Source: Chrysophaeum taylorii (Eukaryota; Sar; Pelagophyceae; Pelagomonadales; Pelagomonadaceae). Taken from it: DNA of 64,000 nt. The DNA lies in contig JAQMWT010000138.1 of the NCBI GenBank assembly GCA_029834535.1, positions 1 to 64,000 on the forward strand. Reading direction: 5' to 3'. Below, one piece after another: positions 1-64,000 of this stretch. The notes beneath the pieces were generated by a model, which ran no database searches, was not told the origin of the DNA, and worked only from the letters and a program-made list of their open reading frames with translations. Numbering within the stretch: the first letter of the stretch is position 1; each line of letters starts with the position of its first letter. The translations under genes and the position numbers were made by a program.

Positions 1-1176
1 ACCGGGACGCTGAAGAAGTTGTGTGCTGGTAGCGACAAGATCAGTCGATCAAAATTTGTCGAGTGGTATGCGAACTGGGTCACGCGAGAAGATGATGAGA
101 GCGAAGTTGACAACGACATCGTGGACGATAATGATCAGGATGAGGCTGCACTCGCAGCGAATTGGCAGCGCCTCAGCACACCAAAGAAGGAAACGTGGAA
201 GCACAAAACGTGCGCACTGCTGAACGATGACGCGCTGGTGAAATGTGTGGCCTGTGAAATGCCTAAGCCTGTGGCATCGCCATCCTTGGACGACACATAT
301 ACGAGCTCTGCATCCACCTCAGCACCAGTAGCGAGCGAGAGAGCCAAATCAGGTTTTGGAAGCACAAGTCCTGGATTCTCATCTGGCACTATCAAAAGCA
401 GCGGGGTTTGCTTTGGAGGCACGTCGGCTCCACGTGCATCGGATGACACAAGAGTAGGTGTGGCGGCGACACGCGGATTCAGCTTTGGCGCACCTTCAGC
501 AGCAGCTTTTTCTCGCACTACATTCTTGGAAGTGAGCAGTTCTAGCTCTTGTTTGAGCACGAATGCCATTTCTACCACTAACGCCGACTACACCGAAAAA
601 GATCGCTCTTGTATCCAAGATGGTGATGCCAAGCAAAAAGACAAGCTGAAATCGCAAGCGATCAAATTAGACGAAGAAGCGAAGTTGAGTATCCCACAAA
701 TCGAGCCCCCAGCCGTCGGCGAGCCCAAACAAAGCAACTTTACGTTTGGGCAGGCACCCATTGCTGGAGTTGTCGCAAAGTCGACTGGCTTCAGTTTTGG
801 TTTGACGAGTCCCCAGACGACACCAAATCAGTTCAACTTTGGCGTAGGCACCGGTGAATCGGTGAATCCTGAAAGTTTCAGCTTTGGTGAATCCAACGCG
901 CAGGCAAATCTGGGACAGTTCAGCTTTGGTGCACCCTTGAGCAACCCGTTGGCGCCAAAGCCGAGTGAATTTCGCTTTGGTTCCAACGTGGCAGCAAAGC
1001 CGAGTTTGTCACTATGTAGTCAAGCCACACTTGGCGAGTTTAGACTCGTCGCAGACACTAAAGAATCCGCGGACACCAATAACGGCGGACTCAGCTCCGG
1101 TGCCCTGACGAGCCAGGCGAAGCCCAGTACCCAGTTCAATGTTGGAGGTACTGCTAATGCGACAATCGGAACCTAG
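1..1176 (+). CDS. FG-repeat nucleoporin-like protein with RanBP2-type zinc finger (5' end missing)
   Basis: The frame is open from base 1 to the TAG at 1174-1176, so the gene begins upstream. The first residues (GSDKISRSKFVEWYANW) resemble the second half of an EF hand. An acidic linker follows, then a RanBP2-type zinc finger near bases 198-270 (WKHKTCALLNDDALVKCVAC). The last 250 residues carry at least eight FxFG or GF-type repeats (GFSFGAP, NFTFGQ, GFSFGL, QFNFG, SFSFGE, QFSFGA, EFRFG) spaced by Ser/Thr/Pro-rich sequence. FG repeats of this kind line the nuclear pore and bind transport receptors, and RanBP2 fingers bind Ran-GDP in pore proteins. In this finger the first Cys of W-x-C-x2-C is His, so metal binding may be altered. 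The EF-hand-like start is unexpected for a nucleoporin; the fragment could be the tail of a longer fusion. Confidence 0.72.
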   Translation, partial: TGTLKKLCAGSDKISRSKFVEWYANWVTREDDESEVDNDIVDDNDQDEAALAANWQRLSTPKKETWKHKTCALLNDDALVKCVACEMPKPVASPSLDDTYTSSASTSAPVASERAKSGFGSTSPGFSSGTIKSSGVCFGGTSAPRASDDTRVGVAATRGFSFGAPSAAAFSRTTFLEVSSSSSCLSTNAISTTNADYTEKDRSCIQDGDAKQKDKLKSQAIKLDEEAKLSIPQIEPPAVGEPKQSNFTFGQAPIAGVVAKSTGFSFGLTSPQTTPNQFNFGVGTGESVNPESFSFGESNAQANLGQFSFGAPLSNPLAPKPSEFRFGSNVAAKPSLSLCSQATLGEFRLVADTKESADTNNGGLSSGALTSQAKPSTQFNVGGTANATIGT

Positions 1177-3284
1177 CCTCGCCACGATAACACACCTGGC
1201 CAATTTCGCTTTTTTGCGGGAATTGGCGGTACCTCGACGACGGAACTGAAGACCTTCATGATCAGATCAACGGTGTAAAACAAAGGAAGGCAGCGGTGGC
1301 ATATACCTTTTGGGCTATAAGTAACACACTCAATGTGCTCTTTTGCCGGCTAACCATGCAGTTTGCCTAAAGACATTCCCTATGGTCTGTAACTCGCGCG
1401 CGAAATACATGCTCATGCTGTTTCTTGCAGTTGCCCTTTATAGTTGCGTTGTCAGAAGAGGTAGCTGTTAGTTGCATTAGTAAGAAGCGACCCATCATGC
1501 AGAAGCCGCGACTGCGGTGATATCAAAAAAAGAGAGGGCGGATGGCAAAAGACCAAATGACTGAAAACCCGTGGAAGGGGGCCTTTGGAAGCGGACGTTA
1601 AGAGGCAAAAAAGGTGGCGAGCCAAGTGCGAAAAAAATCGGCTTTCTTCGTTGGGCCTGCCGTGTTTTGTGCCTCGCACTTTGTATGCAGCGTGCATTCC
1701 GCCGCTTCGCCGCCGCCGCCATCGCTTTCGCGACTATACTTCGTCTGTGCTCGCCGACTTGAAAGGCTTTGGGCCTTGCCTGCTTTTCTATTTAGCTAAC
1801 TAGCTTCTGCCCTCTCCCGAGCACGGGAGCCAGGCCGGACCGGCAGGAGCCGGTCCAGTATCACAGAGGAAAATCACACATTTGGGGTAGAGGCGAGGGA
1901 TGAGTACTCGTTGATGGCGGACCGCAACTGCGCGCGGTCTTGTGCGAGGTCGTGCCACGAGTTGAAGGAGTTGTCGATGACGTCCTGCCGCCGCAAAGAT
2001 GCGAACAACTCTTCCTTCTTCTCGTCGCGTCGCAGGCCGCGGACGTTTTGGTCCACGAACAATCGACCCGTCCGTCGCGTTCTGTCCAACCGAGCGAACC
2101 CCATCCCAGCGCAGACTGTCCGGGTGTTAACCGGCCAATCCGGGGCGAGCAGTTTCATTTTCGCCCTCCTCTCCGTCCCCTATGCCCTGCAACCATGTCT
2201 CGCAAAAGCACGCGACTTTTCGAAGAGATCGGCGCGAAGCGAATGCAACTAAGGACAATGGCCAGTCAGCGTTTTGCTTGCAGCAAAGTCAGCACTCCCG
2301 TCGCTAGCATACTCTTCACGCACGCTGCTGACCTTAACCAGGTCAAAAGAAACGGTTCCTCCCGGTTCTGGCTGCGAGCGAGAAAGGCTGGGGTGACGCG
2401 CCTGTTGCTGGAGCACAGCGCCGCTGACACCTGCCGGGCCTGCTTTTTATCAACGTTGCGTAGTGTGCCAAAACGGCCACGGCGATGTCTTAAGTCGATT
2501 GCTCGAGCACGGCGCCGATGCCAACATGACCTTGCACGGGCCACAACTCAACGAGGCTGCTGCGCCGTCCCACGGGCTCCGTTTTTTCGTTGAAACCCGC
2601 CTTGTTTACATCAAAGTCAAGCGCCTCGTGTATTATTAGAGGCGTGATGCCCATCGGGCAAATCATCATAGCTTGACGCGACTCAATGTAGCGCGCCAAG
2701 GGCCCTGCTGCCATTGCGCATTTGCCTCTGCACCGCAGCGCCATGCGCCGACTGCTCGGGAAATGGGGCGATAATGTCGCCCTAAATCTCGTGACGTCGA
2801 AAACCGCAGGTGTATTCGCGGTGCGCTACAGAGCGCGTCGCTCTTATTAAAGCCAGCCGTCGCGATCTAATAGTTAGCCGACAGCCGAGTCCGGTCTGTC
2901 AGAATAGGGGGCCTGCACATCACTTGCACCTTGCTCAAGGCCGGTGATCTCGTAACGATGTCCTTTTCAAACAAAACGGAAGAAGCGATTGAGGGGATGG
3001 TTGCGCGGATTGCGGAGCATCTTCGCCGCCAGCCACAAGCCTCCCGGGGCATACACCCCGCCATGCACGCCATCCGGTACACGGCAGGAACACGCTTGTC
3101 GCAACGAGAAGGCAAAGGGCACCGAGCAGAGAGGGCAGAGCGGGTCCATTATTAGATTCGGACCGGATGTGCTCAACTTGATTGCCGACTGAAGCACATC
3201 CTAGCCGGTGGTCCGACGGGTCAAGAAAGTAAGGATTATGGCGGCGGGAGGGCCAAAGATCGACGAGACGCCCACAAAGCCGGA
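1177..3284. other. Intergenic, no convincing gene
   Basis: Only short overlapping frames with no recognisable domain are present. The stretch contains one copy of a dispersed retroelement-like repeat (about 1805-2150, listed separately). The rest (1240-1800, 2600-3280) shows no structure I can name. Confidence 0.6.
1805..2150 (-). mobile_element. Dispersed LINE-like 3'-end fragment, copy A
   Basis: About 150 bases from 1809 match 22350-22500 nearly base for base, and a further block (2030-2150) matches 22500-22615. On the minus strand both copies read a similar protein tail containing LA-DRAQ-RS-IN. That resembles the D-R-x-x-W-R end of many non-LTR retrotransposon ORFs, and in copy B a CPNC pair follows. 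The family name is inferred; the repetition itself is visible. Confidence 0.5.
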
Positions 3285-3884
3285 TCAGCGATACGCGAGA
3301 GACTCGCGACGTGCTCTGGAAAGAATTTGCCGGACGGTACTATCCGCGAGCCTTGCCGTCACCTTGCCCATCACATCGGCAGTGAGCCAGTAGCGTGCAC
3401 CGTAAGTCACGAATAGCTCTTCGCCAGCCGCGATGAAACGTATGGCACGCACGATAGCTCGATTCCGATGCGGCATCTTGTCGAACGCGACGTTCCAAGC
3501 ACGGGGATGCCTGGGGTCGTTGATGTAACGAGCTAAGACCTGATAACGAGCAAGTCGAGATTTCAGCAGAATGTCGCCGGTGTCGATGAACCCACATCGA
3601 AGCGCGCGCCTGTGGTTTGGGCTCGACGGCACTATAGCTTGCAACGCTAATCTTACGAGCATCGACGTAAATGTTCGGGCCGAGCCGCATGAGATAAGAC
3701 TTGTCGGTGATGCTGCGGGAACAAGCTCGCGGGAAGGTCTACTATTAAACACGCGCCAAAGAGCCTCAGTGAAAGTAAGAGTAGTGCCGACATAGTCGCA
3801 GACGCTTTGTCCCTCAAGTAGGGGAATAGATGTGAAGAGGCCCAGTCCGGCACCGGGCAGCGTCGATCGCTTGACGACCTGCAT
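3285..3884 (-). CDS. SET-domain protein (putative lysine methyltransferase), intron-containing
   Basis: The ATG at 3882-3884 gives MQVVKRSTLPGAGLGLFTS, the classic SET opening (GxGLG-F), followed by YVG. The C-terminal half has ARYINDPRHPRAWNV (the RxxNHxxxPN-like motif) and AAGEELFVTYGARYW (GEEL-x-YG), which in SET enzymes bind S-adenosylmethionine and form the pseudoknot. The middle (about 3600-3800) reads correctly only in another frame (SYLMRLGPNIYVDAR), so one or two short introns are needed. A GTAAG donor at 3652-3656 and a CAG/ acceptor at about 3610 are candidates, but I could not make the whole chain join cleanly. The substrate is unknown. The gene lies 27 bases downstream of the next minus-strand gene's stop, which is very tight spacing. 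Confidence 0.75.
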   Translation of the reverse strand: MQVVKRSTLPGAGLGLFTSIPLLEGQSVCDYVGTTLTFTEALWRVFNSRPSRELVPAASPTSLISCGSARTFTSMLVRLALQAIVPSSPNHRRALRCGFIDTGDILLKSRLARYQVLARYINDPRHPRAWNVAFDKMPHRNRAIVRAIRFIAAGEELFVTYGARYWLTADVMGKVTARLADSTVRQILSRARRESLAYR

Positions 3885-3910
3885 GTTGCTCGAGAATTGT
3901 GAGACTCGCA

Positions 3911-4680
3911 CTACTCAGGATATATTGCGAGCGAATGCGATACGAGGAACCAATTTGCCGCGGTTGCTATCTCGTCGACAGCGAATGGCGACTCATCAAT
4001 GACAGTTGCACCACCGCTTGTTGCCAGCGCCGGTCTCTCAAAAAGCGCCCCCTTCCAACGACCACACGGAAAGACGTGAAATGTGACATCAGCCGAACAG
4101 CGTGAGGCTTCCTCGGCCACGACGGCCCCGCCGCCGAGACAGAGCACATCGCCTGTGTTCATTCGTGCCTGACACTCGCATCAGAGCGGGGTAGTACACA
4201 CGAGCTCTCGTCGCGTAGAGCGCCGAGACGCCAAGCCTGCACCAGATCGAAGACACCTCACGAGACATCGACGGACCTGACATGGCGGTCGCCAGTCTGG
4301 AGTACCGGCGGGTCGTCGACGAGCACGCAGAGTACCCGCCGTCCGTCCCAACTTTTCTCGAAAGTCGCCTTATCGCCGCTGTACTTGAAGGCTACGAGCG
4401 CCACCCCTAGTGTGCCGTGTGTACGCGCAACCAATGTTGACGTACCCAGACCACGGTACGCCGCGTCGACCACGTGCGTGAAACTTGACGAATCCAAGTC
4501 GTCGCCGTCCCACACAATGGCGTCCACCGCCGCGGCGCGAAGCCACCTGAGAACCGACCTCGCGGCCGCCGCTGTTTCTGCGTCCTCGAAGTCGAGGTTC
4601 GATGCGAAGCCCTTTAGGTGGACGACACGCTTCAGCTTGCTCAGACGCAAGGGTGCGTTGTCAAGCGCAAGCCACTCCAT
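3911..4680 (-). CDS. Conserved protein of unknown function, three exons (226 aa)
   Basis: Three exons join in frame: 4680-4277, 4236-4202 and 4152-3911 (681 nt). The two GT-AG introns are 40 bases (4237-4276) and 49 bases (4153-4201). The product has VVHLKGFASNLDF, AAVDAIVWDGDDLDSSSFT, an alternating hydrophobic core (VLCVLVDDPPV) and then DVLCLGGGAVVAEEA. This looks like an alpha/beta fold with an acidic VWDGDD loop and a Gly-rich turn, but I do not recognise a named enzyme family. The start is the first ATG (4678-4680). The fit of the exons and the restored continuous GGG motif support the model; the function is unknown. Confidence 0.6.
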
Positions 4681-4775
4681 GAGACACACGCTTGACGCTT
4701 AACCCGGCGGTACGTACGTACAGGGTTAAGTGAGTATAAACTCAAATGGTTTTGCAGGGCTTATTAGGAGTAAAC

Positions 4776-5090
4776 AAGTCCAGGCCAGTAAGTTCACCTA
4801 GTCCCAATCTCTAACCCCAGTAAGTTCACCTAATCCCGTTAAGTTCACCTGGTCAGTAAGTTCCCCTAGCTCACACCAACTCCTTTGAGCTCGTCGCTCT
4901 CGCCTCCGCCAATCTAAGCTGCTTTGATCCGCACGCGCCGCCAACCTTTGAGTTTACTCTAAAACCCCTTTACTCTAAAAACCCCAGTATGTTCACCTGG
5001 TCCCAGTTTCACCTGGTCACTCAGTTCACCTAGTCCCAATCTCAAACCCCAGTAAGTTCACCTGGTCCCAGTAAGTTAACCTATAGTGCG
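4776..5090. repeat. Imperfect short repeats of the CAGTAAGTTCACCTGGTCCC type
   Basis: The unit CCAGTAAGTTCACCTAGTCC or close variants recurs about eight times between 4776-4870 and 4981-5088, separated by a copy of another dispersed repeat. A related unit (CCAGTACGTTCACCTGGTCC) occurs at 55083, also just beyond a Helitron helicase remnant, so it may be part of that element's terminal region. Confidence 0.7.
4890..4975 (+). repeat. Dispersed ~85-bp repeat, copy 1
   Basis: Contains CCGCCAATCTAAGCTGCTTT, a GC-rich centre and TTTGAGTTTACTC. The same order is seen at 20863-21029 (two copies), and in reverse at 6026-6140 and 9384-9480. Confidence 0.75.
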
Positions 5091-5094
5091 CATG

Positions 5095-5628
5095 TAGACG
5101 CCGGGAGGGGGCTTATCGGTATTGCGCAGCACGTGTGGGGTAGGGTGGAGTCGTCGACCCAGAAGAGGATATCCTCGGGGTTGCCGATCGACAGAGAGCC
5201 ACGTAGAGCGCGGGGCGTCTGGCCCTGGCTCTTGGTAATCGTTTGGCGTCGGCGGGCCTCAAGGGATACAGGTTGGAGGAGCCTCGGTGACAACGACGCG
5301 ATCGATCATGTATCTGGTACGGTTGCAGTGGCCGTGCGACGGGTCGAGGTTGCGAAGACTTTAAGCTCGCGATCAAAGTCAGCATGCCGTTGGTTGTCAG
5401 GGAGTCGAAAACTCGACTCTTGAGAGCGAGGCGTCGTCTTCCGACCCAACCTAGTCGGCCGAAAAGAACTCTGACGCCTCGTCTCCGGGAAAAAAAGGCC
5501 GCGGTCATGCGCGCGTTGTCAGCATCGACAACATCGTTTCGACGGGGCGTGAGAATGGCGCGCTGAAAGAGCCGCCGCGGGTCGTGGAAATAGTCTGCGA
5601 GGTCGCCGTAGACGGCTTGGAGGATCAC
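5095..5628 (-). mobile_element. Helitron/PIF1-like helicase C-terminal remnant 1
   Basis: Minus-strand frames encode DYFHDPRRLFQRAILTPR with DVVDADNARM, then ITKSQGQTPRALRG, then GNPEDILFWVDDSTLPHT. These match the last part of PIF1-family helicases of Helitron transposons (AILxPxNxxVDxxN, then TINKSQGQT and ALSR). The reading frame changes several times, so the copy is dead. The same segment is at 55320-56028, also minus strand. Confidence 0.65.
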
Positions 5629-5629
5629 T

Positions 5630-6025
5630 GTCTGGCTCTCGCGCCTACCCGATCCTTACTCTCGCGCCTATCTGATCCTTACCCTAAATCGAGGGACACA
5701 TTTAAAGACAGACACCGCCCTCACCCATGTCGCCGCCTCGGGGAACCCCGCCCAGGCCGCCCGATCCCAGCAGGACGTCACCCTTCGTCGCACATACGTC
5801 CGGCGGCAGCATGCGTACGACCTACGGGCGGGGCCCGTCCTCTCTTCGCCTGCCCCACGCCTCGGCGATGACCCCGACTAGGTCCCGCGTACTTATCTCC
5901 GCCCGTCAGGCACATCCCTCATACCCCACAAACCCACCCACATCCTTCATGCTCCCCACACACACCCCCCCCTCTTAGCAGTCGACATTTAAAGACAGAC
6001 AGACAGACAAACATCTGTCGATTAG
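5630..6025. other. Intergenic, one short dispersed motif
   Basis: No gene seen. At 5971-5993 it carries CTCTTAGCAGTCGACATTTA, a motif repeated at 14639, 15193, 19626, 25689 and, reversed, 29834. A short (AGAC)n run follows. Confidence 0.5.
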
Positions 6026-6140
6026 TAGTTAGGACTCAAAGGTTAAAGGGCGGAGAGTTCGCTGAAGGGTTTAGGAGTAAACTCAAAGGTTGGAGGGCGG
6101 TGCAGCAGCTTAGATTGGCGGGTCGAGCTGAAAGGAGAAG
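6026..6140 (-). repeat. Dispersed ~85-bp repeat, copy 2
   Basis: The reverse complement of the unit at 4890, with TTTAGGAGTAAACTCAAAGG and CAGCTTAGATTGGCGG. Its beginning is partly duplicated (6030-6065). It lies about 120 bases upstream of the SNARE coding region. Confidence 0.7.
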
Positions 6141-6262
6141 GGTGAGGGAGGAACGTTGATATAGGAGACGGCCGGGCGCTTGCCTGACCGTCCGGCGAAA
6201 AAAAAGCGCTGAAGGGTTAGTTTGACGTAACCCGTCGTTGGTACTCGGGGACGCGCGACAAG

Positions 6263-6593
6263 ATGTTGCAACGTGAACTCGAACTGCAGAATAGGAGTCT
6301 AGACGAGCTCTCCAATTCCGTGAGTAGACTCGGAGCGTTGGGGCGTACCATAAGAGATGAGCTTGACGAGCAAAACTCGTCGCTGCTAGACGTCGAACGG
6401 GGCATGGATGAAAACCTCGAGGGGTTATCAGTCCTCTCACGCCACACTGCGAATTTGATAAAGCGTGCAGGTACGTCGCGCTTGGATCACTCGGCAACTG
6501 TGAGCGACCTCAGGTGGCAAGAAATGGTGCGCCACGCTTTTTATCCTCTCCATCATCGCCCTCTTCCTGCTCTACCTTGTTCTGTTTCTGTGA
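6263..6593 (+). CDS. Syntaxin-6-like Qc-SNARE (SNARE motif plus membrane anchor)
   Basis: Two exons, 6263-6470 and 6514-6593, join through a 43-base GT-AG intron to give 95 aa. Residues 1-65 are a SNARE helix with heptads (SLDELSNSVSRLGALGRTIR) and a zero-layer Gln in LDEQNSSL. After the splice the sequence is GGKKWCATLFILSIIALFLL and a short hydrophobic end. WCA plus a tail anchor at this place is typical of syntaxin-6/10, which acts in trans-Golgi and endosome fusion. Only the SNARE motif and anchor are present. The frame stays open upstream to 6221 (FDVTRRWYSGTRDK), so an N-terminal exon may lie further upstream, beyond the repeat at 6026-6140; otherwise the protein is truncated. The splice restores the transmembrane segment, which otherwise sits in the wrong frame. 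Confidence 0.8.
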
Positions 6594-7221
6594 CACTCGC
6601 CTGTGGGCCCTTGGGTGTCGTGGCGCAACTAGCTGTTCTATCGGGTGGGGGCCTCCCCTTTCGGACGCTATCTCGATTGCCGTGCCCCCCAGTATACGCA
6701 GGTACTGCGGCAAAGTGGGAGGGCGGATGCTCGATATCACTACTATAGTGACGACGATGTGCGTCGTATAGCGACAGGTGTCAGATCTCCCCCAGCGCAT
6801 GTATCAGCGCCCCTCGTCTCGTTTCCTTGTGATTCTGATCCTGCGCGCTACGGCGTTGGGATCAGCCTCCGCCGCATAAAATGGGCTGGCCTATAATTAG
6901 AAGTTAGTTAGTGGCGATGGTCCTTTCCCAGTTGACACTACGAGTGCGGCGAGCGTGCGCACGGTCTATAGAAGCTCTATGCAGAAGCATGACTGCCGGT
7001 CACCTCGATGCCACGAGTGCTACGATCGTACATTGTTTTTGTCGGCACCGATTTGCTGAACATTTGAGGCTTTCCTTATTACTTGCCCTTCTTTCCGCCT
7101 GTCGGGATTTATGTGTCACAGTCTCTGTGTTCGAACTGCTTGGTGGTTACCGTGAGAAACTCGACGCGAGGTTTCCGCGATCAGCGAAAAATCAAATAAT
7201 CTCAAGGCTTCAGTCGGTAGC
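6594..7221. other. Intergenic, nothing clear
   Basis: A 104-codon frame (6911-7225) has no recognisable domain and overlaps the next start. I see no repeat or RNA gene. Confidence 0.4.
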
Positions 7222-8536
7222 ATGAGCAGAAATTCCTCGGATTCCGTCTGGGGTCGCGTTCTCGACAGAAGAACTCGGGGAGATCGGCGCTGGGGAAAGC
7301 TGGAGAAACGCGAGCGATATGTGACCGTCCTAGGTAAAGTCACGGAATCGCGGCGGGTCTACAACTTCGAAGATGCTCGGCTCGAGAGAGAACGACTCCG
7401 AGACACCCCGCCCGTCGAAGCAGCCCACGCGATCTTGACGCATCACGGCCTGTCCCCCAAGCATGAAAAGCATTGCGTGTCGACGAGGGGCGGCAGAATG
7501 CCCGAGGAATTTTATGCGCCTAAGCTAAGCACGTCGACCTACGACGAGGGTGGTCGCATAACGGGGGTCTCGTCAGATAGCGATTACGCGAATCACGTCG
7601 CGCCGCTTACTTCGCGCCAAATCCATCTCTTTTCTTCCGTAAGTCACCGTTTGGCTTGTAGGATGTTGTCTTTCGCAGCTATTTCGCCACATACTGGAAG
7701 TCACTGGGTCGCCGCAAGCCCGCGCCCACGACGCGATGCTACGCCGCTTGGAGTTCGAGGCCTACATTCGACGTCGCATCTGTGATTTCGTTGCCGCAGA
7801 CGACCCACGCCTGTACGACTTGCTCGGTGACTGGCAGCCAGCACGCGTACAGCGCTGGGACCCAGACAGTCGCGATATCTGTTCCGTGTTGATGCTTGAG
7901 GATGTCAATGATGATGTCAACGAGGACCACGACAAGACGCTGTGGGTGCATGCTTCACAGTTGCGGATCGTGGACCAATTCCAGACGAAGCGGATTGTGG
8001 GCACACGCGCGACGATCACTGCGGCTGATAGTGCGCACCAGTCTCCTAGACAAGAAACGAGATCGCCCGAGAGCTGCCGGAACTCACGAAGAAGTCTGCA
8101 GCCGGGCACGATAAACGCCGCGGATACGACGCAGGGGGACGAAACGAGTGCACCCGAGAGGCCGCGGAGCTCGCGGAGTGTGCATTTCGGGCCAGGTAAG
8201 ATTGTTGAAGTGAGAGCTCATGGGAAGGTAACCAAAGTGTGGAACATTGTGCGCGAGATGATCAATCGCGATTTCACCAATGATACGATGTCATTTGATG
8301 ACTTTTGTCTGATGCAACTGGCCTGCTGCGGGGCTGCGCAGGACAAACAAAAACTCGTCATGGCGTACATCGACCCTCTTGCATTTCACGAGAAGTACGA
8401 CTGGATAATCCCGCTATTAGACAACACGGTCGATGGTACCACCTGCTGTGATTGCGCCTCCTGTTATCGCACAGTCCACTCAAGCCAAACTTCGGCGAAC
8501 TCAAGTTTCATCTGCTGCGCAGGAGACGCCAGCTAG
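7222..8536 (+). CDS. Unknown two-exon protein (424 aa)
   Basis: An ATG at 7222 opens a frame to 7638. A 40-base intron (GTAAGT at 7639, TTTCGCAG ending 7678) joins it to 7679-8536 without breaking the reading frame. The join turns an incoherent tail into HLFSSLFRHILEVTGSPQAR followed by LRRLEFEAYIRRR. The N-terminal half is basic and charged. The middle has an acidic loop (LEDVNDDVNEDHD) and a low-complexity Ser/Arg linker. The last 100 residues (KIVEVRAHGKVTKVWNIVRE, then CCGAAQDKQKLV) look folded. I recognise no family. A Cys-rich end (TCCDCASCY) near 8440-8475 could indicate a missed final intron. Confidence 0.55.
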
Positions 8537-8778
8537 TAGGCTCTTGGAGCCTGGGAGTTGCATACCATAATATTTTGAGTAAAGTCCTCTTCGGAATATG
8601 GTCGGATGTAAATTCGAGCACCTGGCCCTATGTGTTGATACGTATTTGGCGCTCGCCCCGAAGTCGAAATATACGTTCCGAAGGGCGCAAAGAGAGTGGG
8701 GTGGAGTCTTTGGCCTGACCCCGCCTCTTCGCGCAGCACTATTTCTGCGCAGTTAGCGGGGGTATGACGTCGACGGGC

Positions 8779-8985
8779 TCTGATTTTATGGCACGACCTC
8801 TAGAAATTTTTTATTAAAAACGATGAGAAAAAAGAAAGAAGGGAGCTTCGTGTACTTAAGCGCCACTCCGCCCGTCGGGCGCTGATTATTTTGTGGCGCG
8901 ACCTCTTGAATTTTTCCTAAATAAGAGGAGGCAAATAAATGGAAGCTTCGTGTCCTTCCACGCCACCCGGCGATTCGCAATCGGG
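8779..8985. repeat. Diverged tandem duplication, two units of about 100 bp
   Basis: Unit 1 (8779-8880) and unit 2 (8881-8985) share TGATT-TT-TGGC-CGACCTCT, an A/T-rich stretch, then GGAAGCTTCGTGT-CTT (GGGAGCTTCGTGTACTTAAG versus GGAAGCTTCGTGTCCTTCCA). No coding role is seen. Confidence 0.7.
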
Positions 8986-9383
8986 TCCGCTCGAATTAAG
9001 ACTGGCCTTTCAAGGACGAGCCGGAGATAATGGGCGGGCAAGCGGCGTTTTTTCGCCTTCAGCACCACCACACGACTCGCTACATGTCCAAACCGAAGCC
9101 CAACGTCGGAAGCGCAAGGATGCACTTTACTCATAAACGTCACAGTTGGCTTTACACACGACGTCTCTGTAACAAGGAAGCTGATAGCCCAATATAGGTA
9201 CCCCTCGAGGTTGTCACTGCGGTCAGACTTCAAGATAGAATACGGCCGTGCATTTCGCGAGTCGGTTGCCATGTATGCCGGTGGCGATATTGTCGCTCAT
9301 TTTCAAACGGTGGCAGCGTCGGCATCTAAGGTCTTCGTATGTGTTTTTAAAAGACCGCCCATCGGGCTGGCGCGGGATAGGAT

Positions 9384-9480
9384 CGGGTTTAGGAGCAAAC
9401 TCAAAGGATTAGGGGCGGAGCGTGCGCTGAATAAAAGCAGCTTAGATTGGCGGGAGTCCGAGCGTCGAGCAGAAAGGAGA
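9384..9480 (-). repeat. Dispersed ~85-bp repeat, copy 3
   Basis: Carries TTTAGGAGCAAACTCAAAGG, then GGGCGGAGCGTGCGCTGA and CAGCTTAGATTGGCGGG, matching the reversed units elsewhere. Confidence 0.75.
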
Positions 9481-9499
9481 ACTGTGGTGAGCATCGGGT

Positions 9500-10943
9500 T
9501 AGTCTAGCCTCGAGCGTTGTGTCGATAAGTGGTGCGTTAATGACTTGAGGGTTTTGAATGAGGACTTGTGCCGTCTGCGGGAGGTGCCTGGTGCCCGCAG
9601 CAGTTGGGGTCGAAGGCGCTTGAACTGGGTCGTCGAGACTGAAAGCGGGTGCGTTGGACGCTGACACAAGGGCGACCTGTTTCCAAACGAGAGACAATTG
9701 CCCGGTCGGTTCACGGAAGGCGTCGCCTCATCGCACCACGGCCCGCGGAGATGTGCGCGGAAGAGTACGTTTTCATCACGGATCGTCGACGTCGTGTCCG
9801 GCGCTGACTCCGCGATGTTTCGGTGATAATGAACATACGGAAGGTACTCCTTGTGATACTTCCGTTGGAAACTAGTCATCTTTCTGAAGAGTCAGAAAGA
9901 GAAGTCTTCGAAGGCTCAAGGCCTGCGACGTGGGCCTTCTACCACTGGGCGAAAGCAGCGAAGTCAAGCGAGTCAAGGGCGTTCGCACTGTTCGAGGTCA
10001 TAAGACAAGCGACGGCAGTTCTCGCAAAAAAGGGTGCATTCATCTTTGGCAGACACGCGCGTTGTCGGAATCACTGAACCCTAGACACCAGCGAGCCATC
10101 GGAGAGCGCGAGGCAGAATCGCGCGCCACAGCTCGCCATCCTCGGATGGACCAATGTCATTGCCATCACCATCGTCGTGAAGTTCGTCGGCGACATGCCG
10201 GCGGGGAGGAGGATGTAGAATGTAGACGTCCCTCGACGAGACAAAGGAAGGGATGAGCCGAGTCGTCTACCAGAACGCTGTCATCTCCTAAACCTCCTCA
10301 ACGAACCAGTAGTCGTACCAGCCACGATACATTGCCGACAGATCTCGATTGTCCACGGCCATGCCAAAGTTCCAATGGTAGTAGAAGCTTGTGAGAAGCA
10401 CTATCAGAAGGCGCGGCGAGTGCCTGGCCTGGGCGACAAGAAGGCTCGGATGGTGATGATGTCCTTCGGGCTGAAAAGTGCCACGGGTAGTGTGAACAAC
10501 CATTCCATCACGCGTTATATGCGCATAATGCTTTTAGCCTATCATTACTGTGAGACAGTGTCTTGTACAGATGTAACTGAGCTTAAATCTCAGTTTAATC
10601 GAAAGTTCAAGCCAACTTGAGAGCTTCGCGAAACTAGCCCCTGCATGCGGAGCTAACTCGGCCACTCATTGGTCGATGGTGACGCTTTCTGACGTGTCAT
10701 GCGGAGCTAACTACCAATCAGCGTTCGAGTTAGCTCGACTTAGCAGTCTTAATATAAAAACAGTGCCCGTCCGTCGACGTGCGAATTATTGGGATCGTTC
10801 GAAAAGTCGCGCGATGTTCTACTTAATCCTCGACTTCTATTTTCACGAATGGACAAAGCGAGCGACATCATGATGGTCGTCTTCGGATTGGGACTGTATA
10901 GGCATCAAAACTACATCTTCACTATCTTACTCTACGGTCTCTA
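9500..10943. other. Intergenic with short frames only
   Basis: Several 60-130 codon frames are present on both strands, none with a domain I can name, apart from the possible gene fragment at 10288-10503. A 15-base direct repeat (CATGCGGAGCTAACT) occurs at about 10643 and 10698. Confidence 0.4.
10288..10503 (-). CDS. Possible C-terminal exon or gene fragment
   Basis: The end of this minus-strand frame (YYHWNFGMAVDNRDLSAM, then YRGWYDYWFVEEV and stop) is rich in aromatic residues and looks like a real protein terminus. The His-rich start does not. It could be the last exon of a gene whose upstream part has been lost or lies in unrecognised exons. Function unknown. Confidence 0.25.
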   Translation of the reverse strand: MVVHTTRGTFQPEGHHHHPSLLVAQARHSPRLLIVLLTSFYYHWNFGMAVDNRDLSAMYRGWYDYWFVEEV

Positions 10944-13581
10944 TCACAAGTCCTCGACTAAGTCATCTCGTTTTTCTTCATCACATCTCCTGATACGCAG
11001 GGCGCGCTGGACAATCTGAGGCATGTCCTTGATGATGGCCATCTGCTCACTGAGCTCGGAAACGGCGCTTGTCAGAGCGTCAAGCTGTGTTCGAATGGTC
11101 GATAGATTGTCGATGCTTGTGACGTCGTGGTGCGAAGCCGCGAGCAGAGTTTGGAGTTCTGCTCTTCGCTTCGGGGAGTAAGAGTGCTTCACTCCTCGCT
11201 GAGAGTTTTCTGTCGAGTTGTCCGTCGTCTTAGATTCGCCGAGGTGTGCAACAGGGACAGGGTTGTGCTGCAGCGAAATTCCGTGAGTTGTCACTGCATC
11301 GTTCCGCAGCTTCTGGAGGACGGCCTGCTTACTCCAGAGTTTGGTCCGAACGAGGGCTTGGGCATTTAAACGGTAGCACACTTCTTGGGCCTTGGCTCTT
11401 GCCTTCGCCACTTCTTCCAGGTCTGATATTTGCTCTGCCGGAGTATCTTTCGACACGAAGACCTTCGTAGATTTGCTGCTTGTTCCGATCAACATTGAGG
11501 ATCTTCGACGAGACTGGATGTGTCTTTGCTCTTTGAGAGAATGTTCGGAAGGCGCCGTACGCCCAACGAGTGTGATGTTCTTTGGGCTCGAGAGCACATT
11601 CATGATCTCTTTGTGCCTGGCGGCTGCCATGTGTGCAAAGTTGGCCTCAGCAGCAGGGAAGTGTTGGACGACTTTTTTCAGAGAGTCGCGCGTGAGAGAA
11701 AACAACTCGCAGGGCACAACTGCTTTGACTGTGAACGGATGCTTCGCCTCGTGTTCCAAGAAGAGCGTGTATTCGGCGAAATAGTCCCCGGTTTCGACAA
11801 TTTTCACAATGATGTCCGGTTCAGACTCGAGAGCCACGGCAATGTTTTCGTCGTGGAACAACATTTCGCTGTGTCCAACGCTCAAAATGTACAGGTCCTT
11901 GCCAAACTGGTGCTCTTTGATGATTGGCTCGCCACGACTCGCCATTTGCGGCGTAAGTCGCAGGCTCAGTTGAGCCATGGCTTCTTCGCCGATATTGTTG
12001 AGGTCGCGCACGAAACGCATCCCCTTAAGCTTTGAATTGTTGATATATTGCATCACCTCAGCACGAAGGATGCCAGACATCTCGTCGAGGATCTGGGGCT
12101 CGTCCCTGCGTCACTCGTAGACGTCACTCGCAGGTACACGGAACACAGTTTTCACACCAGACTGTCGTTTGTCTCCACATGTGCGAGTAGTGCTCACGAA
12201 CTCGAACGCGAAGCGCGTGCGGTAGCTTGCGGTACTTCATGTAAGCCTGTGTCCAGACATAGTCTTGTCATAGACTTTGTGGGATAACGTAGACGCTGAG
12301 CTAAACGTTGATTGCGGCAATCTTTTCTTTGATCATTTCTGAACTCTTGTCTTCTTGCGTGATGATTGCCGTCACCTATGCCGCGTAAGTGACCACATGA
12401 TAAACATCACTCCGCTTTCGTTACCTCGCCCATAATGTACCCGAGACTGCACGTGCCGATGAACTGTACAATGATACTCCAGACCATTTCCTGAATCGTG
12501 AACGGAGTGACGTCGCCGTAGCCAACGGTCCTGCGCGCACGCCGGTTAGCACACACTTTGTTTGAGGTAGCCGAAAATAAGGCGCCGAGGGGAACGTCAG
12601 GGTAGATACGGCCCAGTATAAAGCAGCAACGTAAAGCCGCAACGTCGACGGCTCGGCGCAACTCTTGCTCTCGGCATGGCTCTTGCTTTCTACGGCCATG
12701 CACTTGTCGTACACGTATTCCGTGACCCAGCTGCGATTTCGGCTCTCGAGGATGTTTGGCCTCGAAGGGTTGGCCATAAACATCAAGGCACACGCCGCGA
12801 GGTGAGCAAGAACGATGATGAACACGACGAGTCTACCGAAGCGAATGACCTCGACCCGCGAGCTGCTCGGATTCGACTGCCACTGATCCATAGTCTTCAT
12901 CAATTTCATGAGGCGAAAGATGCGCAAGAGGCGCACGGTCTTGAGGACCTTAAGGACTTTGAGCAAAATTGCGAAGCGACCGATGGAATGTTTTGTGCCG
13001 CATGCACCATCCATAATGTAGAGGATATGATTAAAGGGCAGGCTCGCCACAAAATCTAGAGTGAACCATCCCCTGAAATATCTCTGCGCAATCAGCCATC
13101 TGTCGGTGCAGAGTTCGTTTCCGACGTAAACAGACGTCCGAAACGTGAGAAAACAGTCGCACAGGAGTAAGATGTCGAGCACGACATTGACCAGCTCCAG
13201 ACCATTTGTCCAGTGGTTCACACAGCGTTTTGGCACGAACGCGATTTGATATGGCGTGAGAATAACCGTGGCAATGATGACGAAAACCATCACCGAATCC
13301 CACAGTACCTTGAAGCTGCTCATCGGTTCTAAAAGAGGGAGCGCGCCGTCGATGCGATTCAACACGATGCCGCCGCAAGTCGAGATCCGCCGCGACGGAG
13401 GTCGATGGATCGGGATGCTTGGGACCCTCTTCTTGATCTTAAACCCACTAACGAACTTTGACAAGCTCTCGGGTACTTCCGGCACTGTGGTCACTGCTTG
13501 GGAGGCCAGCGGCTGCCCGTAGGTTTTCATGCGTTGCATTGTTCCCCGAATCTCTTTTTGAATTGCCGACAGCGACGCCAT
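10944..13581 (-). CDS. Voltage-gated K+ channel with cyclic-nucleotide-binding domain (803 aa)
   Basis: Five exons join exactly: 13581-12596, 12530-12425, 12375-12307, 12246-12158 and 12105-10944 (2,412 nt). The introns are 65, 49, 60 and 52 bases. The order is that of EAG/HCN-type plasma-membrane channels: six transmembrane segments from about residue 90; S4 LKVLKVLKTVRLLRIFRLMK with a basic residue every third position; the pore filter TVGYGDV restored across intron 1 (about residue 330); a C-linker (YIMGE / VTAIITQ, AYMKYRKLPHALRVRVREHY); then a CNBD from about residue 450. GYGD means K+ selectivity. In the CNBD phosphate-binding cassette the usual FGE...R is FAEYTLFLEHEAKHPF, so the Gly and the Arg that hold the cyclic nucleotide are absent and ligand gating is doubtful. 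The tail (about 550-803) is charged, ending in a coiled coil (TQLDALTSAVSELSEQMAII). The ATG at 13579-13581 is the first in frame. Confidence 0.92.
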
Positions 13582-15411
13582 GAGTCACGCCAGCAACTAG
13601 TTGAATGGTAGGATTTAAGGTCACTAACTCGACATATGGTTGAATTGTTGCATCTGACGTCGATCGCTCGAGTCCCTCTTACGGGTTGATCCACAAAGTC
13701 CCATCGCTTTCATTTGCATCATCGCGCCATCACGTAGATACACAGATATCTATTACACTCCGATTTGGTATGTATCTGAACAGATTTGAGATGCCGGGGC
13801 AAAGCCATGTGTGAAATCTCAAAATTGCGCCGCGCCGACCTCAAGCCAAGCCGAAGCACCCAGGTCATTTGGTGCCATCATGCACACATTCCTCTGCGTT
13901 CTGCCGCGCGCGACATGCCACGCCGGGAGCTTAGAGCCTCTAATTTTGCGCGCTCCAACTATCCAACAGGGCATAAAGAACGAAGGAGCATGCCCGCTTT
14001 GTTGTGAATGTCAAATGGCGCGCCGAAATTCGGCCGGTAGCGACGGTGACCCCGTCCTGAAACCCTATTGATTCGTCGTTAATGAGGTCCCACCCGCACC
14101 ATCGACATCCTGTCGAACCCCTAGAAAAGGTCGCGTTTCCTGAATTCACCCTGGTCGCTAACCATGCGTTTGCCATAGAGGACGATGCCTTCTGACCCTG
14201 CGACTTGCGAAGGCATCTGCCCTCCCGGTGTATGCCGGCACCTGTTCGCCTCCCGGGCGAGCCGGATGGAAGCCGGAAGTTACGCAGCGGGACGGTTGTG
14301 TCCGGGGGGACGCAGAAGGAAATGTTAATGACGAGTTGGTTGTCAGTTGAATCGCCGTGTCCGCGTCGTATGGTGATAGACGTGAAATCCCCCCCCACGC
14401 TCTCCTTTTTGCGCCCCTTGTCTGAATACCCTTTTTTTCTGATTCTGAACCCTCACGCCGATGGGATTAGCTTGCGCCCCGTGCGCAGAGCTGGCAAGTT
14501 AAGTAGAGCTGGCCAATATAGTCAGTTAGGTTCCTAATCCCCGAACCCTGAGCGGGATAACTCCGCCTTCCAGGCATCCCTTACGTCCCCACTAAATCCC
14601 ACAAAACCCCTGAACGCCCGTGCCCCCGCTCGCCCCCCCTCTTGGCAGTCGACTTTTAAACACCCTAAACCCCTGAACGCCCCGCTTGCTCCCGTTCGCC
14701 TCACCTTTCCTAGCAGTAGGTCATTTCGCACACAATCTGCACACAATCGCACTCCCCTCTTCAAGCGGCCGTCTTTGAAGAAACCATCGATTATGCCCCG
14801 CGGCTCAGCGATGACACCGAGGCCTCGGGATACATCCGCCTTCCAGCTAGCACTCACGTCCCCCTGTGTCAGTAACTCCTGTTTCGCTGGCCTTACCCCC
14901 TTTCCTTTGACGCTCCCCCCTTTGTCCCACAATACCATCGAAAGTCCAAACTCAGCGCCCACTCAACGCCATCATCAGGCGTTACATTAACCAGCCTAAC
15001 TAACCGTCATGTTTCGACCGAGTATGGCGTCGGGTTGGTAGTGTGTGCCGCCGAGAGACAAGCCCCGTTCCCTGTCCGGCATCTTCGAGTAGACGAGGGC
15101 AAAAGCCGTAGCAGGGTGAGGCCAGCGGAGCAAGAGTCGCTGCTACACCCTCAATCTCTGAACACCCAGCGTGCTCCTGTTCGCACCCCCCACCTCTTAG
15201 CAGTCGACCTTTACAAACCCCATTGATAGGAAGCCTATATATCTAGGTGCAGGATTGTTTGCTTTGGCGTCAATTGATTCCCTCGCATACCTGTACAACG
15301 TCAGAAGATTCGAAACCGTACCAACGCCTTGGAGATATGCTCATCGTGACCAACGAGGTGCACAAACAAACCCGAGAAGAAGGCCATCGCTAAGTAAAGA
15401 AGACTGGTGCA
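13582..15411. other. Intergenic, repeat-containing
   Basis: No gene recognised. From 14560 to 15230 it holds related C-rich segments (CCCTGAACGCCC, CTTGCTCCCGTTCGCC) ending in the dispersed motif AGCAGTCGAC at 14639-14660 and 15193-15215. The two stretches look like diverged copies of one repeat. Confidence 0.5.
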
Positions 15412-17610
15412 ATGGCATTTTCATTGTTCTTGCTGGGTCGACGGATGAGCAGACATGGATGGAACAAATTGATGACGAAAAGTCTGTTCAAGGGAACCGC
15501 TTTCCTATTGCTCATATCCGTGGTAACGACTATGATCGTAGATACGGTCGTAACATCGAACGAGCATTGGGGGCTTGTAGAATCGGCACGTTCGCGCCAT
15601 GGCCGCCGGCAATTGCTGGCGAGCAACCACACTGACACAGACGATGATGACGACGCGTGCACGTGGGATGGGAGGCAGTCAAATCAAGGGCCATCATGGA
15701 CAATATTCTGGGCGTCTCTGGTGCTTTATCTCTTTATTGCAGTTGCGATCGTGTGCGACGAACTCTTTGTACCGGCGCTTGAAGTGATCGCATCTAAATG
15801 GAATTTATCAGACGACGTTGCGGGTGCCACACTCATGGCGGCAGGAGGCTCGGCTCCGGAGCTTGCGACGAGTTTCATTGGGACATTCATGGGATCCGAC
15901 ATCGGTTTTGGTACTATTGTTGGGTCGGCGGTATTCAATGTCCTTTTCGTCATTGGCATGTGCGCGCTTTTTACACCTGTAGAACTCGTTCCGCTGCGCC
16001 TCACGTGGTGGCCCCTGGCGCGCGACTGTGTGTATTACGTCGTGACGCTGTTCACACTTGCGTGCTGGTTTCAATTTCCAAAGAGCAGTAAGCCACAGAT
16101 TCGGCTCTGGGAGGCGTTTATGCAGCTCGGCATGTACTTGGGATATGTTGTGCTTATGTCGCAGAACGAACGCCTCGAGGCGCTCGTGAACAATGCGTTC
16201 GCGCGTGGCTGCCCACGTGTGTTCCCGACATCGCAGGGACGCGTCGAAGCTACCGCCGCTTCTCGAGTCGATGACACTCCTGACGACGTTGCCGTCGAAA
16301 CTCGACCTTCACAGAACACTCAGGAAAGCGCCGACAGCGAAGGGTTCAGGCGGTCAACGACGTCACTATTCGTGCAGTCGCGACGATCGTTCGCGCTGTG
16401 TCGGCCCACTGGCTTCCGCGCGGGAATATTGCAACTGCTGATGGGCGAGGGTGGTAGCATCTCGAAGACAACAGGCGTCGCTGTCGTGGCTGAAATCGCC
16501 GGGGACTTGAATGCGACGTTTTCCAAGCTCGATCAAGATGACAACGGGCGTCTGGACCTTGGAGAGCTCAAAAGCCTGATGCTCATGCTCGGAGGGGACG
16601 AGGGCGACTACACCGATGAAAAGGTCGCGACCCTGCGCCACGAGCTAGACACGAATAACGACGGTTTTGTTTCAAAGGCAGAGTTCAGCACTTGGTATAT
16701 TAAGTCCGAGAATCGTCTCAAGCACCAAGCCAAGTGGCTCTTCGACCAGTTTGACACCGATCACGACGGGCTTGTGCACGCCGTCGATGTCAGCGAGCTC
16801 ATCAAGGCGGTCGCGAGCCCGAGTGCGGATTTTGTCGGCCTAACGCCCAACGTGCAAGCCGCGGTCGACGAGTTCGCGACCGAAGTCGCTCGAGGCGGTA
16901 CCGGCTGCAATTTCACCCAGTTTCAACAATGGTACGAAAAAACAGAATTTTGGCAGCAGGCCAAGACGGAAGCCGAGGTCGCTGGGAATGCCGCCGAAGG
17001 TCTATTTCAGTCCGTTCTCCGGCAGTTGGCCGAATTTCCGGATATGGCCATGTGCGAAAGGATTATTTTCGTCGTTTTGCTGCCGCTCAACATGACCCTC
17101 GCGCTCACCATTCCCGACTGCCGTCAGCCCGGGAAAGAGCACCGCTGTTACCTGACGTTCCTCATGTCGATCGCGTGGATCGGCGGCTTCTCGTGGTACA
17201 TGGTCGTGGGCATCACCAACATTGGCGAACAGCTTGGCATCTCCACCTTCATCATGGGACTCACTTTTTTGGCCGCAGGAACGAGTGTCCCTGATATGCT
17301 GTCGTCGGTCGTCGTTGCCAGGCAAGGTAAAGGGGACATGGCCGTCTCATCGTCAATAGGCAGCAATATCTTCGACGTAGGCGTCGGCCTCCCGCTCCCG
17401 TGGATCTTCTATACTCTTGTTTCTTACCCCAAGCCCATCGTCGTCTGCAACGACGGTCTCGCAATATCAATCGCCATTCTACTGGGCATGGTCATCGTCG
17501 TCATAAGCTCAGTCGTTGCTGCAGACTGGAAAATGAGCCACGCACTCGGGTGCTTCATGTTCCTGCTGTATGTGGTCTATGTCATCCAAGAGATATACAG
17601 GGCAGACTAA
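15412..17610 (+). CDS. K+-dependent Na+/Ca2+ exchanger (NCKX type) with EF hands (732 aa)
   Basis: A single exon. Alpha-1 repeat at about residues 138-160 (GATLMAAGGSAPELATSF) and alpha-2 at about 616-665 (LTFLAAGTSVPDMLSSV, then GSNIFDVGVG) form the ion-binding core. The Asp of GSNIFD is the residue linked to K+ dependence in NCKX proteins. Hydrophobic segments flank both repeats. The first (TAFLLLISVVTTMIV, residues 30-45) may be a signal anchor, followed by an acidic loop (HTDTDDDDDAC). The large cytosolic loop carries three EF-hand-like motifs: DQDDNGRLDLGE (about 373), DTNNDGFVSKAE (about 412) and DTDHDGLVHAVD (about 444). The first two have all expected oxygen ligands. EF hands in the loop would let cytosolic Ca2+ regulate export directly; animal NCKX proteins lack them. 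It likely acts at the plasma membrane or an acidic store. Confidence 0.93.
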   Translation: MAFSLFLLGRRMSRHGWNKLMTKSLFKGTAFLLLISVVTTMIVDTVVTSNEHWGLVESARSRHGRRQLLASNHTDTDDDDDACTWDGRQSNQGPSWTIFWASLVLYLFIAVAIVCDELFVPALEVIASKWNLSDDVAGATLMAAGGSAPELATSFIGTFMGSDIGFGTIVGSAVFNVLFVIGMCALFTPVELVPLRLTWWPLARDCVYYVVTLFTLACWFQFPKSSKPQIRLWEAFMQLGMYLGYVVLMSQNERLEALVNNAFARGCPRVFPTSQGRVEATAASRVDDTPDDVAVETRPSQNTQESADSEGFRRSTTSLFVQSRRSFALCRPTGFRAGILQLLMGEGGSISKTTGVAVVAEIAGDLNATFSKLDQDDNGRLDLGELKSLMLMLGGDEGDYTDEKVATLRHELDTNNDGFVSKAEFSTWYIKSENRLKHQAKWLFDQFDTDHDGLVHAVDVSELIKAVASPSADFVGLTPNVQAAVDEFATEVARGGTGCNFTQFQQWYEKTEFWQQAKTEAEVAGNAAEGLFQSVLRQLAEFPDMAMCERIIFVVLLPLNMTLALTIPDCRQPGKEHRCYLTFLMSIAWIGGFSWYMVVGITNIGEQLGISTFIMGLTFLAAGTSVPDMLSSVVVARQGKGDMAVSSSIGSNIFDVGVGLPLPWIFYTLVSYPKPIVVCNDGLAISIAILLGMVIVVISSVVAADWKMSHALGCFMFLLYVVYVIQEIYRAD

Positions 17611-18004
17611 AGCGCATTGCCAGTGCTGGATGATCGGAATAATAGCTAGATTTGACACCGCGCGCGCGCCAACTAGGACACTGGTCAATCTGATCACCGC
17701 GAGGCCCCTTCCATTGAAAGGCCACTGTGACAGCCGTTGCCACAGTGTAAGGTGCCTCTAGTTTGCACTCCCCTAAGGCCGTCTCGCGAGTCTCAAGAAG
17801 CACCGACTCACACTACAACAAACCCTGAAAAGCGCATATTGTGGTAATGAGAACGAGTAAGTAGCTCCGGCGAGAGGCACTTGTCTTCATACGGAGAGAC
17901 CTCTTCAATCGATATAAATGGAGAGACCTGTTTTTTAGATATGAATGCGCGCTGCGGGCGGTGTCTGAGCGAAGACGAAATCACATCGTCGTTGCACGAA
18001 GATT
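17611..18004. other. Convergent intergenic gap
   Basis: A short space between the 3' ends of the exchanger (+) and the ankyrin gene (-). A near-repeat, GGAGAGACCT-TT, occurs at 17895 and 17920. Nothing else seen. Confidence 0.4.
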
Positions 18005-19315
18005 TTAGTAGCACGTTCCATCGAGATAGCAGCGATTGAGCTGCATTGAACAATGGCAAAGTGGATTGCCGTAAGTCGAGCACGACGTCGGAAAGACGGG
18101 GAAGATGGCTATGTTATCGTCGTTAAGTCGAAATTGGTAATCGGCGTTCGGCGGGTTCTTGAGAATTTCGAAGACTTGGGCGTAGTCTTTCGACTTCCTG
18201 GTGTTTTCGTAGGCTTTGCCATTGCGCTTCGTGGCTATGAGTCCAGCGTTGCAATGGGCAAGTGGAGTCCTTCCTTCCTTATCGGGTTCGTGAGGGTCCG
18301 CGCCAAAGTGCAGCAGTAGCCGCAGGCACAAAGGGCAGCCTAAGGCGGCAGCGATGTGGGCTGGTTGGCGGCCATCGCTGTCGAAGATGGTGGGAGAAGC
18401 CTCGAGGTCGTCCAGGAGCACTTTCATTGCGTCGAGGTAGCCATAGCAGGTCGCAATGTGAAGCGCGGTCCTTGGATTATCGTGCGCCACGTGCGATTTG
18501 GTGGCCGAGACGCATGAAAGATAAGCAGCGTCGAACGTCTTGGCATCTACCAGCCCTTTGAATGCCCGAAAGTCGGCGGCGACACGCAGCAGCGCGACAT
18601 CGTTGCCGACGGTGGCGATGTGCAAAGAGGTGTAGCCGGCGTCTGTCCGTTGCTCGGCCTCCTCGCGTAGTAGGCCGGCGTTGGCCCAATAATGCGCCAC
18701 CGCACGAAACGCGTCGGATGCACTCGCCTCGGCGGCGCGCAACAACAACGACCGCCGCTGACGCAGCAACTGCCTCTCGTGGCCGACAAATTTCAGCAGC
18801 GTGCGAACAGCGTCGCTGCGATTACAACTGACAGCAAGCTCTAACGCGGTGTCTTGGTCGTGGTTTTGAGCCCAGATATCCACCCCAGCGATGCAAAGGG
18901 CGCGTATTTCGTTGACGTGGTTGCAGCGCACGCACTCGTGGAGCCGCGTCTCGCCGTGGACGGAGCGCAGCGCGGCGCCAAAATGGCGTTCCCCTCTCGC
19001 AAAGTCTGGCTGCTCTGCACACAAAACGCCGACGCTCAGCCCGGCCTCGACATTGTCGTCTTGGATTAGAGCTTCGCGAAGCGCATCCTGATACTCGCGA
19101 ACTGCCCTCCTCATCGCCGCCACGGGCGACCGGCGCCAGTCTCCATGGATCGCCTGTTGCAACTCGCTGCGTTTCAGCATCGTCCGCAGGTGCCGCCGCG
19201 CACTCATAGCTTGCGACTCGTCCACTTCTTCCTCCTCTTGAGACTCACTCAACAGTTCCAGGAATCGAAACGACTCGCTCCAACTCAGTTGTCTTTTCCT
19301 GCCGCCTCGAGACAT
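18005..19315 (-). CDS. Ankyrin-repeat protein (436 aa)
   Basis: One exon from the ATG at 19313-19315. The basic, Ser-rich start (MSRGGRKRQLSWSESFRFLE) and an acidic helix (LSESQEEEEVDESQAM) precede ankyrin-type repeats. The clearest are GETRLHECVRCNHVNEIRAL, GYTSLHIATVGNDVALLRVA, RTALHIATCYGYLDAMKVLL, GRQPAHIAAALGCPLCLRLL and GRTPLAHCNAG. The C-terminal 70 residues have no repeat. Ankyrin stacks bind partner proteins; no catalytic domain is fused, so the partner and role cannot be read from sequence. Confidence 0.85.
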   Translation of the reverse strand: MSRGGRKRQLSWSESFRFLELLSESQEEEEVDESQAMSARRHLRTMLKRSELQQAIHGDWRRSPVAAMRRAVREYQDALREALIQDDNVEAGLSVGVLCAEQPDFARGERHFGAALRSVHGETRLHECVRCNHVNEIRALCIAGVDIWAQNHDQDTALELAVSCNRSDAVRTLLKFVGHERQLLRQRRSLLLRAAEASASDAFRAVAHYWANAGLLREEAEQRTDAGYTSLHIATVGNDVALLRVAADFRAFKGLVDAKTFDAAYLSCVSATKSHVAHDNPRTALHIATCYGYLDAMKVLLDDLEASPTIFDSDGRQPAHIAAALGCPLCLRLLLHFGADPHEPDKEGRTPLAHCNAGLIATKRNGKAYENTRKSKDYAQVFEILKNPPNADYQFRLNDDNIAIFPVFPTSCSTYGNPLCHCSMQLNRCYLDGTCY

Positions 19316-20429
19316 CTCAGCTGCTTGTCGTTATTGGGGTCCGCGCGGATTCCTCAGCGGTTCCTGCATTCCTATCCTATGTTTCGGGATGTTACTGAAG
19401 ATGTTCTGAATTAATTATTAACCGGCATTAGATTTAGAATTCAGTTGTCGGGCCTTCCTCTCTAAGGGCCCTCACTTCGCCTTCCCCGCGGCTTGGCAAA
19501 GACCCCAATTAGGCCTCGGTGTAAATTCGCCTTCGAGGTACCACCCACTGGTACCTAGGCTGACTGAGCCACTCACACCTTCTCAAAATACGAACAAGCC
19601 CCTTGCGCGTACCACCTCACGCCCCTTCTTAGCAGCCGCCTCTTTAAATCCCAGCGTCGTTACTAAGCACCCCGCACGCACCACCGCACTCCACTTTTTT
19701 GCACCATCGTAGTGTGGGCCATGAGATACCGAACCTCAATCGCCGGCGACGAAGTACAAGGTGACGAAGTACTTCGTCACGGGTGATCAACTTTTTTCAC
19801 ACTCCGTCACGGGTGATCAACTTCTTTCACCGGATGATACCAGCGATCAATCGAGATTAACCTGGATTGACCGGAGCCAACTCTACTACGATGGCTGTTG
19901 GCTCCCACAAAACGGCCCTACATCGCTCAAATTCGACTCGTGCACTCGCAGCGGGCTGTTGGTGTGCGCAGTGGGACGACGACGCCGCCTTGTCGATCGA
20001 CGTGCTCGGACTTGGAGCACCCAGGGACGTCATGGACAAGGGCGGCAGCCCTCAGAGTGCCGTACACGCTCACGTGGGCAAGCCCGGTACATCACCATTT
20101 TCGACCTGGAGAGATGGAAGCAGAACAAGATGATCTCCTCCCTCGCCGAATGGCGCGTCACCGGCCGCATCCAGCTTCGCAAGATCGTCCCCATCGCCTA
20201 GGGCCGCGACATGCTCGCCGTCCAGTCTGTCGACGTCGAGCGCAGCTGCAAGGCTCACAAGGTCACCCACACCAAGGGCCGCGCCTGCCTCCATACCTAT
20301 TATTCGGTTGCACCACGACAATCCTGTCAATGGTGGTCAAGTGGGGCGTGAAAGCACTGTTCAGGCAATTTTGTAGCGCTTTTGGTGGCCTCACATGTCA
20401 AACGAAGTTGGGGCTTTTATAGCTCAGAG
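19316..20429. other. Intergenic before a retroelement fossil
   Basis: Carries one dispersed AGCAGYCG motif (19626-19648), a 20-base perfect palindrome (19761-19780) and a two-unit tandem repeat with period about 30 (GTCACGGGTGATCAACTT at 19777 and 19806). A GC-rich stretch at 19880-20300 has codon-like periodicity in more than one frame but no recognisable protein; it may be a decayed gene. Confidence 0.45.
19761..19780. repeat. Perfect 20-bp palindrome followed by tandem repeats
   Basis: GTGACGAAGTACTTCGTCAC reads identically on both strands. Its right half (CGTCAC) starts the ~30-bp tandem unit CGTCACGGGTGATCAACTT that is repeated at 19806. It could be a hairpin or a dimeric protein-binding site. 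Confidence 0.8.
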
Positions 20430-21692
20430 TCTTGTGTGTCAGAAAAGCCCGAACGCCCGAACCGAAGAAATGTGGACTACTTCAGCAGCCAGTTTACGAG
20501 AGAGATTGTTCTGTCCTGTATATGGATTTTTTCGGACCGTTGCCCAGTTCTGGTCCCGAGACGCACATTGTCGCCTTTTTCGATCCCTTTTCGCATTTCT
20601 TGATTTTAGATGTTCTTCATACTAAGACCGCTGATGCTATTCTTGAGTCATTTGTCGCGAACATCTTGTTGCGAGGGTATTTACAGCGAACGATTCGTAC
20701 TGATAACGGTCGTGAGTTCGTCAATAAGCTGATGGAAGAATTCTGCAAATTTTTTAACGTCCGATATCAGAATACGATTCCATATCACGCTCAGGCTATC
20801 CCCTATAATCGGCTTGCGTCAACATCCTTCCTTCCGCGCACCCCCGTTCTCCTTTACGCTAGCCGCTCTCACCACCGTCAATCTAAGCTGCTTCAATCCG
20901 CGCACGCTCCGCCCTTTAACCTTTGAGTTTACTCCTAAAACCCCGCCGACGCTCTCACCCCCGCCAATCTAAGCTGCTTTAATCAGCGCACGCTCCGCTC
21001 TTTAACCTTCGAGTTTACTCCTAAACCCTGCGAGCGAGTCAACCATTTTTCTTCGTGCCTGCCCTCAGAATCGGAGTATCACTGATTGGCCTGCATTTGC
21101 GAAGTACGTCACTTTCTGCTACAATCGCATGTTTTTTCCTGGTACTCAAATTTCACCGTTCATGCTCCGCCAGAACCGTCAGCCGATGCTTCCGACTGAC
21201 TACACCATGCTCAGTCACCCCGTGCGACAGTTGCCCAAGACCCGTGCTGATACTGTGACTGAGACTGAAAGTGCATTGAAGTCCTAAACGCAAGTGGTAG
21301 CTGAAGCTCATCAGAAGGCTGAACGTATGCAGAAGTTGGCCTACGATGCTGATCAAGCTGATGTCGAGTACGCGGAAGGATCTCATGTCTTGTTTTATAT
21401 TCCTCGCCCACAGAAAAAATTGCGACCTGAGTGGCGCGGACCATTTGTCATCACCAAGCGACTTTCGCCCGTGGCCTACCAAATTGAATCTCTTGACAAC
21501 CCGCCCGAGCGTCGGACGGTGTCTGTTCAGCAGATCACGCCAGTTTTAGTTCCTCCGATTATCGGTCGCGCTATCCCTAAGCCGACAAAGACTCTCGGAA
21601 ACGAGTGCCAGCGTGGAAAGTTCGTCATTTTTCGCATTCCTGATCGCAAGAATTCCAAGTGGCGCAAAAATGTTTATGTTGCTGAGGTTTAA
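20430..21692 (+). mobile_element. Ty3/gypsy-type LTR retrotransposon fossil (integrase part)
   Basis: The visible parts are an integrase catalytic core, with MDFFGPLPSSG and the TDNGREFVN motif, and downstream the C-terminal GPY/F module (PEWRGPFVITKRLSPVAYQI). That module marks the Metaviridae (gypsy) group. No gag, protease, reverse transcriptase or long terminal repeats were recognised. The copy is a broken fragment with several breaks, and a tandem pair of the dispersed ~85-bp repeat (20863-21029) has been inserted into it. It is probably moderately old: motifs are still readable but the rest is lost. Confidence 0.8.
20863..21029 (+). repeat. Dispersed ~85-bp repeat, two tandem copies
   Basis: Units at 20863-20944 and 20945-21029 each run CTCTCACC-CCG-CAATCTAA, then GCTGCTT-AATC, then CGCACGCTCCGC, TTTAACCTT and GAGTTTACTCCTAAA. 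They lie inside the retroelement fossil, so this repeat is itself mobile or was carried in. Confidence 0.8.
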
Positions 21693-21832
21693 GAGGGCTG
21701 AGAATGAGGCTTGGCGACAGCCGCATCCGAGGGGGGGGGGGGTGAGCGCGCGAGAACAGCGTTTTGCTAGGCGGGGGGGGCGCCACCCCCCAGCGCTATA
21801 GTTTGGTGTCCGGGGGGGAGTCTGCGACCTCC

Positions 21833-21853
21833 CAGCACGAAAGTTTCGTGCTG
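21833..21853. repeat. Short inverted repeat (10-bp arms)
   Basis: CAGCACGAAA and TTTCGTGCTG flank a single G. The right arm recurs within 55123-55137 (AAAGTTTCGTGCTG), next to the second Helitron remnant, which suggests a transposon terminus. It lies downstream of G-rich runs at 21731 and 21772. Confidence 0.55.
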
Positions 21854-22157
21854 TGTCTGACCGCCGCGCGCGCACTCTAGAAGAGGCCTTGAATGCTTAC
21901 CGAGCGCCCAGGTGGTCAGCAGAGCTATAGAACTACGGACGGCCACGGACTGGGTACCAGCGACTCGGCCGGGAGGGAGCGGCTCTGCTAGCCTCGCGCT
22001 CTTCGCGGCGGGCATAGGCGTTAAAGTATCGGACCAGAGGGAGCGAGGCTGCAGGAAAATCACTGTGCCTTAGCCATACGCGCGACTCCGATCCGTAAAA
22101 CTTGTCGGAGTATTGTACGCGTCCTGTCCTCAAGACGACGATGATGACGACAACTAA

Positions 22158-22336
22158 CCGCCTCCGGTGAACATGGCGAGGCCAACGAGCCAGACTCCGT
22201 CAACGAGCCCGCCCTCGAGGAGGAGGAGGAGGAGGAGGATGAGAGCCCAGCTCCCGAGGAGAACCTCCGCGACTACCTTATGGACCTCGGATACGCCGCA
22301 TTCTACCATGAGGCCGCCACATTCCTAACTAACTAA
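22158..22336 (+). other. Short acidic open frame, possible exon remnant
   Basis: The frame reads EHGEANEPDSVNEPAL, seven Glu residues, then DESPAPEENLRDYLMDLGYA and AFYHEAATFLTN before a stop in an (AACT)n run. It lacks an ATG. The helical end looks protein-like, but no family is recognised. Confidence 0.2.
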
Positions 22337-22344
22337 CTAACTTC

Positions 22345-22640
22345 AGACCTCTCCCGAGCATGGGGGCCAGGTCGGACCGGCAGGAGCCGGTACGGAATCA
22401 CAGAGGAAAATCACGCAGTTGGGGCAGAGGCGAGGGACGAGGACGGACTTGTTGATGGTGGACCGCCACTGCGCGCGGTCTCGTGCGAGGTCGTGCAAAA
22501 GCGTCGCAGGCCGCGGACGTGTTGGCCCACGAACAATCGACCTGTCCGTCGCGTTCTGCCCAACCGAGCGAACCCCATCCCAGCGCGGACTTTCCGGGTG
22601 CTAACCGGCCAGCCCGGGAGGCGAGCAGGCACCGTCTCAC
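22345..22640 (-). mobile_element. Dispersed LINE-like 3'-end fragment, copy B
   Basis: Matches copy A at 1805-2150 over two blocks. The minus strand reads RDRAQWRSTINKSV-LVPRL followed by LCPNCVIFLC, resembling the C-terminal end of non-LTR retrotransposon ORFs. It lies directly before an RNase H-bearing element remnant on the opposite strand. Confidence 0.5.
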
Positions 22641-22849
22641 TCCGGGACGGCCGGGGCCGCCGCAGGGAGCAAGCGTGTTAGGCGCCGTCCTCCATCGCAA
22701 CCAACGGTTAGCGATCGCAGGGTTAGCAATGACGTGCAACTTACTGGGGGTGGTTCGCTCCCTGGCTCCGCTCTGCTCCATCTGACCGCCTGTTGTCGAT
22801 CTTGCGCTCGCTGTTGGTTGGCCGGTTGCTGATATTATCAAGCTGCAGC

Positions 22850-24900
22850 GGGTGTGCCACGAGAACGAGGTCTGGTGGTCCACCTCCTTCCTCGCGGCGG
22901 ACGGATATACCTTCCATGACGCATGTATTCCTCCTATTGCGGTGGAACGTGCTTGGTTCGGCGCGCGCTTGAAGATATTACGCCATGTGGATGCTGCCAG
23001 CCTTGTTGGGTCCGAATTTCGGGCCGATCGCGCTATGGCAGGTATCTGTGGTGACGTTGCCTTGTGCGTGTTCGACGGACACCTGCGCATAGTTGAGTTG
23101 CAAGACACGGTTGGTGATAACGCGCTTGTCTGTGAATTGGAATCCCGGACATATCACCGCGAGCTGCAGCCAGGTACAGCTGACGGTAGACTCGAAGGGG
23201 TTTGGTACGAGGGTCGTATCCACGGTATCACGGGCTGCGGCAGACACACCCGCATTCGACCGCATCCTCTTTCGCGCTGGCAGTGACCAGTACCCTTTGA
23301 CCCTGAAGGCTGTGCGACCGTTTCGTGTGCTTCCCTATGATTTGTCACTTGACTGGGATCCCGCAGCATGGTTTGTCCTGAAAGCCGCGGCCGTTACGGT
23401 CTCTTGCGTTGGTATGTGTCGCCTTCCCGCGAAACTCCGCGCCCCGCTGGCGATTTTCATCGGGAACCTTTTTCTTTGCCGTTAAGTCCCGGTGCAATGC
23501 GTACAACGAAAATACTTGTTTCCATACCTGCCGCCGCGCGTCCAACCCTGCCTCCTACGTCCTCCGCTCTCCCCCCGACCTTGGTTCGGGCACCTACGCT
23601 GCGACTGTCGCCGCCCGGTTTCCTACGTGGGCCACGCCTCGTTCTGCGCTTGATGGCTGAGGTCCTAGACCGCCCATCGATCATCTCTACGTGGCCAGCG
23701 ACGGATCCGTGTCCAAAGGTGAGGGCGGAGCTACTGTAGCCATTTTCGATCCTTTGCCCCCCCGCCTCTACACTTTCGCTTTGCGGGTCGCTCCCGGTCC
23801 TGGAACTCCATCTGCCTATCGGGCTGAGGTCATGGGCATCTATGCCGCACAAGCTGACTTTGGTCCCTTCGTGATGTACTCCCTCGGTTACCTGTGAAAG
23901 CTGTTCTTGACATTAAAGGCGCTGTGCTCGCACATTCTGGCCTGTCGCAGCGCGTGCCAGTCACATCCAGCGATATTGGGATGAGATTGCGAACTTCACT
24001 ACACGCTTAACGACACATTTTGGTCCATTTGACCTTGCGTGGGTGCAAGGCCACCCGGAACGTCGCAAATCTTCTTCCCAGTTCACCTTAGTCGAGTCTC
24101 TCCAACATCTTGCTGATGGCCTTGCGGCGCGTGGCCGGTGTGGTGCGGGGTGCGGATGACCCTTCTTTCACGCGTTTCTGCCATGGCCGACGTTGGTTTG
24201 TCACCTTCCGACGGCGCCGTCTGTTTGATGGGGTTTGCTCCACTTTGCTGACGCAGCTTGGCATTGCGCGCCTTCGTGCTTATGAGCCGGCCGATGTCCA
24301 CCCTCTCACTTTGCTCTTCCGGACATCTTTTGTCGGCACGTGCAAGTCATTCATGATGCGTGCCATGCAGGTCAAGTTCCTCATGGCGCAATTAGCCACC
24401 CGACAGCTCTCTGCTGCCTGGGGATTTGTTGTCCCTGATCACACGTGTCGTTGTTGTCGCCGCCCTAGTCGCTTCACCATCTTCTGACTACCTGCCGACG
24501 TCCCTACGTCCCACTTTGACGACGGCGAGACAGAGCTATATGGCTACTCTGCTGCTATATTCGCTTGTGCTCGCCAGCTTGCCTTTACAGGACTGGTTGA
24601 CTTCCCGTCTCTCTGCTTCCCACACTGCTCTTGTACTTGATCTACGACCGCGACGTTCGTCTGTCCTACCCTTCGCGTATGGCACCGACGCTGATTATGT
24701 CTTCGTGCGCGGTCGTTTGCCGGCGGCGCTTATTGACATCCTTGTTGCTTGTGACGTCGATGCTGATGACGCGTGGTTATCTTGTATTCTCGCGACATTT
24801 TTGGCCTCCTCGCCCGGACCAAATTATGGAGGCCTGTTTGGGAGGTCTGGCATCATGCTGCAACCATCGTTTACGTCGTCTCCTCGTGTCTTTTTGCATC
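22850..24900 (+). mobile_element. Decayed RNase H-bearing retroelement, probably non-LTR (LINE)
   Basis: Plus-strand frames contain an RNase H-like sequence: SDGSVSKGEGGATVAIFD (first catalytic Asp), SAYRAEVMGIYAAQ (catalytic Glu), DLAWVQGHPERR and HLADGLAARG. A helix (KFLMAQLATRQLSAAWGF) and a Cys-rich end (HTCRCC) follow, as in the tail of LINE ORF2 proteins (LLTGxL...CxxC). The upstream part (VCHENEVWWSTSFLAADG) is coding-like but unassigned. No reverse transcriptase was found. The element is fragmentary. Confidence 0.5.
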
Positions 24901-25277
24901 ACCACGCCTGCCGCTGATTCTCTCTCCTTCTTTCCCTTTGCCCTCTTTGAGCTCCTTGCATCACTCCTTGCCTTGCTCCCTGCTTTACCTGCCTTTGCCT
25001 CCGAGAGTTTGCGTTCTTGCTTCATCCTTGTTCCCCTCTGCGCGCATATCCTTTGTATTCTTGCTGCTTCCTTGTTTCCTTGCGCTCATCCATTCTGGCT
25101 CTGTGGCGGAAACTCCTGCTTCTTGCGGCTTACGCTACCTCATTTGCATTACCCTTGTTGCCGACGACTACGTCACACAACGACGTCACACCATCTTTTC
25201 TTCCACAATGGTCAGATTCTCCTAATCTCAAGTGAGAGGAGGTTTGGCGAGCGCTTGATAGTCGTGGCGACGAGCGA

Positions 25278-25355
25278 GGTTCCCCCCTCCGTGTCCGACT
25301 TCCTCGAGTGTACGAGGGTTCCCCCCTCCGTGTCCGACTTCCTCGAGTGTACGAG
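25278..25355. repeat. Perfect 39-bp tandem duplication
   Basis: Two identical consecutive units of 39 bases, each containing CCCCCCTCCGTGTCCGACTT and CCTCGAGTGTACGAG. Identity between units implies a recent duplication. It lies just beyond the decayed retroelement. Confidence 0.85.
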
Positions 25356-25359
25356 GGCA

Positions 25360-26139
25360 TAGGCGTGTCTGGGTGAGTGCTGTGAGCTAGGCCTCGTTTC
25401 GTTCCGCCGTACGGGGCCCAGTTGAATTTATCGTCGAGCCGCGGGGGAGACGAAGAGAGGACGCCTCCCCTCAGGCTTTCACAAAGCAGTCGGCTGTTTC
25501 AAACAACCTCCTACTTTTGCCAGTCGGCTCACCGGACTCACTCCAGTCCCTTCCTCCCTCCGCGCATGTGCCGCTCGGCTACGTCGTAGACGCGTTCATC
25601 GCCGTCACGTCGTTCTGGCTAGGTCTTGGCTCGCCTCCGCGGCGGTTTCCATCTGATCCCGCCGCCGCTCTTGCAGCCCTCCCCGTCTCCTTCTAGCAGT
25701 CGCCTACAAATTGGCCTTTGGAGCTCCGCATACCCGCCTCGTGCCACAGCGTCGATACGCGTCCATCGTTACGCCCCAATCATACGCATGTCCTCGAGAA
25801 TCATGCTGGCCTCCCTGGCCCCTATGGTCTTGACGTGTACAACAGCGCGCCCAAGGCTATGGCGGCTGTTAGTGATATGTCGTTGGCAATGGTGGTATAA
25901 AATACGAGGGTGGTTAATTCCTCTTGACCTCCCTCTCATTCCTCGGCGCATAGCCCACCATGATCGGTGACAGAAGCCTGCTAGTAATGGCGCCGATGGG
26001 TACTCTGCAACTGCAACGCGCGCTTCTCCAAGGCTGAGGGGAAGTGGCATCTTTGATCTCTATCGAGAGAGAACCAAGTTCGACCAAAATCGTAGAAGAG
26101 AGAGGCGGCGTATTTGTGTAAGCGGCGGCGGCGGCGGCG
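25360..26139. other. Intergenic
   Basis: No supported gene. One AGCAGTCG motif lies at 25689-25709. A (GGC)n run (26122-26136) lies in the 3' flank of the next minus-strand gene. Confidence 0.4.
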
Positions 26140-27068
26140 CTAGGCAGCGTTTGCTTTGACGTGCGCTTCGTACCTCCGAAGGATATCGAGGTAGGCTGGG
26201 GAGACAGCTGGGCGAACTGACCGGAGTTTTCGATAGATATCGCCGAAGTCGGCCGGGATGTCCTTGTGCCCAAGGGAATAGTGGCGGAAGAGAAAGTGGC
26301 ACGCGGTGACGACGGCGGCGCGATGGATCCCGGCCAAGCAGTGGATGGCAACCGATCCGTGCTGGAGGTGGTGCCAAATGGCACGCTGGATGGCGTCGTT
26401 CTTCTCGATCGACGCGGACATATTGGAGAACCAGCGGTGTATGGCATGGGCGACAACAGTGGGACGCGGCGCGCCCGGCTTGGCACCGGCACGGTATTTC
26501 GCGAGATCGACGCGGTCTTCGTGGCAGTTGACGATGAGGGTCAGGTGCTCGAAGATGCGTTCGTTCGGGAGGTCGCGGCGCAAAGTCGCTTCGTCGCTCA
26601 AGATGAGGGCCTGCGTGCGCCCGAGGCAGAGCCACGGAACAATCGAGTAGTTGGTGAACGCGCCGTGCGGCGCAAGGTCGGGAAAACGCCACGACGCGAA
26701 CACCTTAGGTGCCTCCACGGGCCTGCGCGCGTAGAGGAGCTGCGCCTCGGGCCCGATCGCCTTGACCTCGGCTTCTCCTGCGCGGACGGATGGTCAGCCA
26801 GCGGCGCCGTCGACGTCGTACCGATGAGGGTTGGGAGCGCATCAAGCGCGTCCTTCAGGCGCACGAACAAGTGTTGCCCGTCGCGCTCTTGGTCCACCGA
26901 TAGGTACACGTCGCGCCCCCCGACGAACTTGACGATGTCATCCCGGCACGAGGTCCAGGACCGCTTTTCGCCGTTGTGGTACGTCACCTGCCACGATGCG
27001 GTGTCGAGCGCGCGGGTGAGCGTGAGCCTTTCGATCGTGGGATCCTCGACCTCGACTACGAGGGCCAT
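26140..27068 (-). CDS. Dual-specificity-type protein phosphatase (294 aa)
   Basis: Exons 27068-26822 and 26777-26140 join through a 44-base intron (donor GTACGA, acceptor GCGCAG) to give exactly 885 nt. The splice restores ALPTLIGEAEVKAIGPEAQL. The N-terminal 100 residues are an unassigned beta-rich region (VTYHNGEKRSWTSCRDDIVK). The C-terminal part is a cysteine-phosphatase domain with the P-loop HCLAGIHR (H-C-x5-R, Cys at about residue 230) and a candidate general-acid loop around CHEDRVDLAK. This signature removes phosphate from Ser/Thr/Tyr or from non-protein substrates. Its ATG faces that of the outer-arm docking gene 92 bases away, so the two may share a promoter and a ciliary role; this is inference. 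Confidence 0.85.
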
Positions 27069-27160
27069 CGTTGATCGTTGTTCCGAGACACGCACGCCTC
27101 AACGTCTAGGGGCTCCGCGTCATCCGAAACCCTGTGGTTAGCGCCCGCCCACGCAACAAT
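27069..27160. promoter_or_regulatory. Candidate bidirectional promoter, phosphatase / docking-complex gene
   Basis: The two ATGs point away from each other with only 92 bases between them, so both 5' UTRs and promoters must overlap here. No TATA box is visible. Confidence 0.5.
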
Positions 27161-28873
27161 ATGGAGAAGGACAAGGCGGAGATCGCCCAGCTCCAGCGGG
27201 AGTTTCGTCACATGGAATTGAACCGCAAGACGTACGCCGACGAGAGTTACCAGGTGCTTCGGAGGCAGCAGGCGACAATCGCCAAGCTGCGCAAGGAGAA
27301 CGAGGCGCTCAAGGCGGAGCTCGCGTTGGAAATGCGACGGCAGACAATGACGCCGGCGGAAATGGCGGAGATGAGTAAGGGCCACGAAGACCTCGAGCGG
27401 CTCAAGGCGCAAGAGGAGGAGGAGACGAAGCGAATCCAGCAAATCGACTCGCAGATCGCCGCGATGCAGCACAAGGCGACGCAGCTTCGCAAAGAAATGG
27501 GGGGCGTCAATGCCGCTCGGGAGAGCCAGGCGTGCGTCCAGAAGCAGGTAAAGATATTGGAGAACCGGCTCGACCAGGCACTTGTCAAGTTCAACCAGGC
27601 GCTCGCGAAGAACAAGGAACTGCGCGAGCAGATCGACGATTTGAGGCGAGAACGCGTCGTCTTCGATAACATCTACCGTAAGCTCGAGCGCGAACTTCAC
27701 GATAAGAAGCGCCAGATGGCCAACGTTATCGAGGTCTCGAACCTAGCGTACGAGCAGCGCGACAACTACCAAATGGAAATCGCGGCGATCGAGCAGGCGA
27801 ACCGCAAGGAGCAGGACGACTTTGAAGCGCAGATGCTCGAGCTCAATCGGATACTCGAGGACGAGCTCCAAATCCCCCCGCCGACGGCGCTGACGACCGT
27901 CGCGTCGCAGCGGAGCGTCGCGCACGACGCGAGCCTCGACGACTCGGCGCGACACCAGAAGAACAACACGACGAGCAAACAAAAGAGCAGCAACAACAAG
28001 GCGGCCGTCGTCTCAAAGGAGAAGCAGGAACTCCAGGTCGGCGAGGAGCGCGTACAAAATTTCGAAGAGGCGTTCAACCGAATCAAGCAGGCGACGGGGA
28101 TCACCCAAATAGACGAGCTCGTCCGCGTGTTCATCAAGAACGAGGATCAGAATTTCTCGTTGTTCAACTACGTAAACGAGCAGACCAACGAGATCGAAAA
28201 GCTAGAGGAACAGCTCCAGCAGTTGCGCGACGAGGAACAAAAGTACACCCAAGAGTCGGGCGACGACGTCAATCAACACAAGCTCATCCTCCAGGAGCTC
28301 GACGCCAAGCTCGAAACAATCAATACGCAGGCCGACAAGTACGAGGCCAAATGCCAAGAGTACCAAAACATTATCGACAACCTCAAGCAGGCCATTGCGT
28401 CGTGCTTCACCAAGTTAGAGTGCACGAGAAGTTCTTCCGACTTGCTCGCCGACTCGACCGTCACCGAAGCAAACATGCTTCAGCACCTTGCCATTATCGA
28501 GGAAAAGTGCAACGAAATCATCAGACAGTACTGCGCGATCAAGGCCGCGGAGGCGAAGGCGACATCGACCGACGCAGGCGCATCATCCTCGCAGGCCGAA
28601 GTCCTTCCGTCGGTGCTCGGCATTGGCCCCACCACCCCCATGGGCCAGGATCTCATTCACGTGACACCACCCAAACTTGAAGACTACTCCTCGGAGGAAG
28701 ACGACGACGACGACGAAGGCGAAACTCGACCCTTGACGCGTGACGAGCTCAAAGCGAAGACTCTCAATCGCATGTATCGCCGTGGAAATCGTGAGTCTGC
28801 CGGCGGGGCCCCCCGCACCGCCACCAAGCCGACCAACGCCCGACTAAACGGCGGTGCGAAAAAGCAAAAGTGA
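27161..28873 (+). CDS. Outer dynein arm docking complex coiled-coil subunit (ODA1 / CCDC63 / CCDC114 type, 570 aa)
   Basis: A single exon starting at the ATG MEKDKAEIAQLQREF. The protein is almost entirely coiled coil to residue 470. It contains the segment best conserved in this family, VKILENRLDQALVKFNQALA followed by LREQIDDLRRERVVFDNIYR and KLERELHDKK, then NVIEVSNLAYEQRD. The C-terminal 80 residues are acidic (SSEEDDDDDEGETR) then basic. In Chlamydomonas ODA1 (DC2) and vertebrate CCDC114/ODAD1, this subunit anchors outer dynein arms to doublet microtubules. Its presence shows that the organism builds outer-arm-bearing axonemes. The upstream in-frame codons to 27134 include no ATG. Confidence 0.9.
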   Translation: MEKDKAEIAQLQREFRHMELNRKTYADESYQVLRRQQATIAKLRKENEALKAELALEMRRQTMTPAEMAEMSKGHEDLERLKAQEEEETKRIQQIDSQIAAMQHKATQLRKEMGGVNAARESQACVQKQVKILENRLDQALVKFNQALAKNKELREQIDDLRRERVVFDNIYRKLERELHDKKRQMANVIEVSNLAYEQRDNYQMEIAAIEQANRKEQDDFEAQMLELNRILEDELQIPPPTALTTVASQRSVAHDASLDDSARHQKNNTTSKQKSSNNKAAVVSKEKQELQVGEERVQNFEEAFNRIKQATGITQIDELVRVFIKNEDQNFSLFNYVNEQTNEIEKLEEQLQQLRDEEQKYTQESGDDVNQHKLILQELDAKLETINTQADKYEAKCQEYQNIIDNLKQAIASCFTKLECTRSSSDLLADSTVTEANMLQHLAIIEEKCNEIIRQYCAIKAAEAKATSTDAGASSSQAEVLPSVLGIGPTTPMGQDLIHVTPPKLEDYSSEEDDDDDEGETRPLTRDELKAKTLNRMYRRGNRESAGGAPRTATKPTNARLNGGAKKQK

Positions 28874-29863
28874 GTATCTCTAATAAATCCAGAGTGGGAA
28901 AGACAAATTGCTCCGCCGCTTCTTCTCTCGTTGAGTACTCGCTCGTCGATGACGCGCATTTAGTGAGGCGGCATCACTCGCCACAATGCCGCGTACGTAA
29001 CACACCCCCCTAGACGACGCGCTCAGTCGTACATTTTGAAGGCGCTGCGGCGATCGCCAGTTTCTCGGCGGTGTGGAGTGTCATCGCGCGCATACGCTCT
29101 CAATCTTTCGAGAAAAAGACGAGGCAACGTCAATGCTATGAACCCGGTGATGTCCCGACAGGCAAAGAAATTTTCGACGGGTCGTGCACAAGTTGAACAA
29201 GTCGGCTGCGAGTCCATTCACGCGGAGTTTTTGCTGGTGACAAACGCAAGTTCGTGTACTCGCGGTTAGTCGTGCACATATTTTCGGTGTATGAAGTTCA
29301 GCCGGAGGAAGGGGGGGGGGTATCGTCTTGTGGTTCTTCTAAAGATGGGCGAGCCACCCTCTCGCGGCTGGGGAACGACCGCGGTATCACGATGCTCGAG
29401 GTGGCTGAAAACTCGTTTCGACATCGGGCGCCTCCGCGGGACGTGCGCGGATATCGAACATGAGTCGCGATGCGATTTTTAACTCGAGCACGGGACTTCC
29501 GGCATCACTTTCAGCTTGAAGATTACGTAAAGACAAGTGTGGCTGGGGCTTTTAAAAAAACAATGTTTTGCCAACCTGGGCAGGTCGGGGTCGTCGGTAC
29601 AGTCGTCGAGATTTCATCGTTGGCTTTCCATCCGTCCAAGCGCTACCTCGATCCGAGACGATGGCGCTGAGTTACGAGCCGTCGAAGGCCCCATCGTCCA
29701 TTTGAGGAGCCGGAACGAAATAGTTGAATCAAGGGGATATCAATATATCATAATGGAAACTACGCGGCTCGCCCTGTCTCTATTTGGTGGCTACAACTCG
29801 TTAAACCCTCGAGTTGACTTTCGTGCGAAGGTTTATAAAAAGGTCGACTGCTAAGAGGGAAGG
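28874..29863. other. Intergenic
   Basis: Short unsupported frames only. A reversed copy of the AGCAGTCGACCTTT motif (29834-29859) lies directly against the 3' end of the next minus-strand gene. A G10 run is at 29311. Confidence 0.45.
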
Positions 29864-32800
29864 TTACTCACTCGCGTCGTCATGGCGCAGCGAAGCTGGC
29901 ACATTGAAATGGACTTTACCCTGTTCGCGAGAGGCCGCTGGAAGTGGCGCGATGCCGAGGTACTGGGCGTGGGTGCAGTCGCTCGGTACGAATTCGTTGG
30001 TTGGTATTCGGGGGCAGGCGCGGCGAAGCCGACGCAGCCAGGCGTGAAACAGGAGCTCGCGATTTGGATACCCCATCTCTGGGACACGAAAGACGTGCGT
30101 ACCGGCGCCCGCGACCTTGAAGCTCATCATGACCTCGTCGTCCCCTTCCTTGAGGACGTCGACGCATTCGATGTGATCGACTTCAAACTTGAAGCGCGGT
30201 TCTTCGTCCCCACGACTATTGTATACGAGGAGGTAGTCAAAGCCGAGCGCGCACCAAGAAGGCTTCCAGAAGGCGACCATGGAGTTGCGAGCTAGGCGTT
30301 GTTCGAGGTGCGAGCATATGCTCAAAGCTCGTGGATATACCCACATCCTGAATTTGATTAAGCCCTCGAGAGATTCGCCGCCGCTTATCCTTTCAAAACA
30401 CAGCTGACAATGATTACCATCGAGGATCGGGACCAATTGGTCGCCGAGACACCTTGTCTCGTCGAGTAAGAGCATCGAAGGCTTCTGAGCTGCTGGGGTG
30501 CGCTCGACAGCATCTCCACCTGGCGCCCTTTTGGATCTTGAAGCGTCGTCAACACCCATTCTCCTCGCAGCCAGCTCTGCTACATGTTGGTGTTGCCGGC
30601 CTCTGAGCAACGACTCGCGGGTTCTGAGCGAGGGTTCGCAGCCTCTGAGCGTCGGTTCTTGGATTTTTGCCATGGTCTTCACCTTCATTGTTTTTTTTTT
30701 CGAATCGTTGTCTGATTTCTGTTGAAGCTTGCTAATACAGGTAGTCGTGTCCGTCAAGCGCAAATCCCTGAGGTCAACAACGGTCTGGCCTAGGAAGTCG
30801 TCCTTCCCAACGTCATCTTCGTCGACGACAGTAAGGGTGACCGTCGACTCCGGATCGACACCGGGAATCAGAAAGGACTCGTCCCAGGTCGGCGTCAAAG
30901 TCCCCGCGATGCATGCAGTTCGCGATGAAAAAATTGGAAAATATGGTGGAACGGCTTCGAATTTCGAGCGGTCTCGCGCGCGGATTGTGGGAGGCAAATA
31001 GAAGGACTGCGGTTTGTCCATGCTGTCGTGAAAATTCGCCGTGGCTACGACCAAACACGTTGAGGATCTCTGCCCGGGTTGACTCCGTCGATAGTTGTTG
31101 TCGTGCTCAATTCCGCTTCTTCGAGCCATTGGCGTTGACGCTCGGGAGCCGGGATTCATCGATAAATTCGAGGAGGAGGGCGACGAGCCACCGTGTGCCG
31201 CCCTCGAAGTTGGACCAGCGTAGATATTTGCAATTTGGCTCTGAACAAGCTTCGAGGGTGCCATACCCTCGGGCGCAAAACCCCCTCGTTCGCCTAATTG
31301 TGCCGTAATGTAGCACGTTGGATCGCTTGTCCCCTTCTTTGTGTCGGCTACCAGGAGCTTCGCTGAGCCTACGATGTCTACCCGGATCATTCGGACATCT
31401 TCGCGCGCTGCTTGCAGCTCGCGAGTCCGCACTCGTACGCGCCAGGCGCGCCATGATGCCTGTGTTTTCGCAGCAGCATCATCACGGTCCTGTTTAGAGG
31501 CCAGGCACGCTTTTTGCGCAATGGTCTTTCGCAGACGCTCGATTCGCACCTGAGAGTGGGCCCGTCTCTTACGAACGTAGGTCACCAATGCCCGACCGAC
31601 CACCCCCACAGCGTTCTTGTATATCTCCGCGGTTATCGAAGCAATACGCTCCAGATGTTGCTTCTTCGCAAGCCAGTTTCGCATAGCTTTCCCCAATCGC
31701 TGGCGAGCCCGCTGTTTCAAGTGGACAAGCCATTCGTTACGTGCGACTGAAAGCCTTCGACGAATGATTTTGCACACCCAATTGCAGATCGCGCGCGTGA
31801 TTATGCGCGCTGCCTTGTCCTTGGATGCATGGCTCATGGCTCGTATACGCTTCGATGTGTGAGACGCCCTGTAGACGAGCGTGTCTTTTGACGCAAGAGA
31901 ATGCTGCGACCCCTCGACCCTACTTCCACATATGCTGACTGAAGACGTGTGCGGCTGCTGGCTGCTCTTGAAGTAGAGATGGGCAGCAAGCTTCATATGC
32001 TTTTGTTGAAAGTATTCGAGTCGTTGGAGCTCGATCCCAGACCTCACGCAGCTCAACTTGTCGAGAAGTTCCCGTTGTGCTCGTTCTTGATGGGCAGCGC
32101 ACAGCTCTTCGCGGAGGTGCTGCGCCCTGTTGACGCACGAGGGCCGCCGCTGGCGCGGCAGTTTGAGCGCCGGCCCTTCGACCTCAACGGCTTTGGCCAG
32201 CACCGACATTAAGCTTGCCTGTCTCCGCCTGGGGAGTTTCTGCGTGCTTCGGAGATGCGCAAAGTATGATCTACACAACTTGCGGAGTGAGTTTTCGATG
32301 GTGCGCACGATTTCCTCGGAGGCCACCAAATTTCCCTTGTCGGTCACCGCCCTCACCTTGAGCGCCGCCAAGGTGACATTGTGAGCAATGAAGCGCAGAT
32401 CCTCGATCGCATTCCGCGCGCTTTTAGCGTCAACACCGCTGGCGCTTCTCCCAAACGCCTCGCAGAGCGAATATATGTTGCCGACGAGCGACGAAGAGAA
32501 GCCGAGGTCGTGTAAGCGTCGAATGGCAGTTGTCGCCGAGGCCACGAGGAAGATGCGGCTACAACGAAGACCACCGTGCATCAACTCATAAAGGAGCATG
32601 CTCAATTTTTTCCCAGAGACAGCCGCGCTAGCTTTTCTTTTGCCATACACCTCGTTACAGACCACGAGATCAATGAGGGAGTAGCCTGGGTTTGTCGGTG
32701 CATTCGCTGGGGCGCTTCTGATCAGCGGTTGCAACAGCACCTGCTCTTCCGCTGACAAATGTAGGTGGAGCAGCGTGCTCAGCGCGCTTGTCAGATTGAC

Positions 32801-33559
32801 GACGGGCAGCCCTGTGCCGCGGATTGTTTCCAGAACGCCCGGTTCGTGGTGTAACGCTGACGCAAGTAGTTTGACCATGAGCACTCGCAACGCGCGTGAC
32901 TCGTCGCCAGACTGCGACGCGTCGCTCCGAATGGGATTACGCAACGCTGCCGGTGCGCTCTTAGGCCGCTGACGGAGAGGTGGCTTGGCTGCGGCTCCTT
33001 TGCGTCGATTGTCCATTGACCGACTGACATCTCCAAGTTGTGTGCAAAGCAGCACAAGCATGTCCAAGTCGACTTTACGCGCCGGGAGTGAGCTGCAGAG
33101 TGCGTCATCGGGGGTGTCGACGTCTACGTAGTCGGGGAGCAGGTCAACGATTGCCCCGACACCCGCAGCGGACAAATTCACGCCGTAGAATTGCCGAAGC
33201 CACGCACGGACGGTTTCGGGCGCGAGAAAGCGCCGGCTCGACCCACACACTGGGTGCCGACACATGCTCGCCGCTTTGACAAGCTTGGCGATCGCACGCG
33301 TTTTCTCGAGGTACGAGTAGGAATGGTTGATCTTGGTGAGAGTGATCTCGAGAGCATGCAGTTTTTTTTCGATTGGACGCTTTCGGGATACTTCGCCTGC
33401 GTGCGGGCTGTCCAGCATACCTACAACACTGCGTCGTCGCTGGACTGCCGCTTGGCTGCGGCCTTTCTTCTCCCGGCGCTTGCTTCTTTTGTGAGACAGG
33501 CTGACGCTAGCGTCCATAATATCGACGCGCGTGCCAATCATTGCGAATGCTCGGGCCAT
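29864..33559 (-). CDS. Large IQ / C2 / PH-domain protein (1,231 aa)
   Basis: One uninterrupted exon from the ATG at 33557-33559. The N-terminal 550 residues are basic then alpha-helical, with no family recognised. Residues about 575-720 are Arg/Lys-rich helices with IQ-like stretches (IITRAICNWVCKIIRRRL, AAAKTQASWRAWRVRVRTRE) that may bind calmodulin. A C2-type domain spans about 735-945, with DTKKGTSDPTCY, LTPTWDESFLIPG and VVDEDDVGKDDFLGQTVVDL. It holds the Asp residues of a Ca2+-binding site but is split by an 80-residue low-complexity insert. A PH-like domain lies near 1,093-1,175 (FWKPSWCALGFDYLLVYN, ending FHAWLRRLRRAC). The combination suggests a Ca2+- and lipid-regulated membrane scaffold. 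It is divergently paired with the dynein gene 257 bases away. Confidence 0.8.
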   Translation of the reverse strand: MARAFAMIGTRVDIMDASVSLSHKRSKRREKKGRSQAAVQRRRSVVGMLDSPHAGEVSRKRPIEKKLHALEITLTKINHSYSYLEKTRAIAKLVKAASMCRHPVCGSSRRFLAPETVRAWLRQFYGVNLSAAGVGAIVDLLPDYVDVDTPDDALCSSLPARKVDLDMLVLLCTQLGDVSRSMDNRRKGAAAKPPLRQRPKSAPAALRNPIRSDASQSGDESRALRVLMVKLLASALHHEPGVLETIRGTGLPVVNLTSALSTLLHLHLSAEEQVLLQPLIRSAPANAPTNPGYSLIDLVVCNEVYGKRKASAAVSGKKLSMLLYELMHGGLRCSRIFLVASATTAIRRLHDLGFSSSLVGNIYSLCEAFGRSASGVDAKSARNAIEDLRFIAHNVTLAALKVRAVTDKGNLVASEEIVRTIENSLRKLCRSYFAHLRSTQKLPRRRQASLMSVLAKAVEVEGPALKLPRQRRPSCVNRAQHLREELCAAHQERAQRELLDKLSCVRSGIELQRLEYFQQKHMKLAAHLYFKSSQQPHTSSVSICGSRVEGSQHSLASKDTLVYRASHTSKRIRAMSHASKDKAARIITRAICNWVCKIIRRRLSVARNEWLVHLKQRARQRLGKAMRNWLAKKQHLERIASITAEIYKNAVGVVGRALVTYVRKRRAHSQVRIERLRKTIAQKACLASKQDRDDAAAKTQASWRAWRVRVRTRELQAAREDVRMIRVDIVGSAKLLVADTKKGTSDPTCYITAQLGERGGFAPEGMAPSKLVQSQIANIYAGPTSRAAHGGSSPSSSNLSMNPGSRASTPMARRSGIEHDNNYRRSQPGQRSSTCLVVATANFHDSMDKPQSFYLPPTIRARDRSKFEAVPPYFPIFSSRTACIAGTLTPTWDESFLIPGVDPESTVTLTVVDEDDVGKDDFLGQTVVDLRDLRLTDTTTCISKLQQKSDNDSKKKTMKVKTMAKIQEPTLRGCEPSLRTRESLLRGRQHQHVAELAARRMGVDDASRSKRAPGGDAVERTPAAQKPSMLLLDETRCLGDQLVPILDGNHCQLCFERISGGESLEGLIKFRMWVYPRALSICSHLEQRLARNSMVAFWKPSWCALGFDYLLVYNSRGDEEPRFKFEVDHIECVDVLKEGDDEVMMSFKVAGAGTHVFRVPEMGYPNRELLFHAWLRRLRRACPRIPTNEFVPSDCTHAQYLGIAPLPAASREQGKVHFNVPASLRHDDASE

Positions 33560-33816
33560 CTCATCCTGGATATCGTATCATTTCTTGGTTAAAGTACTCT
33601 ACACGTGAAACCACGTCATTCAAAACGTAGAAGAGGATGTATCTTTGGGATCCACTTTACGAGCATGCCGTCAACGCATACATTCTAGGCCATCTCGCTT
33701 AGATATGGAGGCCCACGAGGCTGGCCAGCAATCTGCCGCCTCGCTCTTCGAAGGGATAAGCTTGGCGTCTCGGTTGTACTGCACGCCGCAACACCAATCG
33801 CGAGTCCCAACAAAGG
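33560..33816. promoter_or_regulatory. Candidate bidirectional promoter, C2/PH gene / dynein gene
   Basis: 257 bases separate two divergent ATGs. The dynein 5' end is uncertain: the next in-frame ATG is at 33952, so its promoter may extend further right. No core element recognised. Confidence 0.4.
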
Positions 33817-36800
33817 ATGCGTCGACGCCAACGGTGCGCCTGTTTTGCTGTTGTGTTTCGCGCAACCGATCTTCTATGCCCTCGTGCGCAGTTGTCGACG
33901 GCATTCCGGACGCTGCAGTCGAAGCTCACGACGACGCAATTGCGGCCGAAGATGACAATACGCGGGTCCAAATCGATTCCTGGCCTTTTCCGCCAGGAGA
34001 GTCTGGTGACGATAGGGACAAGTCCTCTCGAGGCATACCTGAGCCATCCGCTGATGATGAAGGCTCGTACGAAGCATGCTGTATCGACGCAAGACGTGGT
34101 CGTGTCGATAAATTCTTGCGGGGAGGAGCCTGCCGAACGGGATAGGGCGCTGGATGACGAGACTTTAGAAAGCCAGCCACAGTCGTTCTTGGAGTCGCTG
34201 AACTTGACGCAGCAACAAATGGCGTCGTTCATCGACGACACCGGCAGCTTTTTATACTTGACTCACGCCCGCGGCGCTCAGTGTTCGGGGTCTGCCTACG
34301 ATCTGATCGTTGTGGGTCATTCTGAAGTGGAATCTCATAACTACTTCACGCTGTCATGCAACGGCATCACACACTTTTCCGGCTACAACTCGGACTTCAC
34401 GCCGATGCGGCAGTGGGAACGCGAGTACGGGTTATTCCACAGGATACGACGCATACCCTTCTTCGCAAAATACAGGGCTTGGAAGACATTCAGTGTTTGG
34501 AAAAAGAATGTCAAGCGCGGGAAGATAAGGGCGAGCATCACGGCGCTTCGGGCATCGCTGTTCATCTTCATACCGTCGTTGCGGGAGGCGCTGATCAAAA
34601 TTCAGACGCTCTGCCAGGAGACCCTCCGCATGAAGCTCGTCGAGGCTGAGCCTGGTAAGACTTACGAGCTCGAGTTATTCGAGCGCGAACAGGAGCAGCT
34701 ACAGTCGGACCGCGCCAAGACGCTTGTCGTGTTCACGAGCGATGCCCAGCAGCTAGCGCGAGTCGCGTGCGACGAAGTAGTCGACGCTTTTTTGAAGACT
34801 GCCAAGATCGTGGCGGACCACCGCATGACCTTTATGGAGCGAGCCTCTCTACGTTCGGAATGCCGCAAGCTCACGCGTTTCCTTCGGCTCGTTGACTTTC
34901 ACGTTATCACAACGCTCAGAGAGCTCGCCCTCGAATCCGTACGCGTCGCCTACGAGCTTGCCTCGCCCTCCACGCTCCCGCCCTACGTTGTGCACTGCGA
35001 CGAGCCTGCCGAGACCGATGCAACAGTCAGTTTTGCGGGCATAGGCCCAGCAGATCTCGACGACGATAGCTCCGTGGATACACAGTGTGCGCCACTTCTG
35101 CGCATCGAGCTAAGCTACTCTTCGAGCGACCTCGAATGTTCGCCGTCGCTGTCTGAGGTCCAGCGCGTCTTCAGCGATCTTCTGAGCCAGTGCCTCAAAG
35201 TGGTTGGTATTCCTGACCGCATCTTCATGCATCCCGACTTGGCTCTCTACGTCATGTCTGACGCCGACAATGGTCCGGGCGACGTCGGGGTGGGGTCGTC
35301 AGGAGCTCGTGAGTCCGAGACCTCAGTCCAAGACCTTGTCGCGTCGGATGATAAGTTCGTGCGCGCTTCGGCGCAGATTCAACAAGCGTTGTCGTCGGCG
35401 TTCGAGGCGGCTATGGACTACGCTTTAGTCTTCGACCCTTTCTATGCGAAGAGCCTGGAGAACCACACATTTCATTCGAACCTGTGCGAGACCTTTTCGG
35501 GTGATGTGGATCTCAATGCGTATGCCGACGCGATTTCGCGATACCGCGGCCAGGTTGAAGAGTTTCGTGGGATGCCAGGGAGCGCCGACGTCGGCATCCT
35601 CCGTATCGATAGCTTGGCACTCAAGCGCTGCCTCCTGCCATCGCCTGTTGTTTGTCTGGACAAACTCCACGCGTTACTACCCGAGCTTATGGATGAAGGT
35701 TTCAATGTTCTTCTTGACCAACTCGGCATGATCTTGCCAGTAGTAACGGGCGTACCCTCCAACGTCGAGCACTTCATTTCTAAGAAACGAATAGTTCAGG
35801 AGGCGCTGGCTGCGTTTGAAGGCTTCAAGGCCTCCCAGCAAAAATTAATCGCCATGTCGACGCTCTTGATTAAGGAAGGTTGGCCTGTGCCCGATTACCA
35901 TAAGGCGCACCTTTTCATGGCCGACGAAAACATGTCGACGCTCGAGATTGGTATTCAGATCGCTGAGGGTCGCGAGGAAGAGGACACAAAGCGCTTTGCA
36001 GCCGAGATCGCCGAAGAGGTTCCGAGGCTCAAGAGAGCTATCAGCGAGGTCCGCGAACAGCTTGATTCCTCTATAGTTGCATCGCTCGAAGAGCAGCCAG
36101 AGAACGTCATCACCTTTCTAGAGCTTCAAGAGGAGACACTTGCCAAGCTCCGCCAGCGCACCGAGACCCTCGCCGAATACCAAGCCGAACTTAGACAGGA
36201 CGTCGACGAGTATGACACCCTCGACGAGGTCGCCACAGATCTCAACCTGAAACTCCGCCTTTGGCGCGGTATGAAGGAATGGGGCAAACTCACTGCCTTA
36301 TGGGTCACTACGCCGCTCGCTGACATCGACGCTGGCCAGCTTGAGATCCACGTCCAGGCCTACAATAAGACTGTCCACCAGGCAATGAAGGGGCTTCCGG
36401 GCAACCCAGTTGTCCCCAAGCTCAAGGAAAGCGTCGACAAGTTCACTCCTGTCCTCCCTGTTGTAGTCAATCTCCGCAACATGGCACTCCAGGAACGCCA
36501 CTGGGCCAGAATTCACGAGCTCGTCGGCGTTCAGATCCAAGGCGATACTTCTTTTTCGCTCGGCGACATCATCGACAAGGGCATCACCAGCCACCATACC
36601 GAGATCACCACCATCGCCACCAATGCTACTCAAGAGGCCGTCCTCGAGGGGATGATGGAGAAAGTCACCAAGCAGTGGGAAGCAGCCGAGTTCATTGTCC
36701 TCGAGTACAAAGACGTTAAGGATCTGTACATATTAGGAGACGTCTCCGAGAACATCGCCGCTCTAGACGAGTCCCTCGTCACCGTCAACACCGTTCTCGG

Positions 36801-39800
36801 TTCGCGCTATGTCGGCGGCATCCGCGCCTTTGTTGAGAAGTGGCGGCGCGATCTCATGCTCTTCCAGGACACGCTGGATGAGTGGCTTGCCTGCCAAAGA
36901 GCCTGGATGTACCTAGAAAGCATATTCTCGTGCGCCTGCCTAAGTCCTATTCGTCACACGGGATTGTCCCGAGTTTCTCGCTCTGCGCGACACCGTGTCC
37001 ACGTAGGTCGCCGGATATCATCCGTCAACTCCCTGCAGCTGCCAAACAGTTCCAGGCTGTCGACAAGTCTTGGAGAAGCATTATGAAGGCAACAGCAGAG
37101 GAGCCGCTCGCTCTCAAGTGCTGCTGCGTCAAAGACCGCAAGGAAACGTTTGTCAATCACAACGCTACCCTTGACAAGATCCAAAAGAACCTCGAACAGT
37201 ATCTGGTAAGGTCTAATAAGTGCAGTGCCTCGCCGAATCGACCACTCCGCCGCAGGAAACTAAATGCGCCGCTTTCCCTCGATTTTACTTTCTCAGCGCG
37301 TTTCACGGAGTCCAATCCTGCGTCGTGTATGCTGGTTTAATAGAAAGTGCAATGCGCAGGCAACGATGAGCTACTGGAGATACTCTCGCAGTCCAAGGAT
37401 CCTCAGGCCGTCCAGCCACACATGAGAAAGTGCTTTACGGAGGATCATCAACTGCTCACAAATTACGGCTTCATGTTTCTCGATCAAGTCAACAAGTTCA
37501 AGGGAAAAGACTTGATGTTCGCGTCGTATGATCCCAGGAAGAGGATGTTAGTCTACGAGCATCCTATCAGCATTGTTATCAACCCAGAAGCTTCAACACA
37601 GGTAGTTGAGTTCACGGACCAACATGAGGCCTTCCGTTGGACGAATGATGCCGATTTGTACGGGCGGTCACCGGCTGACATCGCGCGTATGAGCTCCCAG
37701 CAAGCCACATACCAAGAGCTTGCTGGCTCGGGACACGATGAAGCTGTCAGAATCCTTCAGCATCAAACAGCGGTGACTGTGACGGGTCTTTCGATGAGTC
37801 GCGTCCCTCGGTCGAGTCGCATTTCGGTCGTAGCAACTGCTAATCATGAGATGTACATCCAAGTTGGACGTGAACAAGATGGAACGAAGGTGCAAACTTG
37901 CTTTGATGTCGCGAGCCACTTTGAAAAAAAGCCCGCGAGCGACCTCGTTGCTCTTGCTGAAGTTCCCGAAAAAGACCATATCTTGCGCTTTATGGCCGTT
38001 GCAGAAGAAGGGACGTATGTGCGAGACGATTCGCCGACCATGGCGTTGATTGAATTGACGTTTACCGCTCTCAATCTGGATACTGAGGAGAAGCGCGTCG
38101 CTTTTCTCGAATTTTATGGTTTCTGGCTTGGTAATGGGTCGCTCCATTTCAACACGCGCGGCGACCCATACTCAATCGAGATCGCCCCCTTAAAAAAAAG
38201 CCACATGCCCTGGATTCTCGAACGCCTCAAAACGTGCGGTGTTTCCAAACAGCATTATTCTCGTCGCTTTCATTCTGATTCTAGCGGGATGCGAAGAGAT
38301 AAGCTGTCAATTACGGACCCTCGCTGGCTGCGCCTGCTTGCCTCGGAGTATCAGCACAAGTATCATAATTCCCGGAACTACGCGGAACAGTTTCAGGCTC
38401 AGAAGAAGATGGCTAAAATCTTTGCTCGTCCTGCTGCGAGCGCTGAAACTGTTGGTACGGATTGTCTGGAAGAAAGGTGTGGCGACGACTTCGATAGCGA
38501 CTGCGATGATGTCGATGAGGTGGACATTCGCGAATCAGGGCAAACTCGCCGCCGAAGTCTGGACGCTGTTGCACAGATTGACAATGAAGTCGTCGTTGCT
38601 GATTTAGAAGGTGCCGACGTGACTGAGTCATCCATGCCAAGTGGAGACGACGTTCGCTCGAATTCGCCGTTCTGTCGGCCTGAAGAACCAACCATCGAAG
38701 AAAAGTCCCAGGACTTTGGACGTAGCCTTAAAGATCGTCTCCGCGACAACTCGAGCGCCGTAGTTTTTCTCCGGGAACTACTCGGTGAAGAAAAATTCAT
38801 CGTTCTTCGGTGTATCATCTCAACTGAGCCTATCAACTGGACTCAGGCCAAACTCGTCGTCAGAAAAAAGCTCGAGGAAGCTGGCCTATCCGCGCCGTTC
38901 CATACGCAGGCTGCATACGCGGTCGCTACGTGGTACAAATTGATCACGGAGGCCCGGCCCAATCAACGCTCGCACGCGAATGGCAAGAAACGCGTGGATT
39001 ACCGGGCCATGAAAAGAGTGTTCGTTCCTGATTTTGAATGGTCCAAGATTGTCTTCGCGTTCGATGTTACCGAAGCTCGAAGACATCTGATGCCCGACTC
39101 AGCATCAGATCTTACATCCTCCGCACCACTGTGTTCTCGAAACGATCTCGCGCCCTTCAAACGAAAACTGGAGGTCGTCGGCACGGGCGGCTCCAAATCT
39201 GCGAAATGGCTCTTCTGGTGGGTGTTGGGCTTGAGGAAAGAGCTGGCTCGTGCCATTCTTCGCGGTTATTGTATGGCAGATGGCTGGAAAGTTGGCGATG
39301 AGAATATTGTGTTCTCATCCTCGGTGCGGTTCAGAGACCAACTCGTGCAGCTAGCTCTCCATGGTGGATACTCTGCTCAATTCAAGCTTCAAAAGCTTGA
39401 AGATTCAAAGATCTGCGCTGCCTCTCTCCATGGTGGGAAGCACCAAGTCCACAACACGCACAGACTGTGGATTGTATCATACTCATCGCATTTTGACAAG
39501 CATCGTCAACATTGCAAAAGCGGCGTGGCTGCTCCAACACTGCGGGTTAAGACAGACGTGAAGTCAAAAACATACTGTGGCAAAACATGGTGTGCGAGTA
39601 TGCCAAAAGGCTTTGTCATTGTTCGCCGCGCCCGTACTGATGAAAAGGGGATTGTTGTTTGTGCTTCGGTTCCAACGATCCAAGGCAATTGTTTTGACAA
39701 TCTTGTGAAGCTTCAATTCGGCGAGGAGCCTGGGTCCATCGATATCAATGGCATGTATTCTGGCGAGGGTGAACTCGTCGGTCTGGGCAAGAATTTGAAA

Positions 39801-42800
39801 GCGCGGGGTAAGTTCTTTTCGAAAAACGAGTCAATAGACTGTGCTTGTCGGTTCCTGCATGAGCTTGTTGTCATTGTCATCTTGTGTTCCAACAAGTCTA
39901 CACGCTTTGTTGTTGGTGGTGGCTTTTGTTGGCTGTTCGTGGTGTCGTCTCCATGTATTGGCTATGCGTTGCTCGGGAAACTATTGCACTGCGAAAAGCT
40001 GCGTGTTACCATCCATCTTCAGAAGAAACGGCGTATATTGGACGCATTCTCCTGGATTGTGGTTTCTAACGGAGTCGTCTGAGCAGTGAAACATGGCATA
40101 CTGCCACAACTAGGATAGCACTCTGTCGAACCACCTGGCTGTTGCATTTGTCATACTCGGAAGCGATAAACGAACAAGTTTATTCACGATCCTTACTTTG
40201 AACTCGTTGAATTTCCACCGGTATTTGGCGTTGATTGAGGATTTTCGCGAGGGAAGTGCGCAACTCCACCTTGTTACCAATGATACCACGACAATCGCTT
40301 TTATGAAGTCCCTGTGGTCTTGACATCCTCGTTGTCTGGCGTAGTGAATGAGTATCTTTGCGGATGGACCCACAGCGTTCGCAGCCTTGAGCTGGAGCAA
40401 GGCTATACCGGAAGAAGAATGGTGCTCAGCCCCTCTTCATCGCGGTTATAGGATTGTGCCCTGGAACCCGACTTTGAGTTCGATCAGCAACCACGCCGGG
40501 GCCATGGCCACATGTTGTACATGTTTGTTGTCAGTTGTCAGCAAACTGAACCTTCTCTATTCAGGCGGCGTCGAGGATTGGCTCTCAGCTGTAGAGCAGC
40601 GCATGAAACAAGCCCTTCATGGGGCAATGAAGACTGGCCTGCTCGACTACGACGGTCGAGTTCGTTCGGAATGGGTCCTTGACCATCCTGGGCAGGTTGT
40701 CGCGACAGTAGCACAGATGATGTGGGCTCGAGGTACCGAGAATGCGCTTGCAACAGCTCAGCCCGCGGACATAAGGGCATGGTATGACCAGAACGTCGCA
40801 GATTTGCTGGGGCTCATTCAGCAAATCCGCGGCAACCTCGTCAAGCTTCAGCGTAAGAAAATTGTTGCTCTCGTGACGACCGATGTACACGCCCGCGACA
40901 TCGTGGAGGACTTAATCAACAAAAAAGTCACAAGCAAGGGTGACTTTGCGTGGATGCAGCAGCTGCGCTACTATTGGGAACGAGTCGAAGAGAGTGAAGA
41001 CTGCCTCATTCGACACTCAGACGCCCTCATCCATTACGGTTACGAGTACATGGGTTGCACGTCACGCCTTGTCATCACGCCGCTCACCGATCGATGTTGG
41101 CTTACTCTCACAGGCAGCTACGGCCTAAAACTCGGCGCTGCACCCGCTGGTCCCGCGGGAACTGGCAAGACCGAGTCATCGAAAGACCTGGCGAAGGCGA
41201 TGGCCATCCAGTGCGTCGTCTTCAACTGCTTCGCCGAAGATCACCAACTTCTGACGAATCGTGGCTTTATGTTTCTGGACGATGTCTTAAACTACAAAGG
41301 CACTGACCTTCATTTCGCGACCTACGACCCAAGCACGCAGCAGCTGAGCTATGCGCACTGCACCCGTTTGATCGTCAACCAGGCGCGAGTTCAGGAGCTG
41401 ATCGAGTTCACACACGACGACGAGGCCAACAGATGGGGCGACGGGAGCGACTGTTATGGTCGCACTCCATCAGCAATTGCGGAGATGAAGCAAGAAGTCC
41501 AGCAAGGCAATGACCTCCGAAGCCAGCTAGAGATCGACGACGATGACGACGACGACATGCTCGATGACGACGACGTCGTGCCGCGGCCTCGCCTCGCACG
41601 GCGATCAAATCGAGTGTCGCTCATCACAACGCCAAACCATGAAATGTTCGTTCAGCGGGTCAACGTAGGCATGACCGGCCAGCTCAATTGGACCGGCACG
41701 GGCAGCGACAGTCCTGACTCACACACCAAAGTCGAAGCACACCAGCTGACAGGCGATCACACGTGCATCCGATTTCTGGCGCAAGCACCCCAGGGTGCAC
41801 GTTCTCTTGCCGATGCGCAGACCGCGATGGCAATCGAACTGACGCTCAAGTCACTTGGTGTGGACCCTACCAACGACTCGCGCGTCGTCGCTTTCTTCGA
41901 GTTCTTCGGCTTCTGGCTTGGCAATGGCTTTTTGTTCTTTTTGCATGGGCTGCCGTACGCAGTTGCCCAACACCAACTCAAGTCGCAAGATGTCGACTTT
42001 CTCACGACTCGCCTCAACCTTCTTGAAGTAGAATATTTTCTGACTTCCGAGGAAGCACACGGCGATTCGCGGCTGAACATCACAGACCCGCGCTACGTTC
42101 TGTTCTTTTTCGCTGAATATGGGAAGAAGGACCACGGAAGTAATGTCCACGCGAGGACGTCACCAATGTCTGAGATGTCGCCAATGCCTATGGCGCGGTC
42201 GTACGCGCCACACGAACTGCTTGCGCAGTACTGGGCTGACGAACAAGAGCCTGCGATCGACTGGGACGACAGTTCTGTCACGGCCCAAGACCATCAGCGC
42301 GCCGATCGTGCCTTGAGTATCTCGAACTTCATCAACAAATTCTGTCAAATTGATGATCGTGCGAAAGTCGCGAAGCGCGCCCGCCACGCTTGCGCTCTGA
42401 ATGACGAGCAACCCCCAGAAGAGACGAAGGAATCATGTAGCTCTGCTCAACCTATCGCACCTCCGGTCAAAGAAGCCATTGCCTTTCTTAAGGAGTTTAT
42501 GGGCTTGGACGATTACAATAGACTTCACAAGATCCTGTCCAAGAAGAGACTGAAGAAAACCGAGTGGCATGGTGTGGCGAACATCGTCCCAAAATATATT
42601 GAGCTGCTTCCCGCTGGGTCGGTCGCAGCGCCAAAACCCTATCACAACAACAACAAAACTGACGCACCTGTTTGACTCTCACTTCTGCATAGGTCTGTCG
42701 AAAGACCCTACAACCAGCAAGCCGCATTCGCAGTCGCCATGGCATATCTCAACATAATGAACGCGCGTGACTTACCCATGCAGGCTTCGTTCACCGACCC

Positions 42801-45800
42801 CCGCACTGCGTTTGAAGCCAAGGGCTTCCGAATTAAAAAAGAAGTTTTCGTCTTTGACCCCCTGCTCGCCCGTGACGTTTTCATCCAAGATCCCAAGATC
42901 CACGCACTGCCGGCCTTTGATCATCCAAGTCGATTAGTTGCTCCTACGTCTGCAGCGGGCGGGGCTCCATACAACTATGTGACGCCGTTCACTAAGGAGA
43001 AGTTTGATTCGAAGGACATCAAGTCAACAAAAAGACTTCTGTGGTGGATGTTGCGTCTTCAAAAAACGTGGGCTCGAGCTCTCCTCCGAGGGATCTGTTT
43101 AGCCGACGGAAGCGAGTCTGCTGATGAGAACAATATATATACAACGTCTGCACGATTCCGGGATCAGCTTGTGCGCCTGGCTCTCCACGCCGGCTTCTCG
43201 GCACGCTTCGAGCTCATTTGTCTCAAACGTTTGTGCCAAGGCTTCATCGACCACGACTACGGTGCTGGCGACGCGGCTGTCGCCTCCACTCAGAACCTCT
43301 GGATGGTCGCATATGCCACAAATTCGCCAACCGAAACGTCCGGAGCGGAAAATCCGACAATGACGTGCAAGCACGACGGTACCAAATTTGCTTCAGACTC
43401 CGACATCAAGAAGATCACTTACTCGGGAAGGACGTGGTGTGTCAACATGAGCAACGGCTACGTCGTCGCTCGTCGCGCTCATGAAGATGCCAACGGCGTC
43501 ATTACAAAGGCAACGACACCGACTATTCAAGGAAACTGTTCAGATCAAATAGACTACAAGATGATGGGGAAGCTCTTTCGTGGACTCGCGCAGTCGGGCT
43601 CGTGGACGTGAGTTGCCTTTCTCATCCGTTGTAACTTCATGGCGTCAGCAGATGCCTTGACGAGTTCAATCGTATTGATATCGAGGTGCTGTCGGTTATA
43701 GCTCAGCAGCTTCTCGTGCTGCGCGAGGGCCGCATCGCCAAGAAACGCAACATCAACTTCATGGGCGTTGAGATCAACCTCTTGGACCACCACGTCATCA
43801 TTACAATGAACCCCGGTTACGCTGGGCGTACCGAGCTACCAGACAACCTCCAGGTGTGCTTCCGTCCAGTGGCCATGATGGTGCCGAACTATGCGCTCAT
43901 CGCCGAAATCATGCTCTTTGCCGAGGGATTTGGGGACGCAAAGACGCTCTCGCGGAAGATGTGCAAGCTTTACATCCTCTGCTCAGAACAGCTCTCGCAG
44001 CAACCTCACTACGACTATGGGCTCCGAGCGGTCAAATCTGTATTGGTCATGGCGGGTGGCTTGAAGCGGGGAAATCCCGAAACTCCGGAGGACCTGGTGC
44101 TCATTCGGGCGCTTCGCGACTCGAACTTGCCCAAGTTTTTGGCGTTTGACATACCCTTGTTCTTCGCAATTCTGGCAGACCTCTTTCCTGGTGTAACGGT
44201 ACCCAACAACGACTACGGGGAATTCCAGACGGTCATGTGCGAAGAAATCAACAAGGCTGGCCTTCAGAACATATCGGGATTTCACGCCAAAGTTATTCAA
44301 ATGTTCGACATTCTGAATATTCGCTTTGGCGCGACGCTCGTTGGCCCGACTGGTGCAGGTCAGTAGACAAGAAGAGTGTGAATTCGTGTAGTTCGTGTTC
44401 AAGGTTGTTCGTCGAAAGCGATGATACCGTGATCATCGTCGTCGTCCAAACGCGAAATGATGCGCCTATGTGTTGTCATCCAGGCAAGTCGACGTGCTAC
44501 CGAATCCTGGCTGCGACAATGGGCACACTTTTCCGCTCGGGGTCGAAGAATACACAATTCCAGGAAGTGAGATTCGAGATTCTAAATCCGAAAGCAATTA
44601 CGATGGGCGAGCTATACGGGGAAGTCAACCAGGTCACTCAAGAATGGCGCGACGGCCTCGCATCAACGATTATGCGCCGCGCGGTTGGCACCGGCGCTTG
44701 AGTTCTTTGCGTTGCGCTCTGTTACTCTACTTCTCTCTCTTGCACATTTTTTTCATTGATCATCGCAGGTGGGTGATGAGACGCCCGTGCGGAAGTGGAC
44801 TGTTTTCGATGGTGCGTGCTACAAGACTTACTGACTCGCGTGATAAACGTGCCTCCTCGTCGACGCACACGACTCGCGTTTTGCTTTTCTTACTTTTAGT
44901 CTCGAGCCTTTCGTGTTTATTGTATTTTTTTGGTGGTCGCTGTGCGCTTCTAAGAAGATTCTATCTCAGGTCCTATTGATGCATTATGGTAGGGCTGCGA
45001 AGTTATGATATTGTGACGTCGTGCCCGACAGGATAGAAAACATGAACACCGTACTTGACGACAATATGACGCTGTGTCTCGCCAACGGAGAACGAATAAA
45101 GCTCAAGGTCGAAATGAAGATGCTATTCGAGGTGATGGACCTTGCGGCTGCGTCGCCTGCAACAGTGAGCCGCATCGGCGTCGTCTTTATGACACCATCC
45201 GACCTTGGCTGGATGCCCTACGTCCATTCGTGGGCCCAAAAGCTTCCCTCGCACGTTCCCGATGCTGCTCGGACGCATGTCGTCGCGCTTTTTGAGAAGT
45301 TCTTTCAGGACGGCCTGAACCACCAGCGGAAGCACTTGAAGGAGCCTGTCGGCTGCGTGGACATCCAACTGGCCACGAGCTGTGCCGTCGTCTTCCAGGC
45401 CATTTTCGCCGGGACAGGCAACGTCAACTTCGAGGCCTACAACAAGACACCCGACTTGCTGTTGAGGCTGGTCGAGAAGATTTGGTTTTTTGCGTTCAAC
45501 TGGGCTGTTGGGGGATCGATAACCTCCGACGGCCACGAGAAGTTTGACGAGTTTGCACGTGGACTCATTGAAACCAGCGGCGTAAATCTCATGCTCCCGA
45601 ACTCGGGGACGACGTACGACTGCTTCGTTCAAATCAACGACTCGGGTGGCACATTCACGCCATGGAAATCCATTGTCCCAGCATTTAACTTCGACCCAAC
45701 GCAACCCTACACGGCGATTGTTGTTCCCACCGAGGACACCACGCGCTTCAGCTTCCTCATGCGGACGCTTATCACCGAGTCAAAGCCCGTCTTCCTCACC

Positions 45801-48800
45801 GGCGTAACCGGCACCGGTCCACAAACGCCAGTGTCCTGACTTGCCGTGGACTGCTGCTTTCATTCACGCTACCTCCGCAGGGAAAACTGTGATGGTGCAG
45901 AATACCCTCAAGAGCCTCGAGCCACTTGTTGAAGATGGGGGTCTCGGAGTTGTGTCCATGTTCCTTAATTTTTCGGCGCAGACTTCGAGTCTGGTAACGC
46001 AGCAAAGTATTGAGGCCAAGCTCGAGAAGAAGCGCAAGAACCTCCTTGGTGCGCCAGCCGGGCGCAAAATCATTGTCATGGTCGATGACGTGAGCACCAG
46101 CGCCCATTCTATTATCGTAGAGAGATTGGATTGCTTCAATACGAATGTGCATAGGTCAACATGCCCCTTGTCGAGACCTACGGCGCACAGCCACCCATAG
46201 AGCTTCTTCGTCAGTTTCTCGACTTTAAAGGGTTTTACGACCGCGACAAGCTGTTTTGGAAAGACATAGTCGACACAATGCTTTTCACGGGTGCGGCACC
46301 GCCTGGAGGCGGGCGATCGGAAGTTACACCGCGCTTCAGTCGTCACTTCAATGTACTCTGCGTGCCGCCTGCCAGCGAAGGGGCAATGGGCCTGATTTTC
46401 GAAAGCATTTTCGGCGGCTTCATGGCATCTTTCGATAAGACACTCCAGTGCGCTGTCAAAGGCATCGTTGCCGGGACCATCGAGATTTACAACACCATTG
46501 CAAAGGAGCTCCTGCCAACCCCGTCGCGGTTCCATTACTCGTGAGTCATCTTAACTTCCAGGGTTCAATACGCGTTGAGTCCGCGTCGTCGCGTGCTGTC
46601 GATCCGCAGGTTCAACCTTCGCGATCTTTCAAAAGTCTTTCAAGGTCTACTTATGGTGACGCCTCAAAAGGTCAAGGACATGGAAACGTTAGCGAAACTT
46701 TGGCTCCACGAGACCCAGCGAGTCTTTTATGATCGACTCATAAACGTGACCGACCAGGCGTGGTTCGAGTCTCTGGGATGCGAGCTGCTTGCGCGGCACC
46801 TCGCGCAACCGCCGCATACTCCAGAGCAGCTCTTCGGCGACAACTCGGTCATATTTGCTGACTTTGGCAAGCCCGGCGTCGATGTCGCCAACCGCAAATA
46901 CGAATTCGTGGAGCAACAAAGCATCACACACGTCCTGTCCGACATGCTTGACGATTACAATGTCAATTTCCCGACGAAGATGAACCTCGTCTTCTTCAGT
47001 GACGCCGTGCGACACATCTGCCGCATGTGTCGCATTATTCGCCAGCCCCGTGGGAACGCCATGCTCGTCGGCGTCGGCGGTAGCGGCAAGCAGTCAACAG
47101 CGAGGCTTGCGGCTTTCGTGGCAAACATGCCGTGCCTGTCAATCGAAATCAACCGTGGTTACGGGCTCAAGGAATTCCGCGAGGACATGAAGAAGTTTAT
47201 GATCATGACTGGTGTGGAGGGCAGTAACCTCGTATTTGCGCGTTCCAGCGTGGAGGTCACCTTAATTACCGTGCAATCGATGTGACCGTTTTTGCTTTAT
47301 CAGGTCTTTACCGACAGCCAAGTTGTCGATGAGTCCATGCTCGAAGACGTCAACAGCGTGCTCAACAGCGGAGAGATTCCCAACCTATTCCCACAGGACG
47401 AACTCGACAAGATCTGCGGTGACATGATACCTGTATGCGACGCACTGGGGATTGCGGCTAGTCGGGATAACTGCATTGCAACTTTTGTGCGCCGCGTTTG
47501 GGACAAACTGCACATCGTTTTGTGCATGTCTCCAGTCGGCGACGCGTTGCGCGTTCGCTGCCGCCAGTTTCCTTCGTTAATAAACTGTGCGACGCTGAGT
47601 CCGAGCCTCGGACTCTTCTTCTTGTATCCGAGCTCATGTCATTGTCACATTTAGTATTCGTGTGTGTCAACCTCTCGAATCCTTGCACTGAATGCTCGAC
47701 CCCAGGTTCCACGATAGACTGGTATCTTGGATGGCCTGGCTCGGCGCTTGTTGCCGTCGCAAGTCACTTTTTATCGTCGGTCAAGCTTGGAAGCGGAAGC
47801 GAAGAGCTTGAGACGCAACATCGAGAGAGCATTGTCCAGCTATGCGTAAAGGTGCACTTGAGCATCGGGGAAATGAGCGAGGAGTTTTTCGCTAAGCTAC
47901 GACGTCGAACCTACACGACGCCGAAGTCATATCTCGACCTTATCAACATGTACTCGACCAAGCTTGGGGAGCTCCAGGCCCGAGTTGACGTCAAGATCGA
48001 GCAGATGACTGTGGGAACCCAGAAGCTGAGCGAGACTAATGCCATCGTCGATGGACTGCGTGGCGAGCTCAAGCAACTCGAACCCGTTCTCGTGGAAAAA
48101 AAGGCCGCCGCCGAGAAGATGCTCAACCAGGTGGCGATCGACCAGGCCGAGGCTGACAAACAGAAGGAAAAAGTCAGCACCGAGGAAGCAACGCTAAGTA
48201 AACAGTCCCAGGAGGTCGCGGCTGTTGCCGCCGAAGCGCAGGCGGATCTCGATGTAGCGCTCCCCGCGCTCAATGCCGCTGTAAAAGCGCTCGACTCACT
48301 CACCAAGAACGACATCACTGAAGTCAAAGCGTTCAAGAGCCCGCCACTTGCAGTCAAAGTCACCATGGAGGGCATCTGCATCATGCTTGAGCGCAAGCCG
48401 GACTGGGACGAGGCCAAGAAAGTGCTCGGAGACAGCGACTTTCTCAACAAGCTCAAGACGTACGACAAAGACAACATCAAAGACTCGGTAATTAAGAAGA
48501 TCCAAAAGTACATCACAGTACGTAGACGTATACGTCATGAAACCCGCGGCTTCGTTGCTTGACAATCGCTCGTGTAGGATCAAAACATGCAAGTTGACGT
48601 TGTAACGAAAGTATCACAAGCGGCAAAGGGACTGTGTGCGTGGTAGCTACATCGAGCACTATTGAGTCGCTCAGAATTTGCCTTTCTCACATTGTGCCGT
48701 GTCGCAGGTATGTGGATTCACGCCATGAATGTCTACCACAAGGTTGCCAAGGAAGTGGCGCCGAAGCGGGAGCGCGTCAACGCGATGAACGAGCAGCTCG

Positions 48801-51800
48801 CCAAGGCAAACGCCTCGCTAAAAGAGAAGCAGGATACTCTCCAGGCTGTCCTCGACAAGGTCGCTGCACTGCAGGAGCAGTGCGATAACACGGTCGACGA
48901 GAAACAGGAGCTTGAAGCTGCACAAGAGCAGACTTCGCTCCGTTTAACGAATGCCGAAAAGTTGACGTCTGGCCTCTCCTCTGAGGGCATTCGATGGAAA
49001 GCCAACCTCGAAGCCTTTTCAGTGCAGCGCGTGACTCTCATCGGTGAGTTGTTCCAACGTTTGGGGACACTGAGGTGACACATCCTGTGTTAGGCGACAC
49101 TTTGCTCTCGTGCGCGGCCATCTCCTACTACGGACCATTCACGGGTGCCTACCGTGATCGACTCATGAATATGTGGCTCGAGGAGGCAAAGCGCAGCAAA
49201 CTTCCGTGCAGCGAGAGTCCGACGCTTCTCACCACTGTCGGCGATCCAGTCAAAGTTCGCGAGTGGCAGACTCAAAACTTGCCGACAGACATCGTCTCTA
49301 CAAACAACGCAATACTCTGCACGACTGGAAGAAGATGGCCACTCATGATCGACCCACAAATGCAGGTATGCCCACTTGTGTCATACGCCTCGGTTGGCGT
49401 GAAACTGTTGGATGTGTGGCGTGAGGATTCTAGCGGCATATTACGTCGACAAGAAGATTTACGCTGGCTTTGATGTTCCTACCCTAGACATATCTCGTTA
49501 GTCTCACTTATCACCGCTTGTCGAAAAAAAAATGCTATCTCAATTTGGCTTACTTTCGCGTGGTGATCCCAAGTTCGTTCGTCTCAGGCAAACCGCTGGA
49601 TTCGAAAGATGGAAGAACGTAACGAGCTGCTGACGACGACGATGTCTGATCTTAATCTCCTCCGTGTTCTTGAAGCGGCGATTCGCAACGGGAAGCCATT
49701 GCTGATTGAAGACGTTGGTGAAAATTTGGAGCCGGCGCTCGAACCAATACTACAGAGAGCAACGTTCATTGAGGGCAATCGCGTCCTCATCCGAATTGGC
49801 GATTCCAACGTGGACTACGATGACGGCTTCCGGCTCTACATGACGTCCAAGTTGTCTAACCCACACTATCTCCCAGAGGTTAGTTCGCACTATTCTGTTT
49901 TCGCCAAGTCATGTTCCCACGATATGATGTCGAGGTTCGAGATCTTGGCTTTCACAGGTCTGCATAAAAACCACTATAATAAATTTCTTCGTGACGCTGG
50001 AAGGCCTAGAAGAGCAGCTGCTTGCCGCGGTCGTCAAAGCAGAACGCCCGGAAGTAGAAAAGAAAAACGTCTCTCTTCAGCTCTCGATGGCTGCCGACCG
50101 AAAGAAACTTGCGGAGCTCGAGGCAGAAATTCTCAAACGTCTGTCGGAGAGCAAAGGTACGTTGTTGCGCCTAGAATTTATTTATTTATCGGTGTTTGTC
50201 ATCTTAAATGTGCTACTTCTCAGACTTTGCCATCTTCCGCGCGCGACTGTTCTTTGCCATGTCAGTTGTTTTATATTCAATTTCGTGCGCGCGTGATGTA
50301 GGAAACATTTTGGACGATGAAGATCTCATAGACACCCTGGCGGACTCAAAGAGCTTCTCAACGATGATCAACGAGCGTTTAGAGGCTGCAGAGGTCACCC
50401 AGAAGGAGATCCACGAGGCGCGCGAGGAGTACCGGTCCGTTGCAACCAGAGGAGCTCTGCTGTATTTCGTGATTGCCGACCTTTCTCTCATCGATCCAAT
50501 GTACGCGTATAGTTTGCAGTACTTCTCCAGCCTCTTCACCCGGTGTTTGCGCGACGCGGAGCCATGTGCTGACTTGGCCAGTCGTCTTCAAACACTCGTT
50601 AGTTATTCGACCGAGGTGATTTACGCGAACATATGCCGAGGTCTTTTTGAACACCATAAGGCGCTTTTCTCTGCGCTGTTAGCCTTTTCGATCCTACGCC
50701 ACGCGAAAGTCATTAGCTCGAGGGAGTGGAATCTGCTGATTCGTGGCGCGGGCGTTGGTGCGGACAAGACTTCGCAGCAAAAGAATCCTCACGCAGACAA
50801 GATCAACGAGCAGGCGTGGGACTTGATCTGCGCCATGGAACATTTGCCAACTACAAGTGGCGACTTTAAGGCCGAGGGGAACGATGTAAAGCATATCTTG
50901 GGGGGCCTGGCAGAGTCGCTCGCCACGAATTGGAAGGCATGGCAGCGGTTTATGGAAGCGGAGCAGCCTCACGAAGAGCCGCTCCCAGAGCCGTTCGATG
51001 ACAGAGTGACTCCATTTGGCAAGCTTCTCCTGGTGAAAGCACTACGAGATGATAAGGTTCTCTTGGCCATCAACGGTTATGTGCGTGCCATGTTCGGCGA
51101 CGCGCTTGCGGACAGTCCGTCGGCGACGATGGAGCAGATCTACGCCGATCTAGACAACGCCACGCCGTGTATATTCATTCTTTCGAAGGGCTCAGATCCG
51201 ACCAGTCTTCTCTTCAAACTCGCCAAGAGCAGGAGCTACAGCGACCGGCTTCACTTAGTTTCGCTCGGTCAGGGCCAAGGCCCCGCGGCGCGGGCTCTCG
51301 TGGAGCGCGGCTGCCGCACGGGCGACTGGGCGCTACTTCAAAACTGCATGCTTGCTAAGTCTTGGATGGGCGATCTTGAGCTCATGGTCTTCGAACTGCA
51401 GGAGAATCGCGAGAAAACACACCAAGACTTCAGGCTCTTCCTGACATCGTCGCCGGCGGACTACTTCCCCGTCTCGGTCCTCCAGAACGGCGTTAAGATG
51501 ACAAACGAGCCCCCCAAGGGTATTCGCGCGAATCTGCTGCGATCATATGCAAATCTTGTCAACGCCGACGACTTCGAATCAAACTCCAAACCTGCGGCCT
51601 TTAAACGCCTTACTTCTTCATTATGCTTCTTTCACGCTAATGTTCTCGAGAGGCGAAAATTTGGCCCCCTCGGTTGGAATATCCGCTATGCGTTCGACGA
51701 GTCCGACCTCGAGACGTCGATCGCCATACTCAACCGCTTTCTCAACGAGCAAGAGGATATTCCGTGGGACGCCCTACGATTCGTTGTTGGCCACATCAAC

Positions 51801-53093
51801 TACGGCGGCCGAGTGACTGACGACTGGGACCGGCGCTGCCTCCTGACGATTCTCGGCACGTTCTTCCACGAGCTCGTGCTCGAAAAAAACAGAGCAGATG
51901 ACGACTACGCCGCATATACCTTCTCCAAGTCGGGCATCTACCATCCGGCCTCGACAGGCGACGTCGCTTCGCACAAGGCGTACTTCGACTCGCTGCCGAG
52001 TGTCGACAACCCCGAGTTCTTCGGCATGCACGAGAACGCCAACAGAAGCTTCAATCGCACCATGTCGTCGGCACTCGTTGCTTCGATTCTCCAACTGCAA
52101 CCTCGAGAGAGCTCGAGCGGCGCGGGAAAATCCTCCGACGAGGTGGTCCTCGACGTCATTGCGGACATCCAGGCCAAGTTACCGGCGCAGCTTGACGAGG
52201 ACGATGCGGGCAAGCAGACATTCATCGTTCAAGAGAATGGCCTGCTAACACCGCTCGACACTGTTCTCAAGCAAGAAATCGTGAAATTCAACCGCCTTCT
52301 CAGTCGAATGGCGAGCTCGCTCGTTGAGCTTCACAAGGCCATCAATGGTTTCGTTACGATGTCCTCCGACCTGGACCACATGTACACCGCCTTCCTCCAA
52401 AATACACTTCCGCCCATCTGGTCCAATGTCTCTTTCGCGTCCCTCAAGACCCTGGCTTCGTGGGTTAAGGATGTCATATTCCGAGTCGACTTCATGAAGT
52501 TCTGGCTCCTCGACGGCCTTCCGGCATCTTTCCCTCTCCCTGTTTTCTTCTTCCCCCAGGGCTTCATGACAGGCACGCTCCAGACATATGCGCGCAAGTA
52601 CCAAGTTGCCATCGACACCCTCCAATTCAAATTTGCCTCCCTCACTTCCGACCTGCCCAACGTCGGTCCAGACGATGGCGTCTACGTCTCAGGCCTCTAC
52701 ATGGAAGGCGCACGATGGGATTTCGACGATCACCTCGTCCGAGAATCCAAGCTAGGAGAGATGTTCGTCCCTATGCCTGTCATCCATTTCCAGCCAGCCG
52801 TCGGCCACAAGACACCCGACGGATGGTACGCCTGCCCGGTACGTCCATCGCGGGAATCGTCTTTGCTTTGCACCCTTTTACTGCAACTTTCGCTTAGGTG
52901 TACAAGACGGCAGAAAGGAAAGGCGTTCTATCCACAACCGGCATGAGTCTGTCCCCGCGTATCTACGTTTTTGGCCCTGCTCACGCGTGCCACAGGTACA
53001 AATTTCGTCGTCGCAGTCGAACTCCCAACGAGCGTCGACCCGAGCGCGTGGGTCCTGGCTGGAGTGGCGTGCTTGTGCAATCTCACCGACTAG
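33817..53093 (+). CDS. Axonemal dynein heavy chain (inner-arm, DNAH6-like) containing two inteins
   Basis: ATP-driven flagellar motor. Exons: 33817-36929, 37007-37205, 37256-37295, 37360-39807, 40565-42617, 42693-43607, 43652-44358, 44484-44683, 44769-44811, 44970-44988, 45032-45816, 45881-46089, 46155-46540, 46610-47231, 47304-47586, 47706-48517, 48578-48635, 48708-49043, 49094-49365, 49588-49878, 49958-50156, 50302-52838, 52898-52946, 52996-53093. They total 16,674 nt (5,557 aa), or 4,059 aa without inteins. Tail: NYFTLSCNGITHF and FFAKYRAWKTFSVWKKNV. Linker: WLACQRAWMYLESIF. P-loops: AAA1 GPAGTGKT (41149), AAA2 GPTGAGKS, AAA3 GVTGTGKT, AAA4 GVGGSGKQ; Walker B is CLDEFNRI. Stalk coiled coil and microtubule-binding tip at about 47930-49040 (KYITDQNMQVDVVTKVS). 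C-terminus VYKTAERKGVLSTTGMSTNF. All splices are GT-AG except one likely GC-AG (37296-37359). The subfamily is by resemblance. The start may instead be the ATG at 33952. Confidence 0.95.
37431..39689 (+). mobile_element. Intein 1 in dynein heavy chain (753 aa, with endonuclease domain)
   Basis: The dynein reads SKDPQAVQPHMRK, then CFTEDHQLLTNYGFMFLD begins a 753-residue insert ending VPTIQGN. Dynein then resumes with Cys (CFDNLVKLQFGEE). Block A starts with the nucleophile Cys1. Block B is VVATANHEMY (TxNH). LAGLIDADG motif 1 is FLEFYGFWLGNGSLHF and motif 2 is ARAILRGYCMADGW. Block F is KTWCASMPKGFVIVRRA. The last residue is Asn with Gly, not His, before it, and +1 is Cys. Inteins excise after translation and ligate the flanks; all the splicing residues except the penultimate His are present. 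The insert is open throughout with no intron. The acidic charged stretch at about residues 330-430 is linker. Endonuclease activity is doubtful because motif 1 has Asn for Asp. Confidence 0.93.
39808..40564 (+). other. Unusually long intron (757 bp) just after intein 1
   Basis: Donor GTAAGT after KAR-G and acceptor CTATTCAG before GVEDWLSAVEQRMK restore the conserved dynein sequence, so no extra exon is needed. It is more than three times longer than any other intron placed in the window. A 97-codon minus-strand frame (40110-40400) lies inside, without recognisable motifs. I see no self-splicing intron or transposon signature. Confidence 0.75.
41227..43536 (+). mobile_element. Intein 2 in dynein AAA1 domain (745 aa, with endonuclease domain)
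   Basis: Dynein reads GPAGTGKT (41149-41172), then AIQCVVFN. CFAEDHQLLTNRGFMFLDDV opens the intein, which ends TTPTIQGN, and dynein resumes with CSDQIDYKMMGKLFRGLAQ. Block A, block B (ITTPNHEMFV), LAGLIDADG motif 1 (FFEFFGFWLGNGFLFF), motif 2 (ARALLRGICLADGS) and block F (RTWCVNMSNGYVVARRA) all match intein 1 in order. The two are clearly related, one likely derived from the other or both from a common source. Cys1, the block B His, terminal Asn and +1 Cys are present; the penultimate residue is again Gly. An Asp-rich tract lies at 41537-41575. A spliceosomal intron (42618-42692) interrupts the endonuclease region. The insertion would disable ATP hydrolysis at AAA1 unless the intein splices. 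Confidence 0.93.
42618..42692 (+). other. Spliceosomal intron inside intein 2 (75 bp)
   Basis: Donor GTCGGT follows LLPA-GG, and acceptor TGCATAG precedes G-TCTGTCGAA. Removing 75 bases (25 codons) skips the stop at 42673-42675 and joins LLPAGSV to ERPYNQQAAFAVAMAYL. That aligns with intein 1 AGLSAPFHTQAAYAVATWYK. Unspliced, the intein would end prematurely. Confidence 0.85.
44970..44988 (+). other. 19-nt micro-exon of the dynein gene
   Basis: The exon supplies only G-PIDAL-W between VRKWTVFD and IENMNTVLDDN, a stretch conserved in dynein AAA2. It is flanked by introns of 158 bases (44812-44969) and 43 bases (44989-45031). The upstream exon is only 43 nt. Confidence 0.85.
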
Positions 53094-54484
53094 TCGGCAG
53101 TGCAAATTATGTTATGTCTCAGTTCATTACCTCCTGCATTCGTGGCCATTTCAGTGCGGTGAATGATGTTAGGACTTTCAGCGTTGTAGTGTGTTGTCTC
53201 CACCGTTATTTAGTTAGTTTGGTTATAAGTCATTTGGGTGGGTAAGTGCCGCCCATCATGCAAAAAAGCATGTTTTTGCGGGGGCCTCTCTACTGCACTG
53301 TCAACAAAATGCGTCCTGAGATGTCGGGATACGCCAAGGGCCCCAGGAGGTCAAGAGAGGCCTCGCATGGAAGAGTGTCACGCGAGAGAGCGCGGGATTC
53401 GGTTTATCTATCGCGCGGTCGTGAACGGCGTTTGTATGTGCAGAGAAATCTGCAGACTCTAGCCCGTCTCCTTCGAGCGGGCCTCCAGTATGTCGAGGGC
53501 GGTACAGCCACCGCCCGCATCCAGCAACGGCATTACGCGCTGGCACACTTCAGGGAGCGCCAAGACGCTTACAGAAACGCCAACGGCCCCTGTGGCTAAA
53601 GTGAACCTTGGCGAAGTGAACGTCACTTTTTTTTTAAAGCCTGGGCCGCGCCCCGTCAGTCGTCAGTTCCGTGCCCCCCGCCCGCTATTGCCTAGGTCGG
53701 GTGCTCTTAGTTTCATTCGCGTTTCCGCGCGAAGGAGGAGTGACAGTGGATGGTGTTCTGTATTTCTTGTCTTAGGCGACGTGAACGACCTCGGTATCTT
53801 CGTCTTGTTCTTCCTCATCAGACCCCATCTCCGCAGAGTCTCCGGGGATGGTGCTTCCGGCGTTTTTGAACTTGGTCTCGGCGAGATCGCTATGCTTGAT
53901 CCGGGCCGCCGTAACGAAATTCTTCTTCACGTGCAGTAGGGCAACTTTGTCCGTTTCGTCCGCGCCGAGCAACACGTTTCTCTGGTTTATCATCCAGATT
54001 CGCCGGGCGTGTTCGACGTCAGCATCGACATCGGCTTTTTCTTGTGCTTCTCCTTCTGTTCCGCGTTTTCCTCCTCATCATCAACATTATCCTCCACATC
54101 CGGTAGCGCGGCTCGACTTCGCTCATCAGACGGGTCAGGGTCAGGCCGTCAGCCAAAGTGAATGAATATGAAGTGAAGACTGGACTTCGGACACAAAATC
54201 TCGGTGAAGTGAAGTGAAATGAAGTGAAGTGAACCAAATTCAGTGAACCTAGTGAAATGAGTCCAGTGAATTCCCAACACTGAAATCTTTAGTCCTCTGA
54301 TTTGTGCTCACGCTCATCATCATGGATTTGCGCGTCCCTGTGGGTACGTAGTCTCATTAGACCCGTTCTCTACCAGCTGAAATGATCCAAATAGTAAAAT
54401 TGGCCAAATAATCAGGGCTTGATATTTGGAGCATTCTCAAATAATCGGACTTCATTTGGCTAGGGAATTTCCGAGGGCGTCAAA
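53094..54484. other. Dynein 3' flank, mostly non-coding
   Basis: A basic 117-codon frame at 53246-53599 (QRNLQTLARLLRAGLQYVEG near its end) has no recognised domain and weak support. GTGAA-type repeats run from 54170 to 54275. The possible minus-strand fragment at 53772-54074 is listed separately. Confidence 0.4.
53772..54074 (-). CDS. Possible 3' exon of an unknown minus-strand gene
   Basis: A frame reading EGEAQEKADVDADVEHARRI, then WMINQRNVLLGADETDKVAL, LHVKKNFVTAARIKHSDLAE and an acidic end (GSDEEEQDEDTEVVHVA) stops at 53772. The amphipathic and acidic composition looks like a real C-terminus, but no upstream exon was identified. It may be a gene remnant. Function unknown. Confidence 0.35.
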   Translation of the reverse strand, partial: GGKRGTEGEAQEKADVDADVEHARRIWMINQRNVLLGADETDKVALLHVKKNFVTAARIKHSDLAETKFKNAGSTIPGDSAEMGSDEEEQDEDTEVVHVA

Positions 54485-54841
54485 GTGAAAAGACTTGTAC
54501 GAATATCCCGACTATGGCGAGGACCGCGATGGAAGCGAAGCGGCGGGAGGGCGACGCTGAAGATCAAACCCGGCTGGGCTGCGACGACGATGCAGAGCTG
54601 TAGCTCGAAGGTGTCGGGGCCGGAAAACAAACTCCTCGCGGCGGAGATCAAGCGCCCGGCGGCAGAGCGAAGCTTGCCGGACCCCAAGAGCAAGGGCTGG
54701 AATTGGGCCGCGCTCGTTGCTTGGTTCGAAAATGTGGGGACGAGAACCGCGGCCTCCACACTGAGCGACTCGGCCGAGTCGGAGCCGGAGGGCGCAGAGC
54801 CAGAGGCTGCATCCATCGGTACAGTGTGCGGCGGCAACTGA
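54485..54841 (+). CDS. Weak hypothetical frame (118 aa)
   Basis: An ATG frame with GWNWAALVAWFENVGTR and an acidic Ser/Glu-rich end. The opposite strand is also open over the same bases, so composition alone could explain it. No family recognised. Confidence 0.2.
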   Translation: MKRLVRISRLWRGPRWKRSGGRATLKIKPGWAATTMQSCSSKVSGPENKLLAAEIKRPAAERSLPDPKSKGWNWAALVAWFENVGTRTAASTLSDSAESEPEGAEPEAASIGTVCGGN

Positions 54842-55080
54842 GCTCGCGTCCCTGAGCTGGCGCAACCCGCTTCGTGAAGCTCGCTCGCCGCCGTCGCCGT
54901 AGAAGAATCACTGGTCGAAGGATCCCTGCCGATCGCGGATGGTCATGTCCATCGTCCAGACGCGAGACGGATATCTTCCGGAAGGACGGACAAACTGATT
55001 ATTCGATTTGTAGCTGTTGACTCCACTTCGTTACATCAACAGTCTCTCGATATAAAACGACAAAAAACGATATACAATGC

Positions 55081-55113
55081 AGGCCAGTACGTTCACCTGG
55101 TCCCAATTCTCCA
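55081..55113. repeat. Single copy of the GTTCACCTGGTCCC repeat
   Basis: CCAGTACGTTCACCTGGTCC followed by CAATTCTCC, matching the units at 4776-5090. As there, it lies on the 3' side (minus strand) of a Helitron helicase remnant. Confidence 0.65.
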
Positions 55114-55319
55114 CGCCCCAAAAGTTTCGTGCTGCGCTCGGTCCCTCGCAAACACTCGTCCGTCTAAAGGCGCTCCACCTCTTCGTTCTCTGTTCCTTGG
55201 GCATGATGTTTCGCCCTTTAAAGAAGGTTGATCGGAGATTAGAAACACGCACGAGTCAGTGCTGCGGCCATAGGCTCTGCCCTCGACGACTCTGCTGCGT
55301 GAAAGAGGGCGGCTACCCG

Positions 55320-56028
55320 AAGACCTCGTGGTAAACGACATTGCGCGCGTAGACGCCGGGCCTAGACGCCGGGGTGGCGTTGTCGGTATTGCGCAACGTG
55401 GGGTAGGGTGGAGTCGTCGACCCAGAAGACGATGTCCTCGGGCTTGCCGATTCGGCTGAGAGCCACGTAGAGCTGGCCGTGGCTGAAGAGGGCTTTGGTA
55501 AGGGGGCGCCGACCTTGCGAGCGTCGGGCCCTGACTCTTGTTGATCGTCATGGCGAAGGCGGACCGCAAGGGAAACTGGCGTCGGCGCAGCTCGAAGGGA
55601 AGCTCGCCCTACTTCGTGGTGAGGTCGAGGTTTTTCTTGACTCCGACCCGTTTCCGCTCGGCCATCCGTGCTGGCACCGCCCCCACCTTGGCTTCCCAGA
55701 TCTTGATCTTCCGAGTCAGTACCCGACGTAGAGGATCCCACTCGCCACCCTTCTGCGCCTCCATCGCGAAGCACCCTGCGAGTCGCCCGGGCGCGAACCT
55801 GTCAATGACGCTCCCCATCCCCTCGATGTCGCGTCGTCGCCCAGAAGGCATGGAGGTACCGCGCTCGAAGCTCGTGAAGCTCCTGTCTCTTGCCGGCGAC
55901 CTGCGCGTACGAATCCCACGCAAAGCACATAGAGACGCCGCGCCGAAGGGCTGGTGGCTAGCCTTCGTCGGGGAGTGTGTCTTTTTCGCGTTATGACGCA
56001 CCAAAATTCCAAAAATTCCCCAAATCAT
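55320..56028 (-). mobile_element. Helitron/PIF1-like helicase C-terminal remnant 2
   Basis: Minus-strand frames give RVLTRKIKIWEAKVGAVPAR, RVGVKKNLDLTTKYGELPFE, LRRRQFPLRSAFAMTINKSQ and then LYVALSRIGKPEDIVFWVDD-type sequence near 55420. These are the last motifs of PIF1-family Helitron helicases (RRxQFPxRxAFAMTINKSQGQ, LYVALSR). More is preserved than at 5095-5628, but the frame changes more than once, so it is not functional. The Rep nuclease part was not found. Confidence 0.7.
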
Positions 56029-56077
56029 CCGAACCTGTTCGTTTTAGAGACTCACTTATTACCCTCACTAGCCAAGC

Positions 56078-56812
56078 ATGTTTCCAGCATTGTTCGCGAG
56101 TTCTTTCTCGACTGCTGTCATGTTCGTGTTCGAAGTGGCTAGCTGGCTGAACAGAGTTCCGCCAGAGGTTGAAGCTCCTCTGAATTTGTGTCTCGTGTTT
56201 CAGGTGCACGTCGTGCACAAGAGTACGACTTAAGGAGCGTCGCAGGTAAATTGTCCGGGATGCTTCGAGCACGCCCTTCCGGTTCTTTTGGAGCTCGCGG
56301 CGCGGTTGAGCCCTGATGACGTCGGATGTTTTGCGCTCGCGACAGCCTTCGAGGACTTTGAGTTCAACACGATCACCAATGCGCGAGCGCTTGTGGAATC
56401 CGGAAGTGTGGTGGGTGCGACGAAGGCCTACTACGCGCGACGGGGGATGGAAAAATGCGATCTGGATTTTGGGCGGGTCCCCGTCGGCTTCGACCGTGTG
56501 AGGAACGTCGCCGAGATCCCGGATTACGAGGCGCTCCTTGAAGAGCAGACGACCAAACTGGTGATGGCGTTGCAGGAGCAGGAGGTTCCGCGCTCTATCG
56601 GAGCGACCGCGCGCGGCGCGCTCAAAGCCTCGCTCCGCCAGAAACCGACGTTCGCTACAACGTTTGATGGAAATGCTCTGTTAGGGACGCCGTCCTGGTT
56701 GATTTATAACCCGCACACCTTCGAGCTGATGTATAAGCGATTCGGACGAGCCGACGTTGCGGAACTCGAGCGCGTTGTTGCCGACCTCCTTCATCAGAAC
56801 AGACAACACTAG
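56078..56812 (+). CDS. Thioredoxin-fold-like protein with CPGC motif (230 aa)
   Basis: Exons 56078-56203 and 56246-56812 join through a 42-base phase-0 intron (donor GTGCAC, acceptor CGTCGCAG) to 693 nt. The splice creates APLNLCLVFQ/VNCPGCFEHALP, a beta strand followed by a CxxC pair at a helix start, as in thioredoxin-like redox proteins. FELNTI-like FEFNTITNARALVESGSV and a later TPSWLIYNPHTFELMY may be the remaining strands. CPGC is an unusual dipeptide between the cysteines (thioredoxin has GP). There is no signal peptide, so it is probably cytosolic. The electron donor and substrate are unknown; the family call is by motif only. Confidence 0.65.
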
Positions 56813-57092
56813 CACCAGTCGCCTTCCCCAGCCAACCACGAGATAGTAGTTTTAGGAGCGAGGAGCGTGCAGGTTACGAGTGTGCTTGTTGCCCAATAAT
56901 CGGTCGCGGGGTCTAGGTAGTAGGCTCGTGTTCGTCTGGGACCCCTCCGAGGCTACCGTGCCTCGTCAGCATGATGCTTGCTCCCCAGCCAGAAACACGC
57001 GAGCCCCTGATTCAATGCCGCTGATGTGGCGATGATACGTGCCCAGCTGCCAAAAAGTAGTCAAAGTTAAGTTTTCGACCCAAGAAAGCTTG

Positions 57093-58157
57093 ATGATGTT
57101 TCCGCCACGCAGCCCAGTTTTGGGATCCAGATACGCTGAATCAGAGTCCCGGTCGAACGAAGAAAACGAGACTCTCATCCCAGACAACGATGACACCGAG
57201 TCCAAAATTGCTTTGATCGACGCGATGACAGTGAAAGCAATGAGTTCGACGCGTCTCGACGTCGCCTCTTTGGCCCAGCACATCGAGCAGCAGACGAAGC
57301 GCATGCTCGAGCAGGACTCGCAAGGGTCGAGCCGAAAAAAGCGGCAATGCAACATGGAGGTGCCATCGGAGCGTTGCGTGGAGCAGCTCAACGACGAGTT
57401 CCGGTGTCCGATATCGATGGAGCTGATATCAGACCCGGTGGTGGGGAGCGACGGGCGGTTGTACGAGCGGAGCGAGATCGAGAGGTGGCTCTCGGTCAAG
57501 GGCGCGTCGCCCGTAACGCAGGCCCCGATGGTGGCCGAGTCGCTGATGTCCTGCCACCCCGTGCGCAACGCAATCGAGGCCCTGGTCTCGAGCGGGTCCG
57601 TGCCGCCCGCTGAGGAGGCGCTCTTCCAGGTGCGGCGCGGAAAGCTCGCGAAATCTCGCGGAAATCGGTCGGAGGCGATAGCGTGCTTCACGCGCGCCAT
57701 CGACCTCGGCAGTACCGAGGCCAAGTACCTGTACGCGGTAAGCCTCCTCGAGGACGCCGCGCCCTCGTGCCGCGAGGCGGCGAGGCTCCTCGCTCGAGAC
57801 CAGCCCTTCCGCGACTTCGGCGACTTTGCCGGACAATACGTAACGACGTTCTGCGACGAACTCATCGAGATCATGCCCGACGGCTCGGTCCTCTTCAACG
57901 GCGAGCGCCACCCCGACAATATTATCAAGCGACGCGACGCCACGGGCACCTATCTCTTTAATCAATGGGAGCTCGACGTCGACTCCAGCAAGGCCGGACG
58001 CTTGCTCTGGCTCAGACCGACCAGTCACCAAGATAATGACGACGCCATCCACCGCATCTGGTGGTTCGCCTACGAGCCCGACTTCCCGCCCAACTGCTAC
58101 GAGCAGCGCAACAGCGACAACGCCCCCGTCGCCGCCATCTCGACCCCCACCACCTAA
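57093..58157 (+). CDS. U-box protein, putative E3 ubiquitin ligase (354 aa)
   Basis: The first ATG of the open frame is at 57093 (MMFPPRSPVLGSR). A coiled, charged region with a basic patch (SSRKKRQC) precedes a U-box near residues 100-150: EFRCPISMELISDPVVGSDG, RLYERSEIERWL and then SPVTQAPM. U-boxes recruit E2-ubiquitin without zinc, and the P-I and DPV positions match. After it come helices resembling Sel1/TPR units (KLAKSRGNRSEAIACFTRAI, TEAKYLYAVSLLEDAAPS), then a beta-rich C-terminal domain (YLFNQWELDVDSSKAGRLLW) that I cannot name. No intron is needed. Confidence 0.85.
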   Translation: MMFPPRSPVLGSRYAESESRSNEENETLIPDNDDTESKIALIDAMTVKAMSSTRLDVASLAQHIEQQTKRMLEQDSQGSSRKKRQCNMEVPSERCVEQLNDEFRCPISMELISDPVVGSDGRLYERSEIERWLSVKGASPVTQAPMVAESLMSCHPVRNAIEALVSSGSVPPAEEALFQVRRGKLAKSRGNRSEAIACFTRAIDLGSTEAKYLYAVSLLEDAAPSCREAARLLARDQPFRDFGDFAGQYVTTFCDELIEIMPDGSVLFNGERHPDNIIKRRDATGTYLFNQWELDVDSSKAGRLLWLRPTSHQDNDDAIHRIWWFAYEPDFPPNCYEQRNSDNAPVAAISTPTT

Positions 58158-58602
58158 ACCCCGACGAGGTCCGACGGACGAACATTCTCTTATTATTATT
58201 ATTATTATTACTATTATTATCAGACTCCGACGACGACCACGACGACGAATGACTCGGCTTCCTCGCGCCACCTACGTTTCCCTCTCCCACCCTCTGTGAC
58301 CCGCCTTTTTGCAACAAACCGGGTGACGACCGGCATCCTGCGCCTTCCTTCTGTGCACTACATATATATATAAGTCGTAACTCTCGGTCGCAGCGAAACA
58401 TCGACTCGGCACGTCTTTAAAAATGGGAACGCGCGCCCCGTACGTACGGGGCACGCCCACCCCGAGGGCACGTCTGAGGAGGCTTCTGATCGACGTACAC
58501 CTGATGATGAAGAAGTGGTGTTAAATTTCACGCTGTAGTCCTGGGGCAGTCAGTGGGTAAGCTTAACGTGGTGGGTGTTTGAGAGCTGCTGACGTGGCAT
58601 CG
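58158..58602. other. Intergenic with (TTA)n microsatellite
   Basis: (TTA)n spans 58188-58220, a GAC-rich stretch follows, and an (AT)n run is at about 58361. The sequence GTACGTACGGGGCACGC at 58440 has no obvious role. Confidence 0.6.
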
Positions 58603-60549
58603 ATGCCTTGGGCGTTAAATTTTGCACTGTTCTGGGCTGTCGCGTGTGGTGGTGGCGTCCCCCTTGCCGACAATCCCGATGTCCCGGCGTCGCTCCGTAC
58701 GCGCGCTCAGAGGAACGAGCGGCTCGTCGAGAAGGAAGCTCGGCGTCGACTCGGGCACGACGGGCGCGGTGTCAAGGTCGGATTCTGGATCATCGGGCGC
58801 GAAACGGATCCGACGCGCGCCGTGCGTAACCGCGAAACGTGGCTGCGGGATGAGCCGCGCGTGTCGATTGTCGTCGCGAAGGAGTCGGGAGTCGCGTCCG
58901 ACGCGCGCGTTGTGGCTGTTCCGGTCCCGGCGCCCGTCCCGGCGGCAGAAATCGCGAGCGGGTCGATGCTAAACGGAACGCACGTGCGGGAACAGTCGAC
59001 GAAGCGAAAGTACCACGTGCTCAACAAGTTCTTGCGAGCCAAGGTGCTTTCGATGCTCGTGGCCATATGCGCGGCCGAAACCGAGGACTTTTCAGTAGTG
59101 ATGGACGAAGACACGGCGATCAACGCGACGAATCTGCGGAGTTGGCTCGCAACGCGGCGGGATTCCGGCCCGCTGTACGCCGGGACCCAGAGGTTCGGCG
59201 GGCCGGCCGGCAATAAGAGCGCGACGAGTCTTCCACGACTCGGGGGCGGCCCGGGTATCGTTTTTTCGAACGATGCGGCCAGGCTTCTCTGCGACGCGCG
59301 ATGCAGCCACGACGACGTGAGGTTGGGCGGTGGCGACGAAATGCTCAAGGCGTGCGCAGACAAGGCGAAGGTGCGAGCGACTACGTCACCGCTCTTTTCG
59401 CGGCTTCCGGCGTGGTCGGTCCGCGATCCGAGCTGGTACATATCGTTTCACCGAATGAATCCCGTACCCGGAAGCCGGAACTTCGACCACGACCCGCGCT
59501 GTCGCATCGTGTCTCGCCACGTGAGCGACACCGGCCGCATGCTCGATTGGCCGTACCAGGAGCATCGTTGCTTGCCGTTTTTCTCGATCGTCGGAACCCC
59601 AAAATCGGGCACGACCTCTCTCTTTGGCCACCTGGTCCAGAACCCCGAGGTACGGGCTCCCGCCCGCAAAGAGCTTCGGGCCTTTAAGCCAGTCGTGACG
59701 CCGAACAAAGGATTCACCATGACGGCATCCAAGGTCGCGGACCTCTATCCGCACGTGGATCCCCGCGACTTTGTTGTCGCGGGCGACGCGACGCCCGCCA
59801 CGCTCTTTCACCCGGTCGCGCCGTCGTTGCTCGTCGGCGAGATGCGCATGCGCTGCGTCGTGCTGCTCAGACACCCTGTATCGCGGTCGCTCTCGGAATT
59901 CCACAACAAGCGCTACGCCGAGCGTTGGACGGGCGGCGCGCCGTCCTTCGATGCGCTCGTCCGGGCGACGGTCCTCCCGTTGCACCGCGAACCCGCAGCC
60001 CTGCTCGCGTGCCAGGCCTCCAAACTCACGCGCTGCGTGCCGCCCGTCATCTGGCAGAGTTGGTACGACCTCTTCCTGCCGGCGTGGTTTGCTCGCGACG
60101 ACGGCGGCGGCGACGATCGGGTCCTTCTCGTCTTTTCCGAGGCCTTTTTCGCCGACGGACAGCGGGTGCTCGATACCGTCGCCGACTTCCTGTCGCTCCG
60201 GCGCTTTCGGATCGAAAGCGACGTCGTTTTCAACAACCACGCGGCGCGCGGCGTCGAACCCACTGATTTCCAACGCGGCACCAACGTCCTCTTTAAGAAC
60301 GCGACGGAGCCCTTGTGCGAGAGCGAAGACGTCCTCGATGCCGCCTACGGCCTCATGAACGACAGCATTCGGGCTTTGTTGCCGATAGTGCGCGAGCGCA
60401 ACTACGACCTCCCGGAGGCGTGGTTGAGACCGCCTCGCGGCTGCGCCACCAACGCGACATCCCGCAATAAGAATGCGATGGCCAAAACCTCCAGAAGAAG
60501 AAGAAGAAGAAGAAGAAGAAGAAGAAGAAGAAGCTTATTATGGCAATGA
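58603..60549 (+). CDS. Secretory glycosyltransferase (GT31-like) / sulfotransferase fusion (648 aa)
   Basis: The ATG at 58603 begins a signal or anchor (WALNFALFWAVACGGGV). Residues about 40-290 resemble fringe/GT31 glycosyltransferases: VKVGFWIIGRE, VRNRETWL, YHVLNKFLRAK, a metal-binding FSVVMDEDTAIN, and RLGGGPGIVFSNDAARLL with CSHDDVRLGGGDEM. Residues about 325-610 are a PAPS-dependent sulfotransferase: IVGTPKSGTTSLFGHL (5'-phosphosulfate loop), VLLRHPVSRSLSEFHNKRYA (3'-phosphate site) and late Cys residues. One Golgi protein could thus add a sugar and sulfate it, as in making sulfated polysaccharide; that coupling is inference. The last residues are about 14 Arg from an in-frame (AGA)n microsatellite. 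An upstream exon cannot be excluded. Confidence 0.85.
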   Translation: MPWALNFALFWAVACGGGVPLADNPDVPASLRTRAQRNERLVEKEARRRLGHDGRGVKVGFWIIGRETDPTRAVRNRETWLRDEPRVSIVVAKESGVASDARVVAVPVPAPVPAAEIASGSMLNGTHVREQSTKRKYHVLNKFLRAKVLSMLVAICAAETEDFSVVMDEDTAINATNLRSWLATRRDSGPLYAGTQRFGGPAGNKSATSLPRLGGGPGIVFSNDAARLLCDARCSHDDVRLGGGDEMLKACADKAKVRATTSPLFSRLPAWSVRDPSWYISFHRMNPVPGSRNFDHDPRCRIVSRHVSDTGRMLDWPYQEHRCLPFFSIVGTPKSGTTSLFGHLVQNPEVRAPARKELRAFKPVVTPNKGFTMTASKVADLYPHVDPRDFVVAGDATPATLFHPVAPSLLVGEMRMRCVVLLRHPVSRSLSEFHNKRYAERWTGGAPSFDALVRATVLPLHREPAALLACQASKLTRCVPPVIWQSWYDLFLPAWFARDDGGGDDRVLLVFSEAFFADGQRVLDTVADFLSLRRFRIESDVVFNNHAARGVEPTDFQRGTNVLFKNATEPLCESEDVLDAAYGLMNDSIRALLPIVRERNYDLPEAWLRPPRGCATNATSRNKNAMAKTSRRRRRRRRRRRRRSLLWQ

Positions 60550-60830
60550 TGAATGAGCAAGGCTGTTTCGGAGGTCACGGTCCCTCAGGCAGGGGCTCTT
60601 CTTGCGTCGTCGATCCAAGGTGAGGGAGGGACCAGCGCGCGCGTGCCGACCCCCCCCCCCCCCATAGGAAGTTTCGTTTGTTTTCTGGACTTATTAGTAC
60701 TGATGATGACTACTACACTAAGCGGGGGCGGGAGCGGGCGATTCCGGAACGGCCCAAAACGATGATGATTCACGTCTTGTGAGCCGCCAGGACGGCGGCA
60801 GCCGAGGCGGTCCGGCGAATTCGATCGGCG
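60550..60830. other. Short intergenic gap
   Basis: Holds a poly-C run (60651-60663). It must contain the 3' end of the fusion gene and the promoter of the CLC gene. Nothing else recognised. Confidence 0.4.
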
Positions 60831-63385
60831 ATGAATGGAGACAAGAATGAAAATCACCACTCCGGGCGGATGCCGTACCGGGATCTGCGGCAGGAGGAGG
60901 CAATGAATCCGTCGGCGATGCGTCGGAAGCGGCTGGTTGCGTGGCGGAACATTCCCGAGTCGCTCAACTTTGTCGACGAGGAGAACGAGGTATGGCGGAC
61001 CAAGCAGGCGCAGCTCCACTACACGAATCGCGGTCGTTGGTGGACGTCGGTGAGCTCGACGGTCGCCAAGCGGTGGACCCTGACGTTCATCGTCGGCATG
61101 TTGACTGCCGTCGTCGGAATCTTCATCACGTACTTCACGCAGTTCTTTACGCAGAAGAAGTTCGATACCGTGTTGAAGGTGATGAAGGAAGAGCAGCGCG
61201 GCAAGCTCCAACGGGGGTCGAGCTTCTTCGCTTGGTGTGGGTTCAATCTGTTGTTCGCGAGCTTCGCGACGCTCATGGTCTGGCTCGAGCCCGTCGCGGC
61301 CGGCTCGGGAATTTCCGAGGTCAAGTGCTACCTCAACGGTATCAACATCCCGCGGATCGTGCGATTCCAGACGCTCGCCTGCAAGGCCCTCGGCGTCTTG
61401 TTTTCGGTATCGGCGGCGCTCCCGGTGGGAAAGGAGGGTCCCATGATTCACTCGGGTTCGGTCATCGCCGCCGCGCTCGCGCAGGGCACGCGCTCCATCG
61501 CGGCCTTTGGCCACGACCTCCGGGTCCTCGAGTTCCGGACGGACCCGGAAAAGCGGGATTTTGTCGCTTGCGGCGCGAGCGCGGGCGTCGCCGCAGCCTT
61601 TGGCGCGCCGATCGGCGGCGTGCTCTTCGCGTTGGAAGAGGGTGCGAGCTTCTGGTCGACGGCGCTCACCTGGCGCGCCTTCTTCTGCGGCATGATCACC
61701 ATCTACACGTTGTACGTCGTCCGCAACTCGGAAAACTTGTGGGGAACCGCGGCCTCGACCAAGATGTTCAGCTTTGGCGAGTTCACCTCGTTCGAGGACG
61801 GAAAGTTCAACTTTTCCGTGTGGGAGCTCCTGCTCTTTATTTTGCTCGGTTGCCTCGGCGGCCTCGCGGGGGCCACGTTCAATGGGGTCAACCGCCGCAT
61901 CACCATCATCCGCGCCAAGTGGGTCCGCTCCAAAGGTACGGCCACAGACGAAGCAGATCCGAGCCTGCTTTGTGATGATGATGATGATGATGATGATGGT
62001 GATCGTCTCGTTTTATTATGCAGGCGCCCGCGCGCTCGAGGCTCTTGCCGTGACCTTTCTCTGCAGCGTTGTCATGTACGTCATCCCGTGGATCTGGCGT
62101 GAGTCTCTCATCCCAAATCGCGTCGTTCGTGACGCCGTCTTCGCGCGCAGCCAAATGCACGCAGCGGCCTCAGGTCCAGGTGACGTGGACGCAGCAGGAG
62201 AAGGACATCGTCGAAGAACTCGTCCAGTTCCACTGTCCGGACGGCAAGTACAACGAGGTCGCGTCTCTCTTCTTCACCGATTCGGACACGGCCATCAAGC
62301 AGCTCTTTCACTTCCGCGAGGTCGGCAACTTCAACGAGGACGTCGACACGTTCTCGTCGCTCGCGATAGCCACCTTCTACGTACCCTACACGATCCTCGC
62401 CTGCATCACGTACGGCATCGCCGTCCCCTCGGGCCTCTTCGTGCCGTCGCTCCTCTCGGGCGCGGCTCTCGGCCGACTCGTGGGACACCTGCTCCACCGA
62501 CTCGACGCGCAGTCGGGCACATTCGCCGATTCTGGCACGTACGCGCTCGTCGGCGCGGCCGCCGGCTTGGGTGGCATGGCGCGCATGACCATCTCGCTCA
62601 CCGTCATCCTCCTCGAGGCGACGGGCAACGTCCAGAACCTCCTCCCGCTCATGCTCGCGCTCATGGCCGCGAGGTGGGTGGGCAACGTCTTCAACCACGG
62701 CCTCTACGACATCCATATCCGCCTGAAGCGCCTGCCGTACCTCGAGGAGGAAGTTCCCCACATCGCGGCCGAGCGAGCGGCGACGGCCGCGCAGATCATG
62801 TGCCAGAACCCGCGCGTTTTCCCGCCCCTCGTCCGCGTCGGCGAGATCTACGATACGTTGCGCGCGTGTCGCCACGAGTGCTTTCCCGTCGTATCCAACC
62901 TCGACGAAAGGCAGCTCGCCGGCACCGTGCTTCGCCGCACGCTCTGCATGATTATCCACCACAGGGCCTACGCGCCTCCCGGCGAGGAGCCGTCGAATCG
63001 ATCCGACGTCAAGACGCGCGCCCTCTCGCCCCTCTTGTCGTCGGCGATCTTCGAACGCGCCTACCCGAGGTACCCCAAGGCAGACGAGCTCACGGTCGCC
63101 GACATCGACAGAAATTGCTGGCTCGATCTTCGCCCCTACGCCGACACCGCGCCCTTCACCGTGCAGGACTGTGCTTCGGTGCAACGCACCTACAAGCTCT
63201 TTCGCACCCTCGGCCTTCGCCATCTTATCGTCGTCGACGGCGCCAATCGGGTCAAAGGCATCATCACCAGGAAGGATCTCGACGAGCCTACGCTCGAGGA
63301 ACGTCTCTCCTGGTGGGACGACACGGAGCTCGAGTCCTACCAACACGAAGCGCATCCGAGCACCATGGCTCGCTTTTCCGTGTGA
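60831..63385 (+). CDS. CLC chloride channel / Cl-/H+ exchanger (805 aa)
   Basis: Exons 60831-61935, 62021-62098 and 62151-63385 join in frame (2,418 nt; introns of 85 and 52 bases). The Cl- selectivity motifs are GSGISEVKCYLNG, GKEGPMIHSG and GIAVPSGLFVPSLL. The gating Glu is in GKEGP, and the proton Glu position (LFALEEGASFW) is also Glu, which favours an H+-coupled exchanger over a channel. GSGIS has Ser where most have Pro. Two CBS-like regions follow (about residues 620-690 and 730-790; HLIVVDGANRVKGIITRKDL). Intron 2 joins MYVIPWIW to PKCTQRP-QVQVTW, followed by FHCPDGKYNEVASLFF. Exchangers of this type usually acidify endosomes or vacuoles. Confidence 0.93.
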
Positions 63386-63722
63386 GCCGCACCGACCGCC
63401 CGTCTCGTCCCCTCCCTCCCCGTCCCGTCCGCTGTCGATGCGCGTCACCCGCCCGCTGTTGATTGATGCTTCGAATAGCGCCCTTGCCCCTCGTCGCGTC
63501 GACCGACGCTCCAGTATGCGTCGGCACGCACCATTCTATGTAGCTTCCCCGTGATGTGCCCCACTCTCTCTACCCGCGAAACCACAAGCTCCGGCTGGGG
63601 CACGTGTGACTGTCCGGTCTGTGGGATTTTTCATAGGGCCGAAAGAAAGACTCGACGGTGTGTTTAATAATTTCTTTCGTTCTAGCCCCAGGTTTCGGAG
63701 CTGACGTCACGACTTCACCACG
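63386..63722. other. Intergenic
   Basis: Pyrimidine-rich 3' flank of the CLC gene. No gene or repeat seen. Confidence 0.4.
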
Positions 63723-64000
63723 ATGGCGCGTGCAGGCGTACTGCTATTCGTCGTCGTGTGCGAGGCGTCGCTTCGTGGCGAATTGCTCTTGCGACATCCG
63801 CGCACGGCGGAGCGATGCCTCGAGGCCGCGCGCCTGTATGAGCAGCTGTACGAGGAGCGGGGTGATATAGACTACGCGTTGCGGTGCGCGGAAGCGTTCA
63901 ACGCTGCCATGCGCGTGATGACCAAGGGCAACACGATAACCATCGACGGTCCCGTCGACACGCCGCAACACAAGCGTGTCTGGCGAACGTACGGTCCGCA
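63723..64000 (+). CDS. 5' part of a gene with signal peptide and TPR-like helices (runs off window)
   Basis: The ATG at 63723 gives MARAGVLLFVVVCEASLRGE, a likely signal peptide. TAERCLEAARLYEQLYEERG and DIDYALRCAEAFNAAMRVMT follow, helix pairs with TPR-like spacing, then GNTITIDGPVDTPQHKRVW. The frame is open to the end of the window (92 codons). The family is not identified. The pattern of a helical start followed by a charged conserved stretch argues for a real gene. Confidence 0.6.
   Translation, partial: MARAGVLLFVVVCEASLRGELLLRHPRTAERCLEAARLYEQLYEERGDIDYALRCAEAFNAAMRVMTKGNTITIDGPVDTPQHKRVWRTYGP

Follow-up and report, generated by a model that had tools for sequence, protein, structure and literature searches.

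The dynein heavy chain gene found in this window, a 64,000-nucleotide stretch of Chrysophaeum taylorii DNA, is interrupted twice in its motor-forming part by inserts of about 750 codons, which raises the question of what these inserts are and how a working motor could be made from such a gene. The original prediction took both to be inteins, and this identification is supported by sequence profile, motif order, splicing residues and boundaries for the two inserts, and for insert 1 also by its predicted fold. We thus hold with high confidence that the inserts are inteins which are spliced out as protein, whereby the dynein motor is restored.

Host gene and insert boundaries

The gene is located on the forward strand at 33705..52943, these limits being approximate and taken from a codon-model gene finder. 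Pfam domains above their cut-offs are distributed along it (DHC_N2, AAA lid, AAA_7, AAA_8, the MT stalk, D6 and the C-terminal domain). Its best match among solved dynein chains is 8glv_Fm, listed without a DNAH6 name, and the next three are DNAH6; judging from the motor domains and these matches, the host is an axonemal inner-arm dynein heavy chain, closest to DNAH6. The gene finder, which is simple and was trained partly on these very open reading frames, places both inserts in frame within one coding sequence of 5548 aa and 18 exons, of which 4050 aa are left when the inserts are taken out. A dynein of 4,059 aa without inteins had been proposed. Its approximate size is reproduced and its exact figure is not, since the gene finder is built so as to allow no stops and misplaces some exon edges (the GTAAGT at 39808, for example, is read through).

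The two inserts of 753 and 745 aa proposed in the original prediction were recovered at their exact coordinates, 37431..39689 and 41227..43536, both on the forward strand. Insert 1 is a stop-free run of 753 codons, while insert 2 covers 2310 nt and amounts to 745 aa only when a 75-nt intron (42618..42692) is taken out. The four proposed junctions, HMRK/C...GN/CFDN and VVFN/C...GN/CSDQ, also held: once the inserts are taken out and the flanks closed up, HMRK/CFDN and VVFN/CSDQ show no junction gap against the intein-less chains of Chlamydomonas and DNAH6. At both sites an insertion is therefore seen which is in frame and whose exact removal restores the conserved host protein. Site 1 falls within the linker, where the motor begins. 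Its N-extein end, ...AVQPHMRK, occupies 37344..37430 (+, start approximate), and the extein that follows intein 1 begins with CFDN and extends to the GTAAGT donor at 39808 (39690..39807, +); the +1 residue is a native dynein Cys, which would serve as the nucleophile. Site 2 lies in AAA1, directly after the Walker A motif, and its C-extein starts with CSDQIDYKMMGKLFRGLAQSGSW and extends to a GTGAGT donor at 43608 (43537..43607, +). The location of the inserts at conserved motor residues was likewise borne out, with good conservation at each site across the five alignments shown. The GC3 of intein 1 (0.534) is below that of the exteins (0.659-0.692).

These boundaries bear on the possibility that the two segments leave the transcript as introns, such as spliceosomal introns with a homing endonuclease, a reading which we regard as very improbable. 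Spliceosomal introns harbouring homing endonucleases have been reported, as in mirusviruses (PMC12768974), and LAGLIDADG motifs are present in both inserts. Yet GT...AG ends are found in none of the three registers that would give the conserved junction at insert 1 and in none of the six at insert 2, which speaks against RNA splicing, if not strictly against a non-standard intron. Both inserts, moreover, keep the reading frame of the exteins open for some 750 codons (insert 2 minus its one intron), and their Hint parts run from the first to the last residue, for which an RNA intron would have no need.

Anatomy of the two inteins

The architecture of each insert is most likely that of a class 1 intein of the Hint superfamily, in which a LAGLIDADG endonuclease is nested within the protein-splicing (Hint) domain. 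Both carry Cys1, the Thr and His of block B, the Cys of block F, a final Asn and a +1 Cys, so that the C-terminal Asn is followed directly by Cys (GN/C), and both have two LAGLIDADG motifs placed between the Hint halves. In intein 1 (753 aa, C1 ... TIQGN), block B is TANHEM, whose T and H belong to the splicing active site (37836..37853), the first LAGLIDADG motif is GFWLGNGSL, in which Asn235 replaces Asp/Glu (38118..38144), the second is LRGYCMADGW, in which Asp617 is retained (39258..39287), and block F reads YCGKTWCASMPKGFVIVRR (39573..39629). Intein 2 (745 aa minus one intron, again C1 ... TIQGN) is built in the same order, with TPNHEM as block B (41629..41646), GFWLGNGFL as the first LAGLIDADG motif, also with Asn in place of Asp/Glu (41908..41934), LRGICLADGS as the second (43084..43113) and YSGRTWCVNMSNGYVVARR as block F (43420..43476), all of these features being on the forward strand. 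Aligned with one another, the two inserts share 33% identity (E 6e-113). Two features count against the intein reading, namely the C-terminal dipeptide, which in both is Gly-Asn and not His-Asn, and the -1 residue at site 1, a Lys, from which efficient splicing is uncertain. Protein splicing of both inteins is nevertheless, on the strength of their sequences, most likely.

The coding sequence of intein 2 contains a spliceosomal-type intron (42618..42692, +; 75 nt, GTCGGT...CATAG, phase 2), which was absent from the original prediction. An in-frame TGA is located inside it, its removal restores the frame, and the alignment with intein 1 runs on across it. This intron is of the GT-AG type and resembles in length several other predicted introns of the dynein gene, and the codon-model gene finder picked it independently.

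Viral relatives and predicted fold

The original prediction called for profile searches with Hint and LAGLIDADG models. Both inserts match profiles of viral inteins, but no Pfam model above cut-off. Neither Pfam nor NCBIfam (intein 2 being searched in two pieces in the latter) gives a Hint domain above cut-off in either insert, the Pfam LAGLIDADG_3 match is sub-threshold, and PHROGs and sequence searches of solved structures gave nothing above threshold. These negative results are not taken against inteins, because the ThyX intein of Corynebacterium phage P1201, annotated as a “hypothetical intein” in its record, also falls below the Hint cut-off (Hint_2, E 0.13), although its LAGLIDADG_3 match passes. 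A profile of ten phage inteins, comprising that of P1201 ThyX and nine tblastn relatives, scores insert 2 at 75.7 bits and insert 1 at 54.9 bits (68.5 and 51.4 without P1201), whereas the best of 1000 shuffles reach 4.9 and 5.2 bits. With a profile built from 67 viral relatives of the P1201 intein, insert 1 scores 95.0 bits and insert 2 scores 89.7, against 4.3 for the best of 1000 shuffles; the blocks match in their proper order, the residues needed for splicing included, and the hhalign values of the two halves are 98.1% and 97.5%. In the reverse direction, a profile of the insert pair alone finds viral inteins (best E 7e-11; 7042 ORFs, 181 loci). Chance is thus excluded, since the inserts match each other and score against the viral profile far above 1000 shuffles.

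The 67 relatives come from a set of 80 loci, the highest-ranking among at least 568. Of the 13 left out, five duplicate kept sequences exactly and one nearly so, another shares 75% identity with a kept sequence, one is P1201 itself, and in the remaining five the match stops at residue 343, with no Gly-Asn there. All 13 have Cys at the start and an Asp or Glu in motif 1 where the dynein inteins have Asn. Every one of the 80 begins with Cys1, and in 73 of them the match closes with Gly-Asn, the other 7 having another ending. The phage inteins of the ...VRRNGK..GN type (P1201 ThyX and its IMG/VR relatives) share with the dynein inteins the block order, Cys1, TxxH, the Cys and RR of block F, the LAGLIDADG pair and mostly the Gly-Asn end, yet they are shorter, at 304-371 aa (ten aligned) versus about 750. 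The +1 residue also differs, being mostly Ser in the viral relatives (54 of 67) and Cys in the dynein inteins. Three scans of viral_contigs, a collection which may not include pandoraviruses, found no sequence relative of the insert pair, and a further scan added none of the 25 best profile matches listed. One contig matched in a motif scan was dropped, as it was not among the profile matches, and four stretches from a scan for a VRRNG...WTGN ending showed no intein by eye.

In the AF2 model of intein 1, based on an alignment that included viral inteins (the single-sequence prediction, with a pLDDT of 35.6, was unused), residues 1-60, 131-150, 601-650 and 701-753 have a mean pLDDT of 89-97 in ten-residue blocks. 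Among solved structures the model matches the TliVMA intein (E 2.2e-5), followed by PI-SceI and PI-PfuI. The domains of the TliVMA match agree better than the whole, as reflected in an rmsd of 10.7 over 789 columns and a TM-score of 0.31 by query length (0.57 by target), and at the level of the model intein 1 has a Hint fold. The TliVMA intein (7qsu) and PI-SceI (1vde) combine Hint and LAGLIDADG domains as predicted for intein 1, but they are only 7-11% identical to it and reside in V-ATPase (VMA) hosts. The anatomy, homology and splicing residues of both inserts, together with the predicted fold of intein 1, are accordingly those of inteins.

The best viral fold match is the DNA polymerase of Pandoravirus inopinatum (BFVD A0A0B5J8H7, E 3.1e-26; next E 6.7e-15), with 17% identity over 796 alignment columns including gaps and an rmsd of 19 over the whole alignment. 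The match probably falls in the intein part of the polymerase; Pandoravirus polB is described as having up to two inteins (PMC6950457). Their host is a viral DNA polymerase and not a dynein, and identity is low. A nearest fold match of viral type and a GC3 lower in intein 1 than in the exteins (0.534 vs 0.659-0.692) could also be expected of an assembly chimera, in which a viral polymerase-type intein was joined to a dynein gene. Such an artefact is, however, extremely improbable in view of two inserts with four exact in-frame junctions, adjoining dynein Cys residues fit as +1 nucleophiles, and of a host-type intron inside insert 2. The two inteins would be distantly related paralogues within a lineage which is seen here in viruses, and with a Pandoravirus polymerase as the nearest fold, a giant virus would be their likeliest source; we infer both this origin and their history of mobility.

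Endonuclease state, proposed mechanism and implications

Homing activity of the two inteins is doubtful, as far as can be read from the motifs, because each has an Asn in its first LAGLIDADG motif, a feature also absent from the original prediction. The same position is Asp or Glu in all 80 viral relatives. An acidic metal-binding residue is present in motif 2 of both inteins, where Asp is kept, and missing from motif 1. Inactivity of the endonuclease is not certain, because TerL-like phage inteins have Asn at this position in 62 of 64. The latter come from a scan for the YGFWLGNG-type motif, which returned mostly phage inteins that we take, by eye and not by annotation, to be TerL inteins; their best hhalign match (70.7%) is at the first LAGLIDADG block, the second being hardly matched.

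The decayed appearance of this motif in both inteins (Asn235 and its equivalent) would also suit inteins that are splicing-dead and reside in a non-functional dynein gene. The stop-free gene model says little on this point, because the gene finder forbids stops, but the splicing residues are kept in both inteins, the AAA1 P-loop GPAGTGKTE is intact and the dynein domains reach the Pfam cut-offs, so that this reading appears very unlikely.

For functional inteins, the following course may be proposed. After transcription, ordinary introns would be removed from the RNA, including the one inside intein 2, and translation would yield a precursor of about 5,550 aa. Cys1 of each intein would attack the peptide bond that precedes it (Lys-Cys at site 1 and Asn-Cys at site 2), the chain would be transferred to the native dynein Cys after the intein, and the terminal Asn would cyclise to release the intein. 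The exteins would thereby be ligated as HMRK-CFDN and VVFN-CSDQ, giving a dynein of about 4,050 aa. Since the linker and AAA1, which belong to the motor core, are both interrupted, the motor should need both splicing events. It has some appeal, albeit little likelihood, that the two inteins form a post-translational gate, whereby redox- or stress-responsive splicing would time the supply of working inner-arm dynein. Such a gate would agree with the state of both inteins, which lack the acidic endonuclease residue but retain those for splicing, as if kept in order to splice and not to spread.

The mechanism is already known; what appears to be new is the host protein. Green et al. 2018 (PMC5784728) list Prp8, VMA1, RNA polymerase, ThrRS, GLT, CHS and eIF5B in their Table 1 as the commonest nuclear intein hosts. 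Those named in the original prediction agree with this table, which adds threonyl-tRNA synthetase (ThrRS) and eIF5B. No cytoskeletal motor stands among the hosts of this table, and the word dynein is absent from the main text. The view that no dynein intein had been described is consistent with the open literature on inteins and dynein, where none of the papers listed concerns one by title and abstract start. The proteins in which the commonest nuclear inteins of the 2018 survey reside serve RNA processing, transcription, translation or metabolism, and an intein pair in a cytoskeletal motor broadens the range of eukaryotic proteins seen to be invaded. For both inteins the +1 nucleophile is a Cys that belongs to the dynein itself. 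As the pair falls below the Pfam Hint and LAGLIDADG cut-offs, similar ones may pass unnoticed in annotated genomes, where they would be read as “long” dyneins. With an intron inside intein 2, a single product would be processed twice, at the RNA level and then at the protein level, and the fold link to a pandoravirus polymerase offers a testable route from giant virus to host.

The dynein gene and its two inserts

The two in-frame insertions lie in a dynein heavy chain gene on the forward strand, at about 33.7-52.9 kb, which exhibits the Pfam domains DHC_N2, AAA lid, AAA_7, AAA_8, MT stalk, D6 and C-terminal dynein. Its top match among solved chains is 8glv_Fm, which we take to be a Chlamydomonas axoneme entry, followed by DNAH6 chains. 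Insert 1 (37431-39689, forward strand) consists of 753 stop-free codons and needs no intron. The frame of insert 2 (41227-43536, forward strand) is broken once, and removal of a 75-nt GT-AG intron from within its coding sequence (42618-42692, forward strand) leaves 745 aa. A codon-model gene finder, whose training data partly consisted of these reading frames and which allows no stops by construction, picked the same intron and placed both inserts in one CDS of 5548 aa with 17 introns of 50 to 678 nt (10 of the 17 being 80 nt or shorter, the intron of intein 2 counted). A BLAST alignment of the two inserts spans 800 columns at 33% identity (E 6e-113). Intein 2 contains a repeat tract (41535-41573) that encodes an Asp-rich stretch between its blocks A and B.

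When the inserts are closed, both junctions align without gaps. At site 1, in the linker, 63 residues align gap-free to 8glv_Fm, and the junction is also gap-free against DNAH6 chains; at site 2, in AAA1 directly past the Walker A motif, about 460 residues align. The Cys following each insert is a native dynein residue, and the aligned chains read HMGKCFD and HLRKCFD at site 1, and CVVFNCGD and CVVFNCSD at site 2. Removal of the inserts as RNA introns was also considered and judged improbable, as GT-AG ends occur in none of the three boundary registers of insert 1, nor in any of the six of insert 2, that yield the conserved junction.

Elsewhere in the window, an ORF of the ODAD1 type (outer dynein arm docking complex; 27134-28870, E 5e-70) lies upstream of the dynein gene, at a distance of ~5 kb. 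Taken with the dynein gene itself, it points to a flagellated eukaryote as the probable source. Ion transport ORFs (10947-13581, reverse strand; 15412-17607 and 60831-62099, forward strand) comprise adjoining cNMP-binding and Ion_trans, an EF-hand Na/Ca exchanger and a CLC chloride channel. Dispersed repeats of 77-91% identity, some of them inverted, occur at 1785-2152 and 22322-22628, and at 4880-5209, 9385-9492, 20836-21028 and 55363-55473, together with a tandem pair of 86 bp (20864-21025).

Relationship to viral inteins

The expectation that Hint and LAGLIDADG models would recognize both segments held for profiles of viral inteins and failed for the standard models: Pfam gave LAGLIDADG_3 alone, under the cut-off in both cases (E 0.085 and 0.038), and an NCBIfam search of the inserts gave no relevant match. 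In a control, the ThyX intein of Corynebacterium phage P1201 (a “hypothetical intein” in the wording of its database record), all Hint matches likewise fell below the Pfam cut-off, and LAGLIDADG_3 passed. Both inserts hit P1201 at one common position, with weak scores (E 0.3 and 4).

A ten-member phage intein profile was built from P1201 and nine tblastn relatives (a Hint domain being noted in one other record). With it, insert 2 reached 75.7 bits and insert 1 54.9, against a top score of 4.9 among 1000 shuffled copies; without P1201 the values were 68.5 and 51.4 (top shuffle 5.2). The profile of 67 IMG/VR relatives scored 95.0 for insert 1 and 89.7 for insert 2 (top shuffle 4.3), and hhalign with this profile gave 98.1% and 97.5%, one per half. 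Starting at residue 1, the matched segments follow one another in the order block B, LAGLIDADG 1, LAGLIDADG 2 and block F. With either profile, the two inserts are the only matches beyond noise within the window. In the reverse direction, a profile from the window pair alone retrieved viral inteins among 7042 ORFs of 181 viral loci (best E 7e-11).

Catalytic residues and predicted fold

Common to both inserts are Cys1, the T and H of block B, the block F Cys, the final Asn and the +1 Cys. Among the 80 best of at least 568 viral relatives, 67 of which were aligned for the profile, all 80 start with Cys and 73 have Gly-Asn at the match end. In LAGLIDADG 1 both inserts carry Asn, where the aligned viral inteins have Glu (45/67) or Asp (22/67) and the 13 further relatives Glu or Asp; the Asp of LAGLIDADG 2 is retained in both. 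These residues argue that the endonuclease may be weak or dead in both inteins and splicing kept. A firm conclusion of a dead endonuclease is counselled against by phage inteins resembling TerL inteins (viral loci L002-L066), of which 62/64 read LGNG with the same Asn, in a count whose search pattern admitted only Asn or Asp at that position.

The AF2 model of intein 1, computed from an alignment of 70 rows that combined window and viral inteins, has a mean pLDDT of 64.6 and a pTM of 0.65; confidence is mostly high in the Hint and endonuclease parts, and the middle is disordered. Its best solved match in Foldseek is the TliVMA intein (E 2.2e-5, rmsd 10.7, TM-score 0.57 by target length), followed by PI-SceI and PI-PfuI. 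The best viral models are the DNA polymerase of Pandoravirus inopinatum (E 3.1e-26, 17% identity over 796 columns, rmsd 19) and the RNA polymerase of an Emiliania huxleyi virus (E 6.7e-15). Up to two inteins are described in Pandoravirus polB (PMC6950457). The original prediction of two inteins in this dynein is supported by boundaries, profiles, residues and the predicted fold of intein 1.

Possible history and probable splicing of the pair

GC3 is 0.534 in intein 1 and 0.616 in intein 2, against 0.659-0.692 in 141 overlapping 750-codon extein stretches. By this measure, host adaptation seems less advanced in intein 1; intein 2, which carries the intron, is the more host-like of the two. This pattern fits two arrivals, or one copying event with unequal ageing, between which composition alone cannot decide.

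Class 1 protein splicing of the ordinary type is the most likely process at both sites, and most likely both splicing events would be required before the motor core folds. The intein is already known as a kind of element; dynein, as far as the literature was searched, is new as its host. Also of interest are the pair's divergence and the presence of an intron in intein 2.
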